The notes under the pieces: model-generated | What the model was told of the DNA's origin: nothing | Databases searched by the model: none | Seen by the model: only the letters and a program-made list of their open reading frames with translations | Program-made: the position numbers and the translations under genes | In this document: piece after piece, positions 1 through 52,489 of the stretch | Numbering within the stretch: the first letter of the stretch is position 1 | Layout: each line of letters starts with the position of its first letter | Virus record (IMG/VR): IMGVR_UViG_3300022752_000102 | Location: 1-52,489 of that record | Direction: 5' to 3' (one strand) | DNA length: 52,489 nucleotides | DNA from: a virus

Positions 1-53
1 TCTATAACCTACGAATCAATAACCATTTACCCAAAAATTATGGGGTGGGGGGT

Positions 54-1043
54 CTAATTCCTGGTAAAAACCCTCAATTCCACGTTCGTAAACAAGCCTT
101 TTCTAAGGACACAGGCATTCACCCTATCCCCCGGGGAAAGACCCCGTACAGCCCGTATTAGGTCCCTTTGCGTGCCAATCTGGGCGTCTTCCACGGTCAG
201 CAGTATATCGCCTACCTGGAGCCCACAAGGGTTGATTACTTTGACAATTTCCAGGCCATCGTCGTTAAGGCCAAGTCCAAGACTTACCCGTACAGTCTTG
301 CCCAATACCCCAAGGTATCCCTTTGAGGCTATGCCCTTGCTTTCAAGGAATCTTTGAATGTCGGCTGCTGGAATCGTGTAGGTAAACTCCGGGGATGGAT
401 CCTTTGCCGGTAATTGGCCCTGTGGGGCTGTATCCAGGCTTCCCAGGACCAGGGCTATGACTTCACCCTTGCCGTTGACCAAAGGCCCTCCTGAGTTGCC
501 CTGGCGCGTAAGGGCGTCGGTAAATAGGTATCTTTCGCCGCGCTTGGTTCCGCTGGCGCTGACAATGCCCTTGGATATCGTCCTGGTAAATCCCAAGGAA
601 TTGCCGATGGCGTACACGTCGGTTCCCGGCTGGACGGGAAAGTTGGTGTTGAGCACCGCGGGTTTCAGGTCAATTTGCTGTCCCACGTCCCCTTGCAGTT
701 TGATAAACGCGATGTCGGCCAGGTCGTCGGAAAAGACCACTTCCCCGTCAAACATGAAAGACTCGTCCCCGTCGCCGGTAAAGATCGATACCGAGTCGCA
801 GTTTTCCACCACGTGGGCCGCGGTGATGACGCCGCCCTCGACGGCCACACCCGTTCCCCGCAAACTTTTTTGTTTTTTGTTGTTGACCGCCTGGATGCGT
901 ACGACGGATTGAAGGATTTGTTCCTGGGCTAAAAGAACCGGTACCAAAGTTTGCGTAGCCAGCAGTAAACCGACCAGCAAACTCCGGTGAGAAACACGCA
1001 GATTGCGGCGCCCAGAAGCGCGGCCACCGAGAAAACCAGACAT
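54..1043 (-). CDS. HtrA/DegP-like serine protease with PDZ domain, exported
   Basis: This 329-residue protein has a basic N-terminus followed by a hydrophobic stretch (about residues 21-39) that looks like a signal peptide or anchor, so it should act outside the cytoplasm. A trypsin-like domain follows with the full catalytic triad: His77 in TAAHVV, Asp110 in LADIAFIKL and Ser184 in GNSGGPL. A single C-terminal PDZ-like domain (about residues 235-325) contains the GLQVGDILL signature. This is the architecture of DegP/DegQ/DegS proteases, which degrade or process misfolded envelope proteins. It starts directly after the TGA of the upstream gene and ends the minus-strand gene run. Such proteases are unusual in phages. 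Possible roles are modification of the host envelope stress response or processing of exported phage proteins, which is inference. Confidence 0.88.
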   Translation of the reverse strand: MSGFLGGRASGRRNLRVSHRSLLVGLLLATQTLVPVLLAQEQILQSVVRIQAVNNKKQKSLRGTGVAVEGGVITAAHVVENCDSVSIFTGDGDESFMFDGEVVFSDDLADIAFIKLQGDVGQQIDLKPAVLNTNFPVQPGTDVYAIGNSLGFTRTISKGIVSASGTKRGERYLFTDALTRQGNSGGPLVNGKGEVIALVLGSLDTAPQGQLPAKDPSPEFTYTIPAADIQRFLESKGIASKGYLGVLGKTVRVSLGLGLNDDGLEIVKVINPCGLQVGDILLTVEDAQIGTQRDLIRAVRGLSPGDRVNACVLRKGLFTNVELRVFTRN

Positions 1044-1280
1044 TCAGCGAGTTCCCTTGGCACGGGCAAGTCTTTCCTTTGTGTTGGCGTGGATAAACTC
1101 CTCCAGGGCCTTGACGAAGGCGTAATTGATCAGGGCCTTTTTATCGTGCTGGATTTCAATCCAGCCGGCCTTGGCGAGTTTATCCGCGGTGTCGTCGTCC
1201 ATGTCGAGCTGAAGCTCGACGTATGGGATTTTTTTCTCGGACACAATATGAATGCGCCCGCTGGTGTGTTTCTTTTTCAT
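1044..1280 (-). CDS. small hypothetical protein
   Basis: A 78-residue protein starting MKKKHTSGRIHIV. The ATG at 1280 was chosen because a longer reading from 1511 would run through most of the well-supported cysteine-rich gene upstream. The sequence has a basic N-terminus, an acidic middle (LDMDDDTADKL) and a helical, charged C-terminus. No family was recognised. Its TGA abuts the ATG of the HtrA-like protease, so the two are probably co-translated. Confidence 0.6.
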   Translation of the reverse strand: MKKKHTSGRIHIVSEKKIPYVELQLDMDDDTADKLAKAGWIEIQHDKKALINYAFVKALEEFIHANTKERLARAKGTR

Positions 1281-1315
1281 CGTGCCGCCATTATGTTGGC
1301 CGGCACGGGAAAGCG

Positions 1316-1570
1316 TCAAGGAGTTTCTTTGCCCCACTTGCCGATCGGGCACTGCTCGTGGGGGAGCCAGTGCTTGCCCTTGCCGCATCCGCACTTCTTG
1401 CATTTGCCGTATCCCAGCCGGACGTTTTCCTCCCAAAACTCGCACTTGCGGCAGATTTCCATCCGCTTCTGGTAGGCTTCCGGCGATACCTTGAATCCCG
1501 ACTTGGCCCATTGATGCATGGAGCCGGCGAATTTTTTGGCCTGCTGGTGGAACATCCTTGGATTATTCAT
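1316..1570 (-). CDS. cysteine-rich zinc-ribbon-like phage protein
   Basis: An 84-residue basic protein. It contains a CRKC pair, a CKKCGC cluster and a C-terminal KHWLPHEQCPIGKW segment, giving about six cysteines and two histidines spaced like a treble-clef or zinc ribbon. Similar short Cys-rich proteins ending in a CPxGKW-like motif are common in environmental phages, with no assigned role. The ATG overlaps the stop of the upstream gene in an eight-base ATGAATAA arrangement. Zinc binding is inferred from spacing only. Confidence 0.7.
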   Translation of the reverse strand: MNNPRMFHQQAKKFAGSMHQWAKSGFKVSPEAYQKRMEICRKCEFWEENVRLGYGKCKKCGCGKGKHWLPHEQCPIGKWGKETP

Positions 1571-2255
1571 AACAGTCGGACAGGTTCAGGCTTAGGGTTG
1601 CGTCCAAGCGCCAGTTTCCCTGGAATCCTGGAATTGACGACCAGGCCGGAGTCCATGTGTTGAGCAATGTGATCGTTGTGGATTGTCCGAAAAGACTGAG
1701 CGTGACCGTGCCGGTGGAGTTTAATCCTGGCGGACTTACCTGGAGCGCCGGGTTTTCCGAAAGGTTTGTGGCGTTGATCCATTCCGAGTAAACATCCACG
1801 TAACCTCCGCCGCAAAGAAATTTAATGCTGTAAACCTGGGCCCCGACGTTTAATTGGTAAGGATTGACGGATGTGCCGGAGGGTGTGATGTATGTGTAGT
1901 CACCTGTAAATAAACCAAGCACGTCCATGGAAACCACCGCTCCCGGCGGAAAACTGCAAGTGCATTCGGATACAAAAGATTTGTTGACGGTGCTTCCACC
2001 TCCGCGCCCACGGTTTGTCTGCCAATATCCTGGAGACGGACTTGCATTTTCCGTTACCACCGCGTTGATGCTTCCGGACGCAACAGGCTTTTGTTGAAGC
2101 GTGTTTTGCTTCAATGCCGAACACGGTATCGTCATACGGTATCGATAGTTCGGGTCAGACTTGATGCTTTGAATTTCCGCCGGATCGGTATACGTGAAAA
2201 ACCCCGAACACTCCGAGGCACAGCAACAATTTTCTGTTATGAGGAACGGGGTCAT
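1563..2255 (-). CDS. hypothetical protein, Cys-rich N-terminus, beta-rich
   Basis: A 230-residue protein of unknown function. The N-terminus has a CCCASEC cluster. The rest is rich in Ser, Thr, Gly, Asn and aromatic residues in alternating beta-like patterns (for example LSLFGQSTTITLLNTWTPAW), resembling extracellular or virion surface proteins more than enzymes. There is no clear signal peptide. It is separated by 48 bases from the primase/helicase gene and overlaps the next gene by eight bases. A structural role is a guess. Confidence 0.6.
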   Translation of the reverse strand: MTPFLITENCCCASECSGFFTYTDPAEIQSIKSDPNYRYRMTIPCSALKQNTLQQKPVASGSINAVVTENASPSPGYWQTNRGRGGGSTVNKSFVSECTCSFPPGAVVSMDVLGLFTGDYTYITPSGTSVNPYQLNVGAQVYSIKFLCGGGYVDVYSEWINATNLSENPALQVSPPGLNSTGTVTLSLFGQSTTITLLNTWTPAWSSIPGFQGNWRLDATLSLNLSDCYE

Positions 2256-2303
2256 TTATAAATCTCGACTATCGCGTATCGCTGGATTTTTGCAAGCCAC
2301 CGG

Positions 2304-4430
2304 TCAAACAACCGGGTCTTCGACGTCGATCGGGATCTTCCAGCTGACCTTGCCCTTGACGGTGACACGCTCGATTTGCTTTGTGGTCATCAGCTTGGCA
2401 AGCCGTTGACCCATCTTTTCAGGCGTGGCCGCATAGTGGCGGGTTAGCTTTTCCAGTCCCGGATCGTTTAGCATCTGGGTAAGAAGCTGTGTCGCCGAGC
2501 CCTTCCAGACGATCTCCTTTGGATTGGAAAGCTTGAAGCTCGCCAAAAATTCATCCAAAAGCTCGGAGAACGCATGGTTGGGGTGCGTGGTCCGGGTGTC
2601 TTCCAGGATGTCGGGGTGGTGGTAGCACTTGACCTCAAACCGGCTGGAGCTTCGGATATGCTCCGGTATCTCCATGTCGACAAGCCACCTGGCAAACGCC
2701 GGAAGCTCGCCGTCCAGGATCCGCTGGAGTTCCTTCGCCGCTGGGAAGTTGACTCCGCGAGACGACGCCTTGAAAAGCATGAGCTTGTCCAGGATGCTCG
2801 CGTCGGTGTAGGGAACGGCCCGCATGGAATCCGGGTCGTCGTTGAGGGTCACAAACACCCGACCGCTCCACTCGATGGTCGAGGGATTCTTCCACATGGC
2901 CCGGTAGCGGTGCCGCCGGTTGGCTACAAACTTCTTGACCGTGTTGGAGAAGAGCAGGTGCTTTTCGTGGCTGGTAGAGGCAATCGTGTCGTCCACGTTG
3001 AGCACGCCAACCTCGAACATCTCCGAGTTAAACTCGCTTTCGCCGGAAATGTGGCCCGAGGCGTCGCAACCTCCGCCTAGCAGACGCGAAACGATCTGGG
3101 TTCCCAGAAGCGTCTTGCCCACGCCCACCGGACCGGCGATGAAGATCGCCTGGCCCTGGGACTGCTTGCCCGACCTGGCCATCACGTAGAAGTGGTGAAG
3201 CCAGGACAGGAAGTATTCCAGCGAGTCGGTCGGATCGAAGAACCCGTCCAGGAACTGGGCGATCCATGGGAAGCCGTCGCCCCACTTGGAGCAGTGCTCC
3301 GAGCGTGGCTCAAGCACCCTGACGCGTGAGACATTAAGAATGTTCTTGCCGCCCAGGTGGACGATCTCCTCCTTGTTGAAGAGGATGGGACCAGCCTCAT
3401 CGACCCGGCGTGTTTCACGGATGCGGAACATGGTCTGGTCAACCTCGCACTGCCCACCCCGCTGCATCGGGGCCAGAGACAGTCCGTAGATGCTGGCGAT
3501 GTCCTTCTTGGCCGTGTCTGACTCGGCATCGCGCCACACGCCCGTGCCGTCGCGCCGCCAGTACTTCTTGCCGTCATAATAGTAGTTGGAGAGCGGAGCG
3601 CCCAGGCGGTCCTCCTCAAACTCCTTGACCCAGCCGGCTCCGAGGATCTCGGCCCAGCTGTAGAAGCTTTTTTCCTGCGAGAAGCTGACCATGCCGGTTG
3701 GCGTGACCACGCAGGAAGTCGGGTTATCCGAGGTGGGTGACCAGAACGCATTGGTCCTGGAGTTGACCTCAAGCCTTCCGACAAGACGTCCGGGGAAAAG
3801 CTCCTCCACGCGGGAACGCACACGGTCCAGCGGAATCTCCACGGGGCCTTCCCCGCGGTATTTGGTTGAGGCGTCTATCGTCGTGGCCAGCCAGCTGAAG
3901 ATCGTTTCCGACCGGATGGGCTTTTCGCTAACCTTTGTGACTGGTTGGTACCAGGCGTAATACTGTTCTGGTCTCAGGTAATTTTCGTCCAGGCCCGGGA
4001 AGATCTTTTTGATCCCAAGCTCCTTGGCCATCCGCTTGATGAACGGCTCAAGAAGGCCCACCGGAATCTGGGCTGGCTCCTCAAACATCCAGATGACCCT
4101 AGCTCCTCCGCTCGGAGTCCTGTGGGCGTAGTTTGGTTTGTAGCCCTTGACCTTGTTGGCCAGGCTCTCGATAAACTCGCTGTCGGTTATCTCGGCATCG
4201 TAGTCCACCACGAACGCATGCATCTTGGCCGGCGGATTATCCTTGGTAACCCGCATGGCCGGAGCCCTGCCCTCAAACCCGCTGACAAACATGCCGTCTG
4301 TCTGCGAGCTTGTGGACCACTTCTTGGCGTCCTCAGGCTTCAGGCTGGGCGGCTGATTGACGTTTCCAGTCCATGGTGTGCAGGGACTTGCCACCGACGA
4401 CGACAGATTAGGAATACGGAAGAGTGTCAT
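2304..4430 (-). CDS. replicative primase / superfamily 3 helicase
   Basis: A 708-residue replication protein. The N-terminal third contains a VVDYDAE segment and downstream charged motifs like those of primase-polymerase domains. The C-terminal half is a P-loop ATPase: Walker A AGPVGVGKT with Lys439, Walker B-like VLNVDDT with Asp480-Asp481, and a following FVTLNDDPDS segment typical of the D5/DUF5906-like SF3 helicases that open DNA at phage forks. The ATG at 4430 was chosen because it overlaps the polymerase stop as ATGA; an in-frame start at 4487 would sit inside the polymerase gene. The pairing with a family A polymerase suggests a compact phage replisome. The helicase call is firm; the primase activity is inferred. 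Confidence 0.85.
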   Translation of the reverse strand: MTLFRIPNLSSSVASPCTPWTGNVNQPPSLKPEDAKKWSTSSQTDGMFVSGFEGRAPAMRVTKDNPPAKMHAFVVDYDAEITDSEFIESLANKVKGYKPNYAHRTPSGGARVIWMFEEPAQIPVGLLEPFIKRMAKELGIKKIFPGLDENYLRPEQYYAWYQPVTKVSEKPIRSETIFSWLATTIDASTKYRGEGPVEIPLDRVRSRVEELFPGRLVGRLEVNSRTNAFWSPTSDNPTSCVVTPTGMVSFSQEKSFYSWAEILGAGWVKEFEEDRLGAPLSNYYYDGKKYWRRDGTGVWRDAESDTAKKDIASIYGLSLAPMQRGGQCEVDQTMFRIRETRRVDEAGPILFNKEEIVHLGGKNILNVSRVRVLEPRSEHCSKWGDGFPWIAQFLDGFFDPTDSLEYFLSWLHHFYVMARSGKQSQGQAIFIAGPVGVGKTLLGTQIVSRLLGGGCDASGHISGESEFNSEMFEVGVLNVDDTIASTSHEKHLLFSNTVKKFVANRRHRYRAMWKNPSTIEWSGRVFVTLNDDPDSMRAVPYTDASILDKLMLFKASSRGVNFPAAKELQRILDGELPAFARWLVDMEIPEHIRSSSRFEVKCYHHPDILEDTRTTHPNHAFSELLDEFLASFKLSNPKEIVWKGSATQLLTQMLNDPGLEKLTRHYAATPEKMGQRLAKLMTTKQIERVTVKGKVSWKIPIDVEDPVV

Positions 4431-6217
4431 TTCTTGTACCTCTCGGCATCGACCGCTTCCGCCCCGATTGGACAACCTGTAAGCCATTCGGGGGATTCAC
4501 TCATTAGCCTTTCAATCTCACCAGGCGAAACGTCCTTGTCAACCTCGCATACCGCTTCGTCGTGGATGTGCATGACGACCGGACACCCGGCTTTTTCAAG
4601 CCTCAGGACAGCCGCGCCCATAACGTCACGCGCTACAGCCTGCACCAGGTTTTCGCAAAGTTTCCCACCGTAGAACGGGATCTGCGGACCGCCGCGCTCC
4701 ACGCTCGCAGTCCAGGCCGGCTTACGCATTCTGCCGTCCTTGTCCGTCTTCTGGTTCTCCGGCCACTGCGACATGATGTTGCGGTAGGTAAGCACCCGTC
4801 CGCTGGGTAGTCCGACTTCAAGTTGCTTGTCCGCCTTGGCGTGATGGAAGTCGTTCTCAAGCTTGCGCCAGAGTTGGAGAATACCGGGATTACGTCCGCG
4901 GAAATCGTTGACGATCTCCTGAGCCCTGGAATCCGTCATCTCAATCCCGTACTGCATCTTGGCGATGAGCGCGAACTTCTTGGCCCCGGCACCGTATCCA
5001 AGGCCTAGCACCATCGCCTTGACCAGCTGGTAAAGAGGAGCATCGGTTTTCTTCAATGTCCCTTTTGCGCCATTCCACAAATTCATGTTTTTTGCCGCGG
5101 CCTCGTAGATGCCATACCCATTCCTTATTGCATCCAGAAGTCCTTCGTTGTCGCACAGCCAAGCAAGAACTCTTGGCTCGATCTGGGCAAGATCGCAGAT
5201 GACAAACTTCTTACCTGGCCGGGGTACGATGCAACCCCGTAGATCAACGCCGAACATTTCATTTCGGGGAAGATTCTGCACATTGAATTTGGAATCGCCC
5301 GACCAGCGTCCGGTGTGGGCGCCCATGTATTTGAGTCCGTAGCCCATCGTACCGTCCGGGCGCACGCGCGAGCGCATGACCTTCATCTTGGCCAGAAGCG
5401 AGTTAGCCTTACGCCAGTCGCGCATGATTCCGACAAACGGAACCTTGTCTCCATATTGGGCTTCCCAAAGCGCACACTCCTCGGAGTTCTCCGCCATCGA
5501 GGTGGGCCAGGGAATACCGGCCTTGGCACATTCCCGGCGGAACGCCTTTGTTGAGAGAACGACCCCGTCGGTCTCGTCGATCCAGGGAAGCGCATTTTCA
5601 GACTCCCATGTTTTCCGTTCCAAAAGCTTGATGCCTTTTTCAACCGCATCGGTGTCGACATGAAATCCAGACCAACCCATCCGGATCGTGTGCCTGGAAA
5701 GTTCCTGCTCCATTGGCAACAACAAAGATCCAAACTCCTTGTCGATCTGGAAGCAAGCCTGGGCGTCTTGCCTGGCATACTCCAAAACCTCCTTTCCAAA
5801 CTCCGTGTTCTCGACATCGATCCACTTTTTGGAGTGCATCTTGTCCCGCGGATCCTTGTCGATCTTTCTGTCCAGAAGTTCACGGGAGGCCCCTGCAAGG
5901 TTTCGGGGCGCTCCCACGGCGACCGAAAGGTTGGCGGTGCAGTCCCAGACAACGGGTCTGGCTCGGAACTCACCTGCCTCGCGCAACCTCTCGATCACCG
6001 CGCCGTCAAAGCTGTAGTTATGGGCAATCCACCTATGCCCGTCAATCTTGGACCACGGGGCCTTTTTGGGATCACCGACGTAATCCACCCCCGGACCGTG
6101 AATAGCCACCATGTAAATGTCCGATTTGTCGTGGCGCAGATAATGCCACTGCCCAAGCGTGGTAATGGATATTTCCTTGTCGTAATATGTTTCAAAGTCT
6201 ATTGCATATGTGTTCAT
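4427..6217 (-). CDS. family A DNA polymerase with 3'-5' exonuclease
   Basis: A 596-residue replicative polymerase lacking a 5' nuclease domain, as usual in phages. The proofreading domain shows ExoI (Asp7, Glu9 in DFET), ExoII (Asp71 in HNYSFDG) and ExoIII (Tyr147, Asp151 in YARQD). The polymerase domain has HTGRWSG (301-307), motif A CDLAQIEPR (Asp342, Glu347, Arg349), motif B around Lys400 and Tyr408 (KAMVLGLGYG) and motif C HDE (552-554). All catalytic residues are present. The residue equivalent to E. coli Phe762 is Leu404. ATGA overlaps join it to the genes on both sides. Confidence 0.95.
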   Translation of the reverse strand: MNTYAIDFETYYDKEISITTLGQWHYLRHDKSDIYMVAIHGPGVDYVGDPKKAPWSKIDGHRWIAHNYSFDGAVIERLREAGEFRARPVVWDCTANLSVAVGAPRNLAGASRELLDRKIDKDPRDKMHSKKWIDVENTEFGKEVLEYARQDAQACFQIDKEFGSLLLPMEQELSRHTIRMGWSGFHVDTDAVEKGIKLLERKTWESENALPWIDETDGVVLSTKAFRRECAKAGIPWPTSMAENSEECALWEAQYGDKVPFVGIMRDWRKANSLLAKMKVMRSRVRPDGTMGYGLKYMGAHTGRWSGDSKFNVQNLPRNEMFGVDLRGCIVPRPGKKFVICDLAQIEPRVLAWLCDNEGLLDAIRNGYGIYEAAAKNMNLWNGAKGTLKKTDAPLYQLVKAMVLGLGYGAGAKKFALIAKMQYGIEMTDSRAQEIVNDFRGRNPGILQLWRKLENDFHHAKADKQLEVGLPSGRVLTYRNIMSQWPENQKTDKDGRMRKPAWTASVERGGPQIPFYGGKLCENLVQAVARDVMGAAVLRLEKAGCPVVMHIHDEAVCEVDKDVSPGEIERLMSESPEWLTGCPIGAEAVDAERYKK

Positions 6218-6501
6218 TTTTTCATTAAAAAGTCTTCTTCAAAGACGAGCAGTCTTCCGAGCATGTCGGAAATCTTCGACGTCAATAAATCAGAATCCTT
6301 CTGTGTTTTGGATTTTTTGCGTTTGTTCAGGAGCACCTCGATGGCCATAAGGAGCATGTCCGTTATTTCTTTCGGAGACGCCCCGGAGTCCACCAGGATG
6401 TCGTACTCGGCCGCAATCAGTTCACGCTCTCTTCCCTCAAACGGGAAAGGGATTATCGTGAACTCCTCGGCCAGTGCGTAGCTGGCTAAGGCTTTCCTCA
6501 C
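6214..6501 (-). CDS. small hypothetical early protein
   Basis: A 95-residue protein that is mostly helical and rich in Leu, Glu and Lys, with a basic KRKKSKTQK patch near residue 62. No family was recognised. It overlaps the polymerase start and the upstream gene by ATGA at each side, so it is almost certainly translated as part of the replication operon. It may be a small DNA-metabolism accessory, but there is no direct evidence. Confidence 0.65.
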   Translation of the reverse strand: MRKALASYALAEEFTIIPFPFEGRERELIAAEYDILVDSGASPKEITDMLLMAIEVLLNKRKKSKTQKDSDLLTSKISDMLGRLLVFEEDFLMKK

Positions 6502-6806
6502 CGACGGTCGCCGGTTCTTGGGTCGATAACTTCGGCACCACCCTCAGGCTCAATCATGCCGTTGGATATCATGTAATCCTCACTGAGCGGGGCACCGGTT
6601 TTATCGACAAGAGCATTTTCCTCTTTGTCTTTGTTACGAAAACCTTCCTGTTTCAGGAGCTGGCCGAGCAGGCTCTGTACGTGGGGCATCAGGCCCAGAA
6701 ACACGTCTTTTTCAACAAGCGTGGGATTTTCATCCCGTGGTAGCAGTGCGATTTCCAGCTTGTCGGTTTTTGCGTCGTGGCTTATTCTGATCACTATTTC
6801 AGTCAT
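6498..6806 (-). CDS. small hypothetical early protein
   Basis: A 102-residue acidic protein without a recognised domain. The N-terminus (MTEIVIRISHDAKTDKLEIA) looks like a beta hairpin, the middle is a helix (VQSLLGQLLKQEGF) and the C-terminus is hydrophilic and probably disordered. It is joined by an ATGA overlap to the downstream gene and overlaps the coiled-coil gene upstream by eight bases. Confidence 0.65.
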   Translation of the reverse strand: MTEIVIRISHDAKTDKLEIALLPRDENPTLVEKDVFLGLMPHVQSLLGQLLKQEGFRNKDKEENALVDKTGAPLSEDYMISNGMIEPEGGAEVIDPRTGDRR

Positions 6807-7110
6807 GGTTGTTCTCTTTCTGGTGTGGTGTTAATTCGAGGACGGCGGACCGTACCTTGCGTCGGAACTCCGAGCATTCCTTTTCAAGGTCGGCCATGTC
6901 GGACAGGAGCTCCTGGCAGAGATCCCTCAGACCTTCGTTCTCGTTTTCAAGACGACCGTTCTCCTCCACAAGGCGAGCGGCAGTCACGTGGTTTGCTTCC
7001 GCCAAGTCAACGACCCGGCAGTAAAACTGATGCAGGCGGTTCAGACTTCTTTGCCTGGTATGATCGGCGCTGTCATATTCTTCTTTACCGACTATTTCTT
7101 CGAGTTGCAT
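6799..7110 (-). CDS. coiled-coil hypothetical protein
   Basis: A 103-residue protein whose central part (about residues 25-90) is a continuous Leu/Glu/Arg heptad-like helix (ARLVEENGRLENENEGLRDL), predicted to form a coiled coil. The ATG at 7110 was chosen because an AGGAGG sequence lies seven bases upstream and because the upstream start at 7164 would overlap most of a separate small gene (7092-7241). The alternative start at 7164 also has an AGGAGG, so the N-terminus is not certain. Function unknown. Confidence 0.6.
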   Translation of the reverse strand: MQLEEIVGKEEYDSADHTRQRSLNRLHQFYCRVVDLAEANHVTAARLVEENGRLENENEGLRDLCQELLSDMADLEKECSEFRRKVRSAVLELTPHQKENNHD

Positions 7111-7241
7111 ATGACGGCCTCCTTGCTTAAAACAATCGTGGGTTCCTTCCGGTCTGTCAAACATATAAATCCCTCCTGTAACAGGTAATCCAAAGCGGCA
7201 ACAAGTTCCCTGGCCAGGTTATCTTTTTCGTTTCTTGCCAC
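7092..7241 (-). CDS. 49-residue small protein with GTG start
   Basis: A short open frame missed by a 60-residue cut-off. It reads VARNEKDNLARELVAALDY through to a TAG at 7092-7094. The amphipathic helix followed by LLQEGFI and a short beta segment resembles a small winged-helix or helix-turn-helix fold, though it is too short to assign. The GTG lies inside the 3' end of the 42-residue gene with AAGG nine bases upstream. Its 3' end overlaps the coiled-coil gene by 19 bases, matching the overlapping style of this operon. Confidence 0.45.
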   Translation of the reverse strand: MARNEKDNLARELVAALDYLLQEGFICLTDRKEPTIVLSKEAVICNSKK

Positions 7242-7347
7242 TTTTTGAAACCTTTATAGTTTTCATTTTAGCCTGGGTGCTTTTTGTTTCCGTTTTGATT
7301 TTTGGAAAAGAAAATCCCCGTTTGTCCCAAAGCCATTCAATAATCAT
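7219..7347 (-). CDS. 42-residue basic mini-protein
   Basis: A 42-residue protein (MIIEWLWDKRGFSFPKIKTE then a lysine-rich tail ending SGKKRKR). The start ATG overlaps the TGA of the upstream gene as ATGA, which supports real translation. The basic C-terminus suggests nucleic acid binding, but no family was recognised. Confidence 0.5.
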   Translation of the reverse strand: MIIEWLWDKRGFSFPKIKTETKSTQAKMKTIKVSKSGKKRKR

Positions 7348-7544
7348 GCTATGTCTTCCTTTTCTAATTGGTGGTTTAGTTTTTCTTTTTCGATTACTTC
7401 CATAAATCTATGAGCATGGGAATCCCGGTCAAAGAAAAACATGGACGTGATCCTGTCTGTTTCTGGATCAGTCGCAAAAACAACCGACCTAAACCAGCGG
7501 ACGCTGATCTTCACAAAAATCCACAACAAGATTGACTCGATCAT
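7344..7544 (-). CDS. small hypothetical protein
   Basis: A 66-residue protein with a hydrophobic N-terminal helix (about residues 4-13, ILLWIFVKI), a beta-like middle and a charged helical C-terminus. ATGA overlaps occur at both ends. The hydrophobic start could be a weak membrane helix. Function unknown. Confidence 0.55.
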   Translation of the reverse strand: MIESILLWIFVKISVRWFRSVVFATDPETDRITSMFFFDRDSHAHRFMEVIEKEKLNHQLEKEDIA

Positions 7545-7852
7545 AGAGTTTTTCCTTTTCGGATTTTGTAGAGAAGAAACGCCGCCCTTACCAAGGCTCT
7601 TTCCAAATGATCGAGCGAAGTTTCACCAGCCAAATCAGGATCAGGTCTATTCCCGTCAATCTGCATCATTGCCTGAGTCACATGGGAAATCAGACGGTCG
7701 GCATTGTATCGGCGGCTGTCAGTATGAAACCACTGACCAAATACGCTTTTGTCGGAACCCCTGGTCATAATCTTTGTTATGACTTCTTGCGCTTCTGCGG
7801 CGACTTCGCTAATTGCCGGAGCTAAATCTGTATTTATTTCGTTTTGATCCAT
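7541..7852 (-). CDS. DUF5664 / MazG-like nucleotide hydrolase candidate
   Basis: A 103-residue protein. Residues 15-103 follow the spacing of the phage dATP/dGTP diphosphohydrolase-like family (DUF5664): a helix with EAQEVI, a G-x-x-K/FGQW segment, a YNADRLISH helix, a GETSLDHLERAL helix and a final hydrophobic helix ending LLYKIRKG. The family belongs to the all-alpha NTP pyrophosphatases that adjust nucleotide pools. The match is by pattern only, and the metal-binding Glu residues are not all clear. AAAGGG lies a few bases upstream of the ATG. Confidence 0.45.
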   Translation of the reverse strand: MDQNEINTDLAPAISEVAAEAQEVITKIMTRGSDKSVFGQWFHTDSRRYNADRLISHVTQAMMQIDGNRPDPDLAGETSLDHLERALVRAAFLLYKIRKGKTL

Positions 7853-8004
7853 ATGCCCTTTACTTCTGTTTTCACGTTAAAATTAAGATGTTCCAAAAGA
7901 GATATAAATTGGCGGAGAACGTCCGGTGTTTCACGCGGCAAGGAACACTTGACCTGTCGACGCCTCTCGCGTCGCACCATGCCAGAACGTCTCCCCTTCC
8001 TCAT
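7834..8004 (-). CDS. 56-residue arginine-rich mini-protein
   Basis: A short frame of 56 codons starting four bases after the TAA of the upstream gene and overlapping the start of the next gene by 19 bases. The N-terminus is highly basic (RKGRRSG, RRERRR) and the rest is an amphipathic helix and strand (ETPDVLRQFISLLEHL). An in-frame ATG at 7980, preceded by GGGGAG, would give a 48-residue form. It fills the only sizeable gap in this operon. A nucleic acid-binding role is possible; no family was recognised. Confidence 0.45.
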   Translation of the reverse strand: MRKGRRSGMVRRERRRQVKCSLPRETPDVLRQFISLLEHLNFNVKTEVKGIWIKTK

Positions 8005-8008
8005 CTAT

Positions 8009-8725
8009 TTAGACTAAGCTGGAAGCCCAAGCCTGGAACTCGTCGTTGTTGGTTCCAGCCAACTTAAAGGTCGGCGTAAACCAGCTACCCATCGAGTTGG
8101 TGTTGAGCTTGCTACTGACATGGTACCGACCCTTGCTCAATCCACCGCGAAGGACTGTCTGGCTGTCTGTCAACAACTGACGACCGGCCCCACGGTACGC
8201 ACTCTTGGTTAGGTTATACTGGGCCAAGGCGTAGTTTTTCTTGTCTGGACCCTCAAGCGAGAATACCGGGTTTTTGTCTTTCGGCTCCGACACCAGAAGA
8301 GTCAGAACGAGAAACGGAATGTATCGGTCCGTATCGTCGTTTTCGGTGATATCCAGGGTTCCTCCGGCAGCTTCCACCTCAGCCTGCGAGGCGAAAATCT
8401 TCGGAATCACATCGGTTCCGTAGGGGATTTCCTGGATATATTTCTTCTGAATATGGGTGATGATCGTCTCCATCGGGGCGTCTTTCGACCCGACAACGAT
8501 CTCCTTATTGAAGACGAAGGAGCCCGGCTGGAAGTTGTTGCTCAGGTTCCCGGTCTTACCAACCAGGTTGATCCTCGGAATCAGAAAGTCGGAGGCTTTG
8601 AATTCGCCATCGACTGCCGAGTTGCGATTGGAGATCATGGGAGCTTTGCTCTCCACGGTCGCCAAAGCCTGAGTTTCCTTCTGGTCTGCCGCTTCTTTGT
8701 CTTTCTTACTGAATGATGTTTTCAT
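8009..8725 (-). CDS. putative ssDNA-binding / replication accessory protein
   Basis: A 238-residue protein with a charged disordered N-terminus (about 1-40) and then a beta-rich domain (ASDFLIPRINLVGKTG). Proteins of this type sit next to Cas4/RecB-like nucleases and polymerases in many phages and are often thought to bind single-stranded DNA or partner with the exonuclease. No diagnostic motif was identified, so the role rests on context. ATGA overlap with the nuclease gene upstream; an AAAGAGA stretch precedes the start. Confidence 0.45.
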   Translation of the reverse strand: MKTSFSKKDKEAADQKETQALATVESKAPMISNRNSAVDGEFKASDFLIPRINLVGKTGNLSNNFQPGSFVFNKEIVVGSKDAPMETIITHIQKKYIQEIPYGTDVIPKIFASQAEVEAAGGTLDITENDDTDRYIPFLVLTLLVSEPKDKNPVFSLEGPDKKNYALAQYNLTKSAYRGAGRQLLTDSQTVLRGGLSKGRYHVSSKLNTNSMGSWFTPTFKLAGTNNDEFQAWASSLV

Positions 8726-9585
8726 TTTAGTTGTTTTATCTCTTTAGTTTTTCTTAGTTGATAAGACGGCTCACCGCGCGTCATTGCTTCCGCCTCGATG
8801 AGTGTGTCTTCCAGTTGTTCTTTCGCCACGGTCTTTTGACCGCGAGGCGCTTTGGCCGCAACCAGATCAGCCAAATCTGTAAACTTCACCTCACAGGCGG
8901 AACTGAATTCCTCCGGGGTGAGTTTGTCCTTCACAATTTCCCAGGCTTTTTGCGGGTCTTTAATTTCCCTGCGGCCCTGAATTTCCTTAAGGCCGTAACC
9001 AGGAATTTCACCGCCCTCCTTGGCAAATTCCAGATTGTGTTTGCGGACGCTGGAACACCAGGCCTCCATAACCATGGCAATCCGGTGGGCTTGGGCCCTG
9101 CGTTCCGGTGTAGCCAGCTGGCTTGGATGAAATAGTTCCGGCAACTGCGCGTCGTGTGCCAGGTCATAGGCTTTAACGATCTGCATGGTGGCTCCGTGGA
9201 CTGCTGGGCAGTCTGCCAATTTCGCGCAGAATACGCATTGATCTCCGGGGGTGTAATCGGCTTCGGTGTGATTTTTGCATTTGTCTATGATTCCTTTTAT
9301 TCGTTTTTCCATCCGCCCATAATCGGACTCCCGATTAAATGTGTGGGTGAAAATAAGATCTAGCCTGGGTTGCAGGACGTGGACGGTGACGTCTGTGACG
9401 TAATCGTACTTATCAAAAACCCCGAGCGTATAAGCCCACATTTGAGCGTTGTGCTCCGCGTCATCGACAGGATTAAATCCAAATTTGTAGTCGATAAGAT
9501 GGGCTTTGTTTCCGCGGATAAGCAGGCGGTCGACAAACCCCCATTGATCGAAGACTTCAAGTTTTATTTCCTTTAGGTCAAGCAT
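8722..9585 (-). CDS. Cas4/RecB-like PD-(D/E)XK nuclease (DUF2800-like), C-terminal part
   Basis: A 287-residue frame with the catalytic core of a RecB-family nuclease: Asp19 in WGFVDRLL, then Asp32 and Lys34 in LIDYKFG, then the conserved helix NAQMWAYTLG. Cys118, Cys121 and Cys127 in CVFCAKLADC look like three of the four ligands of a Cas4/AddB-type iron-sulphur cluster. The N-terminal part of the fold, including the expected fourth cysteine, is encoded in the preceding frame (9578-9814). The two frames overlap in ATGCTTGA. The likely role is DNA end resection or recombination together with the adjacent ssDNA-binding candidate. Confidence 0.75.
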   Translation of the reverse strand: MLDLKEIKLEVFDQWGFVDRLLIRGNKAHLIDYKFGFNPVDDAEHNAQMWAYTLGVFDKYDYVTDVTVHVLQPRLDLIFTHTFNRESDYGRMEKRIKGIIDKCKNHTEADYTPGDQCVFCAKLADCPAVHGATMQIVKAYDLAHDAQLPELFHPSQLATPERRAQAHRIAMVMEAWCSSVRKHNLEFAKEGGEIPGYGLKEIQGRREIKDPQKAWEIVKDKLTPEEFSSACEVKFTDLADLVAAKAPRGQKTVAKEQLEDTLIEAEAMTRGEPSYQLRKTKEIKQLK

Positions 9586-9814
9586 CGGTCATCAACTCCG
9601 CCCGGACGCGCTCAACATAATCCAGGCACTTCATAACCAGTTTTGTCTCTTCCGCGTTAAGATTGTCAAAGTCTCCAATTTCACAGGCCTGATGCATGGC
9701 TGTGCCCCGCTGGGTAACAATATGCACTTCCCCATCTTTTTTGGGTTCGTAGCCCGGGCAAAGTTCCCGGCTTTTAAGGGTGCTCGGGCTATATCTTGCG
9801 TGTGAAGTGTCCAT
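9578..9814 (-). CDS. Cas4/RecB-like nuclease (DUF2800-like), N-terminal part
   Basis: A 78-residue frame corresponding to the start of a Cas4/RecB-like nuclease. It contains RYSPSTLKSRELCPG with Cys19, the usual first cluster cysteine, and RGTAMHQACE with His41, the RecB motif I histidine. It stops at TGA (9578-9580) after MTDA, while the rest of the enzyme continues in the +1 frame. It is either an independent subunit, a programmed frameshift product or a broken gene. A promoter-like TTGACG/CACAAT pair lies just upstream. Confidence 0.7.
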   Translation of the reverse strand: MDTSHARYSPSTLKSRELCPGYEPKKDGEVHIVTQRGTAMHQACEIGDFDNLNAEETKLVMKCLDYVERVRAELMTDA

Positions 9815-9827
9815 TAGCGTGCCGCGT

Positions 9828-9855
9828 ATTGTGGTGTTTAAAACATGAACGTCAA
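9828..9855 (-). promoter_or_regulatory. candidate sigma70-type promoter for the nuclease gene
   Basis: On the minus strand TTGACG (9855-9850) is followed after 16 bases by CACAAT (9833-9828), 13 bases before the ATG at 9814. The same spacing is seen at several plus-strand starts. There is no obvious ribosome binding site. Confidence 0.35.
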
Positions 9856-9856
9856 G

Positions 9857-11161
9857 TCAATTGTGCGTGAGAAGATCGCCGTCATTTAATAACTCGATGT
9901 TCTTGAGTTTTCTGCGGACCGCGTGGCTGACTTCTTCCTCGACGGAGTTGGCTGCAAAGAGAATGTACTGGAGGGCCGGGGACTTGGCTCCTGATCTGTG
10001 AATTCGGCCAAGAGCCTGTTTTAAATCGATCGCCGAATATGTCGGACTAATAAGGGAAACCCGCGGTCTTCCGTTCAAGTCGTGAAGGCTCACACCTACT
10101 CCACCAGCCGCTATTTGGCAGACTAGAAAATAATGGGCGTTGGACTGGAAGGCGTTTACTGCGTCCTGTCGGTCAGCTTCCGATTGATCTCCGGCAATAT
10201 GTATTGGCTGATACTTTTCCATCTTTTCCATAAGCGCGTCGAGCGTCTGCCTGAAGTTGACAAAACACACCACACTTTTGCCCTCGGAGATAAACTCTTC
10301 TGCCATCTCCACCATGACCGGGACCCGCAAAAGTTCGATTTCCTGGCGCATGCGAAGGCGCTTGGTAAGTGGGCTTTCCGGATCTCGATCCGATAATGCC
10401 TTGGTTTTTAACTCCGCTATTTCCTTTTCAACCTGTTCATAAAGTTCTCCGATCCTAGGAGAAATGTCAAAAGTCTGGGCGTTGACCTGGTTGGACGGAA
10501 AAGCGTCGCCAAGCTCGCTAATTTTTATTCGGACCCCTTTTTCTGGAAAGATTTTTGAGTGGATATCTACAAGCACTTTCTTTCCACCCCGAAAAATGAA
10601 TCCTCCCCAAGGGGCTTTGAGGACACCATTTTTGTGAAGCCAGCTAAAGAAATTAACGCCGTTATGGAGCCCTAAAAGTCTGCCGGTAAATCGCATGTCG
10701 AGTGGGCTTCCCGCGGCAGTTGCCGATAGCATAAGAATTTTGGAGGGGCGAGCAGCTTCGAGCATAGCTCCGTTTTGAGACTTATAGCTTTTGCACCGGT
10801 GAACCTCGTCAAAAATAAACAGAAAGTCTTTTGAAGCATTGGCCCATTCCCATTGTTTATTGCCCAGCTTTTTGAGGAATTTAGTTTTACCGGTCCTGAG
10901 CTTTTCGTAGTTCAACACAAATTCAGGCTGTAGCCCAAATGTGCTACACCATTCTTTCCATGCTGGCAGGACAATCTTTGGGGCGATGATTGCGAAAGGC
11001 AGGCCAAGTTCCCTGGCCACGGCGCAGGCTGTTATGGTTTTGCCTGTTCCGGTGTCAGAACAATCCAGTGCGACCGAGTGGTTCCGAAGCGCCGGTAGTA
11101 AAATGCTCTTCGCTTTCTCTTGCCACGGATGTAGAGTTACAGGCGTCGGAATGTTTTTCAC
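9857..11161 (-). CDS. SNF2-type superfamily 2 DNA helicase
   Basis: A 434-residue DEAD/SNF2 ATPase. A Q-motif-like HPWQ (11-14) precedes motif I SDTGTGKT (Lys41). Motif II is DEVH (118-121), motif III is LSATAAGSP, and the C-terminal lobe ends with motif VI QALGRIHRSG. This set is typical of phage SNF2 helicases that act in DNA recombination or replication fork remodelling. Translation starts at GTG 11161, which lies inside the 3' end of the upstream nuclease frame (107-base overlap). No in-frame start further downstream would retain motif I. Confidence 0.88.
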   Translation of the reverse strand: MKNIPTPVTLHPWQEKAKSILLPALRNHSVALDCSDTGTGKTITACAVARELGLPFAIIAPKIVLPAWKEWCSTFGLQPEFVLNYEKLRTGKTKFLKKLGNKQWEWANASKDFLFIFDEVHRCKSYKSQNGAMLEAARPSKILMLSATAAGSPLDMRFTGRLLGLHNGVNFFSWLHKNGVLKAPWGGFIFRGGKKVLVDIHSKIFPEKGVRIKISELGDAFPSNQVNAQTFDISPRIGELYEQVEKEIAELKTKALSDRDPESPLTKRLRMRQEIELLRVPVMVEMAEEFISEGKSVVCFVNFRQTLDALMEKMEKYQPIHIAGDQSEADRQDAVNAFQSNAHYFLVCQIAAGGVGVSLHDLNGRPRVSLISPTYSAIDLKQALGRIHRSGAKSPALQYILFAANSVEEEVSHAVRRKLKNIELLNDGDLLTHN

Positions 11162-11456
11162 GGATTATCGACAACCAATCTTCCGCAAGCATCGTAACCA
11201 ACCACGGACGTTTGTTTTTTCTATGGGCCACGACAGGCACTTTCTTTCCGCAATCTCGCTGGGCCTGCTCCATAGCTTTATCAATGTTGAGGGCCTCAAC
11301 CCGTTTGACCTCAAAGTGAAAAGGGAGGTTCGAGACAACGTCAGGGCTGTCTTCGCTCCCCGAAAATTGCCGGCCCCTCCTTGCCTCAAACCCCTTAGCC
11401 CGGAGGACATCTCGCCACTCACGTTCCCCAACCTTGCCTTTTTGACAACTGTTCAC
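11055..11456 (-). CDS. PD-(D/E)XK nuclease, Holliday-junction-resolvase-like
   Basis: A 133-residue basic protein starting with GTG. GKVGEREWRDVLRAKGFEA resembles the first helix of archaeal-type resolvases. The catalytic pattern is Glu13, Pro38-Asp39 and Glu49-Val-Lys51 (FEVKR). A likely role is DNA junction or branched DNA cleavage in replication and recombination. The domain is complete by about residue 98; the last 35 residues are read from DNA that also encodes the start of the helicase. It is the first gene of the minus-strand operon. Confidence 0.7.
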   Translation of the reverse strand: MNSCQKGKVGEREWRDVLRAKGFEARRGRQFSGSEDSPDVVSNLPFHFEVKRVEALNIDKAMEQAQRDCGKKVPVVAHRKNKRPWLVTMLAEDWLSIIREKHSDACNSTSVARESEEHFTTGASEPLGRTGLF

Positions 11457-11485
11457 GGTTCATATGTGTTCCCAAGCGTCCGGCC

Positions 11486-11513
11486 AGACTGAAGTTAAAT
11501 TGACAACTGTCAA
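11486..11513 (-). promoter_or_regulatory. candidate early promoter, minus strand
   Basis: On the minus strand TTGACA (11513-11508) is followed after 16 bases by CAGTCT (11491-11486), about 30 bases before the GTG of the nuclease gene. The -10 match is weak. The -35 box forms one arm of the TTGACA palindrome. Confidence 0.3.
11500..11513. promoter_or_regulatory. TTGACA/TGTCAA palindrome between divergent operons
   Basis: TTGACA-AC-TGTCAA is a perfect inverted repeat with six-base arms. Its first eleven bases recur as a direct copy at 11442-11452. Each arm is also a -35 consensus, one per strand. It could be an operator for the switch between early (minus) and late (plus) transcription. Confidence 0.4.
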
Positions 11514-11519
11514 GTCATT

Positions 11520-13253
11520 ATGCAGATTGGTCGCTTGCCTATTGAAAAATATGGAAAGTCCTGGCCCAACGGGGCCAGCGATCTCGACATTGAATTGCTC
11601 GCCTTTAAGTGGGGTTTGCGTCCCGAGGATGGAGGGTTGGGCAAGGCCCAGCATTTTAAAAATGTTGTTAATATTCTGTGGCCCTATCACGCCAAGAAGA
11701 ATAAAAATGGATTTTATTGGCATCCTTGGGCAGACTGGATGATCGAACAGGCTTGCGAGCAAAGTTATTTGGCGATCTCCGGCCCCAAGTCTTCGGCTAA
11801 AACGTCAACCATGGCGATGTGGGGTTTGGTTAACTGGCTTTGCGCTCCGCACGAAACCTTGGTTTTGGTGACTACCACATCTGTTCGAGAAGCAAGAAAG
11901 CGTTTATGGGGTTCCATTCGGGAACGGTATATGCAGGTACCTGGTCTCCCGGGCAAGCTTATCGACTCGATGGGTAAGATTGTTTTAAACCCAGAAGAAT
12001 CTGGCGAAGCCAGCGACCGCTCCTCCATAACCCTCGTTCCGTCCAGCCCCGACAAGGAAAAAGAGGCCACAGCAAAATTGATCGGTTTAAAGAACAAACG
12101 GGTTTTGTTGATTATTGACGAGGCAACCGATGTTACCAATTCGGTTTTCGAAGCGATTAATAATCTTAATGCCAATCCATTTTTTCAATGCGTGGCTCTG
12201 GGTAACTTTAATTCTCAGTACGATCCGTTCGGTGTTTTTTCCACGCCGAAGGATGGCTGGAATTCCGTTACGGTGGACTCAGAAGAGTGGGAGACCAAAC
12301 TGGGCAAATGCATTCATTTGGACGGTCTGAAGACGCCAAACATTGAGCATAACGACCAATGGCCGTTTTTGCTGACTTCAAAGCAGGTTAAGTACGCAAT
12401 CGACAATGAGGGGGAAAACTCCCTATCTTTCTGGCGATTTATCCGATCTTTTCCGGCCCCCGTGGGGGCAGAAGAGGGAATTTATTCGGAAGCTGATTTT
12501 AGAAAGTACGATGTGTCTAAAGAGCCGCGGTGGACAAACACACCGGTTGCGCTGGCTGGCTTCGATCCTGCCTTCACCAACGGCGGAGACCGTTCCGTAC
12601 TCGCAATTCTCAAATGTGGAACCAGCGAGGAATCTGGGTCCACCGTTGCATTCCATAAATTTTATTATGTGCGCGAAGACGTCACCAAACCAGAACCAAG
12701 AAACTTCCAGATAGCAAAAGAAGTCATGCGTATTTGCCAGGAGAACGCCGTGTCGCCCGAGAGGCTGGCGATCGACGCCACCGGAGCAGGCGATCCGTTC
12801 TGCGATATTTTATCAGAAATTTGGTCACAAAGGATTGTGCGTATTAAGTTCGGAGAAAAAGCCTCAAGTCTTCCCGTTAGCGTCACAAATCCAATCAAGG
12901 GGTCCGAAAAGTATACCAACCGCGTGACCGAACTATGGTTTTCCGGGGTTGAGTACATGCGGTCCAACCAGTTGAAATCCATCCCGCCGGACCTGGCTAA
13001 GGAGATGAGCGGGAGAAAGTACACTACAACTGCTGGCGGCAAGGTGACTGTAGAGCCTAAACGCGACTATAAGTTGAGGCTGGGTAGATCGCCAGACTTG
13101 GCAGACGCCTTTTTCCTTGGGCTCGATTTAGCCAGACAACGTTTGGGGTTGCATGCAGGATCCCTGGTTTCTGGAAGGGCCAGGTCAACCTGGACCGACC
13201 AGGCAAGACGGCTGGATTCGGCTATCTCCGACAAGTGCTTTTTATCAAAATAA
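11520..13253 (+). CDS. terL: terminase large subunit
   Basis: A 577-residue DNA packaging motor. The ATPase domain has a deviant Walker A SGPKSSAKTS (Lys94), Walker B VLLIIDEATD (Asp200, Glu201) and a C-motif-like LGNFNSQ. The RNase H-like nuclease has three acidic sites: Asp349 in AGFDPAF, Asp419 in AIDATG and Asp526/Asp529 in SPDLADAF. It cuts concatemeric DNA and pumps it through the portal encoded next. The ATG at 11520 has no ribosome binding site and lies close to the TTGACA palindrome. A TTG at 11535 is an alternative start. No small terminase gene was recognised. Confidence 0.92.
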   Translation: MQIGRLPIEKYGKSWPNGASDLDIELLAFKWGLRPEDGGLGKAQHFKNVVNILWPYHAKKNKNGFYWHPWADWMIEQACEQSYLAISGPKSSAKTSTMAMWGLVNWLCAPHETLVLVTTTSVREARKRLWGSIRERYMQVPGLPGKLIDSMGKIVLNPEESGEASDRSSITLVPSSPDKEKEATAKLIGLKNKRVLLIIDEATDVTNSVFEAINNLNANPFFQCVALGNFNSQYDPFGVFSTPKDGWNSVTVDSEEWETKLGKCIHLDGLKTPNIEHNDQWPFLLTSKQVKYAIDNEGENSLSFWRFIRSFPAPVGAEEGIYSEADFRKYDVSKEPRWTNTPVALAGFDPAFTNGGDRSVLAILKCGTSEESGSTVAFHKFYYVREDVTKPEPRNFQIAKEVMRICQENAVSPERLAIDATGAGDPFCDILSEIWSQRIVRIKFGEKASSLPVSVTNPIKGSEKYTNRVTELWFSGVEYMRSNQLKSIPPDLAKEMSGRKYTTTAGGKVTVEPKRDYKLRLGRSPDLADAFFLGLDLARQRLGLHAGSLVSGRARSTWTDQARRLDSAISDKCFLSK

Positions 13254-13259
13254 TCCTGA

Positions 13260-13288
13260 TTGACAGGCTAAAGTAGCTTCTACATACT
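13260..13288 (+). promoter_or_regulatory. candidate promoter before the portal gene
   Basis: TTGACA at 13260-13265 and CATACT at 13283-13288 with a 17-base spacer, in the gap after the terminase stop. The predicted start of transcription falls within a few bases of the GTG at 13299. Confidence 0.45.
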
Positions 13289-13298
13289 GGTCGAACTT

Positions 13299-15575
13299 GT
13301 GGACGAAAAGACCTATATGAACCCCGACGGCGGAGCAGCCGACGGGCTTTTAAATCTCACGCCTTCCGGTAAAGCACCGGAGACCCGGATTACTGATCAC
13401 GCGGGTCTTTTTGGGATTTATAAAAATCTGTATTTGGCCGACGAACAATCTGCCGTGGATCGTACCCGGATTATGGATATGTTTGACGGGGCCGCTCCGT
13501 ACGATCCGATTGTATTGCGGAGATTGGGTCAATCGTATAGGGCAAACTTAAATTTTGGCGAAGCCGCGGCCGATTTGGAACAGGCATTGTCGGCATACAA
13601 TGACCTGGTTACCTCGGTCGATCGGCTTGTGAGCGTCAAGACCAAGTTCGGTGATGAAAGCCAGCGCGAAGAATACGGCTCGATTATTGCCGAAGAATTT
13701 CATCGGTTGATCTGTAAAGACTGGCCGGCTTTCTATTTTCGTCAGCAGTTGTTATCCTATTATTTTGTTGCCCAAGGCCTTGGCGTTGCCTTCTTTGAAG
13801 ACGAACGAAATTGGCAGTGGAATGTTTGTCCCATCGGAGATTTTTTAATTCCTAGGGGAACCCCCGCAACCGAAGATAAAATTGAGATTGCCTGCGTCCG
13901 AAGAATTTATCTGACCCATGAGTTATTCAGATATATCGAGAATGAAAAAGCTGCAAAAGCGGCCGGATGGAATGTCGATGCCGTTAAGCAGGCTATTCGC
14001 GATGCTACCACCACAATGCCCCAGGATAGTTTCAATTGGGAAGAGTTGCAAAGGGAGCTGAAATCAAACGATCTTTATTTTGCCCACGTGCGAAGCCGGG
14101 AAGTCCACGTAGTTCATTATTATGTTCGGGAGTTTGACGGTTCCTATTCCCACGCCATTGGGCGCAGGGATGGAGTGGGAGATTTTCTGTTTAAGAAGAT
14201 CAAAAGATTTAAAAAAGCTTCCGAAGCTTTTCATGTGTTTACTTACGGGGTTGGGAATGGAATTTATCATTCTATCCGTGGTTTAGGCTATAAGATTTTC
14301 CCCCACATCCAAACCACGAATCGCTTGCGATGCGCGATTGCCGACGGGGCAATGTTACAGACATCCCTGTTGTTACAGCCACAGACTGCCGAGGATGTAT
14401 CCAGGATGACGATGGCTTATTCTGGACCGTTGTCCTTCCTCCCCCCAGGGTTGCAGGTTGTTCAAAGTCAGTACCCCAATTTGGCTGCGAATGTTCAGCC
14501 GATCGTCAACGAGATGGCAATGGTTCGTCAGGCCAACACCGGGTCTTACCGCACGCAAATGAACGCACCCAGCGGCAAGCCTCGTACCGCCACGGAAGTA
14601 GAAGCTCAGGTGGCAAATGAAGCCGTTCTTTCAAATAATTCAATCAATCTATTTTATGTTCCCTGGGGAAGGCTTTTGCGGGAGCAGTTCCGCCGGCTAC
14701 AGCGGGACACGTGGATTGCCGGGGAACCAGGTCAGGCGGAAGCCGCAAAGTTTAGATCTAGGCTTGAAGAGCGAGGCGTTCCGTGGGATGCAGTAAAAGC
14801 TGTTTATGATGTTGAAGCAGTCCGAGCAATCGGACTAGGGTCCCCCGCCGCGAGGTTAACCGCTTTTAATGAATTTATGCAGTTGTTGCCTCGGTTTGAC
14901 GAATTGGGACAGGTCAACGCTGTTCGGGATCGTATTGCAGCTCGAGTTGGGTACGACGCCGTTGATCGTTATTTGCCTAACCCCAATGTTAAAAATAGGA
15001 CCCCAGTCGATGCCAAGATTGCAGAGTTAGAGAATGGATCGATGCAGGCTGGCCGACCTGTTACGGTTATGCCCAGCGAAAATCATTCGATTCACCTCCA
15101 GGTGCACCTCGGGGAAATTAACCCTGTGGTACAGGCTGTTCAAAACAATCAGGTCCAAGACAAACAACAAACGATGATGTTTTTGACGATGGCTTATGAG
15201 CATTGCAATGAGCATCTTGTCCGTATTTCTCAGGATCAAACCAAACAGCAGGAAATCGGTCAGTTTAAATTAGCGATGAATTTGCTCCGCGAAGCAGTGG
15301 TAAATCTTCAAAGGGATGTTGAGCAGGATATTCGTAAAGCGGCGGAGGCCCAACAGCAAGCAGCTCTTTCTTCTGGTCAAATACCTACTTTAACTCCCGA
15401 AATGCAAATGAAGATGCAGGAGCATCAATTGGAAATGCAGCTAAAGCAACAGAGAGCAAGTATGGATGCAAAATTTAAAGAGATGGAAATGAAACAAAAA
15501 TTAGCTTTACAGGATGCGGAAGCGGCAGCTAAACTTCGTGCCGAAATGAGCGAGAATCCGACCCCTGTTGTATGA
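13299..15575 (+). CDS. portal protein
   Basis: A 758-residue protein placed between terminase and scaffold, the canonical portal position. It is large, as in podovirus portals, with a mixed alpha/beta N-terminal two-thirds and a long helical Gln/Glu/Lys-rich C-terminus (about 690-750, for example MQMKMQEHQLEMQLKQQR) that could form the portal barrel. It forms the dodecameric DNA channel at one capsid vertex. Translation may start at GTG 13299 or at ATG 13317; the latter is preceded by GGACGAAAAG and is equally plausible. The call rests on position, length and overall pattern. Confidence 0.78.
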   Translation: MDEKTYMNPDGGAADGLLNLTPSGKAPETRITDHAGLFGIYKNLYLADEQSAVDRTRIMDMFDGAAPYDPIVLRRLGQSYRANLNFGEAAADLEQALSAYNDLVTSVDRLVSVKTKFGDESQREEYGSIIAEEFHRLICKDWPAFYFRQQLLSYYFVAQGLGVAFFEDERNWQWNVCPIGDFLIPRGTPATEDKIEIACVRRIYLTHELFRYIENEKAAKAAGWNVDAVKQAIRDATTTMPQDSFNWEELQRELKSNDLYFAHVRSREVHVVHYYVREFDGSYSHAIGRRDGVGDFLFKKIKRFKKASEAFHVFTYGVGNGIYHSIRGLGYKIFPHIQTTNRLRCAIADGAMLQTSLLLQPQTAEDVSRMTMAYSGPLSFLPPGLQVVQSQYPNLAANVQPIVNEMAMVRQANTGSYRTQMNAPSGKPRTATEVEAQVANEAVLSNNSINLFYVPWGRLLREQFRRLQRDTWIAGEPGQAEAAKFRSRLEERGVPWDAVKAVYDVEAVRAIGLGSPAARLTAFNEFMQLLPRFDELGQVNAVRDRIAARVGYDAVDRYLPNPNVKNRTPVDAKIAELENGSMQAGRPVTVMPSENHSIHLQVHLGEINPVVQAVQNNQVQDKQQTMMFLTMAYEHCNEHLVRISQDQTKQQEIGQFKLAMNLLREAVVNLQRDVEQDIRKAAEAQQQAALSSGQIPTLTPEMQMKMQEHQLEMQLKQQRASMDAKFKEMEMKQKLALQDAEAAAKLRAEMSENPTPVV

Positions 15576-15853
15576 CATTAAAAGAGTGGCAAAATAGATC
15601 TGATTTGAAAGCGTCTTGGAAGGAGTTTTCCAAGACTGAGGCTGGAAAGGCTGTTCGAAATGTTCTGGTATTTTTAGGTTCTCCCGTTGCAACAATGCCC
15701 CCGGTTAATGTTGATTTTATTGATTGGAATGCGTCATTGAATGCCAGACGGGAAGGGTTTTTTGAGGCTATTAGACTTCTTGGAGTATTGGCAGAAGACA
15801 TTCCTGATAAGGAAGACCTTCCGGCTCCTTGGGAACAAAACACAACAAAATAA
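15572..15853 (+). CDS. small hypothetical head-region protein
   Basis: A 93-residue protein overlapping the portal stop by ATGA. It is helical with Trp-rich ends (LKEWQNRSDLKASWKEF) and a central VLVFLGSPVATMPP segment. Genes in this position in related phages are usually uncharacterised head or portal accessory proteins. Confidence 0.65.
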   Translation: MTLKEWQNRSDLKASWKEFSKTEAGKAVRNVLVFLGSPVATMPPVNVDFIDWNASLNARREGFFEAIRLLGVLAEDIPDKEDLPAPWEQNTTK

Positions 15854-15868
15854 TAAGGAATAACAATT

Positions 15869-17056
15869 ATGAGCGAAACAGCCACGCCCACCCAACCCGC
15901 AGAATCCAAAGGAGCAGATACTGTAAGTTTTGCCGACGCTTTGGATGTCGGAATCCAAGGCCTTGACACTCCCGCGCAGGAGACCAAAGCACCTGAACCT
16001 ATTGTAGAAAAAGCACAGGCCCCCGAGATTGCCAAGACAAAACCAACATCAAAGAATCCTTTTGATGTTGTTGCCGACAGGTTTTTAAATAAGGAACAAC
16101 CAGCAGAGACCCAAACAGACGATCTTGATGTAAAAGCTCCGGAAAATCTAAAGCCGGAAGCCCAAACTGCCTGGGCACGTTTAACCAAAGATCTTCGCGA
16201 TGCCCGGGCAAAGCTAAAAGAATTGGAAACAAAGTCAGCAGAAGTTCCCCAAAACTCCCTTGAACAGCAGGATCTAAAAGCTCAATTGGAGCTTTTGAAA
16301 GCCGAAAGGGATGAGTATGAGGGTGAACTTCGACTTTCCAGGTTGGAATCAACCAAAGAATACAAGCAGGCGGTAACCCAACCCCTCAACGCGATTCAGA
16401 AAGAAGTCGCCGATATTGCGGCTCTTTACGAGACTGACCCGCGAAATGTTTATTCGGCCATGCTGGAAACAGATCCTGCCAAACGTAGGGCTTTGTTGAA
16501 AGACGCGACAGCTAATTTCGATCCGGTTGATTCTTTGGCCATTCGCAATAAGGCGGAAGAGTTACAGAAAGTTTTCGAACGTCGCGATCTTTTGACTAAG
16601 GACGTGCGTACGGTTCTTGAAATGCTCGAGAACGATGAAAAACAAGAAATGGAAACATACCAAAAACGTATGCAAGACGAGATTAGCAATGCATACAAAA
16701 CAGAATGGGAGAACATTCAGAAGGAAAATCCTTTGTTGCGCCCAATCGAGAATAACGAATCCTGGAATAACACCTTGAAAGCTATTGAACAACAAGCTCT
16801 TGAGATTGAAAACACTGAACTTGCCCCCAATCAAAAAGCCAGGCTTACCTTTAATGCCGCGGCCCTTCCGGTGGTCATGGAAGTGTTTAGGGATTATGTT
16901 GCCAATGCCCAAAAGCGTATCTCTGAATTGGAAACGCTCAGTAAGGAGATTCGTGCCGCTACTCCTTCGGCGGGGACGGATGGAGCCAAATCCAGCGATA
17001 TCCCTTCGGATTTGGGCTTCCTGGACGCTCTTGAGCGTGGTATGACAAAAATGTAA
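15869..17056 (+). CDS. putative scaffolding protein
   Basis: A 395-residue acidic, hydrophilic protein lying just before the major capsid gene. The first 70 residues are Ala/Pro/Thr-rich and probably disordered; residues about 105-280 form long charged helices (LRDARAKLKELETK, LELLKAERDEYEGEL). The C-terminus ends in a short helical segment (GFLDALERGMTKM) that could contact the capsid. This profile, without cysteines, is typical of capsid scaffolds that are removed during maturation. An AAGGAATAAC sequence precedes the ATG. No protease fusion was seen. Confidence 0.65.
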   Translation: MSETATPTQPAESKGADTVSFADALDVGIQGLDTPAQETKAPEPIVEKAQAPEIAKTKPTSKNPFDVVADRFLNKEQPAETQTDDLDVKAPENLKPEAQTAWARLTKDLRDARAKLKELETKSAEVPQNSLEQQDLKAQLELLKAERDEYEGELRLSRLESTKEYKQAVTQPLNAIQKEVADIAALYETDPRNVYSAMLETDPAKRRALLKDATANFDPVDSLAIRNKAEELQKVFERRDLLTKDVRTVLEMLENDEKQEMETYQKRMQDEISNAYKTEWENIQKENPLLRPIENNESWNNTLKAIEQQALEIENTELAPNQKARLTFNAAALPVVMEVFRDYVANAQKRISELETLSKEIRAATPSAGTDGAKSSDIPSDLGFLDALERGMTKM

Positions 17057-17063
17057 AAAGGTA

Positions 17064-17091
17064 TTGACACGTTCAATCCGGTTGATACTTT
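17064..17091 (+). promoter_or_regulatory. strong promoter for the major capsid gene
   Basis: TTGACA at 17064-17069 and TACTTT at 17086-17091, 16 bases apart, in a 258-base gap. The predicted transcript starts near 17098 and carries a leader of about 215 bases before the capsid ATG. Confidence 0.6.
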
Positions 17092-17109
17092 TAGTTTGTT
17101 CGGTGCAGG

Positions 17110-17173
17110 TATAAAGATTGAGACCCTTGTCGAACACGGCCTATAAAGATTGAAATGGCTGACAAACACGGGC
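17110..17173 (+). repeat. tandem 32-base imperfect repeat in the capsid mRNA leader
   Basis: Two adjacent 32-base units (17110-17141 and 17142-17173) both begin TATAAAGATTGA and end in ACACGG with one base before the last C; a weaker ATTAAAAGC follows. They lie at the very start of the predicted transcript. The period is not a multiple of three, so they are not a coding repeat. Confidence 0.6.
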
Positions 17174-17314
17174 ATTAAAAGCTCTGGGATGCCGCCAGGG
17201 AATAGTTTTGAAAAGTGGTAAGAGCGAATAGCTCCGAGTGGAGTTAACGCTACTGCCGCAAATCATAACATCCCTTGCGCGAGCGGGGGATGGATGAAAG
17301 GATAACTAACTAAA
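17174..17314 (+). promoter_or_regulatory. structured leader of the capsid gene
   Basis: A gene-free stretch. It has short possible hairpins: CTCC/GGAG near 17230-17245 and CATCCC/GGGATG near 17268-17293. An AAAGGATAAC ribosome binding region lies before the ATG at 17315. No known riboswitch was recognised. Confidence 0.4.
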
Positions 17315-18721
17315 ATGGCTACTACGTACTCCATCGAGCAGTTGCTCGTTAAGGAAGCTGGCCGTATCGGACCGGAGATTTATCGCCGGACGATCGACAC
17401 TTCCGCCTGGCTCAAGCTGACGAAGCAAGAGCAGTTCCCCGAGGAAATGGGTGATGTGATCAGCTCGATGACTTTCGAGCGGTTCTTCCCCTCCGCCTCC
17501 ATCAACACCTCGACTGCCACTATCGGCGGATATGTATCCGGCGAAGTGAATGCTTCTGCCGGTGCCGGATGGCGTAAACTCGGGTCTAACCCAGTCGACC
17601 AGAACTACACTGCGTTCAACCCCTACGACCAGACTATCTCTGGCGGTACCACTCCTCTCCCGGTGGCTTCTTACCCCGGCGGTGCGGGTAACGTTCTTCC
17701 CGCCACCCTCCAGGGTGTGACTTTCGGGCAGAAACTCCGTCAATACAGCCTGGAGTGGGCCTCGATCGAATCCCCCGACATCGCCCTCGAAGACTTGCGC
17801 TTCGCGGTCAAGCGTCGGGAACAGCTGTCCAACATCATGGACGTGCTGACCGAAAGCACCTCGCTGATCTGGCAGGAGCGCTATCGCGACCAGTATACCC
17901 GCAACGTGACCACGGAAGGTAACCTCGTTATCCCCGGCACGGCGGCTTCTGGTATCGTGCCTCAGACCACCTCGGTGTATGCTGGCGCGGTTTACTACGC
18001 TGTTCTTAGCGGCGTGTACACCTCCGGCGTCTCCGGTGCGTTTACGACCACCACCAACACCCTTCCGCAGAGCCAGCTGACTCAGGGCATCCTGAAGCGG
18101 CTGTACATGAAGCTCGTCCGCGACGGCGCTGGACGCAACGCCATGGGCCGTGAGAACGGCGCTCCGGTGTTCATGCTGATCACCTCCGCTGAAACCAGCG
18201 AGTCGATCATCCGCTTGAACGCTGACATCCGGCAGGATTACCGTTATGCGAAGCCCAATGAACTCTTGACCCCCCTGGGTATCGAGCGTTCCTACGGTGG
18301 CTTCTACCACGCCATTGATCCGTATCCCCCGCGGTTCGTCGTCGCGACGGTTACTTCCACGAATGACTCGATCATTCGGATCTATCCGTTCAAGCGCACT
18401 GCCACCACGAAGGGTTACGCCTATGACGTCAATCCTCGCTACGAGACGGCTGATTACGAGCTGAGCTACATCTTCCACCAGGATGTGTTTCGCTCCGTGG
18501 TTCCGACTCCGGTTAGCACCGCTAATAAGATGAACTTCAATCCGCAGAATTACCGCGGTGAGTTCAAATGGGTCAACATCCTCGACCGGCAGACCAATCC
18601 GGATGGTAACGTGGGTTACTTCCGTGGTGTGCTGGCCAACGGTGCGCGCCCGATCTTCCCGCAGTATGGTTATGCCATCCTGCACAAGCGGTCGGTGGTC
18701 AGCCTCGACTACGTTAGCTAA
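17315..18721 (+). CDS. major capsid protein
   Basis: A 468-residue protein after the scaffold and under its own promoter. It has an N-terminal helix (SIEQLLVKEAGRIGPEIYRR), a long beta-rich centre and a C-terminal region with GGFYHAIDPYPPRF and regular strands, in line with an HK97-type capsid subunit. Codons are strongly biased to C- and G-ending forms compared with the flanking genes, as expected for the most highly expressed protein. No strong match to a named capsid family was recalled, so the assignment rests on position, length, leader and codon bias. Confidence 0.82.
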   Translation: MATTYSIEQLLVKEAGRIGPEIYRRTIDTSAWLKLTKQEQFPEEMGDVISSMTFERFFPSASINTSTATIGGYVSGEVNASAGAGWRKLGSNPVDQNYTAFNPYDQTISGGTTPLPVASYPGGAGNVLPATLQGVTFGQKLRQYSLEWASIESPDIALEDLRFAVKRREQLSNIMDVLTESTSLIWQERYRDQYTRNVTTEGNLVIPGTAASGIVPQTTSVYAGAVYYAVLSGVYTSGVSGAFTTTTNTLPQSQLTQGILKRLYMKLVRDGAGRNAMGRENGAPVFMLITSAETSESIIRLNADIRQDYRYAKPNELLTPLGIERSYGGFYHAIDPYPPRFVVATVTSTNDSIIRIYPFKRTATTKGYAYDVNPRYETADYELSYIFHQDVFRSVVPTPVSTANKMNFNPQNYRGEFKWVNILDRQTNPDGNVGYFRGVLANGARPIFPQYGYAILHKRSVVSLDYVS

Positions 18722-18743
18722 TTGAAGAAAGGAGACCATTACC

Positions 18744-19061
18744 ATGGCTTTCCCTCTTCAAGTTGCAACGCAGGATAAGGTCCTTGCGGCTAAATTGCGT
18801 GGTTGCCTGAATAAAGGCCCCGAATGGGGCACTTCAGGTTCCACCGTCGCCACAATCGGATCGTCCACCGGCGGAGTGACTGGCGATACAGTGAGCTCCC
18901 TGAGCTTGCTCGCCCTCACGAATGCTGGTACACCTAGCGCAACGTCCACGGTTGTTGCCAGCGGAACTTATTCTGCTGCCGACCTCCAGACGATCGTTGG
19001 CAAGGTGAACACGATTCTGAACGTGCTTCGGAATCTTAACCTGCCCGCAGAAGGTAGTTAA
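18744..19061 (+). CDS. putative capsid decoration or head protein
   Basis: A 105-residue protein directly after the capsid gene, with a good AAAGGAGA site 14 bases upstream and the same biased codons. It is rich in Ser, Thr, Gly and Ala with short strands, and ends in a helix (IVGKVNTILNVLRNLNLP). Position and composition fit a small decoration or cement protein. It is followed by a strong terminator. Confidence 0.55.
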   Translation: MAFPLQVATQDKVLAAKLRGCLNKGPEWGTSGSTVATIGSSTGGVTGDTVSSLSLLALTNAGTPSATSTVVASGTYSAADLQTIVGKVNTILNVLRNLNLPAEGS

Positions 19062-19070
19062 TACTTAATC

Positions 19071-19107
19071 GATCCCCCCAGGGTTCTATCCCCTGGGGGG
19101 ATCTTTA
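19071..19107 (+). terminator. Rho-independent terminator after the capsid genes
   Basis: A perfect 13-base stem (19071-19083 pairs with 19091-19103, GATCCCCCCAGGG and its complement) with a seven-base loop and a short T-rich tail. It probably ends the high-level capsid transcript. Confidence 0.85.
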
Positions 19108-19122
19108 TACCGAAAGGTTTTT

Positions 19123-19359
19123 ATGGCAAATATCTCTTTTCCTGTTCCCCAAGGTTTTACGCCCCCGGAGGGTGTTGCCCAAGGTCAACCCTTTGATTTT
19201 ATGGCCAGCGGCTATTTCAAAGGTCCGACCATGTATCTTACCGCCGTTGAAGGCGTTTCTGTAGGCGCTGCTCCCGAAATGGAAGAAGCCAAGGAAATGG
19301 AAGAAGCTGGCGAAGAGATGGGCATGGCCGAGGCTGTCGAAAAAGGTCTAGCCAAATAA
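19123..19359 (+). CDS. small acidic hypothetical protein
   Basis: A 78-residue protein. The first half has a structured PVPQGFTPPEGVAQGQPF segment; the second half is a repetitive Glu/Met/Ala helix (MEEAKEMEEAGEEMGMAEA). It follows the terminator, with AAAGG upstream of the ATG. Similar acidic-tailed small proteins are found near phage head genes, without a known function. Confidence 0.6.
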   Translation: MANISFPVPQGFTPPEGVAQGQPFDFMASGYFKGPTMYLTAVEGVSVGAAPEMEEAKEMEEAGEEMGMAEAVEKGLAK

Positions 19360-19363
19360 TACC

Positions 19364-19588
19364 GTGGACCGTTTGCTCCTGGCCGTGGTTCGCCAGGCTT
19401 GGAATGATCTCCAGGACCTGAGAGCCGGAAAGGGGCCCGGAAGGCCCAAAGCTTGTTTTGAACGCGAATCGTTCGAACTTTGTTTTGAGCTTTTCTTGCC
19501 TTTATTGGGGGTAAAGGGTTATACTGCGAATAAGATGAGAAAGCATTTGATTCCCATGCTGGAGGAGGTTTATGGCCACGGAAAATGA
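19364..19588 (+). CDS. small hypothetical protein, GTG start
   Basis: A 74-residue helical protein beginning MDRLLLAVVRQAWNDLQDL, four bases after the previous stop. It contains a GKGPGRPKACF linker. It overlaps the following membrane protein gene by 17 bases. No family recognised. Confidence 0.5.
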   Translation: MDRLLLAVVRQAWNDLQDLRAGKGPGRPKACFERESFELCFELFLPLLGVKGYTANKMRKHLIPMLEEVYGHGK

Positions 19589-19793
19589 CCATATGATTGT
19601 CCTTTTGGAGCGTACCGCTCGCATGGACGAAAAACTTGATGCTTTGCTTGGCGACAGCGAAAAGCATGACAACCGCATTGCCAAGCTCGAAAAGCACGTC
19701 AATATGGGCTATGGCCTGGTTGCCGGGATTACTTTTATTGTTTCCGCGTTTGCCCAGTTTTTCTGGGAAAAAATAGTCGGAAAAGGCAGTTGA
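19572..19793 (+). CDS. small membrane protein, holin-like
   Basis: A 73-residue protein with an N-terminal helix predicted to be a coiled coil (MIVLLERTARMDEKLDALL, then KLEKHVNMG) and one C-terminal membrane segment (about 51-66, YGLVAGITFIVSAFAQFFW) with a short basic end. The layout resembles XhlA-type holins and other single-span lysis proteins. A tail or head membrane factor is an alternative. Confidence 0.55.
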   Translation: MATENDHMIVLLERTARMDEKLDALLGDSEKHDNRIAKLEKHVNMGYGLVAGITFIVSAFAQFFWEKIVGKGS

Positions 19794-19817
19794 CAAACAA
19801 AACCCAATCTACACAAT
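19790..19817 (+). promoter_or_regulatory. weak promoter candidate
   Basis: TTGACA (19790-19795) and CACAAT (19812-19817), spacer 16. The AGGAGG that serves the next gene (19818-19823) would lie at or before the predicted transcript start, which weakens the call. Confidence 0.2.
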
Positions 19818-19829
19818 AGGAGGACTTAT

Positions 19830-20129
19830 ATGGCATGGAATGACGAAAATATTAGCCCGTCTGTAACACAAGAAACCGATTCCGCTCTTGTTTCTCTTGG
19901 GCAGAAAGGTTTTGTTTATGTTGATTCCACCGCCGCACAAACCGGAAATTTTGCTGCAATTCAAGTTATTGCTTCCGGTACAAGCACGTTTACGTCGCTG
20001 ACCGCTTTAAACTCTACTGTGGGGGCTTTAGGCACCACCGTTGCATTGACCGCCGGAACTATTATTTACGGGCCTTTTACGGCGTTTACGCTGGCTTCTA
20101 GCAGCAAAGTTATCGCCTACAAGGCTTAA
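19830..20129 (+). CDS. small virion structural protein
   Basis: A 99-residue Thr/Ser/Ala-rich beta protein (SGTSTFTSLTALNSTVGAL) with a near-perfect AGGAGG upstream. This compact fold type recurs in environmental phages beside capsid and fibre genes and is thought to form a capsid or fibre spike. It lies four codons before the next structural gene and is probably co-transcribed with it. Confidence 0.55.
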   Translation: MAWNDENISPSVTQETDSALVSLGQKGFVYVDSTAAQTGNFAAIQVIASGTSTFTSLTALNSTVGALGTTVALTAGTIIYGPFTAFTLASSSKVIAYKA

Positions 20130-20135
20130 ACCGCC

Positions 20136-20999
20136 ATGCCGAAACTCGGCTTAGGTGTAAACTTGCCGGTTTTTAACATTGCCGGCGCTTATGATCCAGA
20201 CGCTCTGGCTTATGTCCAGACAGCTGGCGTGACGGATGCTACTGCAAAAATTCAAATTAATTCTTTTGTAAAAGGGGTTAAGGATCTTGGGATTTGGAGT
20301 TCTTTTGTATGTTGGCCTTTAATTAATACTCAACAGGGAAAAGTTGCTGGAGCTACATCCGGAACAATTTACAGTCTTGGCGGACTTGCGACATATAATG
20401 GCACGATGACCAACAATCCAACTATTAATACAAATGGGATTACATGTACCGGAACCAACCAATCATATATAGTTTTACCGACAGGGGCAACATTATTGGC
20501 TGTTAATCCAGTAACTTCTGGTGCTGTGTACAAAAGTTCCGGCACCGTATGGGCTTCAGCTATTCATTGGTTATACGGGAATTGGTATGGAGTAACAACA
20601 AATCAAAATAGCGGTGGGTGGTTTAGAGAGGGTTCCGGTGCGGGTGCCGGACTTTTAAACCAAATGCGGGGAAGCACAAATCTTTCAATTTTTGGCACAG
20701 ATGCGGAACAAACAACATTTGCGTTTCTGACAAATACAACCTCTGGTTCTGCATCTAACAACTCAATAAATTACAAAAATGGGACAGCAGTAAGCACACA
20801 AACCGTCCCGACAACCGTAAGCCCAGCACCCTCAGGGTCAGATTCGTACCGTGTCTGTTTTGCACAAAATTCGGCCACTTTTTCTGGAACAATGACATTT
20901 CATTTTGTAGCTCAAAACGTATTATTTACGTCTGGACAAGTATCTTCTTTTTATACTTTGTATAAAAATACTTTGGGAAGTTCCGTTGGCCTCCCCTAA
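20136..20999 (+). CDS. virion surface protein with lectin-like domain
   Basis: A 287-residue protein. The segment YDPDALAYVQTAGVTDATAKIQINSFVKGVKDLGIW is the common N-terminal helical region of phage proteins that carry a concanavalin/LamG-like jelly-roll. The rest is Asn/Thr/Ser-rich and beta-rich, ending in TSGQVSSFYTLYKNTLG. It probably binds sugars on the host surface or decorates the head. AT content rises here compared with the capsid genes. Confidence 0.65.
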   Translation: MPKLGLGVNLPVFNIAGAYDPDALAYVQTAGVTDATAKIQINSFVKGVKDLGIWSSFVCWPLINTQQGKVAGATSGTIYSLGGLATYNGTMTNNPTINTNGITCTGTNQSYIVLPTGATLLAVNPVTSGAVYKSSGTVWASAIHWLYGNWYGVTTNQNSGGWFREGSGAGAGLLNQMRGSTNLSIFGTDAEQTTFAFLTNTTSGSASNNSINYKNGTAVSTQTVPTTVSPAPSGSDSYRVCFAQNSATFSGTMTFHFVAQNVLFTSGQVSSFYTLYKNTLGSSVGLP

Positions 21000-21009
21000 A
21001 ATTTAGTAA

Positions 21010-21037
21010 TTGCAATTTACTTTTACAGCTGTAGTAA
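21010..21037 (+). promoter_or_regulatory. weak promoter candidate before the glycosyltransferase island
   Basis: TTGCAA (21010-21015) and TAGTAA (21032-21037), spacer 16, seven bases before the ATG at 21045. The -10 lacks the final T, so this is tentative. Confidence 0.25.
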
Positions 21038-21044
21038 AGGTCAG

Positions 21045-21866
21045 ATGACAATTTATTACAGTTTCTGGGTGAGTCGTTTTCGTCCAGTAAACCTCAATTT
21101 AGACATGTGGAGATTGTCATTTGAGCTGGCAAAGAAAAATTATCCAAATACGCCAATCTGTCTTATAACCGACACAAAAAGCGCCGGATTATTCCGGAAC
21201 TTTGATTTTTCCGATGTTTCAACTGCCTTGGACGGGATACCTGATTTTCAGAAGATCTGGTCCTTGGGAAAAATTTATGCTTATCGTGAGGCCGCAAACA
21301 AAGGTCCTTTTTTACATTTGGACGCCGATGTGTTTTTATGGGCACCTTTGCCAGTTGCACTGACTGAATCTCCGATTTTTGTTCAATCTCCCGACAAACG
21401 AATTTGGGATGATCCAGGGTATATTTCTTTTGAGGAAGTGTTGAATAAACATGGAAAACTTCCGGAAGCATGGAAAGATATGCTGATTGCAGAGGATAAT
21501 TTCCACACTGTTAACATGGGCATATTTGGTGGAACTGACACAAATTTAATTCTAAATTATTGTAAGTTTGTTCTCGATATGATTGAAGATCCTGAGCATT
21601 TAAAATTATGGACAAACCCAAGTATCAATACATGCTTGGCCTGCATGATTGAGCAACTTAATCTTGTTTACTTTGCCAGACAACATGGTGTTGAGGTTAA
21701 TTATCTCTTGGACGATGTGAACGACTCCACCAGAAAATCGTACTTAAAGTATACCCATTTGATGAACGGGAAAGATAATCCAGCTGTTATGGCAGCTGTA
21801 TCCAAACGAGTGCAAACAAAACCATATAATTTAAGACCTAAATTTGTGGGAGTTGAGAGATGGTGA
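21045..21866 (+). CDS. glycosyltransferase, GT-A fold (DUF6734-like)
   Basis: A 273-residue protein with a GT-A core. The N-terminus (YYSFWVSRF, then CLITDTKSAGLF) resembles a nucleotide-sugar binding fold, and HLDADVFLW (Asp93, Asp95) is the metal-binding DxD motif. DNFHTVNMGIFGG lies in the acceptor region. It probably transfers a sugar to a phage structural protein or to a host surface glycan. It begins an AT-rich group of four genes. Confidence 0.7.
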   Translation: MTIYYSFWVSRFRPVNLNLDMWRLSFELAKKNYPNTPICLITDTKSAGLFRNFDFSDVSTALDGIPDFQKIWSLGKIYAYREAANKGPFLHLDADVFLWAPLPVALTESPIFVQSPDKRIWDDPGYISFEEVLNKHGKLPEAWKDMLIAEDNFHTVNMGIFGGTDTNLILNYCKFVLDMIEDPEHLKLWTNPSINTCLACMIEQLNLVYFARQHGVEVNYLLDDVNDSTRKSYLKYTHLMNGKDNPAVMAAVSKRVQTKPYNLRPKFVGVERW

Positions 21867-22678
21867 CTGTGCCCAGTCATCACGGGCCGTTATTTTCTGC
21901 CATAGTCGCGGTAAAAGACCGCACGGACCGGCTTGAAATTATGCTTCCATCCTGGATGCGGTGTAATAAAATTTTTGATTTCGTGGTTGTTGACTGGAGT
22001 TCAAAAATTCCTGTTGTGGAGAGCCAAGTCATTCAGGAACAAATGTCTTATTATCCTAATTTAAAAATAATTCGTGTAGAAGATCAGGAGCATTTTTACA
22101 GATGCAAGGCGCTTAATCTTGCCAGAAAACATACTGATTCCAGAATAGCAATCCTTTTAAAGTTAGACGTTGATTATGTAAATATTGACCATGGTTGGAT
22201 GGATATATTAGACGGAAATAATATTTGGTACGATAAAAACACTAAAGCTCACGAACTGGGAGACTATTTTATTGTTGGATGTAATTTTAGTTTTTCTTCA
22301 TACGGATTTATGGCGGTAAACAAGTGGGCGTTCGATTTAACCGGCGGATTTAATGAGAATCTTTTACCCGTATGGGGATATGAGGATGAGGATCTTTATA
22401 CAAAATTATCACAAATAAAATGCCGCCCAGATGAAAAAAACATATTTAAAAAACGTTACTTGGAAAAACTTTCTTTTTTTCTGTTTGACAAATATATTTA
22501 TCATATCCCGCACGACCATGATACCAGAAAATCAAATATACCCGAAGAGTTAAAAAATTTAAACATTTGGGAGTTATGCGAGCTAAATAAAAAGAAAGCT
22601 GAAGATACGGTAGTCATTAGATCAAAGTATCAAATTATTGCTAACACAAAAAATTATATACGAGTGAAAGAATTATAA
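21860..22678 (+). CDS. family 2-like glycosyltransferase
   Basis: A 272-residue GT-A enzyme overlapping the previous gene by seven bases (ATGGTGA). It has the family 2 opening (FSAIVAVKDRTDRLEIMLPSW), FVVVDWSS, a DxD-type LDVDYV (Asp103, Asp105) and the galactosyltransferase-like acceptor motif GGFNEN...GYEDEDLY (about 162-180). It probably works with the neighbouring GT on one glycan. Strong A/T bias suggests separate acquisition. Confidence 0.78.
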   Translation: MVTVPSHHGPLFSAIVAVKDRTDRLEIMLPSWMRCNKIFDFVVVDWSSKIPVVESQVIQEQMSYYPNLKIIRVEDQEHFYRCKALNLARKHTDSRIAILLKLDVDYVNIDHGWMDILDGNNIWYDKNTKAHELGDYFIVGCNFSFSSYGFMAVNKWAFDLTGGFNENLLPVWGYEDEDLYTKLSQIKCRPDEKNIFKKRYLEKLSFFLFDKYIYHIPHDHDTRKSNIPEELKNLNIWELCELNKKKAEDTVVIRSKYQIIANTKNYIRVKEL

Positions 22679-22680
22679 TT

Positions 22681-22854
22681 ATGTTTTGTTGCCTTTGTAA
22701 AGATACGTTTTATGATTATGTCGTGGAGAACAACAATAGTCTTGGATATTGTGAAAAGCATCACAAACAAAAACTGGTGTTGCTAGGATATTGCCGTACC
22801 ATGGGAATTATCAATAAAAATTTGCAGTATATAGATCCAAAAGAACATGAGTGA
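22681..22854 (+). CDS. 57-residue putative zinc-binding protein
   Basis: A short gene starting two bases after the previous stop and overlapping the next gene by eight bases. It has CCLC near the N-terminus and CEKHH about 20 residues later, a plausible zinc site. The N-terminus of the next protein has a similar Cys/His pattern (CHYW...CGLP...CKKHY), so the two may share an ancestral domain. Function unknown. Confidence 0.55.
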   Translation: MFCCLCKDTFYDYVVENNNSLGYCEKHHKQKLVLLGYCRTMGIINKNLQYIDPKEHE

Positions 22855-23653
22855 AAATTGCCATTATTGGGTTGAGCACAAAAGAGCTGAATGTGGGCTA
22901 CCAGCAGAGCAATCCGTCAATATCGCCGGAGTTGAGTCGTTCCTACTTTGCAAAAAACATTATGATTTTATGTCGGAGAAAATAGATCTTGATACTTTTG
23001 ATAGGACTATTGCCCCAAAAGTTATAAGTTTGGGGGCCTCCTGTTATCCATTTATGCGAATGAAAAATTTATTTTCCACGGAACGGTATTTATTTGATTC
23101 CTGTAGATGCAGCCATCAAGTATTATTAACAATGCTTAAATCAAAATTTAGAAATATTCTTAATCCCATCCCGGCAATTCCAAATCAAAATGCGGTACGG
23201 ATAGGGTTTTATGATGAGTACAGTGATTTTTGGGTTGGACATAGGAAACGGGAGCAAATGCCAGATATTGATGCAACTATACGAAGAAGAGCGAAAAGAT
23301 TTTTAGATCTTGTTTCCTCAAACGAGCACATTGTTTTTATAAGGCTACGAAATTATTACTTTGACCCATCAACGTTTCTGGAACCATGTAGTTCAGATGA
23401 AATAGTTAGTATGTTTGAAACGGAGTATGACCAAATTGTTTTAACTCTAAAAGAATTAGGATTTAAGAATTTTGAAGTTTTTTATATCATAAGTTCACCA
23501 ATACTTACTTTAGATGGATTTATTACCATTCCAGAAGGACCTATTTCAGAGTCAATGTACTGTTTGGAGGATCCGGAAAGTTTTAGTAATAAAAATTGGA
23601 AGGGTTGTTTTGATTTTTTAAACTCAATTTATAGTTTTCCAACTAAAGGTTGA
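22847..23653 (+). CDS. DUF1796-like putative cysteine peptidase with N-terminal zinc finger
   Basis: A 268-residue protein. Residues 1-40 form a possible Cys/His zinc site. From about residue 58 the sequence VISLGASCYPFMRMKN, then ERYLFDSC, matches the DUF1796 pattern of papain-like-fold proteins that often occur in surface polysaccharide loci. IVFIRLRNYYFDP and a C-terminal FYIISSP region continue that domain. It closes the AT-rich glycan island. Peptidase activity is unproven; a role in glycan transfer is also possible. Confidence 0.55.
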   Translation: MSENCHYWVEHKRAECGLPAEQSVNIAGVESFLLCKKHYDFMSEKIDLDTFDRTIAPKVISLGASCYPFMRMKNLFSTERYLFDSCRCSHQVLLTMLKSKFRNILNPIPAIPNQNAVRIGFYDEYSDFWVGHRKREQMPDIDATIRRRAKRFLDLVSSNEHIVFIRLRNYYFDPSTFLEPCSSDEIVSMFETEYDQIVLTLKELGFKNFEVFYIISSPILTLDGFITIPEGPISESMYCLEDPESFSNKNWKGCFDFLNSIYSFPTKG

Positions 23654-23676
23654 CTTATAGAAAAAACGGTTATTAT
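23650..23676 (+). promoter_or_regulatory. candidate promoter for the lysis block
   Basis: TTGACT (23650-23655) and TATTAT (23671-23676) with a 15-base spacer, eight bases before the ATG at 23685. The -35 box includes the TGA stop of the previous gene. Confidence 0.5.
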
Positions 23677-23684
23677 CAGATTGT

Positions 23685-24077
23685 ATGAAGTTTAAAGTTT
23701 TATTGTTCTTAACAATACCCATATTATTTGTCTCGTGCGCTTCTACACGGACAACTTCATCGGGTTCTTTGACACTTCAGGCCACCACCGAGTCCGTCTT
23801 GAAGGCTCAGGCTATCGCTCGTTCCATTCCGGCCTGTAAGCCCGTAGCCGATGAGCTCGACAACACCAAGGATCAAATCCTCAAACTCCAATCCCAAGTT
23901 GACCAAAACTTTAAAGAGCGTTCAGAGATGGCCGCAAGGCTTGAATATCTTGAGGGAAAATACAGCAAGGCCGTCGGGTTGCTCTGGAAATGGCGTTTGA
24001 TCGGGATTGGGGGTATGCTGCTTTTACCTGCATTTTTGGCCTTGCGTAATTTCTTCCCATTTCTTAAACTATTATAA
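23685..24077 (+). CDS. unimolecular spanin (lipoprotein plus C-terminal anchor)
   Basis: A 130-residue protein. The signal peptide ends in the lipobox-like FVSC with Cys18, predicting attachment to the outer membrane. A periplasmic region follows that is predicted to contain a coiled coil (LDNTKDQILKLQSQVDQNF, then RSEMAARLEYLEGKY). A C-terminal transmembrane segment (about 103-125, LIGIGGMLLLPAFLAL) would sit in the inner membrane. Both anchors in one chain, and the length, match u-spanins such as T1 gp11, which fuse inner and outer membranes at lysis. This implies a Gram-negative-type envelope. Confidence 0.75.
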   Translation: MKFKVLLFLTIPILFVSCASTRTTSSGSLTLQATTESVLKAQAIARSIPACKPVADELDNTKDQILKLQSQVDQNFKERSEMAARLEYLEGKYSKAVGLLWKWRLIGIGGMLLLPAFLALRNFFPFLKLL

Positions 24078-24419
24078 GTGAAAAAGTGGCTTTGGGATAA
24101 CGCCCAGGGACTTACAGCTCTCCTTTGCGGGATTGGGCTATTCCTGGCTCTTGGCCCGTTGCTCCATAAAATTGACCCCGGAGCCGGTGTGGTGGATTTG
24201 GGAGCGCTCCATGTGATCATCTTTGGTGCCGTCAAACTGCTAGCCGCCGTATCCCTGGCCTGGGGAATCATCGCTATTGAGTTTAAGTTTCTCAACGACT
24301 ACGTCGACTCCAAAACGCTTTTGGAGGACTGGTCAAATATCAGCGCTGAAGCCAGGGCCAAAATCCTTGTCGGTGTATTCCTTGGCCTGGTTCTGGCTTT
24401 TGCCCTTTTATGCGGGTGA
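24078..24419 (+). CDS. multi-span membrane protein, holin candidate
   Basis: A 113-residue protein starting with GTG immediately after the spanin stop. It has about three membrane segments (about 12-28, 45-66 and 95-111) and a charged loop near 70-92. Its position between spanin and hydrolase suggests a holin, though no family signature was recognised. Confidence 0.55.
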   Translation: MKKWLWDNAQGLTALLCGIGLFLALGPLLHKIDPGAGVVDLGALHVIIFGAVKLLAAVSLAWGIIAIEFKFLNDYVDSKTLLEDWSNISAEARAKILVGVFLGLVLAFALLCG

Positions 24420-24952
24420 TTTATGGCCTGGTTTTGGCGACTTTATTTGGGTTGGGTACCGGAGCCAGAGCTACTGAGGGAGTCCCGCAGACGCGAGAAG
24501 GAAGAGTTGAGGAAGTTATTCGAGTGGCTCGAGGAACCATTGGATGGCGAGAAGGACCTGGAAACTCCGGGCCCCTGGTGGACAAAATTTTAGCTTCAGT
24601 TGGGCTTGAAGGTACAAGGGCTCCATGGTGTGCGGCATGGGTGGTATATGTAGGCGATGAAGCGTTTGGCAAAGAAAAGAACCCCTACCCGCGTTCTGCT
24701 TGGAGTCCCGATTTCGTTAAAGCTCCGGAGTGGAACAGGGGCCGTGGAAAGAGGCCAGGCCCGTCCGACGCCTTTGGGATTTATTTTCCGAGTCTTGGCC
24801 GCGTGGCTCACACGGGTTTGGTGGAAAAGCTAGAGGGCAAGATGGTAGTTACTATTGAGGGTAACACCAATGACGACGGAAGTCGGGAGGGGGATGGGGT
24901 CTATCGCAAGCGCCGGTCCCTTGATACAATGCTTGCCAAGAGGTGGTTATGA
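24410..24952 (+). CDS. exported CHAP-like peptidoglycan hydrolase
   Basis: A 180-residue protein with an N-terminal signal peptide (MRVIYGLVLATLFGLGTGARA). The domain has Cys74 in APWCAAWV, His134 in RVAHTGLV and Glu150/Asn152 in TIEGNTN, the catalytic order of CHAP amidase/endopeptidases. GWREGPGNSGP before the Cys is common in this family. The signal suggests export through the host Sec system. It overlaps the membrane protein gene by ten bases. Together with the GH24 enzyme at 48103 the phage has two wall-cleaving enzymes. Confidence 0.75.
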   Translation: MRVIYGLVLATLFGLGTGARATEGVPQTREGRVEEVIRVARGTIGWREGPGNSGPLVDKILASVGLEGTRAPWCAAWVVYVGDEAFGKEKNPYPRSAWSPDFVKAPEWNRGRGKRPGPSDAFGIYFPSLGRVAHTGLVEKLEGKMVVTIEGNTNDDGSREGDGVYRKRRSLDTMLAKRWL

Positions 24953-25362
24953 GTATTCGACTAGGTGCAATAGGTGTACAAAAGGTTTCGGCCAAACTCC
25001 TTTCCCACGGGTTTTTGGTAAGTCTGCCTATTTATGACGATGGTTATGATTTGGTGGTCGATTGGAAGGGAAAGTTAACCCGTGTACAGGTAAAATGCAC
25101 CTCGGGTAATGAGGATGACCGTAGGGTAAAATTGAAGTTTTTGGCGGTAAAAGGTCCTGGGTTCGGAAGCAATAAGATGAAAGAGCACGCTCATCTTGCG
25201 GTTAAAAGGATATATAATCGAAGCGATTGCGATGCCTTTATTTTTTACCATACTGTTCAGGACATCGTTTTTGTGCTGCCAACCTCAAAATTACCCAAGA
25301 CAAAATCGGTTTATTTTGACCCCAATTCCAAGTGGAGGGATAACTGGTCGGTCTTAAAGTAG
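24949..25362 (+). CDS. PD-(D/E)XK endonuclease, PF11645-like
   Basis: A 137-residue protein resembling the PDDEXK family 5 nucleases found with group I introns and mobile genes. GAIGVQKVSAKLLSHGFLVSLP is the first helix and strand; GYDLVVDWKGKLTRVQVKCTS gives Asp34 and the Gln47-Val-Lys49 catalytic strand. The ATG at 24949 overlaps the previous TGA as ATGA. It lies at the junction between lysis and tail fibre genes, where homing-type nucleases often settle. No intron is visible. Confidence 0.65.
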   Translation: MSIRLGAIGVQKVSAKLLSHGFLVSLPIYDDGYDLVVDWKGKLTRVQVKCTSGNEDDRRVKLKFLAVKGPGFGSNKMKEHAHLAVKRIYNRSDCDAFIFYHTVQDIVFVLPTSKLPKTKSVYFDPNSKWRDNWSVLK

Positions 25363-25367
25363 AATAC

Positions 25368-25395
25368 TTGACTCGTAAAACCCAACCGGCATACT
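25368..25395 (+). promoter_or_regulatory. candidate promoter before tail fibre genes
   Basis: TTGACT (25368-25373) and CATACT (25390-25395), spacer 16, eight bases before the ATG at 25403. No ribosome binding site is visible. Confidence 0.5.
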
Positions 25396-25402
25396 ACTTG
25401 CG

Positions 25403-26020
25403 ATGAGTTTTCCCAATCCCGACAACTATGGCCGCAGTTGTGAATGCGGGCCGGAAAACACCACTCCTCCCCCGTCAGACATTCAGGATCAACTGGATGC
25501 TTTGTCCGATCAGGTGGATACATTGGATGCCGATGTGGTGGATTTGGATACCCGGGTAACCGCCATTGAGGATTTAAATATTGAAGATTATCGCTTGCTT
25601 CGGTCATCCCCAGATTTGGGAACAAGTAATTTGGGCGCCGGTTTATATACTTTAAGCGCGCTTACGAATGGTGGTTCCTATAATACCGCTGTTGGTGCGG
25701 GAGCTCTGGGAGTATTAACAGGAGGGGATGGAAATACCGCAGTGGGTTATTATTCCGCGGCATTGGTTTTGACGACAGGATCAAATAATACTTTACTCGG
25801 TTATGGAACATCCGTTGATGCCGCGTCTAGAAGTTCTTGTATTTGTTTGGGAAAAGGAACTACAACCCCGCCAGTAGACGGAAGTCTTTGCATTGGTGGT
25901 TCCGGTGGATCTGCCATGGGAAATCTGGTTGTTCCTGGACCTGCTGGTAGCGCAAGCGGAAGTTATCTTAATATTTTTCTGAATGGAAACAATTATAAGA
26001 TAGCCCTTTTATATCCATGA
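25403..26020 (+). CDS. tail fibre or adhesin-like protein with YadA-type repeats
   Basis: A 205-residue protein. The N-terminus has CECGPENTTPPP, followed by a helix predicted to coil (DQLDALSDQVDTLDADVVDL, about 28-60). From about 85 it has SYNTAVGAGALGVLTGGDGNTAVGYYSA, the left-handed beta-roll repeat of trimeric adhesin heads. This order (coil, then head) suits a trimeric fibre. It overlaps the next fibre gene by ATGA. Confidence 0.7.
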   Translation: MSFPNPDNYGRSCECGPENTTPPPSDIQDQLDALSDQVDTLDADVVDLDTRVTAIEDLNIEDYRLLRSSPDLGTSNLGAGLYTLSALTNGGSYNTAVGAGALGVLTGGDGNTAVGYYSAALVLTTGSNNTLLGYGTSVDAASRSSCICLGKGTTTPPVDGSLCIGGSGGSAMGNLVVPGPAGSASGSYLNIFLNGNNYKIALLYP

Positions 26021-27840
26021 GCTGCGATTGCAACACACTTATTGTTGGAGAAGCTGGGCCCCAGGGACCTCAGGGTCTTGCCGGGACCAACGGCACCAAT
26101 GGCACCAACGGTGTAAATGCTTTTACCACGGTTTCGGGATCGTCTTATGTACAACCCGCAGTCAATGGTTCCGTATCTTTTAACGTCGCCAACAACGCCT
26201 GGATCGCTGTTGGTCAGGCAATTTATGTTTCCGACGGTGGGTATTATGAAGTAAGCAGTGTGTCGGGCTCCAGCGCCGTGACTGCCTATTTAAGATCGGT
26301 TGGCTCAGTCGCTCCAGGAGGTTCAGTCGCAGTCGGTAAAAAAGTTTCTCCGGCTGCGGTTGCCACTTATGCCGCTCCGTTGAGTCAGCTTACGGTAAGC
26401 GGAACATCCGTTTTCTACAACGGCCCGGTTAGTATCAACACTTCCGGAGCGACGGCTAATGATGTGGTGATTGGCGGAACCACGGATACCGGTTTGTTTG
26501 TCGCGGATGTGAGCGCAAATCGCATCGGGGTTGGAACAAGTTCTCCTGCCGCCAAGTTGCACGTAAGCGGGACATTAAAGGTTGGGAATAGCTCAACCGG
26601 CGGAAACGCTGAGTTTACCGGCGGAGCCACTTTTAATTCTTCCCAAGCCGCCAATAACGATTTTGTCGTTATGACGGCGTCATTGAGCAACACGCTGTTT
26701 GTCCAGACCAGCTCCAATAGAGTCGGAATTGGAACCAATAACCCAGACAAACTTTTTGATGTAAACGGTACCGCCGAGATCAATGCGCTTGCGGTTAATC
26801 CGGGTGGAGTCAATGTAATTGACGGATCTGAGTATGTATTTCGTGTTCGTGGATCTGGTACGACTTATCCGATTTCTGTAAACGCTTCCACCAATTTTGT
26901 CGGGATATTTGTATCGTCGCCCACGACTCAACTTGACGTTTCCGGCTCTTCAAAAATCAGCGGAAACCTAATTGTCGATACAAGCACCCTGTTTGTTGAT
27001 GCCTCGAATAATCGGGTCGGAGTCAATACGGCCACTCCGGCTGTTCCCTTGGATGTACTTGGTAGCGCCAGTATCTCTGGCAATTTGGCAGTAAAGGGAA
27101 CTTTATCTACGGCGGTTTTGGCCTATGCCAACGCCGGCCTTGCCGTTTCCGGAGTCCTGACCGTATCCCAAAGTGCGGCGATTACCAACGATCTTTTTGT
27201 GGGCGGAGATGTTTTGGTTGTCGATACTTCGTCCAACAGGATCGGAATTAACGGAACCGCCACCGCAACAAATTCTCTCGAAGTATTTAGCGGAGATTTT
27301 GCTGTAGATGGCAATGTCCTGTTTGCGGATGCGTCTGCCAATAGCGTTGGCGTCAACACGAGTTCCCCGGCTTTTAACCTCGATGTCGTTGGAAACGCCA
27401 AAGTGAGTACCAGCATGGCGGTCGGTTCTTCCACCTTTATTGCCGACGCGACGTCCAATATGGTATTTGTCGGGACTTCCTCGCAGATTGATTCTGGAAC
27501 ATTCAATGTTTTGGGACCCGTTTCTATCTCCGGTTATCTCAATCGAAAGGGCTCCAAAAGAGTTACCACTACGCCCTACACGGTTGGCGCCAGCGACACA
27601 TGGCTTTCCGTGGACGCAGGCGCTACCGCCGTTCTTGATCTGCCCAGCACTATTACCAACGGTGGTAGAGAGCTTCATGTGAAAACTTCCGGGGCATTTG
27701 CCGTGTATTCGAGCGGTAATGTTGTTGTTTCTATTACCGGTGTGACCACATCCTCAATCTTGACGAATACAGCCGGAAAGTGGGCAACCCTGGTTGTGAA
27801 TAGTTCCAACACTTATTGGGAAATCATGGCGCAGGGATAA
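26017..27840 (+). CDS. long tail fibre with collagen-like start and repeats
   Basis: A 607-residue protein. Residues about 13-35 are Gly-X-Y triplets (GPQGPQGLAGTNGTNGTNG) that can form a collagen-like triple helix. From about 145 there are many copies of a motif of the type LFVDASNNRVGVNTATP followed by a short strand pair, as in trimeric beta-helix fibres. The repeats occur about every 35-50 residues. The C-terminus has strands and an aromatic end (TYWEIMAQG). It probably binds the host surface. Confidence 0.75.
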   Translation: MSCDCNTLIVGEAGPQGPQGLAGTNGTNGTNGVNAFTTVSGSSYVQPAVNGSVSFNVANNAWIAVGQAIYVSDGGYYEVSSVSGSSAVTAYLRSVGSVAPGGSVAVGKKVSPAAVATYAAPLSQLTVSGTSVFYNGPVSINTSGATANDVVIGGTTDTGLFVADVSANRIGVGTSSPAAKLHVSGTLKVGNSSTGGNAEFTGGATFNSSQAANNDFVVMTASLSNTLFVQTSSNRVGIGTNNPDKLFDVNGTAEINALAVNPGGVNVIDGSEYVFRVRGSGTTYPISVNASTNFVGIFVSSPTTQLDVSGSSKISGNLIVDTSTLFVDASNNRVGVNTATPAVPLDVLGSASISGNLAVKGTLSTAVLAYANAGLAVSGVLTVSQSAAITNDLFVGGDVLVVDTSSNRIGINGTATATNSLEVFSGDFAVDGNVLFADASANSVGVNTSSPAFNLDVVGNAKVSTSMAVGSSTFIADATSNMVFVGTSSQIDSGTFNVLGPVSISGYLNRKGSKRVTTTPYTVGASDTWLSVDAGATAVLDLPSTITNGGRELHVKTSGAFAVYSSGNVVVSITGVTTSSILTNTAGKWATLVVNSSNTYWEIMAQG

Positions 27841-27851
27841 AACTTTGAACC

Positions 27852-29789
27852 GTGATCAAGGACCCACTCCGACTTGTTGAAGGCATAACCTCGTTTATCG
27901 GGGGAGCCAATTCCAGCGTTGATCCGGCACTACTTCCGCCCAATCAGTATTCCTGGGGTGTAAATGTAAGTATCCGTGGAGGATACCCTCGATCACGTCC
28001 TGGTTTTAAATTTATAAAAGCTCTGCCCAATGGGGTTATCCAGGGGGCCTGCTATTTTAAAACAAAATCAGATGAAGAAGTCGTCACCCTGATCAATGGC
28101 CGGCTTTACAATGCCCAAATTAATGACTCCTCGGCTTCAGTTCTCGACGTTACTCCGGCTGGGGAACAAAACAATTATGTGTCTCGGCGTGCTTCCATGG
28201 TTGCGGCCAACGATTATCTTGTTGTTCAGGACGGAATAAGCAGTCCGATTGTTTATACCGGATCCACTTCCTTTAGATCCAAAAATATTCTGGACGAAAC
28301 AAAAGGTTTTTTAGAGTTGGAGGCGACAACGGGAGCAAACAACCCAAGAATTAACGTTACGAGCACGGCAGGGCTATATCCTGGGATGCTGATGCAAGCG
28401 GCCCGCGGGGTCCCGGCCAATACCGTGATCGTGTCAATTGATTCCTCAACCGAGGTGACATTGAGTAAAAATTGCACTTTAACCGGACTTGTTACCGCAA
28501 AATTCTTTTCTCCGGGACCTCTTCAGTCCAATGTCTCCATACCGGTTGGAAGTATCATGGCCTTCGGGAATGGTCGGCTGTGGGTGGCACAGGGAAGTCA
28601 GCTTTTTGCCGGAGATTTGGCCGGAAGTTACGGGGGCGCGGAGATTAGATTCACGGAAAATCAGTATTTGGGTGAGGGCGGAAGTTTTTACTTTGGCGAC
28701 GATATTACGGGCTTGGCATTCCTTCCGGGATCGGATACGTCAACGGGTCAGGGCGATTTGATTGTGTTCACACGGAACGATATCAGCGCTGTAAAATCCT
28801 ATATTTTTAATCGGACTCTTTGGTCCTCGACCGAAGGGATGCAGAGAAGGCTTTTCTGGGGAGGCGGGGCTGAAACTCCTGATGGAATGATTGTGACAAA
28901 CAACGACATTTTCTTTCGGTCACTGGATGGAATCAGATCTTTATTACAAACTTTTCAGGAAGCTAAACATGCCAACGTCAGTTTGACGGACAGCATCGAG
29001 GCAAACCGCGTGATCAAATATGACACAGAACGGTGGGTAAAATATGCCCCTTCGGTTTATTTTGACAACAGGGCTCTTCACGGTTGCGCCCCCAAAATCC
29101 AAAAAATAAACGGGGATCCGACTTCTTACAATATTGTTTTCACCAAGTTGGTGAGCCAGGATTTCAACCCAGGAGTTTATCAGGGAAATTTCCCACCCGT
29201 TTACGACGGGGAGTGGACAGGCCTGCAAATTTGCAAACTTGTAGAGGGTATTTTTTCCGGCAAGAAAAGGTGTTTTGCCGTTGTATGCGGTTCGGACGGT
29301 AACAACGCAATATATGAAGTAACCCTTGATGATTACTTTGACACCATTCCGGATGGAAATAATGGAACTACTGAGCTTCCAATTTCCTCGGAGGTGGAAT
29401 TTCGAAGGATGTCATTGGAAATTCCTTTTGAGGTAAAGGAGATGGTTCGTGCGGATTTAAGTTTTTCGGAAGTTTACGGTACGGTGTCCTGGACTTTCGA
29501 ATTTTCCCCCGATTATTACCCGACATTTTTTCCCGTCCAATCAGGCACGATTGATTATGAGACGGAAACAGCCGAGCTTGAAACGTGCTCTCCGCCCGAC
29601 CTTGCCCTTGGATATAAAAACATAAGGACTGTAAAGCCCTCAGATTCCTGTGTTACGGGAGTCGGCAGAAAAGCGCGGTTTGCTTATTTGTTCCAACCAA
29701 AAATGTCATGGACCGGTCATGCAAAGTTGGCATTGTTTAGGCTCCATGCCTCCCGCAAAGACATCAGTGATCTTGGAGAGTGTTCCTAA
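27852..29789 (+). CDS. tail nozzle / tail tubular B-like protein
   Basis: A 645-residue beta-rich protein. It opens SFIGGANSSVDPALLPPNQYSWGVNVSIRGGYPRSRPGF, the usual start of podovirus nozzle or stabilisation proteins. Residues about 155-220 (INVTSTAGLYPGMLMQ, TVIVSIDSSTEVTLS) are an inserted Ig-like module. It starts with GTG, 11 bases after the previous stop. With the adaptor at 31423 it suggests a short tail. Assignment is by pattern and context. Confidence 0.65.
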   Translation: MIKDPLRLVEGITSFIGGANSSVDPALLPPNQYSWGVNVSIRGGYPRSRPGFKFIKALPNGVIQGACYFKTKSDEEVVTLINGRLYNAQINDSSASVLDVTPAGEQNNYVSRRASMVAANDYLVVQDGISSPIVYTGSTSFRSKNILDETKGFLELEATTGANNPRINVTSTAGLYPGMLMQAARGVPANTVIVSIDSSTEVTLSKNCTLTGLVTAKFFSPGPLQSNVSIPVGSIMAFGNGRLWVAQGSQLFAGDLAGSYGGAEIRFTENQYLGEGGSFYFGDDITGLAFLPGSDTSTGQGDLIVFTRNDISAVKSYIFNRTLWSSTEGMQRRLFWGGGAETPDGMIVTNNDIFFRSLDGIRSLLQTFQEAKHANVSLTDSIEANRVIKYDTERWVKYAPSVYFDNRALHGCAPKIQKINGDPTSYNIVFTKLVSQDFNPGVYQGNFPPVYDGEWTGLQICKLVEGIFSGKKRCFAVVCGSDGNNAIYEVTLDDYFDTIPDGNNGTTELPISSEVEFRRMSLEIPFEVKEMVRADLSFSEVYGTVSWTFEFSPDYYPTFFPVQSGTIDYETETAELETCSPPDLALGYKNIRTVKPSDSCVTGVGRKARFAYLFQPKMSWTGHAKLALFRLHASRKDISDLGECS

Positions 29790-30499
29790 TGGCCGAGAGA
29801 ATTGAGTATCAGGGGGATGCTCTCCCAAGTGGACTTCCGGGATTTGGGAATGCCTCCGTCTCTGTCCTGACGCTTCCCGGTTTCAACACGGTTGTCGCCG
29901 CCCAAAAGTTTGGTCCGGTGGTAGAGGCAGTTAATGTCACTCCCCCCGACCCAACACCTCCTCCAGGAAGTAATCCAGAAGACCCAACCGATGATGTTGT
30001 GCCGCCAGCTCCTGCCCCAAGACCGGGCGGAATTCAACCATCTTTTTGTAAACGTTGTGGCGATGCCGTGTATATTAACGATGTTCAACCTTTGGTTTAT
30101 GGAGCATTGGATGAAGATTATTGTATCGATTGTGACGGGAAAGAAACAGTGGTTCAATCTTATGCCCCAACCCCAGCCATGAGCAGCACCTATGAGTACA
30201 TGTATTACAGCAGTCCCAGTGGTATTGGATATTCACATGACACGACCGATGACTGGTTTATGGATCGTGACGGTCTTACCTTCAATAAGCCTTTGGCTAA
30301 GGTAAAAATTGGCGACGATGAGTTTACCGACGGAGCAAAACTCGATAAGGAAAAAGTGATGCTTTCCGGAACAGAATACCGCAAGGGAGCAAAAATATTC
30401 GACATTGATACTGGAAGAACCTATGAGCCGCAACAACTTGAAGTATGTAATAACGGACAGCCACAAACATGGTATGTTTTAGCCCACATCCAAGGATAA
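29789..30499 (+). CDS. tail-associated protein with Pro-rich linker and zinc ribbon
   Basis: A 236-residue protein sharing one base with the previous stop (TAATG) and preceded by GGAGAG; this start was preferred over a GTG nine bases earlier. Residues about 50-85 are Pro/Asp-rich (PPDPTPPPGSNPEDPTDD). CKRCG and CIDCDG about 26 residues apart form a four-cysteine zinc ribbon. The C-terminal half has a repetitive beta pattern (FDIDTGRTYEP). Function unknown. Confidence 0.6.
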   Translation: MAERIEYQGDALPSGLPGFGNASVSVLTLPGFNTVVAAQKFGPVVEAVNVTPPDPTPPPGSNPEDPTDDVVPPAPAPRPGGIQPSFCKRCGDAVYINDVQPLVYGALDEDYCIDCDGKETVVQSYAPTPAMSSTYEYMYYSSPSGIGYSHDTTDDWFMDRDGLTFNKPLAKVKIGDDEFTDGAKLDKEKVMLSGTEYRKGAKIFDIDTGRTYEPQQLEVCNNGQPQTWYVLAHIQG

Positions 30500-30502
30500 T
30501 AT

Positions 30503-30958
30503 ATGGCCGAATACCCACTGACAGCGACAACGATTTCCACGAGCGCATGCTATCCAGCAACCCCTCAGGCGCTTCTGGAATCCTTGACCCAATACCTTAC
30601 AATTCAGATTGACGGGTATAATCAACCCTATATTGTGGACGACGCGGTTCCGTCGGCTTTAAATCAAAACTCCCCGTGGTTTGAGACTGGGTCATCTGCA
30701 ACTCCAGGAGAGTATGGGACTCCAAAAGTTATCCGTCTGTATTCCTCCGGCCAATGGAAAGAATTTGCCCAGTTTCAACAAGGGGATATGATTTTAGTTC
30801 CCCTGGATTACCCTGTTGCGGCCCCATGGGGAACACAGGGAATTACCTATGTTTTTGGGAGTACCGGAGTGCCAAACTACACTGTTGCTGCAACTCCCGC
30901 TCCACCCGAGAATTACAAATACAAAGTTTACGTGGGGTATTGGAATTCGACTCTTTGA
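30503..30958 (+). CDS. virion-associated protein, paralogue A
   Basis: A 151-residue protein paralogous to the gene at 31001: both share Y-LTA at the start, YPA/ALL helices, PWFET or IWFET, SGQW/DGQWEF, and the C-terminal YKVYVGYW/Y. A 20-base stretch near the 3' end is identical. The beta-rich sequence suggests a tail or head fibre accessory. Confidence 0.65.
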   Translation: MAEYPLTATTISTSACYPATPQALLESLTQYLTIQIDGYNQPYIVDDAVPSALNQNSPWFETGSSATPGEYGTPKVIRLYSSGQWKEFAQFQQGDMILVPLDYPVAAPWGTQGITYVFGSTGVPNYTVAATPAPPENYKYKVYVGYWNSTL

Positions 30959-30963
30959 TCATG

Positions 30964-30991
30964 TTGACACTAAAAGCTAAACCGTTAATCT
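30964..30991 (+). promoter_or_regulatory. candidate promoter before paralogue B
   Basis: TTGACA (30964-30969) and TAATCT (30986-30991), spacer 16, in the 42-base gap between the two paralogues. The transcript would start two or three bases before ATG 31001. Confidence 0.5.
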
Positions 30992-31000
30992 AAAGAAGCT

Positions 31001-31426
31001 ATGGCTGTTTATAACCTAACCGCGGGGACATTGCCAGCCAATACCGGTTACCCTGCAAATTTGCAGGCATTGCTCCAGCTTATTCAGTCCTACATGTCCG
31101 TGTCGAGCCCGGATATTCTTAATTCAATCGTTATTTCAGACACCACACCCCCATCCGAGGACAACACCAAAATCTGGTTCGAAACCCAAAGTGGTGTTTC
31201 CGGTGCGCCCAAATCCATCAAAATTTATGTCGACGGACAGTGGGAAGAGTTTACCCCGTTTTCTTTCGGGGATATTGTTTTGACTGCGGATACTGCTTCC
31301 ATTGTTTCTCCGTGGGGAATCGGTAACACAACTTATGTTGTCAACGGAATCACCAAGCTTACCCCCACCACTCCCCCCGCTCCGGCCGGAACGCAGTACA
31401 AAGTTTACGTGGGGTACTACGAATGA
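31001..31426 (+). CDS. virion-associated protein, paralogue B
   Basis: A 141-residue paralogue of the preceding gene, aligning over its whole length. The conserved C-terminus (YKVYVGYYE) is followed by an ATGA overlap with the tail adaptor gene. The duplicated pair suggests two copies with slightly different binding surfaces or stoichiometry. Confidence 0.65.
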   Translation: MAVYNLTAGTLPANTGYPANLQALLQLIQSYMSVSSPDILNSIVISDTTPPSEDNTKIWFETQSGVSGAPKSIKIYVDGQWEEFTPFSFGDIVLTADTASIVSPWGIGNTTYVVNGITKLTPTTPPAPAGTQYKVYVGYYE

Positions 31427-32661
31427 TCCGGCGCACTTACGGCTCAGTCAAAGAACAGTTGGCTCGCGTTACCCAGAACGGGATGTGCGCGACTGATCCC
31501 CAACTTTTGGCTCGCACCAACGAAGCCCAAGAGCGTTTGCTTAATAAAGGCCTTTATGCCGGAACATACGGGCGTTATTCGGTTTGCGTTTACGGTGGGT
31601 GTATCACGCTTCCCCGTGAATTTGAATCCGTTTTGGGGTACAATTTTGGCGGTATTGCCCACCAGGTTTACAACCAGTGGTACGAGTTCATGGAAAACGG
31701 TCCCGGGATTGCCCCGGTTGGGGATTGGAAACGACTGATTGACCGGGGCTATGTCCCCATGTTCCGTGATCTTCCCGATCAGCGTTATCTTAAAGTTTAT
31801 ACCGATCAGATTGAGGATGCGACTGCCACGATTCTATTCCGCGGTTCGGATACCTACAATGACCGCATCCGCACACTTGAAAATAACGAATATATCGACG
31901 GGGAACGGGTAAACCTCAGCGCCGGTTCTGGGAACTCAAGCGTACTAATTGCTGGTGTTACTGGAAATTATTCTGACGCAAACGGTATTTATTCTTGGAA
32001 TGGTACTTTTAATTCAAAACCGCAATACCACAAAGCCGACAGTCTTTATGATATTATTTGGACAGGATCAAATTGGAATTTGATTTATGATAAAGACGAT
32101 CCCGGTGGTGGAGATATTGTTGCCTCGAGTTCTTCGGCAGTAAATTATCCATGGCTTGCATCCGGATGGACTGTAGCGACAAGTATCGTTGTGACCGAAC
32201 TTCCCCGCATCACCGCCAACGCCTTCCGAAGCGTCGATGCCATAAACAAAACTGCAACGAAGGGTTGGGTCCGCGTCTATGCGGTCGACCCCACCACGGG
32301 TGCGGAATCCTGCGTCGCCATCCTTGCCCCCGATGAAACACTTCCCATGTATCGCCGGTATGCAATTCCCGGGTTTGAAAACCAGCAAGGTTCCGTCGTG
32401 ACCGTACTTGCCAAGCGCAAATTTATTCCTGTTACATCCGATGACGACGATTTGATCGTGACTAATCTTGGTGCTTTAAAAATGATGGCGATCGCCATCG
32501 AAAAAGAGGAAAACAACAACCTGAATGAAGCCGCAAAGTACGAGGCCAAAGCCCTCGATCTTCTGCGCGAAGAACTCCGCGAGGTGCAGGGTTCCGCGAT
32601 CGGCAGACCCCAGGTTCAAATGGAGGCTTTTGCTATGGGAGAAATCCCTAGCATGGCATAA
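31423..32661 (+). CDS. tail adaptor (tail tubular A-like)
   Basis: A 412-residue protein. Helices at the start (YGSVKEQLARVTQNGM, ARTNEAQERLLNKG) and FESVLGYNFGG resemble podovirus ring adaptors or tail tubular A proteins that join portal and nozzle. The C-terminal helices (LKMMAIAIEKEENNNLNEAAKYEAKALDLLREEL) complete that fold. Between about residues 170 and 255 lies an inserted module (VTGNYSDANGIYSWNGTFN) that is lower in GC and looks like a separately mobile surface domain. Confidence 0.65.
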   Translation: MIRRTYGSVKEQLARVTQNGMCATDPQLLARTNEAQERLLNKGLYAGTYGRYSVCVYGGCITLPREFESVLGYNFGGIAHQVYNQWYEFMENGPGIAPVGDWKRLIDRGYVPMFRDLPDQRYLKVYTDQIEDATATILFRGSDTYNDRIRTLENNEYIDGERVNLSAGSGNSSVLIAGVTGNYSDANGIYSWNGTFNSKPQYHKADSLYDIIWTGSNWNLIYDKDDPGGGDIVASSSSAVNYPWLASGWTVATSIVVTELPRITANAFRSVDAINKTATKGWVRVYAVDPTTGAESCVAILAPDETLPMYRRYAIPGFENQQGSVVTVLAKRKFIPVTSDDDDLIVTNLGALKMMAIAIEKEENNNLNEAAKYEAKALDLLREELREVQGSAIGRPQVQMEAFAMGEIPSMA

Positions 32662-32664
32662 TTT

Positions 32665-33654
32665 ATGGCTGGATATTCATCTTCTTCGGGATCGTCCTAT
32701 TCAGGACCTGGAGCTTATACGGACCCGATTACAGGCACTCGGAGTGAAGTAAGAAATTACGAACAAAGAATGCGAGATTTTTTAACCAAAGGTTCTTTGG
32801 GTTACGGCGAATTGCCCAGGGCTCCCGGTGAAAATTGGAATGCTTGGATGCGCCGCCAACAATCGCTTGCAGATACTTATACGGGTCCCGGACTTAAAAC
32901 TGGATCCGCAGCCCTTACTCAATACCTCAAACCAAGCAGCGATGTCAGCAGTCGTCCAGCCACTGCCGGAAGAATGCCGAGCGGGGGTGGTGGCGGTGGT
33001 GGGATCGCTTACAAACCCCCAACGACCGTGGAGTTTTACATGGGTAAATTACCCGAACTTCAAAAGTTGGAAATCCCGTGGCAGGAGTTAGGCAAACGTG
33101 TTCAGGAGACCAATGCCCCGACGATCGCCGAGTATCAAAAAGCGGCACCCGGGGAAGAAGCCACTTTGCGTAGCCTTTCAATGGCGAATGCGGATATGGC
33201 CGCCGGAAAAATTCCGCTGTCGTTTTTGCAGGCCTCCCAAAGAGCCTCTGCACAGGCCGGTTACGGAACCGGACTTGGTGTGGGTGGACGTGCGGGTGGA
33301 ATTCAAAGAATGCGCGGAGAGCGGGATATTTTACTGACGTCCCTTAATCTCCAGCAAAGAGCCGCGCAAATGGCCGCGGCTATTCCGCAGATCATGCAAG
33401 GCAGGTATGCGGCCCAGTATCAGATTTCACCGACCGAGATATTTGGCACCGCAGCGAACCAGGCTTCGATTAACCAGCAACTCGCCAACCAGCAATTGCT
33501 GATGAACTGGATGAATCAACCGCGGCCCGGTATGTACGACGTCTCGAAAGGAATGTATGTGGGTGCCCAACCGGGAACCTACAGCGCCACCCCAACAAAT
33601 CTTCCGGGAGTTGGATCGTACTTCGCCGGATCACCTTATAATCCTTTTGTTTAA
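32665..33654 (+). CDS. internal virion or tail protein
   Basis: A 329-residue protein starting four bases after the adaptor stop. The N-terminus is Ser/Gly/Tyr-rich, there is a run of glycines near 107-114, and a middle helical region (FLQASQRASAQAGYGTG, LNLQQRAAQMAAAIPQIM) rich in Gln and Ala. Genes in this position in podoviruses encode small internal core proteins. Function unassigned. Confidence 0.55.
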   Translation: MAGYSSSSGSSYSGPGAYTDPITGTRSEVRNYEQRMRDFLTKGSLGYGELPRAPGENWNAWMRRQQSLADTYTGPGLKTGSAALTQYLKPSSDVSSRPATAGRMPSGGGGGGGIAYKPPTTVEFYMGKLPELQKLEIPWQELGKRVQETNAPTIAEYQKAAPGEEATLRSLSMANADMAAGKIPLSFLQASQRASAQAGYGTGLGVGGRAGGIQRMRGERDILLTSLNLQQRAAQMAAAIPQIMQGRYAAQYQISPTEIFGTAANQASINQQLANQQLLMNWMNQPRPGMYDVSKGMYVGAQPGTYSATPTNLPGVGSYFAGSPYNPFV

Positions 33655-33657
33655 TTT

Positions 33658-35322
33658 ATGGCCCTTAGCCCCAACGCCCCCGATTACGTAAGCCAGGTCA
33701 GAGGATTCCTCAGCGACCTGAGACAGGATGCCCGTCAGCGCGACCAGCTTGCCTTGGAGGCCGCGAGGTCATCTGCGGCCAACGCCCTGAACTATGCCCA
33801 GCTCGCCCAACAAAGGGAGTTGGCGTATCTCCAAGCCGATCTGAATCGTGAGCAGTATCAACAGGCATACGATCAAAAGAAGTTGGCTTACGAGAATGAC
33901 GCCCTTAAAAATGCCATCCAGACAATGGATAAGCAGAAGACGCAAGAATTGGCTGAACGCAGGTTTCAGTTCGATGTAATAAAGGAAGCCGAAGAGCAGA
34001 AACGGCTTGAAGAAAAAGACCGCAAGGAGAGGATCGAACAAACTGAAAGCCGTTTTGCGCTTCAAAAGTTGGGTGACATTATGGCAACCGGAGATTTGAA
34101 CGGTTTTGACAAATGGGTCAGTGGGATGAGTCAAATGGCGTTTTCTTATGCTGATTTGGGAAATATTTATTCTCAAGGTCTGAATTTGTGGAATAGCGCT
34201 GACAACGCCCGTAAGGAAAAGCTGACAACCGAAAACATGCCTACTTATATTTCCTTGACCGACGAAAGCTCAAAACTAGGGGCACAGCTTCCCTTTATGA
34301 CCTCCCAGCAACGATTGGCGGCTATAGGCGATTGGGAAAAACGATCCGCTGATTTTAAAGTTAGGGTGGGAAATCCTCAGATGACGAGCTCCCTTGATCT
34401 CATTGCTAAAGGTTTAAGGGATAAATCGGAGGTTGTTTCCAAAGATACAAAAACACAATCCTTGGCCACTTTTACCCAATTTGGGAAAGCAAAGGCTATC
34501 GCAGAAGTTAGTCCCGAACTTCAAAAAGAATTTGATACACTTTATACGGGAACCTCCTCTGAGCAGAAATTGAGCGAGGATTATCAGTCCAAACTGGATC
34601 TGGTTCGTTTGGCGTACAATAAAGAAAAGTCCAAGCGCATTCTTGCGGAAGAGGCCGCAAGATTGCGTCAATACGAGGAGATTCAGGTGGGGCGTGAAGG
34701 ACTTTACACCACCGATGAACAAGGATTTAGAAAGCCAAAGTTACAGGCTCCCGATCTTAGCCCATCTCTTGGCAGCGGCAATTTGGACGAGAACAATGAA
34801 ATAACGGAGCTTGCCAAAGACAAAATCAAAAATTATGAGAGCCGTCTTGGTCAGCAAGGAATATTGTTAGAGAAACTATCTCCAGAACAGGCAGTGGTAA
34901 AAATGATGGAGGACCTCGAAAGAATAAGAAGGGGAGAAAAAATCGCCACTCCAGAATCAAAACCCACGGTACAAGTGGATACGTCCAAAGTGCGGTATGG
35001 AAACACATGGGCTTTCCCGACCGCCGTGGCTCCTCAAGCCACGACCGCCGCCGCTCCGACGGCACCCCAGGTACAGCCTGCGGCCCCGGCCCAACCGTCA
35101 GCCAATCTGGGAAATCTTGAGGCCAATAAAGCCTTGTTCGCCGAGGTTCAGAAACAGATCGCCGGCGGGAAGAAGTTCTTTGAGGTCACCGATCCAAAAA
35201 CAGGAGAAGTAAGGGTAACCACCTACCCCTTATCCACGTTGTTCGCAAACTTGCCGGCGCTCATCCGGGAGCAGGAAAAGACGTTGGTGACGACACCGAC
35301 CGCTCCGGAAGATCGTCGTTGA
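33658..35322 (+). CDS. internal virion protein, coiled-coil
   Basis: A 554-residue protein. Residues about 10-140 are a long Gln/Glu/Arg/Ala helix (for example REQYQQAYDQKKLAYENDAL) predicted to form an extended coiled coil. A helical middle follows, then an Ala/Pro/Thr-rich linker (about 460-485) and a short C-terminal beta domain. This resembles the core proteins ejected with DNA by podoviruses. It directly precedes the giant gene, its likely partner. Confidence 0.6.
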   Translation: MALSPNAPDYVSQVRGFLSDLRQDARQRDQLALEAARSSAANALNYAQLAQQRELAYLQADLNREQYQQAYDQKKLAYENDALKNAIQTMDKQKTQELAERRFQFDVIKEAEEQKRLEEKDRKERIEQTESRFALQKLGDIMATGDLNGFDKWVSGMSQMAFSYADLGNIYSQGLNLWNSADNARKEKLTTENMPTYISLTDESSKLGAQLPFMTSQQRLAAIGDWEKRSADFKVRVGNPQMTSSLDLIAKGLRDKSEVVSKDTKTQSLATFTQFGKAKAIAEVSPELQKEFDTLYTGTSSEQKLSEDYQSKLDLVRLAYNKEKSKRILAEEAARLRQYEEIQVGREGLYTTDEQGFRKPKLQAPDLSPSLGSGNLDENNEITELAKDKIKNYESRLGQQGILLEKLSPEQAVVKMMEDLERIRRGEKIATPESKPTVQVDTSKVRYGNTWAFPTAVAPQATTAAAPTAPQVQPAAPAQPSANLGNLEANKALFAEVQKQIAGGKKFFEVTDPKTGEVRVTTYPLSTLFANLPALIREQEKTLVTTPTAPEDRR

Positions 35323-35347
35323 CCTTCGAACTCAAACCCGCTTGAAT
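35319..35347 (+). promoter_or_regulatory. weak promoter candidate before the giant gene
   Basis: TTGACC (35319-35324) and TTGAAT (35342-35347), spacer 17, ten bases before ATG 35358. The -35 overlaps the TGA stop of the previous gene. Confidence 0.25.
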
Positions 35348-35357
35348 AGACAGGGTT

Positions 35358-38300
35358 ATGGCTGATACTCCAATCAATCCGGAAGAGCAGGATCAGCAAC
35401 AAACCCAGCCAAATCCGGTAGCCCCCGCAGTTCCGGTTACCGAACCGCAACCCGCGGTTCCTTTCTCCCTTGAGGACCAGGCCAAGGCAATCATGGAGAA
35501 CCTGCCTCCCTCGATTGATTTGGAGGCCCAGGCAAAGGCCGTTTACGATATTCCTTCGCCTTACGAAGGTTTTGCATCGGAAGTCATCAAGGTGGCCGAA
35601 GATCCGGTTGGACGGGGTATTCTGTCCAACCTCAAACACGCGATTGAGTCCGGTGAACTTAAAGAACATTATGGAAAAGCCTATGACTATTTTCTTACCG
35701 GACCTGATTTGCAGGATCCGATGGATAAAGCAATGGAGGCAAAAAAGAATGGAGATGCCCTTGGGTTTACCAAAGGCTTTTTGGGTTTTCTTGCCAATTT
35801 AACAGGCAACTACTTTAATCTGGCGGTTGGAAGGTCCAAAGAGGATTCCAAAGCCGCTGCTCTGTCAAACGAAGCCGACACATTGATCGGGAAGATCCGC
35901 GACCCCAAAGTCGCTTCCAGGGCAATTGAACTTGGAGAGATGTATCTGTCTAAGTTGGACAATGGACAGTCCATTATTTCAAAAGATCAAGAACCCAAGT
36001 TTATCGTCAAGGCGGACTCGCGTGGTGGAGCTGGCCCGGAACCGAGTATTTCCGGATACAACTTTGGGATGAATCTTGCCGAGGCGGAAAAATATTTAAA
36101 GCAACTCGAAGAGGATCAAAATGCCACGTTAAGTTCCAGCGCCCTTAGAGTTTTTGCCACGACGGGTGTCGACGCGTTGCCGTTCGTTACTGCGGGCAAC
36201 ATCTATATTGACGACGAAACCGATCCTGAACAGGTGGCGAAACGGCGCGCCCTGACGCACAAAATCAACGAGGTCATAAGAAACAAATATTACGGGCCTA
36301 GTGTCGCGGGATCGGTTGCCGGTAGTCTAGGAGGTTTTGTGGGGGCCGGAAAGTTGGCAACCAAACTTATTGGAACTCCAGCGGTTGTTGGCGGAAGATC
36401 AATCCAGATCCCGAACAGTTTTTCCAGGTGGGGGACTTATGCGATTTACGGAGGAGGCGAAGCCCTCGAAGACACCCGTGATCTTCCGTGGTCTGATCGT
36501 CTTTTGGATGTGGCAGAGAATATTGTTAAGATTGGTGTGTCTGAGCGGATTGGAGAAGCGGGCGGTACGTATGTGGAAAGACTTGCCTCGACAAAACTCG
36601 CCCATACCGGATTGACCGCCTCCATTCCCGGGCTTACCCCGGTGACGCGAAATGCCGCGTTTCTTACGGGCGGCATTACCAGCGAAACAATCTCAAACCA
36701 GATCGATCGCGTTTTGGCCGGTCAAGCTCCGTTACCCGGACTTGGAGAAGACGCGGCCACGGCGTCCGGAGCGGTGTTCGGAATGTATCTGATTGGAAAA
36801 GGGGCCAATCTTTTCACCAAACCAGGAATTGAGACAAGAATTTTTGACCAGGCCAAGAGACAGTTTTCCGATGGCTTCGGTCAGTTTATCGATAGGATCA
36901 ACGAAAGCACCGACCTGACTTACAATCAAAAAAGAAAGTTGATTTCGGACACCTTAAAAAATCTCCCCACGCAGGAGTTAAAAGATTTGTTTACCGCCAA
37001 AATGGCGGAGCGTGCCGCCGCCAAAAACGCGGATGTTGCCCCCCAAACTCTGAAAGTTGCCCAGGAGATTGTTGAAAAGACCGAAGGTCCGGCCCTGGTT
37101 TCAATCTTGAAGGTTGAAGCGGACAAGCAAGAAAAAGAAGCAAAAGCGAAGAAAGAGGGGGTTTCCGTCACCAAAGAAGCCGCCAAGATTGAAGCTCCTG
37201 CTCTTACCCAGGAGGAACTGGAGGTTCGCGCCGAAAGTTTTGGCGACTGGATTTATTCAACCTTAATAGATTTACCACAGGGGACGGAACTAACCATTTC
37301 AAGAACCCCACAAAATGAACCGCTTCTGTCCATTTTGGAAAAACGTGGGATTATTTATGGGGAGAAAGACACTGAAAATTTCATTGTCAAGGCCGCTTAC
37401 GACAAAACCAAAACCAAATTGGCCGGACCCAAGGATTTTGCACCGGATCTGAAAGCCGAGAACGCCGTTGAGTCAGGCCGCGCCTTATTGGAGGATATAC
37501 AAAAATTAAAGCCGATGGATCCCAATGAGGTTGACCGTATTGAGGCATCCTTTGATGAGGCCACCAGCGAAAGTGAAGTCAATCAGATCATAAAACAATT
37601 CGCCTCAATCGAGGATTCGCACAACAAACAAAATGATGAGATTTTGGCCACGTTCAAGGAGCCCAAGAAAGTTGCCACGATTCAGTCACAGATCAGGGCA
37701 CTAAACAAACAGATTACCCAGCTTGAACGGGATGTCTTGACCGTACCAACTGCCCAGAAAGCCCAGACGGAAAAACAGCTGGAAGACCTCAAATTAAAAC
37801 GTGATGGACTGGTCAATGAGCGCGAGAATATTGAGGGCCTGGGAATGCGGGCTGTTCAGCTGAAGATTGAGGACAGCATTGATGCTTTGATAGAGCAGAA
37901 AAAGATTACCAAAGAAGAAGCCGATCTTATTCCCGAAAACATCACATTGCACATCAACAATCCGAAATCCGGGTCATATCAAAGGTATCAACTGGCTTTG
38001 GCTGATCCCGAACGGGTAAAACTCCTCACCGATCCCCAGCAAACTTTGGCAATTTTTGGGGCAAAAAACAAGTTAAAGAAATATGAACTTGCTGATCTTG
38101 GTGCAATTAACGAGGTTGGAGAAGTCCTTCAGACTCCGCAGGAAGTGATTGAATCTTTCCTGGAAGGAAAGAAACGATGGCTTACGGGCGAGGATTTCAA
38201 GGGTTATCCCAATCTTTATGATGTGGTTTACAATGGCGTAAAAGACGAGCTTCAGCTGGAAGTTCTTGAGGGGAAAACAAATCTCAACATGAATCTTGTT

Positions 38301-41300
38301 TTCTTCCGAAGGCTTTATAGCGCCATTCGGATGTACAAAGTCCGCAAGGCGCGCAATATGGGGATTGATTTTGCCAGTAGTTTAGATTCTGAGACGGAAG
38401 GACCCAAAGTCGAGGCTGAAGCCGCCGGGGTTTTGACGGAGCAAAAGGCCGGACCAGCAGCTTTGGTTGGTCAGGCCGAGGAAAAGTTTGACGAGGAAGA
38501 CAAGGCTTTTGCCGATAAAATTTCCCGCGAGAGGCGCGAAGGCTTCATTAAGCAGCTTTCCGATCCAAAATGGGGCGATCAGAACAATAAGATTATTTTT
38601 GAAGAACTCGTTTTTCCGGCTGAGACCGGGACGATTATGACCAGGGAGGATCGTGCGGCAAAGATTTCCGACATTTCCGCCAGGACCAAATTGAGTGTCC
38701 CAGAAATTTTGACCAAGGAAAACTTCCTGAGAAACGAATTTGTTTCTTTCCTTAAAGCCGACGTGCAGGTTCACGAGGCACAAAAGGAAGTAAGACGTTC
38801 ACTAACAAGAAGAGAACCCCCACGCCGTACTACGGAAATGTCTGAACAAGACAAGGAAATAGTGAGCGTTCTCGAACAGTTCAGGGCCATTCAGAAGCAA
38901 ATGGAGAGAGAGAATTACTTTTTGGTAAGAGATATTAAGAATCCCGATGGATCGATACGGCATGTGGACGAATCAGCGATAATCGAAAAACTGTCTGACC
39001 AGGCTCGAAACTCCAGGTCCCAGGATGATTTGCTAAAGTACGTGTCGTATCTAAACGATATCCGGAAACGTACCCTGACCCCCGAGAATCTTAATCCGTG
39101 GCTTCAGGGAATCGAGGAAACTTACGACAGTACTGCCGGACAAACTCCGGAAGCTTTAAGGTCTGACTTCAGAAACCAGATCGATCAGGCCAAGGAAAAC
39201 TATCTGGAGTCACAGCAATCTTCGGATGAGGCAATCCGTTTGGAAGGAGCCGCTAGGTTCCGAAGCAGGATAATCGAACTAGGAAATGAACTCGTAAGGA
39301 GCACAGGAAGATATGAAATCACAAAATCAGGAGAATATAGACTCAAGGGAGGAACTGGGACTTCAACCGCAGGTGGTGGACCTGGCCTTGCTCGAGCTGC
39401 TATCGAGCAAGCTCGTGCCAAACTTAACGCCGGGGCTACTGCCGAAAGACGCGGACTTCGCAGGGTAAAGGATAGTCCCGGTAATATATCTGAACCCCTC
39501 AAGGGAAGACGTTACCGTAAAGACCCCACGTTATCCGAGGAAGAAGTCGAGAGCGGAAATTTTGGAACCCCAATTGCAAAAAGAGTTGTGGCGTTGCCCG
39601 AGCAAGTGGCATCCATTGTGCCCGAAGCAACCATGGAGAAGTTGAAAAAAGCCACTAAACCAATTGTCTGGAAAGCTCTTAATGAAGATCAACGTAAAAC
39701 GTTTGCCAGAATAATGCTGGCGCTAAACACGAAAAACGGCTCTCATTACCTCGGGGATTCGGCCGGTCTTGGCAAAACACGCCCTATTTTGGCTGTGGCC
39801 GATTATTCTGCTTCGCAAAATTCACCGGTGGTCATTCTTACCGATTCGTCCGCTTTGACGCCAGATTGGCGTAAAAATGATCCAGGAGGATCTTTGGGGA
39901 AAGATGCAAAAGAAATGGGGATTAAACTGGATTTTCGTGGTGTAGCCGAGCGTCCTCTCCCCGACAAACTTGCTCCGGGCGAGATTTTGTTGACAACTTT
40001 TCAGTACATCGATCAGTTGAAAGAAAAGGGATTGGTTACCCCGCAAACAGTTTTATTGATCGACGAAGCCCACAAACTCAATGGAAACGGGGTATGGGCG
40101 GAAACCGGTGCGAGTTTGATGCAGACGGCAAAAAAAGTTTTGCTGGCTTCCGGAACACCATTTGAAACATTTGAGCAGATGACCAGGGCTTTTCGCCGGC
40201 TGGGAATATTCGGGGAAGGTGGGATTGCGGAAGATAATCTTGAAAAAGTTTTGGGGTTCAAAACTTATCGCACTCGTGGTGGAAGAGGAGAGGAAACTCT
40301 TCGCGCCAAGCCGGATAAAAAACTTTTAAGTGTGATGTTGGAGAAAGACATCGTCAAACTTGAGAGGCAAAGGGTTGAAGCGAAAAACCTGATTGCAAAG
40401 CTTCGGACACAGAAAGACTTTTCTGTTGCCAATATGACGGCGGCGGTAAATTCCCTTTCCGCCGTTGATGGAGTTCTTGGGGTCACCGAAGAAGACCAGC
40501 AAAGAAGGATCCGCGGATTTTTGGGTCAACTTGCCAAAGCAAATCTCTATTCAGCTTCCTCCATGTCTTTGGAGGGAGTAACGATTGATCAGGTATTTTT
40601 GCCACTGGACGAGGAGATAAAAAGAAAACTTGGAGTTTTAAATGCCCAGGGGGGCGGATCGGCCAATACCGACGGCAAAAGAAAAGAAGCTCTGGAGATG
40701 GCGCACCGGTACGCCTTGGAGCTTTATAAAGTACCGACAGCTGTGGATCTGACTTTCAAGGCCTTGGGGCGTGGGGAAAAGATAATCGTGTTTGTCGAGC
40801 AAGTAAAACAACCAAAGAGCACAACCGGAATTTTGGACAAACCGAGCGCTATCGTATTTGAGGAAATGCTTAGGGTGGAAGCCGCCAAACGTGGAATACC
40901 GGTCGAAATCGCCAAGATGTATGACCCCAAAATTTCCGGGCAAAAAAAGAAAGATGCTCTCAGAAGTTTCCAGGGGGGTAACGCAAATGTTCTTATTGCC
41001 ACCAAGGAAACCGCCGGAACCGGCGGAGAACTTGATGATAAGTTTGGTCCGGAAAAAGGCGGTAAGCCCAGATACGTTATCTTTTTGGCCAACCCTTTCT
41101 CGGCCATCCAGTTTATCCAGGCTGTTGGGAGAACGTGGAGGCGGTTAACTGCCAGCTATCCGAAAGCCGTTTTGCTTACCACTAATGCGGCGGCTGACCG
41201 CATAGTCGCAGATTTACGTACCACCAAGGACATTCTTCTCGGGGCGACGCTCAACACCAACATCTCCGAGCTTGGAAAAGCCGAGTCGCTGGAGCCGCAA

Positions 41301-44300
41301 CCCGAGGCCAAACCGTCCGAAGAAATTGTTCTCGAAGGTGAGCTTCCGGAAACCAAAGGAATCGTGCGCGCAAGAAGTGCCCGACAAAAAGTAAAGCCCG
41401 CCAAGAAGACGGACCAAAAGGCGATTCAGGACTTTATGACCCGCTTGCGTTCCTGGGTCGACATGAATCTTACGGATACCGCACGTAATCCGACCAAGGA
41501 AGTTATTGCAGCACTCAAAGGAAGACCTTCCGACATTCTTGAGGAAATAATCCAAAAAGACGGCCAAAAGGTTTTCGAAGCTTTTGGCACCAGAAGTTAT
41601 CCCGTAATCACCGACTTTATTGAAAAGTTAAGTCCGCAATTCAGTTTTGGTCGCTCTGCAAACGACATTATCCAGGAGTTCACGGAGTACGTCTACGAAA
41701 ACAAGCCAATCGCAAAAATTGCCGAAAAACCGGAATCCCCGGCTGTGGACGAAGATGCTTCCGACAAACACGAGGATAATTATATCCCGAAAGATCTGAC
41801 TAAAGAGCAGGAATTGCTGGTCAAAGAACTTGAGGACGAAGTCAAAAAAGTTTACAAATCAGACTACAAGAACGGGGTTCTTACTATTACCGATCGCAAA
41901 GGAAAGCAGTCCTTTAATGTTCAATTTGTCCTGGGGGCTGAGGCTACAGCTACCCCGGGATCATCGGACGACACGGATGTGATTACACTCGGAGTGAATT
42001 TTTTCAAAGAGGAAAAAAATACTCGCGGAAAGAAGTTTCAGGATTATTTAAAGAATGTCATCATGCATGAGGTTGTTCACGTCAAAACCTTCCGCGTGAT
42101 CAGGGACGAGCTTAAACGTGCCGGGAAAAAGGGTTCATTTGCCGATCTGATAAAATTCTTTGAGGATTTTTACGACAGTCTAGATCAAAACACGATTGAG
42201 AAGAGCGTTAAACTATATCATGCTCTTGCCGGACGTGGAGCGTACACCGGCAAGGAGCTTCAGGAACAGATGTCCCTGTTCGCCACCAATAAACTTCTCG
42301 TGTCGGCAGAATTGATGGCCCAGCTTCTTGGCATCAATGTTTTTGGAAAAACAACCGAACTGGCATTGGCCCCCAACCGAGCTGCTTACAACCGGGCTAA
42401 AGCCAGGCAAGATGCGCTGTTTGTCGAGGAAGCTCAAAAATCCCCAGTGCGGGAAAAGTTCAAGATGTTCTTCAACGCGGCAGAGACAGCCCTTGCTTCT
42501 TTAAGGGGTATCAGCAGCAAAGCGGCCTATGTTCCAGCCGATTTTGACAAAGAAATAAAAAATGCTTTGGATCAGCTTAACAACCGTGTCAGCGGTTATG
42601 CCGAGGCGGTTGAAGAAAAAGCCGAGGAAAGAAAAGAAATTTCCAAGCTGAGCCGCTACCACCTGGAGTTTGAAAACAATGTCGAAAAGATGCGTGACCT
42701 CGAATTCCGTGACGATCTTACACCGGAAGAGGAAGCAAAATACGACAAGCTAAAACGCCGCCAGTCGGATCTTCAGAGGTTGATTATCGAAGAAGAATCC
42801 AAGCCTTATGTGAATATCCCGCCGGAAGCAGGGAAGACCAATCCCTTTCCTTCGGAAGAGCCAAACCGTTTCAACTTCAGCACCCTTCGGGTTGCCCGAA
42901 TGATCGACCTGGCTGAGAACGGGCTTGTCTCTAAAATATTCAACACCGATGTCCAGCAGGATCTCTACGGGAAATTCCTGCCATGGGCGGAGTTTGCCGG
43001 AAGTATCAGAAACGTCGAAGCGTATAATATTCTCCACCCGACAGAAATATATTTAATGCGGTGGGCTCTGGATCAATACGCCAGCAAGAAGAACGTTATC
43101 TATCTGTCCGATCTTAAGCAGAGCGTTTTGGAAAGCGCCGAGGACATGGAGGAGATGAACAAGCTGCTCCCCGAGTCCATCTTTATACGAGACGACCAGG
43201 CTTTGCCCGAGGAGATCATGGAGAGGGCGCAGTTTGAATCATCCGAAGATCGTGAAAAGCCAACTGATCTTTACTATGTCAGGGTATCCAACCTTCCGGC
43301 GGAGTCTGTCTGGGGCAAGTCCAACAAGCACGCGACAGCCAGGCTCGTGTTCCGTATCCTTGGGCGCGGGCAAACAATCTACTATGAGGGCAAGGCCTAT
43401 TCGACCCGCTCGGCTGGACCCGCACTGATAAAGGTTCTGGAGGCGCAAGACCCGACCTTCAAGATTTTTGCCAAGAAAAAACCGTATTTGAGTGCCCCGC
43501 CGATTGAAGAACCCGAAATGGTTATAAGTCAGGGCGGTGCCAACTGGCTGGCCCGCGTGCTTGATGTGATCCCCAACGAGGAAATACGCAACAGGTTGGA
43601 GGCCAATCTTACCTACAAGAAGCTGACTAACGAGGAAACAAAACAAAGGGCCCTTGATTACATCAACGAAGTATCCAAGCGTCCCGACGGATTTAACAAG
43701 CTGGTCAGACAGTTCCTCAACGACACTTTCCCCCGCCGCACTCCTTTGGTCATACGCACGGCTATTGGTTTCCAGATTGCCAATCTTTTGGCCCAAAGGG
43801 CATCCGACGGAGACGCCAATGCCCAGGAACTTATGGCTCAGGTCTCCATGGTGTTGCAGGACCGTCACATGATCGATCCGGGCCGCGCCATCCAGTATCT
43901 TTGGCAGGGCCCGGATCTTGCCGCCGATGCTTTGGCTTTCACCAAGGTTCTGGAATCCCAGATTGAGGCTGCGGCCAAATTGCGGATGGAGCCTTATATT
44001 CCGTATTTGGAACAGACGACCGAGGAGATTGCCAAAGCCGATCTTGAAGCCGGTGATGCGTTTGCCAGCTCACCGCAGGTCCAGGACATTGTTTCGCAGA
44101 TTCAAAGATTCGAAAAGCTCAAACAAAATGCCGCCGAGGAACTTGCCCAGCTCAACTCCGAAATGGCCAACATGGTCATGGCATCGGAAAGCCGGTTTGC
44201 CGATATCTTCTCGGATGTGATTTCCCCGGTGGGCCTACCTCCTTCCAATACGACTGGCGGGGACAATCTTGGGTTCGATGACGTCATCGTCAATAAACTG

Positions 44301-47300
44301 GCGAACTATATGGTGGAGTTTGTTTCCAAGTCTTACGCAGAAGCCAACGATATTCTTGAGCCTGAAAAACTAAAGAAGATGTTGCTTTTAAGTCCGTTCT
44401 TCACGACCGCCAAAAACCCAGAAGCCAGGCTGAGGGTGTTTTACCATCATTTCTTGCCCGCTTATAATATGGCGCTTCCCAGGATTTTGGAGGCCGTCAA
44501 GGATGATTATAACATTACCCAGAAGGAACTGGAAGAAGCCAAAGCCAAGGTTGGCGAAATGAAGACACGTGGTCGCGCAAAAATTATTGCCGACGACTTT
44601 GAAAACATTGTGACAAAGAAGAGAAAGAAAGCTCCGATCAGGCAGGCCCCCAGAACCCTGAAGGATCTTGTTGCCCCGACAGCAAAAGAAATCATTAAGG
44701 AAACCAGTAATATTAAAGATCCGGCCATCCGGATTAAACTCAAGGAGATAGCAAGGTATATCAAAAGCCAGGCAATTATTGGACCGCTCAAGGAAAAAGG
44801 AATTCTTACCCCAAGGAAAACTGAAGGAACCCCGACAGCCGCACAAAAGTTACTCGAGTTTTATGAAATGTTTGAGGAAGGAACGGAGTTTATTGCTGAC
44901 GTTCGCCTATACATAAGCAACACAGCGAAAGAAAGTGAAAAAGCTATTTTAAGCGAATTTCTGGATAAAATTTTAGAGAAGCTTACGACCGTTTCCACAT
45001 TCTCGCGTGTCGTCACTTCTTTGGAGAGCATCGGCGGGACGAACAAGACCATCCAAAGGTTGATCCGAGATCCAAAAGAAAGCATAACCGAGTTCAAAAA
45101 AGAACTCCAGAGACTTTTCATTGACGGTACCACAATGCCGGAAAATCTTCGCCAGCAGGCGGCTGACTATCTGTCCAAGAGTCTTGAGGACATGGTTGCG
45201 GCCAAACGGAAAGAGGCGTTGACCAAACTGAAGGAACGTCTGGCAAAGACCGCGGAAAGAAAAACCAGAAAGGTTCGCTCCGCCATCGACAAGCTGATGG
45301 ATGCGGCCAACCTAGGACTGCTTACCGATCCGGAAATTTTCCAACAGATTCACATGAAACTTGGTCTCCCTGAATTTGGAGACAAGGAAAGAGCCAGGGT
45401 TAATGAAATGATTCTCAATCTGTCCAAGTACCCGGAAGGCCGGCTTCGTAATGCCAAGATCAGCGAAATTAATGACTACATAAAGACAGTTGCTCCGATC
45501 ACTTTTTCCAAGATAGCGCCGTCTTACCAGACGGCTAACCTTTTGAACGCAATTGGGTCCCTTGGAATTAACGCAACTTCGGCTATCAATGGAGTTGCTG
45601 TGGAAGGGCTACAGGCTTATGGCCTGGCTACCGCAAAACAAACTTTGGGAGGAAAGGAACAAAAACTCCAGGCACTTGGAATTAAAAAGGGAATCGAAGC
45701 CCTGCAAAATGCTTGGTTTTCGGAAAAAGGACTGGCTAGAAAAGCGGCGTCAGAAGTATGGAAACTTGGAAGATTCCCGACGGATTCGGCGGTGATGAAG
45801 GAATTTGGACAATTCAATATATTCGAGGCAATGCTTAAAGAAAAACAGGCTGCGGAGGCTGGGAAACGTGGCGATCAGGTGGCGGAACTTAAGGTAAAAC
45901 TTCCCTTTGGTGTCTCTCCCATAGCATCATTTCTCTCCAGACTCATCCCGCAGTTTGTCAAAAAATCCGGACCAGTTCAGGCGTTGTCAGAGGTTATAAG
46001 CAAAGAGGGTCGTGAACTTAAAATTAATCTTCAGGCAGAGTGGAAGCCCGAGCTTAAGTTTTTGCCGGAAAGATTAAAACAACCTGTTTTTGATATTGTC
46101 ACAAAATTGTTCCCCACAAAACTGATCGATACACCCTTGGCCCTGCGTCAACTTCCTTTCATGGAAAAAATGATGGAAGCCGGTTCCCCATATCTGAAAC
46201 TGATCACCAAAGTACCCATTGTTGGAAAATATCTTGGGAGGTTTGGTGGAATAGCGGACGTTCCTATTTATCCTTATAACTCAGCTTTAGGTTCTTATGT
46301 ATTATCGTCCAGGTTAATGGCGGCTTCCGATACGTTTATTAAGTTTGGAGCGAGGGACCTTGGAAGGGTGGTGGAGACTGCTTACCTTCTGGCCAAGGAG
46401 AATCCCGATGCAACAGAAGAGGAGTTCCTTGATCAAATGGCAATCAGGTTGAACCGCACTTCCGACAGTATCGAACGTGCCATGAAACTTGCCATGTCGG
46501 AAGCCAAGCAATTTGCTGAAAACGGGGAGATTGTTATGACCCCGGAAGATATCCTTTTGAGGGCTGATGAAATTTTGGATCAAAATATGCCCAAAGATGA
46601 GTTCACCAAACAGGTTATTGAACGAGCCAACGTGTACGCGCAAAGACTGTCCTTCCAGCAGGATTATGAAGGATACATAGGATTTATTGCCGGAAGTCTG
46701 GATGCGGTGGCAAAGCATTTCTGGGTATCCGCATCAATTCTAAAATTCTTAAGGACCAGCTCCGCGTTGGCAAATGAATTTTTAAATTACGCACCAGGTG
46801 TTTCTTTTTTAAGGTATTTCCGTGGAATGGGCGGTTTATTGGCACACACGGAAGCTACCAAACGCTTTTACCGTCCTCCGGCCATGCCTAACTCTTACCA
46901 AAGGGACATGCTCCGATCAAAGATGATCATAGGTCATTCCATGTATGGATTGATTATCGGATTGATTTGGTCTGCTCTTAACGACGACAAGGAGAATCCA
47001 TGGTTTTTTGTGCATTTCAAGGGCCCGAAAGATCCGGCCCAAAGGAAGGCGTTTTTCTCCGCTGGCGGGACATTGAAGTCCATGCAGATCGGTAAGTTTG
47101 GCGAACCCCTTATGATTGGCGGAGTCAAGGTAGCCGAGGGCCCTGTGTTCATCGCCTGGGAATCTTTATTCCCTGGAGCAACTGGATTCCTCATGCCGGT
47201 GGCCGCAACGGGAGAGGCTGTTAGATATGAAAAAAGATCCTTTGCGGAAGCCGCTCCATCTATTCTGGCCACCGCCGGACTTACTACCGGATTGGGAATT

Positions 47301-48074
47301 ATCGATATGGCAGTTCTCACTGGAGCGAGAAATTTGTTGCAGTTGGTGTCTCCTTCTTCGACCGCACAGGATACAATACGGAATTTTGCAACCCTGACCG
47401 GACAGCTCGCCGCCTCCTATGTTCCTTTCTACCCCAAACTTCGCGACTACGATGCTCTTTATGACGGGCTGATGGGACAGCCCCGGGCCAAGCTTTATAA
47501 AGATGGCTTTGCTTCTTACTTCCTATCCAGCTTCCCCATTGTCTCCAGGTTCGGGGATCAGGATCTCGACTTCCTCGGAGGCCAGGTATCCACTGATGTG
47601 ATCAATACCGTACCCCTAGTCAAACGTTTCTTCAAACTTGGTGTATCCGGATCCGAGTATGATCGGGCAGCCATACCAACTGATCAACAAATCCACGACA
47701 AACTCATCTCCCTTTTCGCAAAACACGGGCGCAGAATCAACTGGGATGCCGGATCCCTTAATGATATTGCCCAAATAGAAATGGCTCAACAGGCGGCACA
47801 GGGGATCCCCGTGGACAAATCCGTCTATGAAATCCTTGCCTTGACCCGCGATTTGACGGAGGATGAAAAATACGAGTGGGTAAAGCTTGCCGGTCCTCTC
47901 ATCCAGGCCGATCTTTCCAGGCTAATCCCGAACCTAGAAGCAGCCGAGGATGCCGCCGAGTTTGATTTCATCCTGGATAAGATGTCGAATGTAAGTGCGA
48001 TCAAACGAAACGTGTTGAGGGCGATACTGATCCGCAAATTCTCCGAGGGAATTATGCGGGACGAGTTGCCTTGA
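35358..48074 (+). CDS. giant multidomain virion protein with SF2 helicase and HExxH motif
   Basis: A single uninterrupted frame of 4238 residues, about a quarter of the window. Visible parts in order: an N-terminus with repeated QAKA helices (30-60); Gly-rich hydrophobic segments (about 314-348 and 432-490); coiled coils (about 530-640 and 765-830); a strawberry-notch-like SF2 helicase (about 1440-1990; Lys1473 in GLGKT, DEAH 1569-1572, QAVGRTWR with Gln1921 and Arg1925); an HEVVH zinc-protease motif (2237-2241); long charged helices; and a C-terminal region with a hydrophobic helix near 3861-3875. Giant polyvalent proteins of this kind are thought to be packed in the virion and injected with the DNA. 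No RNA polymerase motifs were found. Confidence 0.85.
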   Translation: MADTPINPEEQDQQQTQPNPVAPAVPVTEPQPAVPFSLEDQAKAIMENLPPSIDLEAQAKAVYDIPSPYEGFASEVIKVAEDPVGRGILSNLKHAIESGELKEHYGKAYDYFLTGPDLQDPMDKAMEAKKNGDALGFTKGFLGFLANLTGNYFNLAVGRSKEDSKAAALSNEADTLIGKIRDPKVASRAIELGEMYLSKLDNGQSIISKDQEPKFIVKADSRGGAGPEPSISGYNFGMNLAEAEKYLKQLEEDQNATLSSSALRVFATTGVDALPFVTAGNIYIDDETDPEQVAKRRALTHKINEVIRNKYYGPSVAGSVAGSLGGFVGAGKLATKLIGTPAVVGGRSIQIPNSFSRWGTYAIYGGGEALEDTRDLPWSDRLLDVAENIVKIGVSERIGEAGGTYVERLASTKLAHTGLTASIPGLTPVTRNAAFLTGGITSETISNQIDRVLAGQAPLPGLGEDAATASGAVFGMYLIGKGANLFTKPGIETRIFDQAKRQFSDGFGQFIDRINESTDLTYNQKRKLISDTLKNLPTQELKDLFTAKMAERAAAKNADVAPQTLKVAQEIVEKTEGPALVSILKVEADKQEKEAKAKKEGVSVTKEAAKIEAPALTQEELEVRAESFGDWIYSTLIDLPQGTELTISRTPQNEPLLSILEKRGIIYGEKDTENFIVKAAYDKTKTKLAGPKDFAPDLKAENAVESGRALLEDIQKLKPMDPNEVDRIEASFDEATSESEVNQIIKQFASIEDSHNKQNDEILATFKEPKKVATIQSQIRALNKQITQLERDVLTVPTAQKAQTEKQLEDLKLKRDGLVNERENIEGLGMRAVQLKIEDSIDALIEQKKITKEEADLIPENITLHINNPKSGSYQRYQLALADPERVKLLTDPQQTLAIFGAKNKLKKYELADLGAINEVGEVLQTPQEVIESFLEGKKRWLTGEDFKGYPNLYDVVYNGVKDELQLEVLEGKTNLNMNLVFFRRLYSAIRMYKVRKARNMGIDFASSLDSETEGPKVEAEAAGVLTEQKAGPAALVGQAEEKFDEEDKAFADKISRERREGFIKQLSDPKWGDQNNKIIFEELVFPAETGTIMTREDRAAKISDISARTKLSVPEILTKENFLRNEFVSFLKADVQVHEAQKEVRRSLTRREPPRRTTEMSEQDKEIVSVLEQFRAIQKQMERENYFLVRDIKNPDGSIRHVDESAIIEKLSDQARNSRSQDDLLKYVSYLNDIRKRTLTPENLNPWLQGIEETYDSTAGQTPEALRSDFRNQIDQAKENYLESQQSSDEAIRLEGAARFRSRIIELGNELVRSTGRYEITKSGEYRLKGGTGTSTAGGGPGLARAAIEQARAKLNAGATAERRGLRRVKDSPGNISEPLKGRRYRKDPTLSEEEVESGNFGTPIAKRVVALPEQVASIVPEATMEKLKKATKPIVWKALNEDQRKTFARIMLALNTKNGSHYLGDSAGLGKTRPILAVADYSASQNSPVVILTDSSALTPDWRKNDPGGSLGKDAKEMGIKLDFRGVAERPLPDKLAPGEILLTTFQYIDQLKEKGLVTPQTVLLIDEAHKLNGNGVWAETGASLMQTAKKVLLASGTPFETFEQMTRAFRRLGIFGEGGIAEDNLEKVLGFKTYRTRGGRGEETLRAKPDKKLLSVMLEKDIVKLERQRVEAKNLIAKLRTQKDFSVANMTAAVNSLSAVDGVLGVTEEDQQRRIRGFLGQLAKANLYSASSMSLEGVTIDQVFLPLDEEIKRKLGVLNAQGGGSANTDGKRKEALEMAHRYALELYKVPTAVDLTFKALGRGEKIIVFVEQVKQPKSTTGILDKPSAIVFEEMLRVEAAKRGIPVEIAKMYDPKISGQKKKDALRSFQGGNANVLIATKETAGTGGELDDKFGPEKGGKPRYVIFLANPFSAIQFIQAVGRTWRRLTASYPKAVLLTTNAAADRIVADLRTTKDILLGATLNTNISELGKAESLEPQPEAKPSEEIVLEGELPETKGIVRARSARQKVKPAKKTDQKAIQDFMTRLRSWVDMNLTDTARNPTKEVIAALKGRPSDILEEIIQKDGQKVFEAFGTRSYPVITDFIEKLSPQFSFGRSANDIIQEFTEYVYENKPIAKIAEKPESPAVDEDASDKHEDNYIPKDLTKEQELLVKELEDEVKKVYKSDYKNGVLTITDRKGKQSFNVQFVLGAEATATPGSSDDTDVITLGVNFFKEEKNTRGKKFQDYLKNVIMHEVVHVKTFRVIRDELKRAGKKGSFADLIKFFEDFYDSLDQNTIEKSVKLYHALAGRGAYTGKELQEQMSLFATNKLLVSAELMAQLLGINVFGKTTELALAPNRAAYNRAKARQDALFVEEAQKSPVREKFKMFFNAAETALASLRGISSKAAYVPADFDKEIKNALDQLNNRVSGYAEAVEEKAEERKEISKLSRYHLEFENNVEKMRDLEFRDDLTPEEEAKYDKLKRRQSDLQRLIIEEESKPYVNIPPEAGKTNPFPSEEPNRFNFSTLRVARMIDLAENGLVSKIFNTDVQQDLYGKFLPWAEFAGSIRNVEAYNILHPTEIYLMRWALDQYASKKNVIYLSDLKQSVLESAEDMEEMNKLLPESIFIRDDQALPEEIMERAQFESSEDREKPTDLYYVRVSNLPAESVWGKSNKHATARLVFRILGRGQTIYYEGKAYSTRSAGPALIKVLEAQDPTFKIFAKKKPYLSAPPIEEPEMVISQGGANWLARVLDVIPNEEIRNRLEANLTYKKLTNEETKQRALDYINEVSKRPDGFNKLVRQFLNDTFPRRTPLVIRTAIGFQIANLLAQRASDGDANAQELMAQVSMVLQDRHMIDPGRAIQYLWQGPDLAADALAFTKVLESQIEAAAKLRMEPYIPYLEQTTEEIAKADLEAGDAFASSPQVQDIVSQIQRFEKLKQNAAEELAQLNSEMANMVMASESRFADIFSDVISPVGLPPSNTTGGDNLGFDDVIVNKLANYMVEFVSKSYAEANDILEPEKLKKMLLLSPFFTTAKNPEARLRVFYHHFLPAYNMALPRILEAVKDDYNITQKELEEAKAKVGEMKTRGRAKIIADDFENIVTKKRKKAPIRQAPRTLKDLVAPTAKEIIKETSNIKDPAIRIKLKEIARYIKSQAIIGPLKEKGILTPRKTEGTPTAAQKLLEFYEMFEEGTEFIADVRLYISNTAKESEKAILSEFLDKILEKLTTVSTFSRVVTSLESIGGTNKTIQRLIRDPKESITEFKKELQRLFIDGTTMPENLRQQAADYLSKSLEDMVAAKRKEALTKLKERLAKTAERKTRKVRSAIDKLMDAANLGLLTDPEIFQQIHMKLGLPEFGDKERARVNEMILNLSKYPEGRLRNAKISEINDYIKTVAPITFSKIAPSYQTANLLNAIGSLGINATSAINGVAVEGLQAYGLATAKQTLGGKEQKLQALGIKKGIEALQNAWFSEKGLARKAASEVWKLGRFPTDSAVMKEFGQFNIFEAMLKEKQAAEAGKRGDQVAELKVKLPFGVSPIASFLSRLIPQFVKKSGPVQALSEVISKEGRELKINLQAEWKPELKFLPERLKQPVFDIVTKLFPTKLIDTPLALRQLPFMEKMMEAGSPYLKLITKVPIVGKYLGRFGGIADVPIYPYNSALGSYVLSSRLMAASDTFIKFGARDLGRVVETAYLLAKENPDATEEEFLDQMAIRLNRTSDSIERAMKLAMSEAKQFAENGEIVMTPEDILLRADEILDQNMPKDEFTKQVIERANVYAQRLSFQQDYEGYIGFIAGSLDAVAKHFWVSASILKFLRTSSALANEFLNYAPGVSFLRYFRGMGGLLAHTEATKRFYRPPAMPNSYQRDMLRSKMIIGHSMYGLIIGLIWSALNDDKENPWFFVHFKGPKDPAQRKAFFSAGGTLKSMQIGKFGEPLMIGGVKVAEGPVFIAWESLFPGATGFLMPVAATGEAVRYEKRSFAEAAPSILATAGLTTGLGIIDMAVLTGARNLLQLVSPSSTAQDTIRNFATLTGQLAASYVPFYPKLRDYDALYDGLMGQPRAKLYKDGFASYFLSSFPIVSRFGDQDLDFLGGQVSTDVINTVPLVKRFFKLGVSGSEYDRAAIPTDQQIHDKLISLFAKHGRRINWDAGSLNDIAQIEMAQQAAQGIPVDKSVYEILALTRDLTEDEKYEWVKLAGPLIQADLSRLIPNLEAAEDAAEFDFILDKMSNVSAIKRNVLRAILIRKFSEGIMRDELP

Positions 48075-48093
48075 AAATAGGTCTTGGTAGAAT
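48066..48093 (+). promoter_or_regulatory. candidate promoter for the endolysin cassette
   Basis: TTGCCT (48066-48071) and TAGAAT (48088-48093), spacer 16, spanning the stop of the giant gene and ending nine bases before ATG 48103. Confidence 0.4.
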
Positions 48094-48102
48094 CAGCTAA
48101 CC

Positions 48103-48702
48103 ATGCCAGACGCACCCAAACAAAAAATGACCTCGCAAGAGGCGTTTGATCTTCTCAAAAACTACGAGAAGTTCTCGCCAACCGTCTATCCCGACAAGGG
48201 CGGAGTAGCCACAATCGGTTATGGACTGACAAAGTATGAGTTTCCTGGTTTGACTTTGCAGAGCACAAACGTTTTGACAGAACCCCAAGCTGCCAAAATG
48301 CTTCAAGATAAATTGGAAAACAAATTTATTCCAAGGGTACAAGAACTTGTGTCAGTCCCCCTGACAACCAATCAACTCGGAGCCTTGGCTAGCTTCATGT
48401 ACAATGTGGGAGAGCCCAATTTCACATCCAGCACGCTTAGGAAAAAATTAAATGCCGGAGATTTTGAAGGCGCTCTCAAAGAGTTTCCAAGATGGAACAA
48501 GGTAAGAAATAAGGACACCGGAAAGCTTGAGCCAGCGGCAGGATTGACTGACAGGCGGCAGGCAGAGATGGCTTTGTTCAGCGGGGACATGCAGGAGCTT
48601 GGAAGAAAACTGGAGCTAAAGAAGTTTGGTCCTCCTGGCTACGCCGCGGGTTATATACCAAAGAAGGGTTCCGTTGTAAAATCTTCGGGAGGGTCCAGAT
48701 AA
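48103..48702 (+). CDS. GH24 lysozyme endolysin
   Basis: A 199-residue muramidase of the T4 lysozyme/RrrD family. The catalytic Glu22 (KNYEKFSPTVYP), Asp31 (PDKGG) and Thr37 (ATIGYG) are in family order, and NQLGALASFMYNVG and the C-terminal FPRWNK, GLTDRRQAE segments are conserved. It cleaves the glycan backbone of peptidoglycan. There is no signal peptide, so release depends on a holin. About 35 extra C-terminal residues (GPPGYAAGYIPKKGS) are basic and may bind wall or virion. It heads the mini-protein cassette. Confidence 0.92.
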   Translation: MPDAPKQKMTSQEAFDLLKNYEKFSPTVYPDKGGVATIGYGLTKYEFPGLTLQSTNVLTEPQAAKMLQDKLENKFIPRVQELVSVPLTTNQLGALASFMYNVGEPNFTSSTLRKKLNAGDFEGALKEFPRWNKVRNKDTGKLEPAAGLTDRRQAEMALFSGDMQELGRKLELKKFGPPGYAAGYIPKKGSVVKSSGGSR

Positions 48703-48995
48703 TGCCATTAGGAAAAGCCAGCATGCCTTGCAATCAACCCCGGGCCAGCACACGCCCGGGCAAAAAGAAAATGGTCAAAGCCTGCGAGGGCGGACAGGAA
48801 CGCCTCGTACACTTTGGGGCCAAAGGATACGGCCACAATTACTCGGCCGCGGCGCGCAAATCCTTCCGGGCCCGCCACAACTGCGCCAATCCGGGGAGCA
48901 AGCTAAGCGCCCGTTACTGGGCCTGCAAGCACTTATGGGCTGGCCCAGGCGGCTCTACCCAGTCAAGCCCGTCCAACCGGAAAGGGAAGTACTGA
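48702..48995 (+). CDS. basic mini-protein, MPLGK type
   Basis: A 97-residue, very basic protein beginning MPLGKASM, sharing one base with the endolysin stop. It contains KKMVKACEGGQERLVHFGAKGYGHN, ARKSFRARHNC and ARYWACKHLW, a conserved motif string of uncharacterised proteins in environmental phages. Five cysteines and several histidines suggest metal or nucleic acid binding. Role unknown. Confidence 0.75.
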   Translation: MPLGKASMPCNQPRASTRPGKKKMVKACEGGQERLVHFGAKGYGHNYSAAARKSFRARHNCANPGSKLSARYWACKHLWAGPGGSTQSSPSNRKGKY

Positions 48996-49189
48996 TGTTA
49001 TGGCCCGTTTTCTTTTTTGTGGGAATCGTTTTGGTGTTCCTTGTGTGGCGTCCCCGCGGGAGAACCTCGGTGTGGCGGGAAATGAGTTCGGAGGAAAAAT
49101 ACCTTTTGGCTCAAAAAATTTTTACAAGGGATCCAAGCACTTTTAAGGACAAAGACGACGACGGAGTCGAGGATATACTGGAGAAATAA
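48995..49189 (+). CDS. small membrane protein with EF-hand-like loop
   Basis: A 64-residue protein sharing one base with the previous stop. Residues 2-18 form a membrane segment (LWPVFFFVGIVLVFLVW) followed by positive residues, and DKDDDGVEDILE near the end matches a calcium-binding EF-hand or dockerin loop. A longer upstream in-frame reading overlaps the preceding gene and was rejected. Possible lysis or envelope role; not assigned. Confidence 0.6.
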   Translation: MLWPVFFFVGIVLVFLVWRPRGRTSVWREMSSEEKYLLAQKIFTRDPSTFKDKDDDGVEDILEK

Positions 49190-49190
49190 T

Positions 49191-49331
49191 ATGCCCCTTG
49201 GGAAGAAGAAATCGGACGATGCATGTACCCGAAAGGTGAAAGCCCGCTACAAGGTCTGGCCTTCCGCCTACGCCAGTGGCGCACTGGTCAAATGCCGCAA
49301 GAAGGGCGCCAAAAACTGGGGGAATAAGTGA
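49191..49331 (+). CDS. 46-residue basic mini-protein, DUF5872-like
   Basis: A short gene starting MPLGKKKSDD. It reads ACTRKVKARYKVWPSAYASG then ALVKCRK, a motif (RYKVWPSAYASGALVKCRK) known from DUF5872 proteins and domains in phages and giant viruses. It is highly basic, with two cysteines. Function unknown; a virion or DNA-binding role is plausible. Confidence 0.8.
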   Translation: MPLGKKKSDDACTRKVKARYKVWPSAYASGALVKCRKKGAKNWGNK

Positions 49332-49332
49332 T

Positions 49333-49962
49333 ATGCCGCTAGGATCTAAAAATTTTAAGACTGCGGAAGACTTTCAAGACCCTAACAAGTTTTATAGGGT
49401 ATTTTACGGCAATCCGGCTTATGAAGATATATTAGAATCAGGAAAAATTAGAACCGTTGGGAGCCCATCTTATCTAGGAACAAAGCCTCAGTTTGCTAAC
49501 TCCCCAAGCCTATCGGAACAAATCAAAACTAGGCCAACGGCTTGGCCTTCTTTTGCAAAAGGTAAAGCCAACCTATTATACGCCCAAGGATTACCAGATC
49601 ACTACATTATTGAAACAGAAGAAAAGTTAACCACTTCAAAAAGCGGCAGACATGGCAAAGGATCAACTCATTTCCCGATGGACGAAAAGGGGCTAGCTGT
49701 GGACGAAACCAAGACGAAAATATACAAACACGTGGGAGAAGGAAAGTACAAAAAAGTTCGATCAACAAACAAAGGTCTTGGGGCAACTGCGGCCAGCTTT
49801 GCTTTTGCACCGATGGTGGACATGATGATTGATACAGCCATGCAGGGAAGTAAAGCCGGTCCGGAGCTAATGAAGGAGCTCGAAGCAAATCTTGACCCTT
49901 TAATCAAAAAACGTATTGAAGAAGAAGCTAAAAAGCAAGCTCTCGTAAACTCTGAAAAATGA
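49333..49962 (+). CDS. ADP-ribosyltransferase-fold candidate, MPLG type
   Basis: A 209-residue protein beginning MPLGSKNF. The ATG at 49333 is preferred to an in-frame start at 49276 that would overlap the preceding gene. NKFYRVFYGNPAYEDILESGKIR, then SYLGTKPQF, LLYAQGLPDHYIIE, resembles the order of motifs in small ADP-ribosyltransferase-fold proteins (Arg/His-containing first strand, Ser/Tyr centre, Glu late). The C-terminal third is helical and basic. Catalysis is not proven and the family match is by pattern. Confidence 0.4.
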   Translation: MPLGSKNFKTAEDFQDPNKFYRVFYGNPAYEDILESGKIRTVGSPSYLGTKPQFANSPSLSEQIKTRPTAWPSFAKGKANLLYAQGLPDHYIIETEEKLTTSKSGRHGKGSTHFPMDEKGLAVDETKTKIYKHVGEGKYKKVRSTNKGLGATAASFAFAPMVDMMIDTAMQGSKAGPELMKELEANLDPLIKKRIEEEAKKQALVNSEK

Positions 49963-50192
49963 ACTTCGAACTGGAGAAAAAATATGGCCTCCATGGATGG
50001 TTCAAGCGTAACAAAGGGAAAGGCTGGGTTAACTGCAAAACAGGCGGACCGTGTGGCCGCTCGGACTCCAGCAAAGGCAGCTATCCGGCGTGCCGTCCGA
50101 CGATGTCTATGTGTTCCGCCTCGGCTCGTAAGAAGAAAGGCCCGGAACGGATAAGCTGGAAAAAGAAGGGTGGTTTGGGTAAAGGCTCTTGA
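49959..50192 (+). CDS. basic mini-protein, DUF6321-like
   Basis: A 77-residue protein overlapping the previous stop by ATGA. KYGLHGWFKRNKGKGWVNC, GPCGRSDSSKGSYPACRP and KKKGPERISWKKKGG follow the pattern of small phage proteins of the DUF6321 type. Three cysteines are spaced C-x-C type across Gly-rich loops. Function unknown. Confidence 0.7.
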   Translation: MNFELEKKYGLHGWFKRNKGKGWVNCKTGGPCGRSDSSKGSYPACRPTMSMCSASARKKKGPERISWKKKGGLGKGS

Positions 50193-50216
50193 CGCCAATA
50201 TCCTTGCCTATAACAT
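50189..50216 (+). promoter_or_regulatory. weak promoter candidate in the mini-protein cassette
   Basis: TTGACG (50189-50194) and TAACAT (50211-50216), spacer 16, six bases before ATG 50223. Confidence 0.3.
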
Positions 50217-50222
50217 AGATCC

Positions 50223-50378
50223 ATGCCCCTAGGTAAAAGCGTTTCAGCCAACATCCGCGAGCTCTACGCGGATAACAAGAAAAAAGGAAAGGCCCGTGGG
50301 GCCGGCGGAACGCCGCGCCCAAAGGCCCAAATCATTGCCATAGCATTGAGAGCAGCTGGCAAATCGAAAGGTAAATAA
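50223..50378 (+). CDS. 51-residue basic mini-protein, MPLGK type (DUF6496-like)
   Basis: A 51-residue protein reading MPLGKSVSANIRELYADNKK, a basic Gly-rich loop and QIIAIALRAAGKSKGK. This matches small phage proteins with an N-terminal helix, a linker and a C-terminal AIAL-x-x-AGKSK helix. It resembles a minimal helix-turn-helix. Function unknown. Confidence 0.75.
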   Translation: MPLGKSVSANIRELYADNKKKGKARGAGGTPRPKAQIIAIALRAAGKSKGK

Positions 50379-50379
50379 T

Positions 50380-50928
50380 ATGCCCGACAACAAACTCAAA
50401 ATGATCATGCCCCCTCCCCCTTATCTTTACGAGGATTATGCCTTGACGAGTAATCCAGATTTCCTTGGACGGATGAGTATAACGGGCGAACCCGTCTACC
50501 GGTCTCAAGTTGAAGCTCAACATCGAATGGACAGATTTCTAGATGAGGAATATAAAAAAGCCAAAGCGGCTGAAAAAGCCGAAAAAAAAGCCCTTAGAAA
50601 TAAAGAGCTTAATAAAATGGGTGTTAAAAAACTTTCTGTTTCTAAGAGAGGAGAAATTGAAGAAGGTCCTGAAGAAATGGTTAATACCATTCCTATCACA
50701 AAAGAAGAGTTCAACGGATACACTCCCGAAGAACTTATGAGAGTTAAAGAGATCCTTGGTGCCGGCGTTAGAAACACAGCAAAATTGCTTTACGATTTTG
50801 GTCCTGAGATTCAAAGAGCGTACGATAAAAGTAAGACTCTTCCTTCCAGGCGTAAACCTGTTGTCGCTCCTGAAGCCAGACCTCCGGTAGGATCGTACAA
50901 ATCCTTTTTTGACTACAAAAAACAGTAA
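50380..50928 (+). CDS. hypothetical basic protein
   Basis: A 182-residue protein starting one base after the previous stop. It has a Pro-rich start (MIMPPPPYLYEDY), a Lys/Glu/Ala helix (about 55-90, EEYKKAKAAEKAEKKAL), a helical TPEELMRVKEILGAG segment and a Pro/Arg-rich tail. It does not begin with MPLG. Function unknown. Confidence 0.6.
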   Translation: MPDNKLKMIMPPPPYLYEDYALTSNPDFLGRMSITGEPVYRSQVEAQHRMDRFLDEEYKKAKAAEKAEKKALRNKELNKMGVKKLSVSKRGEIEEGPEEMVNTIPITKEEFNGYTPEELMRVKEILGAGVRNTAKLLYDFGPEIQRAYDKSKTLPSRRKPVVAPEARPPVGSYKSFFDYKKQ

Positions 50929-50934
50929 GTTCCT

Positions 50935-51165
50935 ATGCCACTTGGGAAAGTTGATTACCGGGAACAGTACGTTAAATACCACAGTGGAACCCGGCAGAAA
51001 AAAGACAGGGCCCATAGGAACAAGGTAAGGAGGATGATGATCCGTAAGCACGGTAAGCAAGCCCTCAATGGAAAACATGTCGACCACAAGGACGGCAATC
51101 CAAGAAACAATCGCCCAAGCAATCTTCGGATTGTTTCGGCCCACACCAACAGGGTAAAACAATGA
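50935..51165 (+). CDS. HNH-type endonuclease domain, MPLGK type
   Basis: A 76-residue protein beginning MPLGKVDY. The C-terminal half, NGKHVDHKDGNPRNNRPSNLRIVSAHTN, is the core of an HNH/homing endonuclease (His-Asp metal site and the NxxxNL motif). The first half is basic (HRNKVRRMMIRKHGK). It is at the small end for an active HNH enzyme and might be a DNA-binding remnant. Confidence 0.7.
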   Translation: MPLGKVDYREQYVKYHSGTRQKKDRAHRNKVRRMMIRKHGKQALNGKHVDHKDGNPRNNRPSNLRIVSAHTNRVKQ

Positions 51166-51323
51166 AAATGGGATTTGAAAAGCTTACGCGAAGCCTGGCA
51201 GGAAAGGGGGCTGAAAATCCCAAGGCGCTTGCCGCCTGGATTGGCCGCAAGAAATACGGCAAAGAAAAATTCCAGCAGATGTCCCAAAAGGTTCACAACA
51301 AGGGCCGCGGCCTGGGTAAATAA
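51162..51323 (+). CDS. 53-residue basic mini-protein
   Basis: A 53-residue protein overlapping the HNH stop by ATGA. MKMGFEKLTRSLAGKGAENP then ALAAWIGRKKYGKEKFQQM is a motif found repeatedly in small phage proteins and in giant phage proteins. Function unknown. Confidence 0.75.
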   Translation: MKMGFEKLTRSLAGKGAENPKALAAWIGRKKYGKEKFQQMSQKVHNKGRGLGK

Positions 51324-51324
51324 G

Positions 51325-51750
51325 ATGCCCGCCAAGCCCTGTCCCCGCGAGACCCAAGACATTGCGGCCAACCTTGCCAATCGCAAGAAGGCAATCAAAA
51401 CGGCCTTATACGGGCCCCTTAACCCAAATGAACCCAACGAAGACTACTGGACAAAGCTTGGTGAAGAGTTTGGCACGTCGGCAGAGGAGGCAAAGAAATC
51501 GCGTTGCGGCAACTGTGCGGCTTTCAATGTTACCACCAGGATGCAGGAATGTATTGCTTCCGGCCTCAAGGAACGCGGAGGGGACGAGTGGGAGGTGGTA
51601 AATGCCGGGCAGCTTGGATACTGCGAAGCTTTTGATTTTAAGTGCGCGGCAGCAAGGAGTTGCAAAGCGTGGATTGTAGGGGGGCCGATCGATGATTCGA
51701 AGGCCAATGAGCGGATGGGTTTTGTTGAGGCGGTGGAAGAGGGAGCTTAA
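51325..51750 (+). CDS. cysteine-rich phage protein
   Basis: A 141-residue protein starting after the previous TAA; a longer in-frame reading from 51175 was rejected because it overlaps a conserved mini-gene. Its C-terminal half has RCGNCAAF, MQECIAS, GYCEAFDFKC and RSCKAW, about seven ordered cysteines like a metal or Fe-S cluster site. Proteins with this motif set are known in many environmental phages, without a role. Confidence 0.7.
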   Translation: MPAKPCPRETQDIAANLANRKKAIKTALYGPLNPNEPNEDYWTKLGEEFGTSAEEAKKSRCGNCAAFNVTTRMQECIASGLKERGGDEWEVVNAGQLGYCEAFDFKCAAARSCKAWIVGGPIDDSKANERMGFVEAVEEGA

Positions 51751-51754
51751 TAGC

Positions 51755-51782
51755 TTTACTTTGTACGCCGGGCATTTAGCCT
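51755..51782 (+). promoter_or_regulatory. weak promoter candidate before the tail gene
   Basis: TTTACT (51755-51760) and TAGCCT (51777-51782), spacer 16, six bases before ATG 51789. Tentative. Confidence 0.22.
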
Positions 51783-51788
51783 TGATTT

Positions 51789-52489
51789 ATGCCCGATTAC
51801 TTCCCAGAGAATAACACGGCTCTTTGGTCGGACACGGAGGTCCGTAGCCTTCAGAAGATTGTTGATGGGATCGATGGGCTTTCAACAAGCATCATCGGAT
51901 CTTTTCCGACCGATGCATTTGGCCGGATCAAAACAGCCAATCCGCTTACCCTTTTTGATTCCAGTTTTCGATACAGGGACAACGGACTTTGGTCGACCTA
52001 CACTTCTGGAACAGCTTCTGCCACGTTTAACTCAAGTCAGGGTTTGATGGATTTGACGATCGGTTCGACTAATGGGGACGAAATTATCCGGGAGACAACC
52101 AGAGTATTTTCCTACCAACCGGGTAAGTCCTTAAACGTTCTCAACACGTTTGTGATGAACTCACCCAAAACCAATCTTCGGCAACGGATTGGATACTTTG
52201 GGGACGAAAACGGATACTACTTTGAGCAATCGGGAAATGGAGTGAGCTTTGTCGAGCGAACTTTTGTATCTGGGTCTGTGGCCGAAACCCCTGTTTACCA
52301 GGCTGATTGGAACGGGGACAAACTTGATGGTACCGGTGCGTCTGGGCTTACGCTTGATACGACCAAAGCCCAAATCTTTTGGATGGACATCGAGTGGCTT
52401 GGCGTCGGAAGCGTGCGTATAGGTTTTGTAATTGATGGAAAATTTATTCTATGTCACACATTCCACCACGCAAATCAGATTACTTCAAC
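51789..52489 (+). CDS. tail or fibre protein, partial at the window edge
   Basis: An open frame of at least 233 codons, continuing beyond the window. TDAFGRIKTANPLTLFDSSF (about 38-57) and the following RYRDNGLWSTYTSG, YQPGKSL and RIGYFGDENGYYFEQ are a recurring beta-rich module of phage structural proteins that often carries a receptor-binding or fibre domain. The start ATG follows a 38-base gap. The C-terminus and total length are not visible. Confidence 0.7.
   Translation, partial: MPDYFPENNTALWSDTEVRSLQKIVDGIDGLSTSIIGSFPTDAFGRIKTANPLTLFDSSFRYRDNGLWSTYTSGTASATFNSSQGLMDLTIGSTNGDEIIRETTRVFSYQPGKSLNVLNTFVMNSPKTNLRQRIGYFGDENGYYFEQSGNGVSFVERTFVSGSVAETPVYQADWNGDKLDGTGASGLTLDTTKAQIFWMDIEWLGVGSVRIGFVIDGKFILCHTFHHANQITS

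Follow-up and report, generated by a model that had tools for sequence, protein, structure and literature searches.

What does an uncultured virus do with a protein of 4,238 residues, and is the gene that would encode it real? The window, by which we mean the whole stretch of DNA analyzed here, corresponds to a linear virus record in IMG/VR, 52,489 bases long, in which an ATG at 35358 opens a frame that runs through 4,238 codons without an internal stop and ends at 48072–48074 (log10 probability of about −94, given the base composition of the window). Relatives were reached through the capsid protein, for which a viral scan returned 20 at 71–78% identity, and the start of the giant was matched in 13 of the 15 relative contigs searched. 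Ten further IMG/VR contigs of uncultured viruses carry the full frame in the corresponding position, where it encodes 3,737–4,544 residues that share 25–36% identity with the window giant over the full length and 33–52% over the C-terminal 594 residues. Because the same single frame is kept in these ten contigs, the giant is a real gene and not an assembly accident, and the 4,238-residue single-frame protein of the original prediction stands. Searches by tblastn with both halves of the giant against 50,697 phage records, and single-sequence viral scans with its helicase part and its C-terminal part, gave zero matches; profile searches of its parts against PDB sequences yielded nothing useful, and a scan of genome contigs for a host returned zero relatives. 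Within the searchable open-access subset of papers, we found no description of this family so far. The giant and the features around it are as follows.

23685–24952, plus strand: probable lysis cassette, comprising a lipoprotein-like protein, a holin-like transmembrane protein and a CHAP-type endolysin with a signal-like N-terminus (CHAP below the Pfam cut-off)
32665–33654, plus strand: 329-residue partner, zero cysteine (10 homologues, 3,902 residues, 0 cysteines)
33658–35322, plus strand: 554-residue partner, zero cysteine (11 homologues, 5,857 residues, 0 cysteines)
35358–48074, plus strand: giant ejection-type protein, 4,238 residues, zero cysteine, homologues known
35805–37037, plus strand: conserved N-terminal region of the giant, residues 150–560, small-residue-rich and partly hydrophobic (from conservation)
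39678–41252, plus strand: Swi2/Snf2–Strawberry-notch-type SF2 ATPase module, residues 1441–1965 (from Pfam, alignment and fold search)
41805–42377, plus strand: zincin-like domain, residues 2150–2340, with (H/E)ExxH at residues 2237–2241 (42066–42080) (from alignment, model topology and retention in the relative L051)
45390–48032, plus strand: region of ∼850 residues homologous to internal virion protein D (T7 gp16 position), residues ∼3345–4225 (from hmmsearch, hhalign and PHROG 6651)
48103–48702, plus strand: Phage_lysozyme (PF00959) protein, zero cysteine, a probable virion lysozyme (from Pfam and slot exchange)

In both the window and its relatives, the genes run in the order 412-residue protein, 329-residue partner, 554-residue partner, and giant, the last being also the largest of the internal virion gene block, and in several contigs a peptidoglycan hydrolase gene then follows. 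This small–medium–giant–peptidoglycan hydrolase order is that of an ejection operon. The 329-residue partner is a candidate outer-membrane-pore protein, in the place of gp14 or N4 gp52, and the 554-residue partner is a candidate periplasmic-tunnel protein, in the place of gp15 or N4 gp51. Profile comparison of these upstream partners with those of T7, N4, P22, and SU10 gave marginal matches only; one of them, between the 554-residue family and N4 gp51, reached E 0.001 against a very small panel and was not used. The hydrolase slot is filled by Phage_lysozyme in the window and L036 and by Glucosaminidase in L029, L030, and L033. That unrelated wall hydrolases replace one another at this position suggests that they help to open the cell wall during entry. 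The original prediction had placed the giant between two internal virion proteins and the endolysin. The order holds, but the label does not: a separate cassette with a CHAP-type endolysin, probably the true lysis cassette of this phage, lies upstream, so the lysozyme after the giant is likelier to be a virion lysozyme. Beyond it, at 48702–48995, a 97-residue cysteine-rich basic protein, PHROG 220 ‘minor head protein and DNA pilot,’ is conserved beside the giant and is common to many other phages. The late block also holds DUF6734, galactosyltransferase-like, and DUF1796 papain-like genes (21045–23653).

The portal, tail, and capsid proteins of the window gave no profile match in a small podovirus protein panel, and TerL and the 412-residue protein matched only G016, a relative from the same clade; the label “short-tailed” as used here rests on the ejection-type genes and the relatives. 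Opposite the whole length of the capsid gene lies an antisense open frame of 479 residues (17306–18745, minus strand).

One property of the giant was overlooked in the original prediction. Specifically, its 4,238 residues include no cysteine, where 49 would be expected from the window genes upstream of 32665 (1.16% cysteine) and 29 from the other virion genes of the window. The eleven giant homologues, which are nonindependent samples, contain 3 cysteines in 44,010 residues. Across 12 giant genes, that is, the eleven homologues and an unrelated giant encoded by MW202828, TGY codons number 4 of 47,881 in frame, compared with 983 and 2,150 in the other two frames. As TGY is plentiful off frame, base composition does not explain why cysteine is absent, and a composition bias was ruled out on these counts. 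Both partner families are likewise free of cysteine (0 in 9,759 residues), as is the lysozyme gene product. The replication proteins of the window contain 1–2% cysteine (DNA polymerase, 11/596; the other helicase, 6/434). Proteins of T7, N4, P22, and SU10 whose ejection has experimental support contain 1 cysteine in 10,820 residues: T7 gp14 has one, and N4 gp50, gp51, and gp52, T7 gp15 and gp16, P22 gp7, gp16, and gp20, and SU10 gp20–24 have none. The absence is not exclusive to ejected proteins, as capsid and scaffold proteins can be cysteine-free too. Cysteine-free N4-like virion RNA polymerases (vRNAPs) have been described, and their composition has been tied to passage through the tail or periplasm (PMC3715699), an explanation also published in PMC5795418. 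We propose that the need to pass through the oxidizing periplasm in an unfolded state is what keeps cysteine out of the giant. As far as we found, this signature has been published for N4-like vRNAPs only; it extends to ejected proteins of T7, N4, P22, and SU10, and it could mark delivered proteins in uncultured short-tailed phages. By contrast with the cysteine-free ejection block, the late region of the relative G012 encodes a 223-residue protein with 41 cysteines (L086, 996–1667, minus strand).

The MW202828 giant (741–12320; L037) belongs to a Manatee Spring podovirus with a circular genome of 60.8 kb. It is a protein of 3,859 residues, annotated as a ‘reticulocyte binding/rhoptry protein,’ with one cysteine and two HExxH motifs, is preceded by two cysteine-free proteins, and is apparently an independent giant ejection protein.

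The C-terminal region ties the giant to annotated virion proteins. Used as a query, the C-terminal alignment reached L051, from a phage of the same clade (TerL match of 945 bits), whose giant of 2,677 residues has zero cysteine and lacks the ATPase motif but retains the zincin-like region and the C-terminus. Through L051, two further homologues were found, in AP013544 (Ayaqvirus S45C18, a T7-like phage) and in MW202801 (1,121 residues). The AP013544 homologue occupies the place of T7 gp16, following the genes for tail tubes A and B and two genes of gp14 and gp15 size. Both proteins match PHROG 6651 ‘internal virion protein’ as well as numerous pelagiphage, roseophage, and cyanophage proteins annotated as internal virion protein D. 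The C-terminal profile of the window family matches MW202801, AP013544, and Roseobacter phage CRP-804 with domain E-values of 1e-25, 1e-16, and 9e-9, respectively, and has weaker direct matches to ProddE (5e-5), HTVC011P (1e-4), and Syn5 gp45 (4e-3), while 0 of 378 decoys fell below E 0.1. When aligned by hhalign with six internal virion proteins D, it gave a probability of 99.8 over 591 columns, and PHROG 6651 is matched directly by 3 of 12 family members (best 1.3e-9). The strongest core of this homology lies at residues 3714–4000 (46497–47357). As judged by these profile comparisons, the C-terminal part of the giant and internal virion protein D of marine Autographiviridae are homologous. 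The relationship is detected with marine counterparts only, T7 gp16 itself giving no match to the C-terminal region; nor did the giant show significant homology to the N4 vRNAP, T7 gp16, or the MW202828 giant. The predicted hydrophobic segments are present near residues 3856 and 3968, and they recur in some relatives and are missing from others.

Further toward the N-terminus lies a helicase-like enzyme. The SF2 helicase-like domain of the window giant is recognized by Pfam (ResIII, E 9e-7), and across the 11 members the Strawberry-notch pair is found as AAA_34 in 8 and as Helicase_C_4 in 6; all 11 aligned sequences keep motifs I (GxGKT), II (DE), and VI (RxxR) unchanged. The two RecA-like lobes and motifs I, II, and VI are those of Swi2/Snf2 and Strawberry-notch SF2 ATPases. 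An AlphaFold2 model of residues 1410–2360 (mean pLDDT 69) is closest to the Swi2/Snf2 enzymes CSB, Chd1, Rad54, and RapA (E down to 5e-13). Such enzymes mostly translocate on duplex DNA without separating its strands (PMC5512222), so “translocase” fits better than the “helicase” first assigned; the SF2 domain was correctly seen and its type is now refined. Structure prediction by segment, proposed earlier as a check, thus placed this enzyme and gave less for the C-terminus, the model of which is poor (pLDDT 59), has no PDB match at E ≤ 0.001, and in BFVD resembles other ‘large polyvalent protein’ C-termini at a TM of 0.2, too low to be used as proof. Pfam and PHROG scans of the giant agree with the prediction that it holds no RNA polymerase domain, and PF00940, the T7-type RNA polymerase model, found nothing in the window and eleven relative records, some of which may be fragments, while the T7, N4, HTVC011P, and AP013544 controls were detected (the N4 vRNAP itself scores only 10 bits). 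This makes it less likely that a phage polymerase powers entry. The N-terminal region at residues 150–560 has no known domain and is possibly a membrane part.

Downstream of the ATPase, residues 2150–2340 are predicted to form a helix, strands, and then a helix that bears HEVVH. The zinc-protease motif reported earlier is thus present in the window giant, but protease activity is doubtful for most of the family, as just 3 of 12 homologues, those of the window, L027, and L028, have an intact HExxH. An active metalloprotease that processes the giant after delivery would be consistent with HEVVH in the window, with HEREH and HERDH in the two relatives, and with a predicted helix–sheet–helix–helix arrangement and an invariant later Glu like those of polyvalent metallopeptidases (PMC5512222). 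However, in 8 of the 11 homologues and in the divergent L051 the first His is replaced by Glu (EExxH), leaving ExxH and the later Glu as the elements invariant across the eleven, and there is neither a significant profile match to the zincin region of N4 nor a sequence match in the PDB. We consider such activity unlikely. A different kind of protease is encoded at 54–1043 (minus strand), an HtrA-like trypsin–PDZ protein (Trypsin_2, E 1e-23; PDZ_2) with a hydrophobic, signal-like N-terminus, which is unusual in a phage.

Collectively, the C-terminal homology to proteins in the gp16 position, the avoidance of cysteine shared with known ejected proteins, and the conserved three-gene block with its peptidoglycan hydrolase give good support to what had been a guess from position, that the giant is ejected with the DNA; on sequence grounds, it is very probably a virion and ejection protein. 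The length of the giant, its helical content, its hydrophobic segments, and the adjoining lysozyme gene would also suit a tail protein, such as the tape measure, of a phage with a long tail, but such a protein would hardly be expected to share its C-terminus with a T7-like internal virion protein D, to carry an ATPase in its middle, or to be free of cysteine; moreover, sheath or tube genes were not recognized, and the PHROG tape-measure match is to one member at E 0.17. This explanation is the least probable of those considered. Scarcely better placed is a role confined to infected cells, as a polyprotein or a replication protein: the helicase-like ATPase and protease-like motif speak for it, and the late position within the structural block, the homology to virion proteins, and the lack of cysteine, compared with 1–2% in phage replication proteins, speak against it.

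We favor a model in which the giant is probably a polyvalent ejection protein of the gp16/vRNAP type, with a double-stranded DNA translocase in place of the RNA polymerase of N4. As the third product of an ejection operon (329, 554, and 4,238 residues), followed by the virion lysozyme, it would be packed in the phage head, leave through the short tail as an unfolded chain together with both partners, and then refold. Its gp16-homologous C-terminal part would then anchor at the inner membrane and hold the entering DNA, while the Swi2/Snf2-type ATPase in its middle, now on the cytoplasmic side, would engage the double-stranded DNA as it arrives, to haul in the genome, strip it of proteins, or shield it. 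That the ATPase drives genome entry is doubtful, and a transcription-independent genome-reeling motor, made of an injected ATP-driven double-stranded DNA translocase fused to a gp16-type membrane hub, is an equally tentative proposal; the absence of the ATPase from L051, where the rest is kept, indicates that entry does not strictly need it. The same absence is compatible with an alternative to which we give nearly an even chance, and which opposes the motor and shares the ejection: that the ATPase serves protection or takeover, through DarB-like antirestriction or RapA/Strawberry-notch-like remodeling of host protein–DNA complexes. Polyvalent proteins repeatedly carry Swi2/Snf2 and Strawberry-notch ATPases, and DarB shields P1 DNA against type I restriction (PMC5512222), but the DNA methylase that typically accompanies these ATPases in such proteins was not found.

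Under the favored ejection model, the giant can be compared with three known systems. Like the internal virion proteins D of Autographiviridae (T7 gp16 type), with which it has the C-terminal region of PHROG 6651 in common, it stands last in the internal-virion gene block and is cysteine-free or nearly so. However, it is 3–5 times longer than the gp16-type proteins compared (about 780–1,420 residues) and adds the ATPase and the zincin-like domain. Pfam and PHROG found in it no built-in N-terminal transglycosylase, a trait of T7, and the peptidoglycan hydrolase is instead a separate, cysteine-free gene product; this transglycosylase is also missing from P22-like phages and so is not universal in the class (PMC8954989). 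With the vRNAPs of N4 and DEV (Schitoviridae gp50/gp71), the giant shares its place as the cysteine-free third gene of an ejection trio and its layout, an N-terminal region, an enzyme, an HExxH domain, and a large helical C-terminus. In contrast, its enzyme is a Swi2/Snf2-type ATPase and not an RNA polymerase, sequence homology is undetectable, and the HExxH domain has the same order and predicted topology as in N4 without a significant profile match. In DEV and N4 the small, medium, and giant proteins are the pore, the tunnel, and the cytoplasmic motor (PMC10925440, PMC12633501), a scheme that the window trio appears to fit, the two smaller proteins by size and place; the injected RNA polymerase of N4 does what, on the tentative motor reading, the injected ATPase would do here.

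Polyvalent proteins, including P1 DarB, likewise combine disparate catalytic-type domains in giant chains predicted to be delivered with the DNA, and both the Swi2/Snf2 ATPase and the zincin-like metallopeptidase count among the hub domains of these proteins (Iyer et al. 2017, PMC5512222); both types occur in the giant, the ATPase clearly and the zincin-like domain in a form degenerate in most relatives. A search for polyvalent-protein domains, the other computational check proposed originally, came back with the ATPase as the only clear hit: Pfam (E ≤ 0.01–1) found no ArdC-N, ART, DdrB-ParB, or LPD domain, which are common and not obligatory, and no DNA methylase, whereas in DarB an adenine methylase is fused to the ATPase. 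The giant differs further in being built on a gp16-type C-terminus and in having no cysteine, compared with nine in P1 DarB, whose source phage has a long contractile tail. What is new is a probable gp16-class, polyvalent ejection protein bearing a Swi2/Snf2-type ATPase, the kind itself being known. It joins two ideas that have so far been separate, gp16-type genome-entry proteins and Swi2/Snf2-bearing polyvalent proteins, and it offers a natural test of genome uptake without an injected polymerase, with the helicase-minus L051 as comparator.
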